A stretch of DNA of 27,585 nt from a virus. The stretch spans positions 1 to 27,585 of IMG/VR virus record IMGVR_UViG_3300021964_000411; one strand, given 5' to 3'. Under the pieces are notes generated by a model. That model saw only the letters and a program-made list of their open reading frames with translations. It searched no databases and was not told the DNA's origin. Positions within the stretch are counted from its first letter, which is position 1. Every line of letters begins with the position of its first letter. A program made the translations under genes and the position numbers. Below are positions 1-27,585 of this stretch, piece by piece.

Positions 1-116
1 GTATCAAACTCTAAACCCTCACGAGTTAGTTGAGTTTCACCCATGTTAGCATCTACTGATGTTTTATCTGAACTTAATATGTAAGATGCACCGTAGTTGT
101 AATTATTTCCGGGCAT
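1..116 (-). CDS. Start of an unidentified phage gene, cut by the window edge
   Basis: Only the first 38 codons are visible; the gene continues to the left. It begins with ATG at 116, preceded by AGGAG at a good distance (sequence gataggagaataac before the ATG), nine bases after the stop of the 605-residue gene, so it belongs to the same leftward packaging and virion unit. The visible N-terminus, starting MPGNNYNYGASYILSSDK, is polar and rich in Asn, Ser and Thr, with no signal peptide or membrane segment. I do not recognise it. Its place after the large terminase suggests a virion or head-assembly gene, but this is context only. Confidence 0.7.
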   Translation of the reverse strand, partial: MPGNNYNYGASYILSSDKTSVDANMGETQLTREGLEFD

Positions 117-125
117 GTTATTCTC

Positions 126-1943
126 CTATCTATCTAAAAATCCACCAAGGCTATAATTTGTACCCATACCACGCCCTGTCATAGCACGGGTCATACCAGA
201 TAAGAAACCTTCTTCAGGTTCTTGTTCTTGTATTTCTTCTCCTACGGCTTCTACTGCTGGTTTAACAACAGCTTCTGCTATACCATAGGGAGTTAATTCT
301 TCTTTTACAGTTGTACCGATTGCTTCTAGAGTCGTTGCACCAGCTTTCTTTTGTTCTGCAAAAGTGAAAGCTACTGCTGCTGGACCAAAAGCTAATGCAC
401 CTATTGCTTTCTTACCTGTTTTTCCTAATATTTCTAACAACCCATCTGCCATGCCTTTAGCATTGAAGCCTTTTGATTCTAAACTAGCGCGGGCTTCGGG
501 GTTAGATGTAGGAGTTGTGTCGTCAGTAGGTTTTTTTTGTTCGGACACTTGAGTTTGTTTTTGTTCTAGCGATTCTTGTTGTTTTAATTTTTCCTGCTTC
601 GCCTGTATTAACTGCGTCTCCATCTGTTCTTTAGATAGTTCCATAAAAGTACCAGAAGCCTGTGGGTCTATCGTTATGGATGTAGGAGTTATAACTTTAT
701 CTGAAAAAGAAATGCCTTGTGATTTTTGTTCAACTACCTGCTGGAGATGAACAGGAAGTTTTGAAACTCCATCTGCAGTTACTGTGTATCTTTGAGTAAA
801 TGGAGATACTTGAGTTACTCCTACATCAGAAAGAAATTGTCCGTGAGTTAATACGGGGTTATTATTAGCATCTAGTGTTTTATTTCCCTCTGTAAGAAGC
901 ACGTAGGGTTCAAAAGCTTTAGCATTAGCTTCTTCGATTGCGCCTGACGCATCTATTACCGCCTGATACTTCTGAACGTTTCCTGATGGGGGTCGCCAAG
1001 TGAGGGCTTTACGAACTATATTATCATCGTCATACCCTTTTGAACTAAGAGAAGTTTCCATTATACGACGATAATCATAGAAAGTAAAATCTTGTTTAAT
1101 GTACTCCCCCGTACTTTCTTGAAGATATTCTATCTGAGGGATTGCTGAGTTTTTTAGTGCGTCGGAAATAACAGTCGTTGCTTTATTGGCGTTGCTAAAA
1201 ACCAAACCAGAAGTTTTGTCGCCTATCACAGACTTTATTATATCTCTCTGTGCGCTAGGAAGATAACCAATAGGTACACTCCTAGTTTTTTTACTAGCCT
1301 TGCCACCTGTGGGGGCATCCGTCTTTAATTCTAAATCTTTTACTAACCCTGTTTCAAAATTAATATTCTCTATTCTTAAATTACTGAAATCTGCTTTTCT
1401 ATACCCGCCTAGCATGGACATAAGCATCATGCCACCTGCTTCTTTAGTAGCAGGATTTGACATCAGGGCAGCAGCTATACGTTTAGACTCGGTATATACT
1501 TCAACAGGAAACTGTAAGGGTATGAGTCTACTTATATCTGACGTAAATCCAGCGTTCGTATATGCCGCTTCTCCTACTGCACTTTTTATTCTAGTTCGTA
1601 GAGGATTTTCTGTTTTTGCACCTAACACTCCTACTTCGGCTAGAATGCCTTTAAAATCTCCTATGAAACTATCAACAGGATTAGAAAATCCTTGTTTCAC
1701 TACATTCTCATACATCGTATTTGCAGCGGGTGTATTATCTGCAATGTCGCCCAGAGTAACGGCAGAAGCCCCTATACTTTCTGCTACCTTTAGCTTTCTA
1801 GCCTTTACAGAATCTGAAATATCTGCCCTATTATTTATAACATCAATAATAGTAACTTTACGAAGGGCCTCTGGTCGTGTATCCCCGCCCTCTGTAATCT
1901 GATTGATAAAATCTTCTTTAAACTTAGGTGCTTTAACTGCCAT
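126..1943 (-). CDS. 605-aa protein with tyrosine recombinase-like domain and long C-terminal extension
   Basis: Residues about 160-330 read like the catalytic domain of a tyrosine recombinase. GGYRKADFSNLR (179-190) matches the ArgI box (GlRrgEllnL), with R182. A basic hairpin GGKASKKTRSVPI (213-225) supplies the lysine, LVFS (247-250) matches the LF-P strand, and FYDYRRIMETSL (288-299) matches hxLRrtfat with R292, Tyr289 standing where His is usual. W316 lies where LGH is usual (Trp also in Cre), and KYQAV gives Tyr326 as nucleophile, ten residues after W316. Residues 80-155 are helical and could be a core-binding domain. The remaining 280 residues are unlike integrases: a Gln/Lys-rich coiled coil (436-470), a Pro/Thr linker, then an Ala/Gly-rich hydrophobic stretch (510-565). 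The start directly abuts the TAG of the large terminase (coupled translation). It could be a true integrase or resolvase, or a virion protein that has co-opted the fold. Confidence 0.72.
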   Translation of the reverse strand: MAVKAPKFKEDFINQITEGGDTRPEALRKVTIIDVINNRADISDSVKARKLKVAESIGASAVTLGDIADNTPAANTMYENVVKQGFSNPVDSFIGDFKGILAEVGVLGAKTENPLRTRIKSAVGEAAYTNAGFTSDISRLIPLQFPVEVYTESKRIAAALMSNPATKEAGGMMLMSMLGGYRKADFSNLRIENINFETGLVKDLELKTDAPTGGKASKKTRSVPIGYLPSAQRDIIKSVIGDKTSGLVFSNANKATTVISDALKNSAIPQIEYLQESTGEYIKQDFTFYDYRRIMETSLSSKGYDDDNIVRKALTWRPPSGNVQKYQAVIDASGAIEEANAKAFEPYVLLTEGNKTLDANNNPVLTHGQFLSDVGVTQVSPFTQRYTVTADGVSKLPVHLQQVVEQKSQGISFSDKVITPTSITIDPQASGTFMELSKEQMETQLIQAKQEKLKQQESLEQKQTQVSEQKKPTDDTTPTSNPEARASLESKGFNAKGMADGLLEILGKTGKKAIGALAFGPAAVAFTFAEQKKAGATTLEAIGTTVKEELTPYGIAEAVVKPAVEAVGEEIQEQEPEEGFLSGMTRAMTGRGMGTNYSLGGFLDR

Positions 1944-3638
1944 CTAATATCCAAATGTGGAATCGAAAGGTTGAAATGCTTGGTCTTTTATGCCTTGCAA
2001 AGTTTTGTGAATTGATGTATAACCACTAGTACGTGTCATAACCATATAACGGAGTGCATCGTATGCGTGGTCTTCAGCTTTTGTATCAACGTCTTCACTA
2101 TTGGTTTTGGACAGCGGAATACCTGACATCTGTGCGACAGTGTGTTTACAAGTTGCGAAGATTCGTAAACGTGGTTCTTTGGTATACGGGTCGTCCGATA
2201 GTCTTCTATGTAATTCCATTTTCCCTTGTAGTCTATTTCGGTCTGATGGTGTCCACCTGACACCTGCCCGCATCATAGTTTCTGCAATGGATGGTCCGAA
2301 GCCTGTTTTGTTCCAACAGGAAGAGTCTAAGACATTATAGTGGGGAAGAGGGTCTAACTCTTCCATTTCTAGTATTTTATCAGCCAGTTGTTCTGCTGTC
2401 AAGTGTTTTACGTATAATTCACGATAAACCCAAATATTGTTATCCCAATCAATAGCACCCCACAGTACACAAGAAGGCGACGCATAACCATAATCTGCTG
2501 CGCGTATTCTAGGCCAGTTAGTTGGTAAATCAAAAGGTTCGACAACATGTCGTCTCCGTGAAAACTCTGGGAACGCAGCACCATCCGCTACATCCCAATC
2601 TCCTTCTAGTAAGCGACGACGTTCTACATCTGGTAGTGAACGAAGCATAGCCTCGTATTGTCCGTCTGCCATCAGGTAAGGGTTGTCTGTTAGTCTGGCG
2701 GGTACGAACTTGCGGTAAAATAATGGTTTACCTGCTTTCTCGTGTCCCTCAGGCCAAACGAAAGGTCTACCTGTTTCTAGGTCTGCTGCAGGGAACGGCT
2801 TGTTGTGTTCCCCTACATCTATGTACATCTTCTTGACCCACCAGCCGCCAACACCACCGGGGTTAGCTGTGCATCGCATACAAAGGTTCTTCTGCAACTC
2901 TGGGTCTGTAGAACGAAGACGTGACCTTAGGTAGTCCCAGACGTAACTGGTAGGATACTGTGTTATTTCATCCACGCCAATCCAGTTAAAAGCCTGTCCT
3001 TGGAAACGAGTTACGTCCTTATCTCTATCGAGATAGGTAAACCAGATTGTTGCGCCACTAGGGAATACCCATGTGGACTTCGACTCTCTAAATGTAGCAC
3101 CGGGGAAAGCCTTGGTGTATAACTGCTTAGACTTGTCTATAAGTTCGGTAAGTTCATCCAAGGTGCGACGGAGAAGAAGGCCACGATGGTTAGGATTATG
3201 ACAGTACCGAAGAGGGTCAGCAAGGAGGGCAAAACTCTTACCTCCGCCCGCTGCACCGCCGTAGAGGACATCTTGTTCCGGTGCGGAAAGAAACTCCTCC
3301 TGAGGTCCTTCGTTTGGTTTGAATATAACGGGTGTATCATCAATTATCTCTTGCACGGTTGCCGGGAGATTGGCAACATCATCCATATCTACGACACGAG
3401 TATCTTTCTGGTTTAACGCAGATTCAACTTTCTTCGCACTTTTCTTTAGCTTACGTGCATAGCTTGCTTTGTCTTGCGACTTCTTTTGTAATTTCTCTTT
3501 GGCTTTCTCTGCTTTGCGAACCCGTGCCTGTAAAGCACGTCTAGCACGTTCTGCCCTAGAGAGGTTGTATACTGCCTTTGGTGCGTTGGGGTCCTTCTTG
3601 GGTCTTCCCCGTGGCTTTTTTGGCGTTTGTTCTGTCAT
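1944..3638 (-). CDS. terL: Terminase large subunit
   Basis: ATP-driven DNA packaging motor and headful or end-cutting nuclease, acting at the procapsid portal. Walker A is GGAAGGGKS (127-135), Walker B GVDE (221-224), and the coupling motif CTANPGG lies at about 256-262. The C-terminal RNase H-like nuclease has D382 (AADYGY), D438 (VLDSS) and the usual DHAYDALRY (523-531). At 564 residues it is slightly long because of an unusual N-terminus: residues 7-15 contain an AT-hook-like KPRGRPKK, and residues 27-72 are a very basic, probably coiled-coil helix. Start is ATG 3638 after a weak GGGAAC; it follows the 119-residue gene by 20 bases and runs directly into the recombinase-like gene. The terminase call is certain; the packaging mode is not visible. 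Confidence 0.96.
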   Translation of the reverse strand: MTEQTPKKPRGRPKKDPNAPKAVYNLSRAERARRALQARVRKAEKAKEKLQKKSQDKASYARKLKKSAKKVESALNQKDTRVVDMDDVANLPATVQEIIDDTPVIFKPNEGPQEEFLSAPEQDVLYGGAAGGGKSFALLADPLRYCHNPNHRGLLLRRTLDELTELIDKSKQLYTKAFPGATFRESKSTWVFPSGATIWFTYLDRDKDVTRFQGQAFNWIGVDEITQYPTSYVWDYLRSRLRSTDPELQKNLCMRCTANPGGVGGWWVKKMYIDVGEHNKPFPAADLETGRPFVWPEGHEKAGKPLFYRKFVPARLTDNPYLMADGQYEAMLRSLPDVERRRLLEGDWDVADGAAFPEFSRRRHVVEPFDLPTNWPRIRAADYGYASPSCVLWGAIDWDNNIWVYRELYVKHLTAEQLADKILEMEELDPLPHYNVLDSSCWNKTGFGPSIAETMMRAGVRWTPSDRNRLQGKMELHRRLSDDPYTKEPRLRIFATCKHTVAQMSGIPLSKTNSEDVDTKAEDHAYDALRYMVMTRTSGYTSIHKTLQGIKDQAFQPFDSTFGY

Positions 3639-3658
3639 TGGGTAGTTCCCTAGGCCAC

Positions 3659-4018
3659 TCAGCCATTTTTTTCCGACGAACTTGTAGCGGGTCTGCCTCT
3701 ATAGTCTGTTCCTCTAGATAAAGGCGGTTTGCGAGTAGGTATAGCTTGTCCTATGTCCGGATTATACCGTTTAGTTGTCGCTGGCCTAGATGGTTTATCA
3801 CTAAGCATACCAATACCTAACTCTTTATCTAAAATTCTATCAAAATTGGTAGGGTCAAATACCATTACAGTATTTAATGTGCTATCTTTTTTGACTGCAG
3901 GAATTAAACCTTTATCTTTAGCCCGGTCATATCGTTTTTTATTTTTTACAGATAGATTATCGTAATCTTTTTTTGTTACTTTACTAAAATTTTCATTAAA
4001 TTCTTTAATACTATCCAT
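3659..4018 (-). CDS. Hypothetical protein between terminase subunits
   Basis: 119 residues, not recognised. It is very polar and Lys/Arg/Asp-rich: an N-terminal helical part (1-45) rich in Lys and Asn, a short hydrophobic strand VMVFDPTNFDRIL (51-63), and a Pro/Arg/Ser-rich, probably disordered tail. The start (ATG 4018) overlaps the last 8 bases of the small terminase gene, with GAGG nine bases upstream, so it is translationally coupled. Position between the small and large subunits suggests a packaging accessory role, but no family supports that. Confidence 0.75.
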   Translation of the reverse strand: MDSIKEFNENFSKVTKKDYDNLSVKNKKRYDRAKDKGLIPAVKKDSTLNTVMVFDPTNFDRILDKELGIGMLSDKPSRPATTKRYNPDIGQAIPTRKPPLSRGTDYRGRPATSSSEKNG

Positions 4019-4409
4019 CGATTATTACCTCTTTCTTCGGTGGCAACAATACCACCCCATGTATTGCCTGAACGTTGTGGTTCATTGTCTCTTGTTTGCC
4101 CAAACCAACCCGGTTGAGTATGGCTTCGGCTGCACGTAGCTTCAAATCATCACCCCGTTCGACTACAGGTGTGTCAACTAGTTCTACCATCTTGTTGGCT
4201 GCCCGCAAACTATGCCCTGCCAACACCGCACGGGTGCGTTCGACTATCTCGTCGGCTAACGAGTCGCGCAACCATGTTACGGAACCCACAGAATACCCCG
4301 CAACTTCAGCAGCCCTGTTGAAATTACCGTTGTTTTCGAACAAGGCTGTCAGGAACGTCTCCTGTTTTTCGGATAATTTCTTTTTAGGTGTCTGTTGTAC
4401 AAGATTCAT
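4011..4409 (-). CDS. terS: Terminase small subunit (putative)
   Basis: Recognises phage DNA for packaging and hands it to the large subunit. The N-terminus, KLSEKQETFLTALFEN then NFNRAAEVAGYS (about 11-40), is the typical helix-turn-helix of small terminases. Residues 98-113 (DDLKLRAAEAILNRVGLG) match the usual KLRAAExILdraG segment in front of the C-terminal tail. Length 132 residues is normal for this group. It lies two genes before the large subunit. ATG 4409 has no clear Shine-Dalgarno (preceded by a run of C), and there is no better start. It is transcribed from the consensus promoter at 4520-4548, giving a leader of about 100 bases that holds one copy of the TGTTGCYGGGAA repeat. Confidence 0.85.
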   Translation of the reverse strand: MNLVQQTPKKKLSEKQETFLTALFENNGNFNRAAEVAGYSVGSVTWLRDSLADEIVERTRAVLAGHSLRAANKMVELVDTPVVERGDDLKLRAAEAILNRVGLGKQETMNHNVQAIHGVVLLPPKKEVIIDG

Positions 4410-4519
4410 GGGGGTTTTCCGTTGCTATGTTGCTGGGAAGCGTATCGAAGACTCTAATTGTAAGGAAAATTGCTTTGAATATCGGGGTCGTTCGCTGTTT
4501 TGCAACCCCAGCAATACCA

Positions 4520-4548
4520 ATTATAGGGTTAAGAACGAGTTATGTCAA
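4520..4548 (-). promoter_or_regulatory. Consensus sigma-70 promoter, leftward (terminase unit)
   Basis: On the minus strand the -35 is TTGACA (4548-4543) and the -10 is TATAAT (4525-4520), with exactly 17 bases between: a perfect consensus. Start would be near 4513, about 100 bases before terS. Just upstream are CCTAGAAATAA and an A-rich tract that could act as an UP element. It should be read by host RNA polymerase without phage factors unless repressed. Confidence 0.85.
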
Positions 4549-4599
4549 CAGGTTATCCTAGAAATAATAAAAAAAATTACGTGGGGTGCATTTTAGGGG

Positions 4600-4628
4600 T
4601 TGACAGAATTGAAATACGACCCTACAAT
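4600..4628 (+). promoter_or_regulatory. Strong sigma-70 promoter, rightward, with no gene in front
   Basis: TTGACA (4600-4605), 17-base spacer, TACAAT (4623-4628). Five of six -10 bases and all -35 bases match consensus. It diverges from the terminase promoter, with the -35 boxes 51 bases apart. The next rightward gene starts at 10255, beyond 5 kb of opposing genes and terminators, so the product is probably a short RNA. Confidence 0.75.
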
Positions 4629-4634
4629 GGCTTA

Positions 4635-4850
4635 TCAGCCGCAGGGTAAACCCCCATATAGCCGTGGGGTAACTGTAGGGCTACCTAATAGTGTTGCCGG
4701 GAAGCTAACCATGGGGTTAGCCCTACGATGTTGCCGGGAATACCATACAGATAACTCCAAAACATAGAAAATATGTCGGGATTGCTAGCAAATGCTGGGG
4801 TACCCCCCGTGTCCCATGCGTGCGGGCGCATTGATTTTATTTATTTTTTA
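4635..4850 (+). ncRNA. Candidate small non-coding RNA
   Basis: Inferred from the promoter at 4600-4628 and the terminator at 4816-4850, giving about 215 bases. The stretch contains the GCTAACC/GGTTAGC hairpin, the GTAGGGCTA/TAGCCCTAC inverted repeat and two copies of TGTTGCCGGGAA. No reading frame with a ribosome-binding site starts inside it. No known RNA family was recognised. It could instead be priming RNA for replication, or antisense or sponge RNA. Confidence 0.45.
4816..4850 (+). terminator. Rho-independent terminator, rightward
   Basis: Stem ATGCG (4816-4820) with CGCAT (4827-4831), six-base loop, followed by a T-rich tract tgattttatttatttttta to 4850. The stem is short, so strength is uncertain. 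A second, weaker GC-rich stem, CGCGC/GCGCG (4936-4940 with 4953-4957) followed by TTTTG, lies further on. Confidence 0.55.
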
Positions 4851-5100
4851 TATCAAGTCTCTGTTACAGACAAGACAGAGCATCCCCAACCATCAACCCC
4901 GCCAACACCGCCAAGCTAACCCTATAACTAACACCCGCGCCCGCCCGCACGTGCGCGTTTTGTCATTTGTCATAGTTAATCGATATGGTTAAGGATAATA
5001 ATAGCCCTGTTGATATCATATAATATAGCCTACAAGGTCAAACCAAACGCCCCAAAACCTAGGGATATCAACCGATTGATTATTATTCTGATTAATAGGC

Positions 5101-5131
5101 AAAGAAAAACCCGCCAGACTAACAAGCGGGT
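5101..5131 (-). terminator. Rho-independent terminator of the leftward early genes
   Basis: On the minus strand the stem ACCCGC/GCGGGT (5126-5131 with 5109-5114; 11-base loop) is followed by TTTTTCTTT (5109-5101). It lies 34 bases past the stop of the 79-residue gene and separates the early block from the packaging unit. Confidence 0.8.
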
Positions 5132-5164
5132 GATTCCTTACAAGTTCGCGGGATAGTTAGAAAA

Positions 5165-5404
5165 TTATTTCTTTTCGAATCTAGCTTTAATCTCTGGGAT
5201 ATCTGCCAACGTTTTAACGTTTTGACTCCATGAATCGCTATCGAATCCACTATTCACAACATAGCTTTTTAAAAGGTCTGCTTGTGCGGATAAAGCCATT
5301 GATAACCTATAGACATGATTAAGAGTCTCAAGGGGAACCGTAGATAACTTTTTTGCTTGTTCTTCGGTTTCGATTACATATTGAATATTGTTCTTTTTAT
5401 TCAT
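5165..5404 (-). CDS. Hypothetical protein, last gene of the leftward early block
   Basis: 79 residues, not recognised. It is mostly helical and soluble: a short strand QYVIETEEQAKKL (8-20), then an amphipathic helix VYRLSMALSAQADLLKSYVV (31-50) and a polar C-terminus. The start ATG 5404 has AAAGGAAA upstream at good spacing. It follows the winged-helix-like gene by 18 bases and is followed by a Rho-independent terminator, so it shares the DUF932-like operon. Confidence 0.72.
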   Translation of the reverse strand: MNKKNNIQYVIETEEQAKKLSTVPLETLNHVYRLSMALSAQADLLKSYVVNSGFDSDSWSQNVKTLADIPEIKARFEKK

Positions 5405-5422
5405 TGTTTTGTTTCCTTTCTA

Positions 5423-5812
5423 TTATGCTGATTTCTTGACTGGCTGACCATCCGCGCCAGTCTTAACTCGGTAAACTTTACGATAGCCGACTGCTTTAAT
5501 AGACTGCTTCTCTACCTCATAAACCCTACCAATTCTATACAAGCCACTTTTAACAGATTCATAACTAGCCTTAGTTATTCCAACCAGTGCGGGGACTGAT
5601 TCGAAATTACCTAAAGATAGGATTTCGACTATCCTCCTTTCATTAGCTTTCAATTTGATGATTGATTCTTCTGCTACCTTTTCCGATATGTGTTCGGTGC
5701 TAGCTTCTAAATCTATAATTTGGCTTCTGATATCTTCAACCGCCCATTTGATACGCCTAGTTGCATCGTTTAAGGTGTCTAGTAGGTTAATTAATGTTTC
5801 TTGGTTTTTCAT
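5423..5812 (-). CDS. Small protein with coiled coil and winged-helix-like C-terminus
   Basis: 129 residues from ATG 5812, chosen because AAGGA precedes it; an in-frame ATG at 5869 would add 19 residues without a ribosome-binding site. Residues about 5-50 form a helical, probably coiled-coil segment. Residues 53-110 (ANERRIVEILSLG, then VGITKASYESVKSGLYRI, then a hydrophobic strand YRKVYRV) look like a helix-turn-helix with a wing, as in MarR- or phage-type regulators. Function as DNA-binding regulator is an inference from this pattern. It lies in the middle of the DUF932-like operon, with a 9-bp inverted repeat (5871-5894) just upstream. Confidence 0.68.
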   Translation of the reverse strand: MKNQETLINLLDTLNDATRRIKWAVEDIRSQIIDLEASTEHISEKVAEESIIKLKANERRIVEILSLGNFESVPALVGITKASYESVKSGLYRIGRVYEVEKQSIKAVGYRKVYRVKTGADGQPVKKSA

Positions 5813-5870
5813 CGTTTTTTTTCCTTCTTTTACGATTAATTGATAAATACTGCATAAATGATTAAGCATA

Positions 5871-5894
5871 ATAGGACAACGGTAATTGTCCTAT
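5871..5894. repeat. Perfect 9-bp inverted repeat
   Basis: ATAGGACAA (5871-5879), six-base spacer, TTGTCCTAT (5886-5894), in the gap between the DUF932-like gene and the winged-helix-like gene. There is no T tract on either side, so it is more likely an operator or RNA-processing hairpin than a terminator. Confidence 0.7.
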
Positions 5895-5915
5895 ATATGA
5901 CGTAAAGTGCTTCCA

Positions 5916-6899
5916 TTAAGCGGTTACTCCTTCCAATGCCCGCCAACTATCTGAGGTTATAACATCGCGAACCATATTGGAACGCATACGCTGGGTATCA
6001 TGTTGTTTCTGGTTTTTCTTAGAACGTTTAGTTTCAAGGGTATGGGTTGACCAATGAGTAAGGGCATTATATCCCGCGAACATGGTTTCCCCTAGTTCGA
6101 TAGTTTCTTCCTTGTACTGGTCGCAAAGTGTATCCATCAACCCTTTATTAACTGCGGGTCGTTGTACATCGTCGAAGCGGTCTGATGCCTTCTCTTCTCT
6201 CTTGCAGATAGTATCCGCCAAGATATCGGAAAACTGATTGAGGGATAAACCCGCACCCGTCCATCTGTTTAACTGGTCGCGCTGATTAGTGAATAAATCC
6301 AACGATAACACCGCCTTATTTGTTAGTGCTTCCGTATCCAGATTGCGGGTGTGTTTCTTCTTTTGGTGATATGATTTCTCGCCACCGAATACGAGGGTAT
6401 TACGGCATAAGTCACGATAAGCACCGCTAAAAACTTGAAAACTCCAACTCTTATCGATGCTATTATAGACATCTAGACGAGGTGTAACTGTGTCGTGTGC
6501 TGCCCTACTGTTTACTTCACTAGTCATATCAGGAAAATAAATAGTGCGATGCGCTTTCTTTCCGCCTTCGAATATCCTGTCTATTACCCGCATCCGCTGA
6601 CCGCCTAGCTGACTGCCCGCCAATTGTTGCGCCTGTTTTGCGAACACTACTTCGTGATGCACTAGATTATATGTATCTTTGTATGGGTTCATATCTAGTA
6701 ATTCGTTCATACTACGATTGAACAAACCAAAATATTTAGGCATCTCTTGCGGTAGCCCGTCAATATCCGCCAGAATCTGAACTGGTTCAAATACACATTT
6801 ACTTGCATACAAGCTAACGTCCCGTGGGTCGCTAGTTTCATATTCTAGACCATCTCGAATGGGTACAAAGTCTGATTGAAAATTGATGATATCTAACAT
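5916..6899 (-). CDS. DUF932-like phage/plasmid protein
   Basis: 327 residues. The general organisation and the C-terminal segment MFAGYNALTHWSTHTLETKR (about 271-290) resemble DUF932 proteins, common in phages and plasmids and of unknown biochemical role; some lie near recombination or replication genes. The central region carries FQVFSGAYRDLCRNTLVFGG (about 154-173), which fits the conserved C-x-N segment of the family. No membrane segments. ATG 6899 has AAAGGA at good spacing. Upstream is a hairpin GCGGGA-ttat-TCCCGC (6930-6945) in the leader and then the terminator of the previous operon. Family assignment is by eye. Confidence 0.65.
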   Translation of the reverse strand: MLDIINFQSDFVPIRDGLEYETSDPRDVSLYASKCVFEPVQILADIDGLPQEMPKYFGLFNRSMNELLDMNPYKDTYNLVHHEVVFAKQAQQLAGSQLGGQRMRVIDRIFEGGKKAHRTIYFPDMTSEVNSRAAHDTVTPRLDVYNSIDKSWSFQVFSGAYRDLCRNTLVFGGEKSYHQKKKHTRNLDTEALTNKAVLSLDLFTNQRDQLNRWTGAGLSLNQFSDILADTICKREEKASDRFDDVQRPAVNKGLMDTLCDQYKEETIELGETMFAGYNALTHWSTHTLETKRSKKNQKQHDTQRMRSNMVRDVITSDSWRALEGVTA

Positions 6900-7129
6900 G
6901 ATTTTTCCTTTCCTATGTTAGTAATGTTCGCGGGATTATTCCCGCCAGTGAATCTAAACACATATAAACAGATAAAACAACAGAAAAAAACAGATAAAAA
7001 AAACGGGCAATCAATCGAAAAAAACGAAAGGAAAAAATAATTGATTGCCCGCTACCATCCCGCCTAGTGGAGTGCAAGCGGGATAATAATTGATAATAAA
7101 AAGTAGTTAGCGTGGCGTTTTTGTCATGG
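6900..7129. other. Intergenic gap with terminator and three hairpins
   Basis: Three inverted repeats in 230 bases: GCGGGA-ttat-TCCCGC (6930-6945), the 12-bp terminator stem (7004-7051) and ATCCCGC/GCGGGAT (7057-7063 with 7078-7084). A GCGTTTTTGTCATGGTTAAT stretch (7115-7134) resembles the motif found in the two main control regions. No clear promoter for the DUF932-like gene was found, so readthrough or a phage-specific promoter may be used. Confidence 0.65.
6996..7051 (-). terminator. Rho-independent terminator after the Gp88-family gene
   Basis: Perfect 12-bp stem CGGGCAATCAAT/ATTGATTGCCCG (7004-7015 with 7040-7051), 24-base loop, followed on the minus strand by eight T (7003-6996) and more T runs. 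This is the strongest terminator in the window. Confidence 0.85.
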
Positions 7130-7816
7130 TTAATGGGTAATGAATAAGACCTGCTGTTCTGGTTGTTCCCAACATAAAGCACAATTGGCACAATTTGGAG
7201 TTGCGCCAGTTTGTTCAGGACAGATAAACGCCTCGCCTTTTACTGGCTGTTTTTTATCTGCGGATATTGCAGAAAATTTAATATCAATCGCATCAGAAAA
7301 ACGCACATTAAAACGATGCCTAAATAAGGCGTTGGTAAATTGTAACTCGTTACCGATAGGGCTAGTGGGACTATTTCCCGTATATCCCCAGACTGCTAAA
7401 TTGTCGTGTTTACCTAGCAAAGTTGCCCAGTGTTTAACATATCCAGCAGAATAGAAATCACCTAGCACGTGCAAGCGCACAATAACGCCTTTATATATAC
7501 TGCATAGTTCCTCTAGTTCGATATCTAGTTTCTGTTCTAGTTCTTGCCCGTGTTCTATACGGTGCGCGAATGCCATATTATTACCGTAACAATCATCCCA
7601 ATGAAAACATTCACGGGGACAGGTTGCCCGTTCTTCTAGTGTTAAGGTGTAGATAACATAGCCCTTAAACTTGCCCTTTTTAACTACAGGCAACCGCCCC
7701 TTGTCTGCTATCTTCATGTTTCTAGACTGCTTTAAAACTGTTTTAGATTCGGCAACAGTTCTGCGGGCTTTTAAATACATAGTATGATTTGGTTTATCAA
7801 TATCCGCTTTTCTCAT
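7130..7816 (-). CDS. Gp88-family phage protein, Cys-rich
   Basis: 228 residues resembling the phage Gp88 family (first named in mycobacteriophages; biochemical role unknown to me). N-terminal cysteine cluster ATCPRECFHWDDCYG (65-77; C66, C70, C76), central RLHVLGDFYSAGYVKHW (114-130), YTGNSPTS (145-152), and a C-terminal cluster CPEQTGATPNCANCALCW (199-216; C199, C209, C212, C215). The 3+4 cysteine pattern suggests metal or iron-sulfur binding (inference). ATG 7816 has AAAGGA nine bases upstream and overlaps the zinc-ribbon gene by 20 bases. It ends the operon and is followed by a strong terminator. Confidence 0.75.
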   Translation of the reverse strand: MRKADIDKPNHTMYLKARRTVAESKTVLKQSRNMKIADKGRLPVVKKGKFKGYVIYTLTLEERATCPRECFHWDDCYGNNMAFAHRIEHGQELEQKLDIELEELCSIYKGVIVRLHVLGDFYSAGYVKHWATLLGKHDNLAVWGYTGNSPTSPIGNELQFTNALFRHRFNVRFSDAIDIKFSAISADKKQPVKGEAFICPEQTGATPNCANCALCWEQPEQQVLFITH

Positions 7817-8048
7817 GTTCTAATTTTCCTTTCATGTTCCTATTATCTGGATATCGAAAAGAAACAGGCACGTCAACATCTAACTTAAACATACCCATCC
7901 AACACTTGCCGCAATAATAAAAATCACCATCAATCACATCTGCGGGACTAGTACCACAACGGATACAAGCTGTATCCTCTCTTTTAATTGGCGTGGTCAC
8001 TTTGTCATGTTTAGCGTTTGTCAGTTTGTCTTGTTTAGCGTTTGTCAT
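7797..8048 (-). CDS. Small zinc-ribbon protein with duplicated N-terminus
   Basis: 83 residues. C27-IR-C30 and C46-GK-C49 make a zinc-ribbon pair around a short hairpin (DFYYCGKC). The first 16 residues are a direct repeat, MTNAKQDK / LTNAKHDK, encoded by two 24-base units. GAGG lies ten bases before the ATG. It overlaps the Gp88-family gene downstream. It may bind nucleic acid or protein; nothing more specific is visible. Confidence 0.72.
   Translation of the reverse strand: MTNAKQDKLTNAKHDKVTTPIKREDTACIRCGTSPADVIDGDFYYCGKCWMGMFKLDVDVPVSFRYPDNRNMKGKLEHEKSGY
8001..8048 (-). repeat. Two tandem 24-base units at a gene start
   Basis: Units 8001-8024 and 8025-8048 differ at two positions and each contains TTTAGCGTTTGTCA. 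They encode the repeated MTNAKQDK / LTNAKHDK of the zinc-ribbon protein. The sequence also matches the GCGTTT-TTGTCA motif seen in the intergenic control regions, so the repeat may be an operator embedded in the coding start. Confidence 0.75.
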
Positions 8049-8051
8049 TTG

Positions 8052-8252
8052 TCAGTACCTCAAGTAATGCGTCTCGCCTTTGTCACGTAACTCTAACAGT
8101 TCGTGATACTCTTTCCAATAATGCGTCGCGTCTTTGTCTTCCCATTCTAAGTCAGTTATTTTGTCTAGCAACAACTTTAGCTGTTTGTTTATATCGACAA
8201 CCGCTTCTAGCGTGGTGTGTTTGTCATCCTCTTTGTCTGTAAAGTCGGTCAT
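8052..8252 (-). CDS. Small acidic helical hypothetical protein
   Basis: 66 residues from ATG 8252, chosen because AGGAG lies seven bases upstream; the in-frame ATG at 8294 has no ribosome-binding site and overlaps the previous gene. Charged and helical throughout, with a heptad-like stretch LEAVVDINKQLKLLLDKITD (15-34) and a Trp/Tyr-rich end. Not recognised. Three bases separate it from the zinc-ribbon gene. Confidence 0.65.
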   Translation of the reverse strand: MTDFTDKEDDKHTTLEAVVDINKQLKLLLDKITDLEWEDKDATHYWKEYHELLELRDKGETHYLRY

Positions 8253-8271
8253 TTGTCTTCTCCTAGATAAC

Positions 8272-8511
8272 TCAATTCTTTTGCTTAGTTTCATCAGTCA
8301 ACAACCAATCTGTATTATAATATTGAGGTCTTCCTTCTTTGTCTTTCGGTGGTTCAAACTTAAATATCTTTTCTAAGTTGTGTACTGCGTCTTCTAACTT
8401 GCTAATGTCTGACATATATATATCGTGACATTCCACAATCATATTTAGCATACAACGTAACTCATTGTGTGCTTTCAATAACTTCATGCGTTCTTCAAAT
8501 GATATCTTCAT
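8272..8511 (-). CDS. Small helical hypothetical protein
   Basis: 79 residues from ATG 8511 (AGGAG seven bases upstream); an in-frame GTG at 8514 is the alternative. Two helices, one containing EERMKLLKAHNELRCMLNMI (6-25), are followed by a polar tail. It overlaps the 55-residue gene by 17 bases. Not recognised. Confidence 0.65.
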   Translation of the reverse strand: MKISFEERMKLLKAHNELRCMLNMIVECHDIYMSDISKLEDAVHNLEKIFKFEPPKDKEGRPQYYNTDWLLTDETKQKN

Positions 8512-8662
8512 CACAGTTCTCCTCTACTTCAATACTGCTATCTTCAATGTGGTTATCCCATATGTAGTCGTGGATTGCGCTGTCTTTAGCTTCATCAGGG
8601 CTATCTGCCTCAATGTCACGTATCGTATGATATACAGTTATATATGCTTTGTATTTAGGCAT
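8495..8662 (-). CDS. Small acidic hypothetical protein, 55 aa
   Basis: Begins MPKYKAYITVYHTIRDIEAD and ends in an acidic tail EVEENCDEDII. ATG 8662 is preferred because AAAGGAG lies seven bases upstream; an ATG at 8668 is too close to it. The layout, a beta strand then EADSPDEAKDSAIHDYIW, resembles small phage proteins of the type (strand)-EA-S-DEA---A, but no family is assigned. It overlaps both neighbours, the zinc-ribbon gene by 8 bases and the next gene by 17, in the compact style of this operon. Confidence 0.62.
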   Translation of the reverse strand: MPKYKAYITVYHTIRDIEADSPDEAKDSAIHDYIWDNHIEDSSIEVEENCDEDII

Positions 8663-8810
8663 CTTCATTCTCCTTTGGATAATATACCTCTACATAAGAA
8701 CCACACTCAGGGCAAGATAAATTTGTAACCATCTGGTAACAATCATCCTCATGTTCTATGTCGTGGTCGCCACCCCATATCAGTTCTGTATTACAATGCC
8801 AACAGTTCAT
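8655..8810 (-). CDS. Very small zinc-ribbon protein, 51 aa
   Basis: MNCWHCNTELIWGGDHDIEH opens with C3-WH-C6; a second pair, C33-PE-C36, lies in LSCPECGSYVEVYY. This is a complete four-cysteine zinc ribbon with HxxH-like residues between. The start ATG 8810 overlaps the stop of the 46-residue gene (ATGA), so translation is coupled. Many phages carry such small zinc ribbons in early blocks, often as modulators of host machinery; the role here is unknown. Confidence 0.7.
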   Translation of the reverse strand: MNCWHCNTELIWGGDHDIEHEDDCYQMVTNLSCPECGSYVEVYYPKENEDA

Positions 8811-8947
8811 TCTATACTCGCCCATATCAAACGAATTATCTCTTTCTCTAACTCTTGTGGTAACGAATCAATAAAGTCACTCACATTCATTTCGAGTATC
8901 TCTTCGTACTTGCGTTCCAAGTATTCCTCGTGTTCGTGATTACTCAT
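8807..8947 (-). CDS. Hypothetical protein, 46 aa
   Basis: Starts MSNHEHEEYLERKYEEILEM and continues with SDFIDSLPQELEKEIIRLIW. Strongly helical and acidic. Start and stop both overlap neighbours by ATGA (8944-8947 and 8807-8810), which is the main evidence that it is a real gene. Not recognised. Confidence 0.62.
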   Translation of the reverse strand: MSNHEHEEYLERKYEEILEMNVSDFIDSLPQELEKEIIRLIWASIE

Positions 8948-9237
8948 GGTAACACTCTCCTATTTGTAAAGTCTGCCCCATCACCATACTCGTCGGGTAC
9001 AACCTCACCCTCTACTCTGTCCCAACATTCTACTACCTCTGAAGTCTCTATCCAAACTTTAGCACCGCAAGATAGTGGCTTATCTGGACTGTATACTACT
9101 TCAGTAAGACCATCTAAAAGCACTCTATCGCAATAGATGTTTTCCTTACTAGTCTTAACTGTAATTACAGGTTCTCTATCCCCCGTCTTACCATTAGACC
9201 TAATAACGTGTTGGTTTATATGTATCCGCTTAATCAT
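8944..9237 (-). CDS. Hypothetical protein, first gene of second early operon
   Basis: 97 residues from ATG 9237, chosen because AAAGGAG sits five bases upstream; an ATG at 9261 lacks this. Mostly beta: alternating strands such as EPVITVKTS, IYCDRVLL and AKVWIETSEVVECWDRV, so probably a small beta-barrel or sandwich. Not recognised. It follows a promoter (9276-9317) and is coupled to the 46-residue gene by ATGA. Confidence 0.68.
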   Translation of the reverse strand: MIKRIHINQHVIRSNGKTGDREPVITVKTSKENIYCDRVLLDGLTEVVYSPDKPLSCGAKVWIETSEVVECWDRVEGEVVPDEYGDGADFTNRRVLP

Positions 9238-9275
9238 AGTAACTCCTTTCCCCGTACTCATAACACTTAGCGATA

Positions 9276-9317
9276 ATTATACATACAGGTAATAAAACAT
9301 ACTGTCAAGCTTGTCAA
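9276..9317 (-). promoter_or_regulatory. Leftward promoter region of second early operon
   Basis: On the minus strand two TTGACA boxes lie 9 bases apart (9317-9312 and 9308-9303), with TATAAT at 9281-9276. The nearer pair has a 21-base spacer, too long for a classic promoter. The first TTGACA has TATTAC at 17 bases. Either could be used; the doubled TTGACA may also be an operator. It sits between the upstream terminator and the gene at 9237. Confidence 0.55.
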
Positions 9318-9350
9318 ATAAAAAAAATGAGGCTACCCGAAGATAGCCCC
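9318..9350 (-). terminator. Rho-independent terminator with UUCG tetraloop
   Basis: Minus-strand stem GGGGCUAUC-UUCG-GGUAGCCUC (9350-9329; nine pairs, two of them G-U), followed by eight T (9327-9320). It lies 29 bases after the stop of the 82-residue gene and ends the first early operon. Confidence 0.88.
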
Positions 9351-9379
9351 ACTTTTGGGAGAAGGAAAACTCCTAACGA

Positions 9380-9628
9380 TTACTTGACTTCGTAAGGATG
9401 CCCATACCATGCCATCTTATTGAGGTTGTTGTCAAGCCATTTATTTGCATCTTGTTTATTTTTTGTCACGTGGACAGTTTGCCATGCCAGTAGGTCTACA
9501 GCTTGTCCTGACTTTATGCGTTCGATATTTGTCAGTCCCATCCTTGCACAAGATAATTCAGCAACAACTTGCCATTGTTTATCGTACTGTCTTTGTACCA
9601 GTTCGGTCTTAGTTTCACGTTTCTTCAT
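9380..9628 (-). CDS. Hypothetical protein, 82 aa
   Basis: Starts MKKRETKTELVQRQYDKQWQ; ATG 9628 is preferred over 9634 because GGAAG lies six bases before it. N-terminal basic helix, then WQTVHVTKNKQDANKWLDNN (about 49-68) and a Trp/Tyr-rich end. Not recognised. It overlaps the ribbon-helix-helix gene by 14 bases and ends the first early operon before the UUCG terminator. Confidence 0.66.
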   Translation of the reverse strand: MKKRETKTELVQRQYDKQWQVVAELSCARMGLTNIERIKSGQAVDLLAWQTVHVTKNKQDANKWLDNNLNKMAWYGHPYEVK

Positions 9629-9812
9629 TCTCATCTTCCAATATTTGTATGTAAATGTCTATTGCTTCCCTTATCAAGTCAGCAACACTGACCTGTTCGA
9701 GGCTTGTCTTGGTTTGTTCGCGAGACATATTAGATAGTTTGTCCCACTGTTCGACAGTCATCAACAGGTTGTAAGTTTTAGTTTCTTCTAATATCTTAAT
9801 CGGACGTGGCAT
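9615..9812 (-). CDS. Ribbon-helix-helix (Arc/CopG-type) regulator, putative
   Basis: 65 residues. A strand TKTYNLLMTVEQWDKLSNMS (12-31) followed by VSVADLIREAIDIYIQIL (41-58) matches the strand-helix-helix of MetJ/Arc/CopG repressors, which bind DNA as dimers through the paired strand. The helix 2 pattern S-x-x-DLIREAIDxYI is typical. It overlaps both neighbours (DUF3310 gene by 17 bases). Encoded at the start of the leftward early block and near the divergent control region, it is the best candidate to bind the motifs shared by that region and the terS region. Confidence 0.72.
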   Translation of the reverse strand: MPRPIKILEETKTYNLLMTVEQWDKLSNMSREQTKTSLEQVSVADLIREAIDIYIQILEDENEET

Positions 9813-10116
9813 TTGGTTCCCGCCCTTCTAGCTGATTGATTCGCATATCAATGTAGCGTTTGGCTTTCTCCAAGTCTTGTAACTCATTTGTCTCAGATTT
9901 GTAGCCCGCCCGCATAATATACTTTATCACGTTGCCCATCCAGAAAGGCAACTCATTGTTCATAATGAATGATACAGGTTCGATTGCATATCGTTCGTAA
10001 TGCTTTGGGTTTTTAATCACATCACTTTGCAACATGGCTTGTTCTTCTTTTGTCGTTCTATAAGACATATAATCGTAGTATCCTAAATTATCTTTATCTA
10101 CTTCTTCATCAGTCAT
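9796..10116 (-). CDS. DUF3310 family phage protein
   Basis: 106 residues. NPKHYERYAIEPVSFI (37-52), GNVIKYIMRAGYKS (61-74) and ELQDLEKAKRYIDMRI (78-93) are the classic order of DUF3310 (NPxHY, GNxiKYixRxxxK, dLxKAxxYL), widespread in phages and sometimes annotated as nucleotide kinase; the true function is not established. An N-terminal 30-residue polar extension precedes the domain. ATG 10116 has AGGA ten bases upstream. First gene of the leftward early block, divergent from primase. Confidence 0.88.
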   Translation of the reverse strand: MTDEEVDKDNLGYYDYMSYRTTKEEQAMLQSDVIKNPKHYERYAIEPVSFIMNNELPFWMGNVIKYIMRAGYKSETNELQDLEKAKRYIDMRINQLEGREPNATSD

Positions 10117-10147
10117 ATTAGTTATATCCTAATAGTTAGTTTTTATA

Positions 10148-10186
10148 TATAGGGTTTTCCCCAACAGGTTAGACCTAGAAATAACA
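10148..10186. promoter_or_regulatory. Control motif shared with the terS region
   Basis: TATAGGGTT (10148-10156), CAACAGGTTA (10162-10171) and CCTAGAAATAA (10174-10184) recur at 4522-4530, 4546-4555 and 4557-4567 in the same order and orientation. The gap between the first two blocks is 5 bases here and 15 there, a difference of about one helical turn. It lies between the DUF3310 gene and the primase promoter. A shared regulator-binding site is inferred. Confidence 0.6.
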
Positions 10187-10219
10187 CGGATAAATTAGCC
10201 CGTCAATAAAAAAAATAAT

Positions 10220-10248
10220 TTGACAGCGTTTTTTATTTGTCATATATG
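10220..10248 (+). promoter_or_regulatory. Rightward promoter of the replication block
   Basis: TTGACA (10220-10225), 17-base spacer, TATATG (10243-10248; four of six consensus). Start would fall at about 10255, which is the primase ATG, so the message may be leaderless. The spacer is almost exactly the motif GCGTTTTTTATTTGTCAT (10226-10243), which recurs at other control points and could be an operator. Confidence 0.65.
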
Positions 10249-10254
10249 TTACTC

Positions 10255-11049
10255 ATGGCTAACTGGATTCAAGATTACGTGATGGACTTACCACTGCAAC
10301 CGAATGGTCGGATGCGGATGGATTGTCCTGTTTGTGCTAAGAAGAACACATTTAGTGTTGGGGAACAGGATGGGCAACGACTATACCACTGTTTCCATGC
10401 AGACTGTAGTGCGTCAGGTAGGACGGGGTTTCGTTTAACTAAGGATGTAACAACGCATCCCATGTTATTGAAAACAAAGAAGAAGTCTTTGTCTCCTTTC
10501 CCTTCTTCTGGTTTTGAAGTACCCGAAACTTTCGTCTCTATATCACGTAGTCCTGAATCGGTTAGCTATTTAAAACAGGTCAATGCATACGAATCATACT
10601 TGGAAGGGAGAGTTGATTTGCGATTTGATTTCAAACGCAATCGTATCGTATACATGATTACAGATGGCAAGCGGTTAGTTGATGCCGCAGGTCGAACTTT
10701 AACTGGTGAGAAACCAAAATGGTGGAGATATGGAAAGTCAGGTAATCCTTTCGTTTGCGGCAGGGGACGTGTGGGTATTCTTGTTGAAGATTGTGCTAGT
10801 GCTTGTAGTGTTTCGCGCAATTTTTCAGGGATAGCACTCTTAGGTACAAACTTATTGGACACACACATCAGCGTTTTACGCAAATATGAAAAGGTTTATG
10901 TAGCCCTAGATAAGGACGCTACAAAGAAAGCACTAGAGATAGTGCGTAAACTACAGGGTATAGTACCCACTAACTTATTGATTTTAAATCAAGATTTGAA
11001 GGATATGGATAATGACACAAGAGAACGGACACTCTCAAAATACGCTTGA
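10255..11049 (+). CDS. DNA primase (zinc-binding and Toprim domains)
   Basis: Makes RNA primers for replication. 264 residues from ATG 10255. Zinc-binding region: C24-PV-C27 and C46-FHAD-C51. Toprim: GRVGILVEDCASA (171-183) with catalytic E178, and VYVALDKDATKKA (214-226) with D219 and D221. No Shine-Dalgarno precedes 10255; an in-frame ATG at 10246 lies inside the -10 box, so 10255 as a leaderless start fits best. The gene overlaps the helicase gene by 38 bases. In T7 these two activities are one protein (gp4); here they are separate genes. First gene of the replication block. Confidence 0.88.
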   Translation: MANWIQDYVMDLPLQPNGRMRMDCPVCAKKNTFSVGEQDGQRLYHCFHADCSASGRTGFRLTKDVTTHPMLLKTKKKSLSPFPSSGFEVPETFVSISRSPESVSYLKQVNAYESYLEGRVDLRFDFKRNRIVYMITDGKRLVDAAGRTLTGEKPKWWRYGKSGNPFVCGRGRVGILVEDCASACSVSRNFSGIALLGTNLLDTHISVLRKYEKVYVALDKDATKKALEIVRKLQGIVPTNLLILNQDLKDMDNDTRERTLSKYA

Positions 11050-12250
11050 ACATCAGGTGTTAGGCTACATGCTTAACCACGAGTTTTACAATAAGGTAAA
11101 GAACATTGTTAGTAGGGACATGTTCGCGGGGCGCGACTCTACAATATTTGATGCAGTTACTTACGCACACAAACAATACAACATAGACATCCACCCTAGG
11201 CAGTTATCTGCCGTGGTTGCTGACCGCAATCCCGCCATGCCAAATAGCGCAGTGATAGAAATATATAGTATAATAGACAACCTATCGGTGAACATGTCTT
11301 CTCAGATGTCCCTCGAACTTGATGTGGTGAAGAATTTCTGGGTACGAGACAAAGCACGTCAGATTGGCGAACGTGCGATTGCTATATTCACAGGCGAATC
11401 GGAACACTTCGGGGAACTGAAGACGTTGATTGACATGGTTGAAGATGGTAGGATGACGGACAAGACTACCTATAGTGAGATGGATAAGGGGTTCTCGCAG
11501 TTGGTCGATGAGGAAGTTGGAGAACCTGACTTCCCTTTTGGTTGGGATTTGTTGTCTGAGAATTTGGCGGGCATGGACAGGGGCAACCTTGGTATCTTGT
11601 TTGCTAGACCAGAGGTAGGCAAGACCACGTTCTGTGCGTTTCTTTGTGCGAACTACCTGCGACACAAACAGAAAGTGGTGTACTGGGCTAACGAAGAACC
11701 TGCTGAGAAAATAAAGTTACGCATCATACAGTCTTACTTTGAACGTACACGACAACAAATGTCTGAGGAACGACATGAGTTGGAAAAGAGATACACAGAA
11801 GAGGTAGAACCTTACTTAACTGTGATGGACTCTGTGGGTACATCTATGGAAGAACTAAATGATTATGCCCAGCTAAACGAACCAGATGTTATGTTCTGTG
11901 ACCAGTTGGATAAGTTCCGAATCGGTGGCGAGTTTAATCGTGGTGATGAGAGACTTAAAGAGATATATGTAACGGCACGTGAGATTGCCAAGCGCAACAA
12001 ACTATTGCTGTGGTCTGTTAGTCAGGCAAGCTTCGAGGCACATGACCGCCAGTTCATCGACTACTCTATGTTAGATGGTTCACGAACTGGTAAGGCAGGG
12101 GAAGCGGATGTGATTATTGGTATAGGTAAGACGGGTAGTTCAGAGGAAGAGAACACTGCACGACACATTTGTATTTCTAAGAATAAGTTGAATGGGTGGC
12201 ACGGAATGTTTACCAGTCACATCGATGTGCATACGGGGGTGTACTATTAA
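11012..12250 (+). CDS. Replicative DNA helicase, DnaB type
   Basis: Hexameric 5'-3' helicase that unwinds the fork and works with the primase. Residues 10-95 resemble the DnaB N-terminal domain (EHQVLGYMLNHEFYNKV). RecA-like core: Walker A RPEVGKTT (199-206), NEEP (227-230) with the catalytic glutamate, Walker B DVMFCDQLD (292-300), and SVSQ (335-338) as the DNA-binding/sensor motif. 412 residues, normal for phage DnaB-like helicases. ATG 11012 follows AAGGA. Ends TAATG, overlapping the exonuclease start by one base. Confidence 0.93.
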   Translation: MTQENGHSQNTLEHQVLGYMLNHEFYNKVKNIVSRDMFAGRDSTIFDAVTYAHKQYNIDIHPRQLSAVVADRNPAMPNSAVIEIYSIIDNLSVNMSSQMSLELDVVKNFWVRDKARQIGERAIAIFTGESEHFGELKTLIDMVEDGRMTDKTTYSEMDKGFSQLVDEEVGEPDFPFGWDLLSENLAGMDRGNLGILFARPEVGKTTFCAFLCANYLRHKQKVVYWANEEPAEKIKLRIIQSYFERTRQQMSEERHELEKRYTEEVEPYLTVMDSVGTSMEELNDYAQLNEPDVMFCDQLDKFRIGGEFNRGDERLKEIYVTAREIAKRNKLLLWSVSQASFEAHDRQFIDYSMLDGSRTGKAGEADVIIGIGKTGSSEEENTARHICISKNKLNGWHGMFTSHIDVHTGVYY

Positions 12251-12828
12251 TGAACATCCTAACGTTTGATGTGGAAACAACCCACAAGGAAAAACCCAAC
12301 GGGTCTACCACTCCCCTGCCCTACTTTGGCAACATGCTAGTATCCATAGGGTATAAGTGGCTAGATGAAGAACAGGTATTCTACGACTGTTACTACCACA
12401 GTACAGAAGCACCAACACCTAATGCGTTTCAAGACTTTCAAGCTGCCTTGAACTATGCGGATATCATAATCGGACACAACATCAAGTTCGATTTATCTTG
12501 GATACGCGAATCAAACTTTACATATGAAGGACACGTTTATGATACGATGGTTGCAGAGTATATTCTATCGAAAGCAAGAAACTGGGCTTTGTCACTTGCT
12601 TCTGTTGCAGAGAAGTATGGTGGAGTGCAAAAGGAGAAAGACCTCATTACGCCCTACTTCAAAGAGGGCAAGACTTTCTATGATATACCGTGGGATACGA
12701 TAGTGGAGTATGGTATAGCTGACGTACTGGCTACAGAACAAGTAGCCCTAGAACAACTCAAAGCCTTTGGCACAACGTTCGAGGAGATATTTGATGACGC
12801 TAATACCGACATTGCGTCTGTCGCTTGA
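12250..12828 (+). CDS. 3'-5' exonuclease (proofreading domain as separate gene)
   Basis: 192 residues, a DEDD-type proofreading exonuclease equal to the exonuclease domain of family A DNA polymerases. Exo I LTFDVETT (4-11; D7, E9), Exo II GHNIKFDLSW (75-84; D81), Exo III YGIAD (154-158; Y154, D158). An upstream in-frame ATG at 12196 would overlap the helicase by 54 bases; 12250 is preferred because Exo I then lies at the normal distance from the N-terminus. The polymerase gene begins inside its last 35 bases in another frame, so the two halves of the usual polymerase are translated separately and probably associate. Confidence 0.9.
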   Translation: MNILTFDVETTHKEKPNGSTTPLPYFGNMLVSIGYKWLDEEQVFYDCYYHSTEAPTPNAFQDFQAALNYADIIIGHNIKFDLSWIRESNFTYEGHVYDTMVAEYILSKARNWALSLASVAEKYGGVQKEKDLITPYFKEGKTFYDIPWDTIVEYGIADVLATEQVALEQLKAFGTTFEEIFDDANTDIASVA

Positions 12829-14332
12829 GATGACAGAAGTTCTATCTGAAATAGAACGTAACGGAATAAAAATAAATTACAAAACCTTGATGGATATCAG
12901 GGACGAGTACGAACAGGAGATGTTTATACTCGAACGCAGACTAAACGAACTAGCCGCGAATGCAATGGGGGACACACCTGTTAACCTTGACAGCCCTGAC
13001 GATAGGTCGATGCTGTTGTACTCTTGCCGTGTTGCTGACAAAAGGGAATGGGCTACCATATTCAACTTGGGACACGAGATGCGGGGTGCAACTAAGAAGC
13101 CCAAGCAAAGACGACGCATGAGTGATGCTGAGTTTAAACGGACTGTGGTGCGGGAGACAGACGTTATCTACAAGACACGTGGTTCACAATGTTCGAACTG
13201 CATGGGTAAGGGACGCTTCAACCCCTTGCGTAAGGATGGCACAGTAGGTAAGGCTGTTCGTATCTGCAAGACTTGTAACGGGTTAGGGGTAGTTTATGAA
13301 AGCACTGGCGAGGTTGCGGGCTTCAAGGTTATTCCCCGTGACACCTATGATGTTGCAGCAGGGGGCTTCAAGACGGACAAAACCACGTTGAGTGATTTGT
13401 CACTGGCGTTGCGTGGTGACGCACAAGAGTTTGCCAAGGGGTACGTTCGCTACTCCGCCCTGCGAACATATCTACGTTCATTCATTGAGGGCATAAACAA
13501 TAATCTAGACCCTAATCACTGTATACATACAGAGTACATGCAGTGCATCACAGCAACGGGTAGGCTGTCTAGTCGCAACCCAAACTTCCAGAACATGCCA
13601 CGCGGTTCTACGTTTGCAATTCGCAAAGCTATTGAAAGCAGGTTCGAGGGCGGGTCTATCTTGGAAGGTGACTACGCACAGTTGGAGTTTCGTGTTGCGG
13701 GCTTTCTTGCCAGTGATGACAACATACGTCTTGATGTAGAAGCGGGAACGGATGTGCATAGTTATACAGCAAGCATCATAGGTTGTAGTAGACAAGATGC
13801 CAAGGCACATACCTTCAAGCCCCTGTATGGTGGCGTTAGTGGCACAGATAATCAGCAACGCTACTACCGTGCATTCAAGCAGAAGTATGTGGAAGTTACT
13901 GAGTGGCACAAGAAACTACAGAAGGATGCGGTAACTAAGAAGGAGATAACATTACCATCAGGCAGGGCTTACTGCTTCCCCGATTCCAAGTGGACTAAGT
14001 ATGGTACGGCTACTAACCGTACTGCTATCTGCAACTACCCCGTTCAGGGATTTGCTACCGCAGACCTACTGCCCATATCTTTAATCGGTATTCACAGACG
14101 CATGAAGAAGCTAGGCATGAAGTCTGTGATATGCAACACAGTACATGACTCTATCGTGTTAGACGTGTACCCGTCAGAAGAACAGCAATGTATAGATGTG
14201 ATGGTAGAAGCTATGTTGTCCTTGCCAGAGGAGACAGAACGTAGGTATGGAGTCAGATATGACATGCCTATCGGTATAGAATTAAAAATGGGAAAAAACT
14301 GGCTTGACTTAGAACCTGTTTATGAGGTATAA
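12794..14332 (+). CDS. Family A DNA polymerase with half DnaJ-type zinc finger
   Basis: Replicative polymerase, 512 residues. Start ATG 12794 has AGGAG at 12782-12786 with a 7-base gap; upstream 12767 lacks this. Residues 2-28 match the family A segment that follows the exonuclease domain. Then comes an insertion with CSNCMGKG (133-140) and CKTCNGLG (158-165), half of a DnaJ zinc finger. Palm and fingers: motif A GDYAQLEFR (292-300; D293), motif B RQDAKAHTF then PLYGG (333-347; K337, Y345), motif C VHDS (450-453; D452). Phe341 occupies the position of E. coli Pol I F762. I recall SAR116 phage HMO-2011 polymerase having the same DnaJ-like insertion, which is the main taxonomic clue. Confidence 0.94.
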   Translation: MTLIPTLRLSLEMTEVLSEIERNGIKINYKTLMDIRDEYEQEMFILERRLNELAANAMGDTPVNLDSPDDRSMLLYSCRVADKREWATIFNLGHEMRGATKKPKQRRRMSDAEFKRTVVRETDVIYKTRGSQCSNCMGKGRFNPLRKDGTVGKAVRICKTCNGLGVVYESTGEVAGFKVIPRDTYDVAAGGFKTDKTTLSDLSLALRGDAQEFAKGYVRYSALRTYLRSFIEGINNNLDPNHCIHTEYMQCITATGRLSSRNPNFQNMPRGSTFAIRKAIESRFEGGSILEGDYAQLEFRVAGFLASDDNIRLDVEAGTDVHSYTASIIGCSRQDAKAHTFKPLYGGVSGTDNQQRYYRAFKQKYVEVTEWHKKLQKDAVTKKEITLPSGRAYCFPDSKWTKYGTATNRTAICNYPVQGFATADLLPISLIGIHRRMKKLGMKSVICNTVHDSIVLDVYPSEEQQCIDVMVEAMLSLPEETERRYGVRYDMPIGIELKMGKNWLDLEPVYEV

Positions 14333-14333
14333 T
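14304..14333 (+). promoter_or_regulatory. Internal sigma-70 promoter at the end of the polymerase gene
   Basis: TTGACT (14304-14309), 18-base spacer, TATAAT (14328-14333) overlapping the polymerase stop. Start near 14340, giving a leader of about 33 bases before the gene at 14373. An extra promoter would fit a protein needed in large amounts. Confidence 0.65.
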
Positions 14334-14372
14334 CAATTTACGTAAAACTATAACCCAAGGAGTAAATAGCAA

Positions 14373-15209
14373 ATGGGTACAGAATTAGAACTAATCGATA
14401 ATGAATTTTCAATGGATATTACTGATGATAAAGAAGGATTACTTGCTGCACTTGGTCAGGATGGCGTAGGTGAAAGCAAGCAGTCTGGACCCTCATCGTT
14501 ACGCATCAATTACGATGCCGATACAGATGATGGTCACACCTTGAAGCGTGGCACGTGGAAAGTGTGGAACGGAACAGAGAACGTATTTTCTGACTCTGTG
14601 TTCATAACACCTATGCTACGAACATTCGAGTACAACATCTTCGACGCAGAAGAAGGTGCTATGGTTGCACGTAGCGTTCAGCGCAAGAAGATGACGGACG
14701 CATTCCCAGATAACAATGGCGGAATGAAGTGCGGTAGACTAACACGGCAAGAAGAGGACGGCTTGGGTCAAGACGACGCAAGATTGTTGCTTTCTAAGTC
14801 TGTAACTTGTAATGTTATTGTGTATGGTAAGTTGGATATGCCAGATGGTAAGACTGCCGCAGGTAAGAAAGCACCGTTAGAGAACCTGCCATTCGTAGGC
14901 TACTTCAAGCGTTCTGGCTTTCGTCCAATCAACGACTTCATACAGCAGAAGTTGGGCAACAAGATACCACTACCAACCGCATACATTGAGTTGAAGACAA
15001 AGCGTATGTCTAACGGTGGCGTTACCTATTGGATTCCACAGCCTGAGTTAGTGAAAGAAGTTCAGTTCACACCTGAGTCTAAGGAACTAATGCAGAAGTT
15101 CATGGATACTGTTGCGGCATCTAACGCCAAGGTTATCAATGAACACAAGGATGCCAAGAAGCAGATTGTATCAGATGAGGACGTTGACTTAGCACAACGC
15201 TTCGCATAA
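14373..15209 (+). CDS. Putative single-stranded DNA-binding protein
   Basis: 278 residues, no firm family. An acidic N-terminus (1-30) is followed by a mainly beta core including GTWKVWNGTENVFSDSVFIT, and the C-terminus is DEDVDLAQRFA, acidic then hydrophobic, as in many SSB tails. It lies between the polymerase and a recombination nuclease and has its own consensus promoter and AAGGAG, as expected for an abundant SSB. Function is an inference from context and composition. It ends TAATG, overlapping the next gene by one base. Confidence 0.6.
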   Translation: MGTELELIDNEFSMDITDDKEGLLAALGQDGVGESKQSGPSSLRINYDADTDDGHTLKRGTWKVWNGTENVFSDSVFITPMLRTFEYNIFDAEEGAMVARSVQRKKMTDAFPDNNGGMKCGRLTRQEEDGLGQDDARLLLSKSVTCNVIVYGKLDMPDGKTAAGKKAPLENLPFVGYFKRSGFRPINDFIQQKLGNKIPLPTAYIELKTKRMSNGGVTYWIPQPELVKEVQFTPESKELMQKFMDTVAASNAKVINEHKDAKKQIVSDEDVDLAQRFA

Positions 15210-16096
15210 TGATTGCCCTGTACGAGATACAGGACTTCTTAAAAAAAGCAGGGCAGGGAGAGGTAGACTCTTCCTGTCTTGAAGTTTGGATAGAGAAGTT
15301 TGGTGAAGACTGCAAGGACTCATTACGTAAACAACTATCACGTAACGATGATTACCGCATACGTATGTCCGGTATTGGTCGCCCCCTGTGTCAGCAAAAG
15401 CTAGAGAAGAAGGGACACAAGCAAGAAGTTGCGTACAACGATGTCATGCGCTTCCTCATGGGAGACTTGGTAGAAGCTGTTGCCGTGTTCGTTATGAAAG
15501 CGGCAGGAGTTAAAGTTGTAGATACGCAACGTGCGTGTGAACTAGAACTATCTGGTAATAAGATTAAGGGAACCCTAGACTTGGTTATGGACGATGGGGA
15601 AGAGAAGGTTTGGGATATCAAATCAACTAGCCCTTGGTCGTTCGATAACAAGTTCGCGGGACGCGGTGGTTACGATGCAATCAAAGAGGATGACCCCTTT
15701 GGTTACATCATGCAAGGCTATCTCTATGCCAAGTCACAAGATATGCCTTTCGGTGGTTGGATTGCAATTAACAAGTCCTCTGGTGAGTGGGCTTTTGTGG
15801 AAGCACCTGACGACCAAGAGGAAGACCTTAAAACGTACATTGCTGAAGCAGAGAAGCGCGTAGACAGCCTTAACAAGGACGAGGCATTTAAGATACCCTT
15901 CGAACCCGAAGACGAGGTGTACACCCTCAAGGGAGAGAAAATAAAAACAGGTAACAAACTGATGCCAAAGACCTGCACCTTCTGTTCATTCAAGAACATC
16001 TGCTGGAAGAAAGCAGAGTACTTACCTAAGGCTACATCCAAGGCTAAGTTTCCACCGATGGCGTGGTACACCAAGGTTGTAACGAGTAAAATATAA
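15209..16096 (+). CDS. Cas4/RecB-like PD-(D/E)XK nuclease with Fe-S cysteines
   Basis: 295 residues. Nuclease core: GDLVEAVAV (85-93), GTLDLVMDD (121-129; D124), VWDIKST (134-140; D136, K138) and QGYLYAKS (169-176; Q169). The C-terminal CTFCSFKNIC (256-265; C256, C259, C265) with an upstream C61 in RPLCQQKL is the four-cysteine arrangement of Cas4/AddB-type 4Fe-4S nucleases. Likely a 5'-3' exonuclease for recombination or host DNA breakdown. There is no CRISPR context, so it is a replication and recombination enzyme here. Translation is coupled (TAATG) to both neighbours. Confidence 0.88.
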   Translation: MIALYEIQDFLKKAGQGEVDSSCLEVWIEKFGEDCKDSLRKQLSRNDDYRIRMSGIGRPLCQQKLEKKGHKQEVAYNDVMRFLMGDLVEAVAVFVMKAAGVKVVDTQRACELELSGNKIKGTLDLVMDDGEEKVWDIKSTSPWSFDNKFAGRGGYDAIKEDDPFGYIMQGYLYAKSQDMPFGGWIAINKSSGEWAFVEAPDDQEEDLKTYIAEAEKRVDSLNKDEAFKIPFEPEDEVYTLKGEKIKTGNKLMPKTCTFCSFKNICWKKAEYLPKATSKAKFPPMAWYTKVVTSKI

Positions 16097-16491
16097 TGCC
16101 AGTGCTTTACACAGACACATACCCTTTAAAAGTAATGCAACTAAATCCGCAGATGATGTGTGTGTTTGTAGAGAGTCACGAAAGAAGGGGCGGGGACCCT
16201 GCGACTGTACAGGTTCGCGGGCTAGAAAAATCCCTGCCCTTAACTATCCGTAACAACTTTTCTAACTCTGGGTATCTCGTTGCTGATACTGAGGTTCGGG
16301 ATATAAAGAAGATAGAGGAAGAGTTTCAAAACATCATGTATCATCTTAGAAGAGGGGCGACTATATGTCTTCCAACACTTCGTCTAAACGACCAAGTAAA
16401 CTACCTAGAAAAGCATACCCCAAAAGTAGAACAATATCTCTTAAAAAGGCTAGAGGTGATGAAACAGGGATATCCCCTGCTAGAATCATGA
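16096..16491 (+). CDS. Hypothetical protein, 131 aa
   Basis: Not recognised. Contains ERRGGDPATVQVRGLEKSLP (29-48) and GATICLPTLRLNDQ (86-99), then a charged C-terminal helix. No membrane segment. Start overlaps the nuclease stop by one base; its last 127 bases overlap the annotated start of the endonuclease I gene in another frame, unless that gene starts later. Context suggests DNA metabolism. Confidence 0.72.
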   Translation: MPVLYTDTYPLKVMQLNPQMMCVFVESHERRGGDPATVQVRGLEKSLPLTIRNNFSNSGYLVADTEVRDIKKIEEEFQNIMYHLRRGATICLPTLRLNDQVNYLEKHTPKVEQYLLKRLEVMKQGYPLLES

Positions 16492-16853
16492 GGAAAACTA
16501 AATACCGTTCTATGTTCGAGATAAACATAGCCAAGAAGTTAGCAGAAAATAAAATAAACTTTGAGTACGAAACTAAGAAGCTAACGTATATACCAAAGCC
16601 GCGAACATACACCCCAGACTTTTATCTGGTTGACAAGGATATCTATATAGAAGCCAAGGGGCATCTGGATAAGGGGGACAGAGTTAAGATGGTGTTGATA
16701 AAGCAACAGTATCCAGAGTTAGATATTCGGTTTGTGTTCTTGCGGGCAAGCAACAAGATTTACAGAGGAAGCAAAACAACCTATGCTGATTGGGCAACCA
16801 AGTACGGTTTTCCTTGGGCAGAAGGTGGTATTCCAGAGGAGTGGTGCAGATGA
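16365..16853 (+). CDS. Endonuclease I, T7 gp3-like Holliday junction resolvase
   Basis: Cleaves branched DNA during recombination and before packaging. Clear match to the T7 family: YRSMFEINIAKKL (47-59; E52), YTPDFYLVDKDIYIEAKG (82-99; D85, E96, K98, equal to T7 D55, E65, K67), YPELDIRFVF (116-125), YRGSKTTYADW (133-143) and IPEEW (156-160). 162 residues against 149 in T7. ATG 16365 follows GAGGGG and gives a basic 41-residue N-terminal extension overlapping the previous gene by 127 bases. The alternative ATG 16488 makes a 4-base ATGA overlap and a T7-like length but has no ribosome-binding site. Confidence 0.93.
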   Translation: MSSNTSSKRPSKLPRKAYPKSRTISLKKARGDETGISPARIMRKTKYRSMFEINIAKKLAENKINFEYETKKLTYIPKPRTYTPDFYLVDKDIYIEAKGHLDKGDRVKMVLIKQQYPELDIRFVFLRASNKIYRGSKTTYADWATKYGFPWAEGGIPEEWCR

Positions 16854-17206
16854 GTGAAGATATAGAAAAAGAAATGGAGATTGCAAGTCTTCTTCAAGGA
16901 AGATACTACATGATTCTAAACAACAATGAGAGTGAAAGTTTTTCTATGGCAGCATACGATACTAATGTAGATGCTGATGAGGACGAAGATGTACCTGCGG
17001 GTAAAATTATCTTGTGTGGTTTGATTGAATTGTTAGAGAATGACTTTGACCGTGTATGGGATGCGGGTATGGCTAGACTTAGTTTTGCATCTATGGTAGA
17101 AGGTTTGCAGATAGAACTAGAAGATTATGATGAAGAGTCTATCACAGATAAAGTTCTTGCAAGAGAAGACAACGTAGTTAAAGTTAAGTTTAATAGTGAA
17201 CAATAA
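16850..17206 (+). CDS. Acidic hypothetical protein, 118 aa
   Basis: Start ATG 16850 overlaps the endonuclease stop (ATGA) and has GAGGAG eight bases upstream; an ATG at 16790 is rejected. Very acidic, with DTNVDADEDEDVPAGKI (about 36-52) and ELEDYDEESITD near the end. LLQGRYYMILN and KIILCGLIELLEN are likely strands and helices of a compact fold. Not recognised; it could be a DNA mimic by charge, but no motif supports that. Confidence 0.68.
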   Translation: MSEDIEKEMEIASLLQGRYYMILNNNESESFSMAAYDTNVDADEDEDVPAGKIILCGLIELLENDFDRVWDAGMARLSFASMVEGLQIELEDYDEESITDKVLAREDNVVKVKFNSEQ

Positions 17207-17223
17207 AGACAAAGGAGAAGTTA

Positions 17224-19152
17224 ATGAATAACATGTTACCCACCCCATATCAGCAGTTCATACATAAGTCTAGGTATGCCCGTTGGTTAGAGACAGAACA
17301 ACGTCGTGAGAATTGGGACGAGACAGTCGATAGGTATATAAGGTTTATGAATAACCAGATATTAGGAAAGCACAACGTCGAGTTATCTGCAAATGATATC
17401 AATGACTTACGTGATGCAATTCTAAGTCAGGAAATCATGCCATCTATGAGGGCTATGATGACAGCAGGACATGCCCTAGCCCGTGATAACATTTGCGGAT
17501 ACAATTGTAGTTACATACCTGTGGATAGCCCTCGTTCCTTCGATGAGTGTATGTACATACTTATGTGCGGTACTGGTGTTGGGTTCTCTGTAGAACGTGC
17601 TAACGTGGATAAGTTACCTGTTGTTAGCGACGGTATGAACGACTCTGACACTGTGATTACAGTGGGGGATAGCAAGCCGGGCTGGGCTAAAGCATACCGC
17701 GAACTTATTGCGTTACTTTATGCTGGACAGATACCTGCGTGGGATATGTCGGATGTCAGACCTTCGGGCGAACGACTAAAAGTAATGGGCGGGCGGGCTT
17801 CTGGTCCTGAACCACTTACAGACCTTTTCAACTTTACTGTTGAGACATTTAAAAAAGCACAGGGGCGCAAGCTATACCCTATTGAGTGTCACGACTTGAT
17901 GTGTAAGATTGGTGAGATAGTTGTGGTCGGTGGAGTCAGACGTAGTGCGTTGATTTCATTATCTAATCTAAACGATGACCAGATGGCACATGCTAAGTCA
18001 GGTCAGTGGTGGGAGAATGAGGGGCAACGTGCGTTGGCTAACAACAGTGTTGCTTACAAAGAGAAACCACAGATGGGAACATTCTTACGTGAGTGGCTAT
18101 CTTTGTACGATAGTAAGTCTGGCGAACGCGGTATCTTCAATCGTGAAGCAGCAGACAAACAAGTTGCAAAGAATGGCAGACGTGAGACAGGACATAGATG
18201 GGGGACTAACCCATGTTCGGAAATCATCTTACGCCCCTATCAATTTTGTAATCTATCAGAGGTGGTTGTGCGTGAGGGTGATGACCTTAACAGCCTGAAG
18301 CGTAAAGTTCGTCTGGCTACTATTCTAGGAACACTACAATCAACCCTGACTGATTTTAAATACTTGAGGAAGATATGGAAAGACAACACAGAAGAAGAAC
18401 GTTTATTGGGCGTTTCATTGACTGGTATTATGGACCACTTCGTCCTTTCCAAGAACGTAGACAGCGCAAAGTGGCTACAAGAAATGAAGGAAGAAGCAGT
18501 GCGAACGAACAAAGAGTATGCCCAGATGCTTGGAATCCCACAAAGCGTTGCCATTACTTGTGTCAAACCTTCGGGTACTGTGTCTCAACTCGTGGACGCA
18601 GCTAGTGGTATTCATGCACGACACAATGATTACTACATTCGGACAGTTCGCGGGGATAACAAAGACCCCCTAACACAATTCCTAATCGAGTCAGGAATAC
18701 CTTCTGAACGTGATGTTATGAAGCCTGATTCAACAACTGTATTTAGCTTTGCCATGAAGTCACCTATGGGTGCGGTAACACGGACGCAGATGACAGCCAT
18801 CGAACAGCTAGAACTTTGGAAGACGTATGCCTTGAATTGGTGCGAACACAAACCATCTGTAACTATATCAGTTAAGGAACATGAGTGGATGGAAGTTGGT
18901 GCGTGGGTGTATGAAAACTTTGATGTTGCATCTGGTGTCTCATTCTTGCCACATAGTGAACACACTTATCAGCAAGCCCCGTATCAAGACATAGACGTGG
19001 ATGAGTACAACGAATGGATGCAGGTGTTTGGTAACACAGTTATCGATTGGCAAAAACTAACAGAGTTTGAACGTGAAGACAACACTACTGGTTCCCGCGA
19101 ACTTGCTTGTACAGCGGGTGTTTGTGAAGTTGTTGACTTGAATGCAGCGTAG
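17224..19152 (+). CDS. nrdJ: Adenosylcobalamin-dependent ribonucleotide reductase, class II monomeric
   Basis: Reduces ribonucleotides to deoxyribonucleotides using vitamin B12 (adenosylcobalamin) to form the thiyl radical. NPCSEIILRPYQFCNLSEV (329-347) carries N329, thiyl C331, E333 and C342, with the same spacing as N406, C408, E410 and C419 of the Lactobacillus leichmannii enzyme. C95 in GYNCSYIP is the likely redox partner, and the C-terminal ACTAGVC pair (CxxxxC) is the shuttle. KPSGT (about 447-451) and GGVRRSALISLS (236-247) are further family motifs. 642 residues, about 100 shorter than the Lactobacillus enzyme. AAAGGAG is at ideal distance. Use of B12 makes the phage dependent on host cobalamin. 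Confidence 0.95.
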   Translation: MNNMLPTPYQQFIHKSRYARWLETEQRRENWDETVDRYIRFMNNQILGKHNVELSANDINDLRDAILSQEIMPSMRAMMTAGHALARDNICGYNCSYIPVDSPRSFDECMYILMCGTGVGFSVERANVDKLPVVSDGMNDSDTVITVGDSKPGWAKAYRELIALLYAGQIPAWDMSDVRPSGERLKVMGGRASGPEPLTDLFNFTVETFKKAQGRKLYPIECHDLMCKIGEIVVVGGVRRSALISLSNLNDDQMAHAKSGQWWENEGQRALANNSVAYKEKPQMGTFLREWLSLYDSKSGERGIFNREAADKQVAKNGRRETGHRWGTNPCSEIILRPYQFCNLSEVVVREGDDLNSLKRKVRLATILGTLQSTLTDFKYLRKIWKDNTEEERLLGVSLTGIMDHFVLSKNVDSAKWLQEMKEEAVRTNKEYAQMLGIPQSVAITCVKPSGTVSQLVDAASGIHARHNDYYIRTVRGDNKDPLTQFLIESGIPSERDVMKPDSTTVFSFAMKSPMGAVTRTQMTAIEQLELWKTYALNWCEHKPSVTISVKEHEWMEVGAWVYENFDVASGVSFLPHSEHTYQQAPYQDIDVDEYNEWMQVFGNTVIDWQKLTEFEREDNTTGSRELACTAGVCEVVDLNAA

Positions 19153-19160
19153 GAGAAAAC

Positions 19161-19490
19161 ATGAACTTAAATGAATATCAAGAGAAAGCAAAGTCTACTG
19201 CTATATATCCTGAGAACGCTAAGATTACCTACACGGCACTTGGCTTGGCAGGTGAGGCGGGAGAAGTTGCAAACAAGGTCAAGAAGCTTATCAGAGATGG
19301 CTATGACAGAGAACAGTTTGAAGCTAAGAAACTAGAACTTGCTGCTGAGATTGGTGACGTACTTTGGTACGTTGCTAACCTCACCTCTGACTTGGATATG
19401 TCTCTATCTGCAATTGCAGCACAGAACCTAGATAAACTTGCTGACCGTAAAAAAAGAAATGTTATCGGTGGAGATGGAGATACCAGATGA
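19161..19490 (+). CDS. MazG-like nucleotide pyrophosphohydrolase
   Basis: 109 residues, all-alpha NTP pyrophosphatase fold. GLAGEAGEVANKVKK (28-42; E32, E35) and ELAAEIGDVLWYVA (59-72; E63, D66) give the metal-binding EXXE...EXXD pattern. Hydrolyses (d)NTPs to monophosphates; in phages it is usually seen as nucleotide-pool or alarmone control. It directly follows nrdJ (8 bases), consistent with a shared role in nucleotide supply. Confidence 0.9.
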   Translation: MNLNEYQEKAKSTAIYPENAKITYTALGLAGEAGEVANKVKKLIRDGYDREQFEAKKLELAAEIGDVLWYVANLTSDLDMSLSAIAAQNLDKLADRKKRNVIGGDGDTR

Positions 19491-19678
19491 AGAAACTAGC
19501 ATTAGAAAATTACTTAACAAGGTTTATAAGATACATAGTAGATTGGCGTAGAACTAGAAATGTGATACGTCAACTACATAATTTATCTGACAGGGAACTA
19601 GCAGATATAGGTATCAACCGACACGAAATTGCACGGTTAGCATACACTGAGTTACAACGCAAGAACTATGAGAAGTAG
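19487..19678 (+). CDS. DUF1127 (YjiS-like) small basic protein
   Basis: 63 residues. DWRRTRNVIRQLHNLSDRELADIGINRHEIARL (19-51) is the DUF1127 signature (RRxxxxLxxLsdrxLaDIGixRxxI). This family is abundant in alphaproteobacteria, where at least one member is an RNA-binding protein acting in RNA turnover. Start overlaps the MazG stop by 4 bases, with GGAG upstream. Probably acquired from an alphaproteobacterial host; may act on host or phage RNA (inference). Confidence 0.85.
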   Translation: MKKLALENYLTRFIRYIVDWRRTRNVIRQLHNLSDRELADIGINRHEIARLAYTELQRKNYEK

Positions 19679-19688
19679 GACAATTAAC

Positions 19689-19907
19689 ATGGAACAAGAG
19701 AACAAGATTACAATCGACGGAAAAGATTACGATATCGAATCATTATCTCAGCAACAAAAATACTATGTTACGCAAATAAAGCTTGTACAAAACAAAGTAA
19801 ATGAGTTAAACTTACAAGTAGCACAGTTCAACGCTGCGAAGTCTAACTTCATAGACGAACTGATTAAATCAACACGGGAAGATAGTAATGAGTCTGAAAC
19901 CAAGTAA
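19689..19907 (+). CDS. DUF6447-like small protein
   Basis: 72 residues. MEQENKITIDGKDYDIESLS followed by a long helix (QKYYVTQIKLVQNKVNELNL and on) resembles DUF6447, small proteins of marine bacteria and phages with unknown role (strand, GxxYdxxsLs, coiled coil). ATG 19689 follows AGGA by nine bases; an in-frame ATG at 19668 inside the DUF1127 gene lacks a site. It overlaps the next gene by 20 bases. Confidence 0.75.
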   Translation: MEQENKITIDGKDYDIESLSQQQKYYVTQIKLVQNKVNELNLQVAQFNAAKSNFIDELIKSTREDSNESETK

Positions 19908-20331
19908 AGAAAAAAGAAGTCAGTTCGACCTAGACCTAGAGTTTGGCGAATTTTATGAAGACCAGTTAGCGGAAATATTCGGAACTAAAAAAGTAGAAGT
20001 TAAGGCGGATACACGTTGGAAGGACACAGGCAACCTTGCAGTTGAGTATGAGTGCTTCGATAAGCCCAGTGGCATATCTGTTACTAAAGCAGATTACTGG
20101 GCATTCGCTTTGACGTACGGTAGGGATAAGCAAGAAGAGTGTGCTTACATGATAATACCTACCAAGTTTATCAAAGAGATAATAAAAGAAAAACCCACGC
20201 GGTTAGGCGTGGGCGATAGAAACAAAGCCAACATTCACATAATGGCTATATCAGATTTGAAACACGATTTAGTAAAGGCGTATAACGATGCCAAAGAAGC
20301 CCAAAGCGGAACTGTTCAGCCTAACGTGTAG
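19888..20331 (+). CDS. PD-(D/E)XK nuclease-like protein
   Basis: 147 residues. FGEFYEDQLAEIFG (19-32; E21, E24), KVEVKADTRWKDTGNLAVEY (35-54; E37-x-K39, E53) and SGISVTKADYWAF (61-73) follow the restriction-endonuclease-like fold seen in a common family of phage hypothetical proteins. Metal-dependent nuclease or Holliday-junction-resolvase-like function is inferred from the motif. GGAAG seven bases before the ATG. Confidence 0.72.
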   Translation: MSLKPSKEKRSQFDLDLEFGEFYEDQLAEIFGTKKVEVKADTRWKDTGNLAVEYECFDKPSGISVTKADYWAFALTYGRDKQEECAYMIIPTKFIKEIIKEKPTRLGVGDRNKANIHIMAISDLKHDLVKAYNDAKEAQSGTVQPNV

Positions 20332-20509
20332 GTTGAACACGGATGGTAACGTCGAACTAGATTACGAATCAGTTAATCCTGACGAGTTTGTCAGGACAAT
20401 GGAACATGGTTTCCCAGAGTATGAGGGGACGTTTAAGGTTGCGTCCCTCGTACGCTACCTAAAAGAAGTTGGTGATGAAGTACTCAGCAACTCTGGTAGG
20501 TATGTCTAG
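20288..20509 (+). CDS. Hypothetical protein, last gene of the replication block
   Basis: 73 residues, not recognised. Basic start MPKKPKAELFSLTCRL, a beta segment LNTDGNVELDYESVN (16-30), then an amphipathic helix KVASLVRYLKEVGDEVL. It overlaps the previous gene by 44 bases and ends with a TAG that shares CTAG (20506-20509) with the stop of the convergent gene. Confidence 0.68.
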   Translation: MPKKPKAELFSLTCRLNTDGNVELDYESVNPDEFVRTMEHGFPEYEGTFKVASLVRYLKEVGDEVLSNSGRYV

Positions 20510-20763
20510 CCCATATTCTTTTCGATAGCAGACTGTCTCTTCTTCTCATAGCTAGACATCTTGCCGTCCTTATCTAGGTCGCCAACCATCTTACCTTTTG
20601 CCATCTTCTTCTTCATGGTTCCCCCGTACATCATGCCTTGCTGCATACCTTGCTGGCGCGGGGCCATTGGGTTAGCTGACATCATCATGTCACCGCCCAT
20701 TTGCATAGGTTTGCGAACCATCGAACCGTAGGCATAGTGTTTCTTATTATTTTTGTTCTTCAT
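20506..20763 (-). CDS. Met/Gly-rich small protein with EF-hand-like loop
   Basis: 85 residues, 16 of them Met. The N-terminal two thirds is low complexity (MQMGGDMMMSANPMAPRQQG and on). Residues 62-73, DLDKDGKMSSYE, match the 12-residue calcium-binding EF-hand loop (DxDxDGxoxxxE) exactly, followed by a helix EKKRQSAIEKN. I recall similar Met/Gly-rich proteins in other marine phages, function unknown. GAGGAA precedes ATG 20763; it overlaps the end of the 1584-residue gene by 17 bases and is the last gene of the virion block. Confidence 0.78.
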   Translation of the reverse strand: MKNKNNKKHYAYGSMVRKPMQMGGDMMMSANPMAPRQQGMQQGMMYGGTMKKKMAKGKMVGDLDKDGKMSSYEKKRQSAIEKNMG

Positions 20764-23700
20764 TGGTTTCTTCCTCTTCTAAGTATTGGTCTACATAATT
20801 AGTTAAAGTCTCTTCTAGTCCATATCTAGCTACCTCAGTTGCAAAAAACTCAGTTAGTAATGTATCGAACGCGTTTAACTCTTTCTTCGTAACCAGCTTC
20901 GGGTATCTAAGCATCTTTTCCATTATTCGGGCAGCGTCTTTACTCTGCAGGGCTAACAGCATCACGTCTGAGTTGTGTTTTTGCATTAATCTTAATGTAA
21001 CTTCTGTTACAACATAGGAAGGACTAACCATTCCTCTAGCTATATTATACGCCCTACTGATAGCTTCGTTCGTTGACATCCCTTTTGAACCAAGTTGAAC
21101 AGCTAAGTTAGCAGCCTGTTGTCTTGCTAAGTAAAAGAATATACCGTGTAGGTTTTCTATCTGCTCTCTAGGCATTACCTTTTCTAAGTTCTTAACAACT
21201 TCAGGATTTTCTAATTCTGCCAAAGCACCTATAACATTTTCAAAACCGTGAGTAACTATAGGTTCTTGAAGAAGACCCCTTTTAATTTGTTCTTGTTTTA
21301 AGTCTACATCTATCTCACGCAAATCAGTTGCTGCCAATCTTCCTTTAGGTCCATAGCCTCCTTTTTGAATAAGACCTTGATAGGTCATATTATATACTGC
21401 GTTATCGAATATGGTATCTAAATCTGCACCTTTTAATTCTGGGTCTTCAGATATAACTTCTTTAAATTTAGAACGAACAGAATCTAAATCCCCCATACCA
21501 GAAATATATCGTTCATAAAACGAACCAGAATCTTTTATATTTATAATATCTTCTAAGACTTTCATAGACTTTTTAGAATAGTCTGCTTCTATTTTAGCTT
21601 CACCTTTAGCTTCTGACAAAGTACGTTTTAATTTTTCTACAGCCCTCTTACCTGTGTTGTAATTCGTGTTACCTTTTGCTATTAATTTAGCTATGTCTTT
21701 TTCTCTAGAAACCATGTCGGTTATATTAAATACAAGAACTTGGTCAGGGTTTCCGTCTAAGTCTGTAACGTTAATATTAAATATTTCGTTTATTTCATCT
21801 AGTTCATCTATAATAGATTGTTTAAAACCCAGATTTCTAGGGTCAACTCTCTGACCTATGGTGGGTGCCTTGGATAAGAAATCAGCAGCCCACGCGTCGT
21901 ACACGATAGCTTCTATGACTTCTTCCATTAATTCTAAAGCTACCCGACCTTCTTCTGTATTTAAGTTTATTCTCATCTGCCCTGTATTTTTATCAGGAAC
22001 ACCAAATAGTTGTTCTAGGCCCGCTATCTGATTTCTCAAATTTCCAATAGCTTCTGTCTTTCCTCGTCCACCACCCATGATTTTGGCAACAGACTTGCCC
22101 ATGTCACCCATAACATCTATAGGTGTTGCACCTTTATACAAACCACTAAGACCTGTTGAATCCTCTGTAACTTTATCTCCTGTTTTAGATGACAAAATTC
22201 TGTTTAGAACACTGCCGGGTCTATTAGGGTCATTTTTCTGTTGGTATATCTTCCTCACCTTTAAAAGAAACTCGTGACCTACAGGGTCATTTTCTTTCAT
22301 TATGTCATCAACAAGTTCTGTGAATTGACTGTATTCTCTAGAAACAGCAGGGTTAGTTGTCTTGTATCCGTAATCTCTAAAAGCCCGTCTAAATTCTTCT
22401 ATCTCTTCTATATTTGCATTTGCAAACACATTTGCAGAACCCGTCTTGTGTAATAATAATCCAAACTGAGTAGGGCTTTGTTTTGCTATACTCGTTATTT
22501 CCTCTGCAGTAATTCTTCCCCCGCTTGCTTCTACTATAGAAGTAATCATCTCCTGAACTTCTTCTTCAGAGAAAGTATTCATGGTGCGTTCGACCATTGC
22601 TTCGAACATCTTACGAGATTTTCTACCCAAGTAACCCCCGAAGAAGGTGGACGTAGGACTAAAGAACTTTTCTATATCTGATATTTCATCTCCTGCAAGA
22701 CGTAACATCTCAGTAACTACAGGAGATATATCTATGTTTGGTCTGTCAGTTGTTTTTACAAACTCTCTGAACCCCTCGTATGCCTCGTCCATCTCTAAAG
22801 CTAAAACACCTTGTCTTTGAAATATTAATGCTTCAACTGCTGTAGATAAGTTGTTTCTGTGCAAATCTTTTTTGTTTCGTATTGACCTTATCGTTTTAAA
22901 ACGACTTAATAAATCTTGTTGAGTTTGTAATATCAACTCACGTGATTCTTCTACTGAAGCAACATCTCCTGCCAAAGTTTTAGAGGTATTAAGAGATAAT
23001 CTTTTAGAGATGATGTTTTTTATTTCTACGTAATCTTCCAAGAATGTTTCTGGTAATGGTTCAGAAATGTCTGATACTGTGTCGGAAATCATAGCATCTA
23101 CGTGGGTATTTAATTTATTAAACTCCAAGTCCATAAACTTCTGAACATTTGTTAAACTGGATTCTGTTTGTTTTAATAATTCTCTCACAGCCCCTACCTG
23201 TTGAGGATTTGCAAATTCTGCGGCATGTTTTTGAAATCCTTGAATTAGTAACTGTCCTCTAGATGCAACTCTATCTACCTCTAAGGCAGCTTCTAACATA
23301 CTTCCTAAACCACCTTTCTTCGCTTTTTTTACACTTGCTGTTTGTGCAGCCATCTGATAAGCTGCAATAGCCATAGGTAGACCTGATATTTCAGCAAGCG
23401 ATTGATTGAGTATTTCTGCTGCTTTTGCCCTTTCAGCACCTTCGGGGAACATTTTTAAAAGTTCATCTTCTAGGTTTCTCTGTTCCTGTACTATGTTTAA
23501 AAAAGAATCCCTTGTATTTTCATCCATTTTTTCTATTTGCTTAAAGGCTGCAGAGATTTGCTTTCGTTCTAAAACTGTTAGCTTTCTATCTAGATACAAT
23601 TTCTCATAGTCGTCAATTGTCAAATCTTGCTGTGTTAGTTTCCTAAACATGTATCCAAAGGGGCTGAGTTTTCCTTGTGTATCCCAAGCTGTAATTCCTG

Positions 23701-25501
23701 CTGCACCTAAACCTATAGCTTTCTGAGTAACTCCAACACCTAGCCGTGTTACAAACTTACTACCACCAGTTATCTCTCCAAACAACCCTACACCTAGCCC
23801 AAATAACTCAGCGGTTTCTGCGTCCATACCGTATACACCATCTAAAAATTGTCTAGATGCTACTGCAGCAGTTGCCAAACGAATATCTGCACCTGCTACT
23901 TCGAGTACGTAAGGACTTACTTTATTTCTTAAAAAATTTCTAGTGTTTAGACGATACAAGTTATCGGCTTCTGCTTGTAATCTTATCTTTTCTTGGTTGC
24001 TTATTCCAACCTGTCTAGATTGCTTCATCAAGTCATCTGCCCTAGTTTTTGCCTCGCTAGTCTGCCTTGCTATTTCTTTGTTGTACGTACCTAACTCTAT
24101 GAGGTCTTTATCTAGTTTTACTTTTTTGTCGTAGTAAAGGGCTAATCTTTGAACATCTACTAAAGATACGTTTTTTCCCATATTAAGAGTATCACGAATT
24201 TTTATTGCCCTGTTTGCTTCCTCTACTGACCTTGCATTTTTAGTTTTTCCTAAAATAGTACCACCAAAAAAGTTCTCAGCAAGTATAACTCCCCACTGTT
24301 CTACTGCATTCATCTGAGAAAATGATTCTTCTACTACTGCATAGGCTGTAGCATCGTCAATAAACTGACGTTCTGTTTTCTGACCATCTAGAGTTGTTTC
24401 GTATACAAAGTTATCAAACTGTTCTTGCGTAAGTTTTCCTTCGGCTAGGTCTTTCTTAGCCCTGTCTCGTATTAGGTCATTCATACCCATAGCTAGAGTA
24501 GGTGCTGGTATAAAACGGTCTATATCCCTGAGTATATTATCCGTTCTTTGTTGGCGGTCATCGGATAATGCATTCCACTCTTCTTTAAAAGATGTTTGCA
24601 AATCAAATGCCCGTCGCATTGCTTCCATAGCACTTCCTGCGTAGTCTGCAGCGTAGTTAGGAAGAACGACTGCTGCCCTGCCTGTTTCGTTAAGTCGGGT
24701 TGTTAGATTTGATAAGAAGTCGCCCGTAGCCATCTCATCTATAAAAAACTGCCTTACTGCTACATCAACATCAGGTCTTCCTGTATTGACTATAGGTCTT
24801 AGAACATCATCTAATTTCTTGCGGCCTTTGGCGTATTCATCTGCTAGGGGGCGCACATCAGGGTCTAGATAGCTAGTATCTATTTCCCCTGTTTCAGATA
24901 CGAAAGCAATTGTGGGGTCTGTGGGTGCTGTTTCTTCTCGTCTTTGTCTTTTTAAGGATTCTTGCAAGGCAAGATTTAGTTTTATTTGTTTAGTAAATTC
25001 GGGTGTTCTAGCAAGTTTCGCTGCATTTGGACCGGAGTATCTTTTTGTACCCTCGTAAGTCTCTATAACTACTGTTTCACCAGCATCTAATTTAGCTAGT
25101 ACATCAGCATATGTTGTAACTTTAGTTGCTTCTTCCTCTCTTCTAGCTATATCTTCTTGTGCAGCTAGTCTTTTAAACTTAATGGGAGATGCTTCAACAA
25201 CAGCTTCCGCAACTTGTTTACCTGCAGTAATTGCTTCGCCTACACTTGTAGGTGTTTTTACATCCGGTAGTTTAGGTTTTGTTTTTGTTACTTGAACCTG
25301 ACTAGGCACACTAGCTTTAGGGTCGGGTTTTAATTCTACATTGACAGGTCTAATATCAACACGAGGTATGCCCTCTTCTGTTATAGTAGCAGGGCTATCG
25401 TCTAATTCTAATTCTCCTGCCGCAATTCTTTCGCCAACAGTTTGCTGCGTATCTTGATTTTCTTCTTCGTCAAGTACCACGGGAGTAGGTTGCTTCGCCA
25501 T
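20747..25501 (-). CDS. Very large putative internal virion protein
   Basis: 1584 residues. No catalytic motif recognised, and no lysozyme-like ExxxS found. The N-terminal 100 residues are acidic and Pro/Thr-rich, probably disordered; the rest is almost all helical with many charged heptads. The only hydrophobic region is about 530-606, Gly-rich (ELFGLGVGLFGEITGG and so on), which could insert into a membrane. Size, helical content, one hydrophobic patch and position at the end of the virion block match ejected internal proteins of T7-like phages (gp15/gp16 analogues), but there is no direct similarity. Starts one base after the stop of the 677-residue gene. Confidence 0.72.
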   Translation of the reverse strand: MAKQPTPVVLDEEENQDTQQTVGERIAAGELELDDSPATITEEGIPRVDIRPVNVELKPDPKASVPSQVQVTKTKPKLPDVKTPTSVGEAITAGKQVAEAVVEASPIKFKRLAAQEDIARREEEATKVTTYADVLAKLDAGETVVIETYEGTKRYSGPNAAKLARTPEFTKQIKLNLALQESLKRQRREETAPTDPTIAFVSETGEIDTSYLDPDVRPLADEYAKGRKKLDDVLRPIVNTGRPDVDVAVRQFFIDEMATGDFLSNLTTRLNETGRAAVVLPNYAADYAGSAMEAMRRAFDLQTSFKEEWNALSDDRQQRTDNILRDIDRFIPAPTLAMGMNDLIRDRAKKDLAEGKLTQEQFDNFVYETTLDGQKTERQFIDDATAYAVVEESFSQMNAVEQWGVILAENFFGGTILGKTKNARSVEEANRAIKIRDTLNMGKNVSLVDVQRLALYYDKKVKLDKDLIELGTYNKEIARQTSEAKTRADDLMKQSRQVGISNQEKIRLQAEADNLYRLNTRNFLRNKVSPYVLEVAGADIRLATAAVASRQFLDGVYGMDAETAELFGLGVGLFGEITGGSKFVTRLGVGVTQKAIGLGAAGITAWDTQGKLSPFGYMFRKLTQQDLTIDDYEKLYLDRKLTVLERKQISAAFKQIEKMDENTRDSFLNIVQEQRNLEDELLKMFPEGAERAKAAEILNQSLAEISGLPMAIAAYQMAAQTASVKKAKKGGLGSMLEAALEVDRVASRGQLLIQGFQKHAAEFANPQQVGAVRELLKQTESSLTNVQKFMDLEFNKLNTHVDAMISDTVSDISEPLPETFLEDYVEIKNIISKRLSLNTSKTLAGDVASVEESRELILQTQQDLLSRFKTIRSIRNKKDLHRNNLSTAVEALIFQRQGVLALEMDEAYEGFREFVKTTDRPNIDISPVVTEMLRLAGDEISDIEKFFSPTSTFFGGYLGRKSRKMFEAMVERTMNTFSEEEVQEMITSIVEASGGRITAEEITSIAKQSPTQFGLLLHKTGSANVFANANIEEIEEFRRAFRDYGYKTTNPAVSREYSQFTELVDDIMKENDPVGHEFLLKVRKIYQQKNDPNRPGSVLNRILSSKTGDKVTEDSTGLSGLYKGATPIDVMGDMGKSVAKIMGGGRGKTEAIGNLRNQIAGLEQLFGVPDKNTGQMRINLNTEEGRVALELMEEVIEAIVYDAWAADFLSKAPTIGQRVDPRNLGFKQSIIDELDEINEIFNINVTDLDGNPDQVLVFNITDMVSREKDIAKLIAKGNTNYNTGKRAVEKLKRTLSEAKGEAKIEADYSKKSMKVLEDIINIKDSGSFYERYISGMGDLDSVRSKFKEVISEDPELKGADLDTIFDNAVYNMTYQGLIQKGGYGPKGRLAATDLREIDVDLKQEQIKRGLLQEPIVTHGFENVIGALAELENPEVVKNLEKVMPREQIENLHGIFFYLARQQAANLAVQLGSKGMSTNEAISRAYNIARGMVSPSYVVTEVTLRLMQKHNSDVMLLALQSKDAARIMEKMLRYPKLVTKKELNAFDTLLTEFFATEVARYGLEETLTNYVDQYLEEEETNEEQK

Positions 25502-25502
25502 A

Positions 25503-27536
25503 TTATTCTACCTTCATAGCTTTTACAAAAGCATCTGTAACGTCGTTTCCGTCTCTATCTACCACAATCAGGTCGCCCGCTGCATTTTTAAATTCGTACG
25601 CTACTAAACCATCTCCGTAAAATAGTTCTGGTAAACCTTGCGCTACAGGGTCGAAGACTTCTTGTTCTTTACCTTGGCCTGTTAATGTGTTAGTTATACC
25701 GTCCATCAACTGTTCCGTTTTAGAAGATGTATCAACAAATCTATTATCCCTGATGCTACTTTGTTTTCGTCTGTGGTCTACAGTTGTCTTAACAAAGTTG
25801 TAGGCTTTTATAAAGCGTCTATCTTCTACAGTAATCTCGTCTTTATTTATTATACTTCTAAGCATAGCATTATTTTTATCTCTTGCTTCAAACTCTTCCA
25901 AGACAACCTTTAGTTTTTCTAACGAACCTTCTTGTGTTGTAAATATACCAGTTTGTCCTAGTCTTTGTAGTTGTATTTCAAAGTCTTGGTTAGACAAACG
26001 ACCTGAAGGGTCAACAGCACGTGCCATCTTAGCTGCAAGTGTTAACTTCAATGCGTCCATTCTGTTAAGTTGTTGATTTCTATTAAGTCCTAAATATTTT
26101 GCTGCTGTATCCGTTAAATCTGATAGATTTGTATCATCTTTTAAATTTTGGGTAAACTCTGCCATTGTAGGGTCGCCACCAAAAAATACCTGCGTTAGTT
26201 GTTTTGCTTGTCCAACTAAGCCAAAGCTAAATTGTTCTATTCTTTGTGTCAAACCTGTAGCCTTGTACGTCTCTTGTAAAGAATACAACTCTCTTAACAT
26301 TCTTACAGATTCTTGACCTGCTGCATCTTGTTCTATAAACTCACCAACGTTAACTCCTTGTTTCTTCATGTACGCATTACCATTAATTCCTGTTGTTGCA
26401 GTAGGTGGCTTTCCTACGTTAACAGGGTCCGGTTTAGTTATGGTAAACACAGCGCGAGTCATCGCCCCTATGTCTTCATCTGCAAAATTAAACCGTGAGT
26501 TTCCTTTTCCGACTCTTGTTAATACTTGTGAGACGTTATCTAAAGTAGTTAAATTAGCACCTCCCGCTAATAAAAATACGTTCTTCCCGCCAGAATCTAA
26601 CAGTAAAGACCCCGCAGCTATGGCTTCTATTTTACTGTCATCGTCAAGGAAATCCTGTGCCGTCATATCTGGGTCATCACCATAGGTTATATAGTCTCCA
26701 TTTACAACTACTTGTGCTATTCCCTCAGTCATCCCGTGGTACGTGGAAAGGTTATTTAATTGTTCAGAATTAACCCCGTACTCTTCCTGTATCTGCCTAA
26801 CGTCTATAAACGTTCCTGTGATGGTTTGTTCGTCGGGTGCAGCATTCTTATCAGGTATAAATACTTGACCATCCTCGATTATATCTCCAAACGTGGGGTC
26901 GCCTTTAGGAACAGATTTAAATTCTGTTTTAGGAAGTATGCTTAAATCTTGTAAGGCGCGATTCATAAATGGACTAGCTTTTTCCCAGTCGTAGTATGCT
27001 GCTTCAGTAGTCTTACCACCTTCATCTTTGCCGCTATTATCTTTAAAGTATACTTCATTCTGTCTGTTCCACATAGAACTTAGGTAAGATTTAAACTGTT
27101 CATTGTTTTTTGCTAATGAAACAACACTGTCGTAATTCTCTGCAAGATGCCCTTCCATTTTAGTCAGGCCAGTAAATAAATCTTCATCGTTTCCTATATC
27201 TATCATTCCAAAGGGTAGTACGATTTCGTTCTGTCCGGTACCAAACTTACTAGTGTTTTCAACATCATCCATAACTTTAACCATAGCGTAAGCTGCTGAA
27301 GTTATGTCAAACCCTTGTTTGTTTAATTGTGTAAGTGTTGACGCTTGTTCACCTGTTATTTTTTCATCACCGAATAAATTAAAAATAAGTTCGGAACCTG
27401 CTTTAGCAAGTTCCTTCTTGTTCTCCGCATCTAGTTCAGCCCGTGCTATCTCTGCAGATTTTCGTTCTCGCGCATTGTCCATAGACTGTTCGAATACACC
27501 TGTGGCAAACGCAGCCATGTTCAAACCAAATACCAT
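25503..27536 (-). CDS. Large putative virion structural / internal protein
   Basis: 677 residues. Begins MVFGLNMAAFATGVFEQSMD followed by a charged helix (21-50). The segment ALKLTLAAKMARAVDPSGRL then SNQDFEIQLQRLG (about 492-525) is a pattern I associate with large internal or structural proteins of marine short-tailed phages. A C-terminal VVDRDGNDVTDAF resembles a short ligand-binding loop. GAGGAG eight bases before ATG 27536; the start overlaps the stop of the upstream gene (TAATG). Forms one unit with the 1584-residue gene. Confidence 0.68.
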   Translation of the reverse strand: MVFGLNMAAFATGVFEQSMDNARERKSAEIARAELDAENKKELAKAGSELIFNLFGDEKITGEQASTLTQLNKQGFDITSAAYAMVKVMDDVENTSKFGTGQNEIVLPFGMIDIGNDEDLFTGLTKMEGHLAENYDSVVSLAKNNEQFKSYLSSMWNRQNEVYFKDNSGKDEGGKTTEAAYYDWEKASPFMNRALQDLSILPKTEFKSVPKGDPTFGDIIEDGQVFIPDKNAAPDEQTITGTFIDVRQIQEEYGVNSEQLNNLSTYHGMTEGIAQVVVNGDYITYGDDPDMTAQDFLDDDSKIEAIAAGSLLLDSGGKNVFLLAGGANLTTLDNVSQVLTRVGKGNSRFNFADEDIGAMTRAVFTITKPDPVNVGKPPTATTGINGNAYMKKQGVNVGEFIEQDAAGQESVRMLRELYSLQETYKATGLTQRIEQFSFGLVGQAKQLTQVFFGGDPTMAEFTQNLKDDTNLSDLTDTAAKYLGLNRNQQLNRMDALKLTLAAKMARAVDPSGRLSNQDFEIQLQRLGQTGIFTTQEGSLEKLKVVLEEFEARDKNNAMLRSIINKDEITVEDRRFIKAYNFVKTTVDHRRKQSSIRDNRFVDTSSKTEQLMDGITNTLTGQGKEQEVFDPVAQGLPELFYGDGLVAYEFKNAAGDLIVVDRDGNDVTDAFVKAMKVE

Positions 27537-27585
27537 TACTCATTCTCCTCGCGAGACATATTTATGAAGTTATCATCTTCAGGTT
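27536..27585 (-). CDS. C-terminal end of a virion-block gene, cut by window edge
   Basis: The reading frame ending at TAA 27538-27536 gives the last residues PEDDNFINMSREENE. Its stop shares an A with the start of the 677-residue gene (TAATG), the same coupling seen elsewhere in this genome, and GAGGAG for the next gene lies inside its last codons. Nothing can be said of its function. Confidence 0.6.
   Translation of the reverse strand, partial: PEDDNFINMSREENE

Follow-up and report, generated by a model that had tools for sequence, protein, structure and literature searches.

Location of the recombinase gene

What does an apparent tyrosine recombinase do directly beside the large terminase gene of a phage? 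This question is raised by one end of the window, i.e., the whole stretch of 27,585 nucleotides analysed here (IMG/VR record IMGVR_UViG_3300021964_000411). The gene concerned (126-1943, minus strand) encodes 605 amino acids, and its ATG follows directly on the stop codon of terL (1944-3638, minus strand; phrog_979, E 1e-63), its upstream neighbour, such that the coupling to terL described in a first-pass annotation of this DNA is borne out. A probable gene for the small terminase subunit (phrog_51, E 0.0015) is situated at 4011-4409 on the same strand. On the other side, the window end cuts a small, conserved ORF encoding about 70 aa, of which only the start is present (1-116, minus strand) and which in relatives is located between the recombinase and portal genes.

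The TerL of the window reaches an identity of at most about 56% with that of cultured HMO-2011-type phages. Its DNA polymerase, nearest to that of HTVC033P (45%), contains a DnaJ-type zinc motif, a feature typical of these phages (PMC9038755), which reportedly dominate in the ocean (PMC9038755). In all five HMO-like isolates inspected, the portal gene is found directly after terL or after small ORFs. In the clade of the window (IMG/VR contigs examined with a TerL about 75% or more identical and long enough to contain the flanks), every checkable contig exhibits the order terL, recombinase-type gene (about 520-850 aa), small ORF and portal. One such gene each is present in the complete or long contigs G005, G010, G004, G017, G019 and G016, among which G005, G010, G017 and G019 are taken as complete because they possess end repeats.

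Outside the terL-portal slot, no member of the recombinase family was found except for one weak match (L133); a mobile gene occurring elsewhere was rejected on these grounds. Four recombinase alleles searched against cultured phages gave no match, and a literature search covering few subscription papers yielded nothing relevant on virion-packaged integrases or on recombinases beside the terminase or in the terL-portal slot. The placement between terL and portal, together with the interchangeable alleles described below, is an unusual and conserved feature. Phages that are more distant have other genes in this slot, namely a FAD oxidoreductase (L087:3935-6481), an SGNH hydrolase (L088:5222-6829) or an HNH-like ORF (L086:7388-8044).

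Fold and domain organization

The window protein matches PF00589 (Phage_integrase) over residues 153-328 (E 1.3e-6; score 28.7 bits, cut-off 27.1 bits) and, in the PHROGs search, integrase families including phrog_1 (E 8.9e-7). An AlphaFold2 model built on a 37-member alignment has a pLDDT of about 90-97 for the greater part of residues 10-450 (mean of the whole protein 76.9), with a low-confidence loop at residues 209-220. In the PDB, Foldseek ranks tyrosine recombinases as the best matches, and these cover both the core-binding and the catalytic domain. A second structural aligner placed the Brujita integrase at Z 10.6 (residues 137-349) and the archaeal Xer protein 4a8e at Z 9.8 (residues 28-348); a Z of about 10 can be common taken alone, but here nearly all of the top rows belong to a single family, in agreement with the sequence evidence. 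The family profile reaches the XerC-like 4a8e at E 1.4e-8. The fold matches also include MrpR and SroF, and no protelomerase is among those listed, an absence that excludes nothing. For one of the divergent alleles (type 3, see below) the model is of lower confidence (pLDDT 57), its best PDB match still being XerH. Judged by sequence and predicted structure, the gene thus encodes a tyrosine recombinase; the domain that the first-pass annotation had proposed is real, and the fold on which that proposal depended is predicted.

According to the model and the alignments, the protein comprises a core-binding, N-terminal helical domain (residues about 28-135; 1539-1862, minus strand), a catalytic domain (residues 137-349; 897-1535, minus strand), a long coiled-coil-like helix (residues 427-468; 540-665, minus strand) and a C-terminal tail with a hydrophobic stretch (residues about 515-605; 126-401, minus strand). 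The 280-residue tail with coiled coil and hydrophobic segment noted earlier is to be corrected in that residues 508-605 are disordered in the model.

Active site

The full-length relatives compared, including the window protein, number 67; as they fall into 11 types, they are not 67 independent tests, although the divergence between types is great (mean column identity in the alignment, 19%). All of the residues named in the first-pass annotation for the 605-residue protein (R182, Y289-D-Y-R292, W316 and Y326) are located as given there. Arginine I (R182; 1398-1400, minus strand), with D185 three residues on, and arginine II (R292) are invariant in 67/67 sequences. The nucleophile Y326 (966-968, minus strand) is invariant in the seven type-2 proteins, and a Tyr is present after position 317 in every one of the 67, mostly 9-18 residues on. 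The loss of R292 or Y326 in homologues, which had been named as evidence against a recombinase, was thus looked for and R292 and a Tyr in this region were found to be retained throughout.

In tyrosine recombinases, His at box II and His or Trp at position III are usual, not universal. The Tyr that had been noted in place of this His is indeed situated at the usual His position (Y289-D-Y-R292; 1068-1079, minus strand), such that His-II is absent in the window protein; among the 67 relatives, position 289 is mostly Y, S or A. Concerning position III, a Cre-like Trp had been assumed at W316, which proved to be off by one residue (W316-R317; 993-998, minus strand): the position nine before Y326, matching the GH motif of integrases, is R317, and the enzyme is therefore not Cre-like at this third-last position, although the fold class is shared with Cre. 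Among the relatives, position 317 is Arg in 41 and His in the remaining 26, and position 316 is mostly Gly.

The catalytic Lys is more likely K207 of an LKTD motif (1323-1325, minus strand) than, as first supposed, a residue of the basic hairpin, which overlaps the low-confidence segment 209-220 of the model. K207 is invariant in the seven type-2 proteins, and a profile comparison, not significant as a whole, places it on the EKTK motif found in the integrase of CRP-3. The hairpin retains an alternative in K218/K219, Lys being found at column 218 in 61 of the 67 sequences.

Within recombinase types, dN/dS ranges from 0.07 to 0.53 (0.21 between the window protein, P0001, and that of L002) compared with 0.02-0.09 in TerL, i.e., the recombinase is kept functional yet evolves faster than TerL. 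Since the catalytic residues are conserved and selection is purifying, an enzyme is favoured, and from its sequence the recombinase is predicted with good confidence to be catalytically active.

Exchange of recombinase alleles

The main finding of the present analysis, absent from the first-pass annotation, is that this hypervariable gene is swapped as a cassette among otherwise near-identical phages. The alleles form 11 types, some of them without detectable similarity to each other; by profile comparison, their bodies constitute three weakly linked groups (types 0, 5, 6 and 8; types 2, 9 and 10; types 1, 3, 4 and 7). Phage pairs with almost identical DNA on both sides of the gene carry unrelated recombinases. 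In all of the 56 cross-type pairs with a terL DNA identity of at least 93%, similarity ends at -5 to +17 nt relative to the start of the recombinase gene, an edge that marks the beginning of the divergent gene and not necessarily the point of recombination, because terL is conserved anyway. Similarity is regained at -476 to +21 nt relative to the stop codon (median -88; 50 of the 56 pairs, where it could be placed). Correspondingly, pairwise identities of TerL correlate strongly with those of the portal protein (Spearman 0.88) and less so with those of the recombinase (0.45), and only 52% of the pairs with a TerL protein identity of at least 98% share the recombinase type.

The window itself provides an example. 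L138 matches it with 99.4% over 4015-7469, 96.8% over 1938-3666 and 91.2% over 1-410, whereas the stretch between the latter two (411-1937, minus strand) has no DNA match and is replaced by an unrelated, type-3 recombinase that continues into the same C-terminal tail. L002, on the other hand, possesses the recombinase body of the window (97.3% over 403-1963) with another tail. Body and tail are thus exchanged separately, as L138 shares only the tail and L002 only the body.

Two unrelated N-terminal modules of about 140 aa each are situated in front of different recombinase types, the one in L016, L013, L044, L073 and L082, the other in L014 and L035-L037. A second variable spot exists between the small and large terminase genes: the 119-aa ORF found there in the window (3659-4018, minus strand) is also replaced in L138, and the spot varies in other phage pairs too. 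A role of this small variable ORF as cognate partner of the recombinase was rejected, since the two are not linked: L045 and L046, as well as L004 and L005, share the upstream DNA and differ in the recombinase.

The last codons of most recombinase alleles contain an inverted repeat whose arms change (e.g., ATTGACAGGGG..CCCCTGTCAAT), as at the 3' ends of the genes in L013, L015, L008, L005 and L070, and synonymous sites are unusually conserved in these codons. The tail of the window (126-270, minus strand) is without a clear palindrome. An RNA hairpin was rejected as explanation, the repeats exhibiting no excess stability (mean z -0.40, compared with -0.28 for internal windows); the repeat is possibly a DNA site or an anchor for exchange.

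Integration sites and lifestyle

Some HMO-2011-type phages carry int upstream of their replication genes (PMC9038755), and CRP-3 integrates in tRNA-Met (PMC6918029). Subgroups IV-X possess no identifiable lysogeny genes and are perhaps obligately lytic (PMC9038755), a proposal made for int-less subgroups because no lysogeny gene was recognised in them (PMC9038755). The usual view of this phage type as strictly lytic, cited in the first-pass annotation, consequently calls for caution in a group that includes int carriers and a phage, CRP-3, shown to integrate (PMC9038755, PMC6918029); it agrees with the proposal for the int-less subgroups, and it is to such phages that a recombinase is now added.

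No HMO-type integrase was found in the clade, including the six complete or long contigs named above, among them the complete relatives G005, G010, G017 and G019. Searches for homology to the integrases of CRP-2 and CRP-3 yielded no significant tblastn match in the clade, and the recombinase profile did not match the CRP-3 integrase significantly. A scan for T-arms, which detected the tRNA-Met site of CRP-3 as a control, was applied to eleven clade contigs (four of them complete relatives) and to the incomplete window, and revealed no convincing att site of the tRNA type in any of them. Two further candidates were discarded: a noncoding attP between recombinase and portal, as the gap is occupied by the conserved ORF of about 70 aa, and T-arm motifs inside the recombinase genes, 21 of which were seen where 20.7 are expected.

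No prophage was found in the genome_contigs collection, in which marine hosts are under-sampled. That search yielded only an HMO-type TerL followed directly by the portal in a Blastopirellula MAG contig; an 863-aa TerL ORF in such a contig (L089:6747-9338) looks intein-interrupted. No repressor was recognised in the complete relatives G005 and G010, an absence that is weakly tested because the PHROG view comprises the best 25 of more than 90 families in each; the Pfam search covered all families of G005 and 25 of the 27 of G010 and gave one HTH_11 match in each of these genomes.

Possible function

The reading tentatively preferred from the sequence data is that the gene is expressed along with the packaging proteins and encodes a site-specific recombinase, capable of catalysis and diversifying in its targets, that serves most likely as an integrase. 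Concerning its parts, integration is a possible role that has to be put forward with reserve, and loading of the recombinase into the virion is rather doubtful. Y326 would cut and rejoin DNA at a specific site, helped by R182, R292, R317 and probably K207, and phage DNA would become integrated or otherwise rearranged. Expressed together with the packaging proteins, whose terL it abuts, the gene would provide a substitute for the integrase that cultured relatives carry near their replication genes. Alleles would differ in their target site, and for this reason, it is proposed, phages gain by exchanging the whole gene: a new target would permit escape from an occupied or missing site and drive the exchange, which may take place by homologous recombination where the flanks are conserved, i.e., in terL on the upstream side and in the tail, the small ORF and portal on the downstream side. 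The C-terminal tail, which can be exchanged on its own, may attach the recombinase to the head or bring about its loading for injection, and action from the virion straight after injection would explain both the late position and the shared tail. The flanking DNA does not co-vary with recombinase type, so any allele-specific site must be situated within the gene itself, in the host or in some other place. Against an integrase speak the odd position in a late operon, the failure to find an attP, a prophage or a repressor, and the absent His-II.

An alternative is an enzyme that, carried in the virion or acting late, closes the injected genome into a circle or resolves concatemers prior to packaging in the manner of Cre or Xer, without lysogeny. 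The coupling to terL beside the portal, the C-terminal tail common to different bodies and the lack of recognised lysogeny genes or attP in complete relatives favour such an activity; however, it needs a phage site that changes with the enzyme, and near-identical flanks with unrelated recombinases contain no co-varying sequence, which renders it unlikely. To be regarded as equally unlikely is a selfish or competition-driven cassette, in which the recombinase promotes its own spread, or targets co-infecting phages or elements of the host, and diversifies under negative frequency-dependent selection. Replacement of whole alleles amid otherwise similar flanks, the modular N-terminal additions and tails, and the HNH-like, FAD-oxidoreductase or SGNH-hydrolase ORFs in the slot of distant phages all speak for it, but the recombinase occurs as one copy in all clade members tested and hence resembles a fixed gene, the boundaries are explained by ordinary homologous recombination within the conserved neighbouring genes, and the family was not found outside its slot apart from the weak exception mentioned. 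A slightly smaller chance is given to a virion-loaded polymorphic system, in which interchangeable specificities with a common loading tail are injected and act on the DNA of host or rival phages under frequency-dependent selection. Least probable is a recombinase fold reused without catalysis as a DNA-binding or structural head protein, an option already named in the first-pass annotation, for which the SPbeta repressor MrpR (PMC10516654), the presence of MrpR and SroF among the fold matches, the late structural neighbourhood and the long extra C-terminal region can be cited, but which is weakened by purifying selection and by the two arginines and the Tyr being kept in 67/67 sequences, MrpR having lost most catalytic residues.

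A conserved and apparently active recombinase in the packaging operon of int-less phages implies that such lifestyle calls need re-examination. Near-identical phages that differ in one recombinase gene constitute a natural experiment on what selects recombinase diversity, and the alleles supply many divergent recombinases for studies of specificity.

Comparison with known recombinases

The window recombinase shares with the CRP-3 integrase (357 aa; HMO-2011-type) the superfamily, the catalytic plan and the wider phage group. There are, however, differences between them: The CRP-3-type integrase is encoded upstream of the replication genes and uses a tRNA-type att site, whereas the window recombinase, which is hypervariable and exceeds it in length by about 250 aa, is located between terL and portal. 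With the simple tyrosine recombinases that are its best fold and profile matches (archaeal XerC-like/XerA and Brujita integrase), it has the core-binding and catalytic domains in common, but identity is low, Tyr is found at His-II and Arg at III, and a coiled coil and tail are added. MrpR and SroF of SPbeta-like phages are likewise phage-encoded and represent the recombinase fold outside the classical int role; MrpR is devoid of most catalytic residues (PMC10516654), whereas the window recombinase keeps both arginines and the Tyr.

Other features of the window

The family-A DNA polymerase is split into an exonuclease (12196-12828, plus strand) and a polymerase part (12767-14332, plus strand), encoded by overlapping ORFs in different frames. 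The same split is present in G004, G005 and G010, whereas CRP-3 possesses one protein of 705 aa; it represents either a conserved split or a programmed frameshift. Two large ORFs at 20747-25501 and 25503-27536 (minus strand) encode proteins of 1584 and 677 aa, respectively, which are without Pfam or PHROG match and only 22-51% and 28-30% identical between relatives; they are perhaps internal virion proteins.
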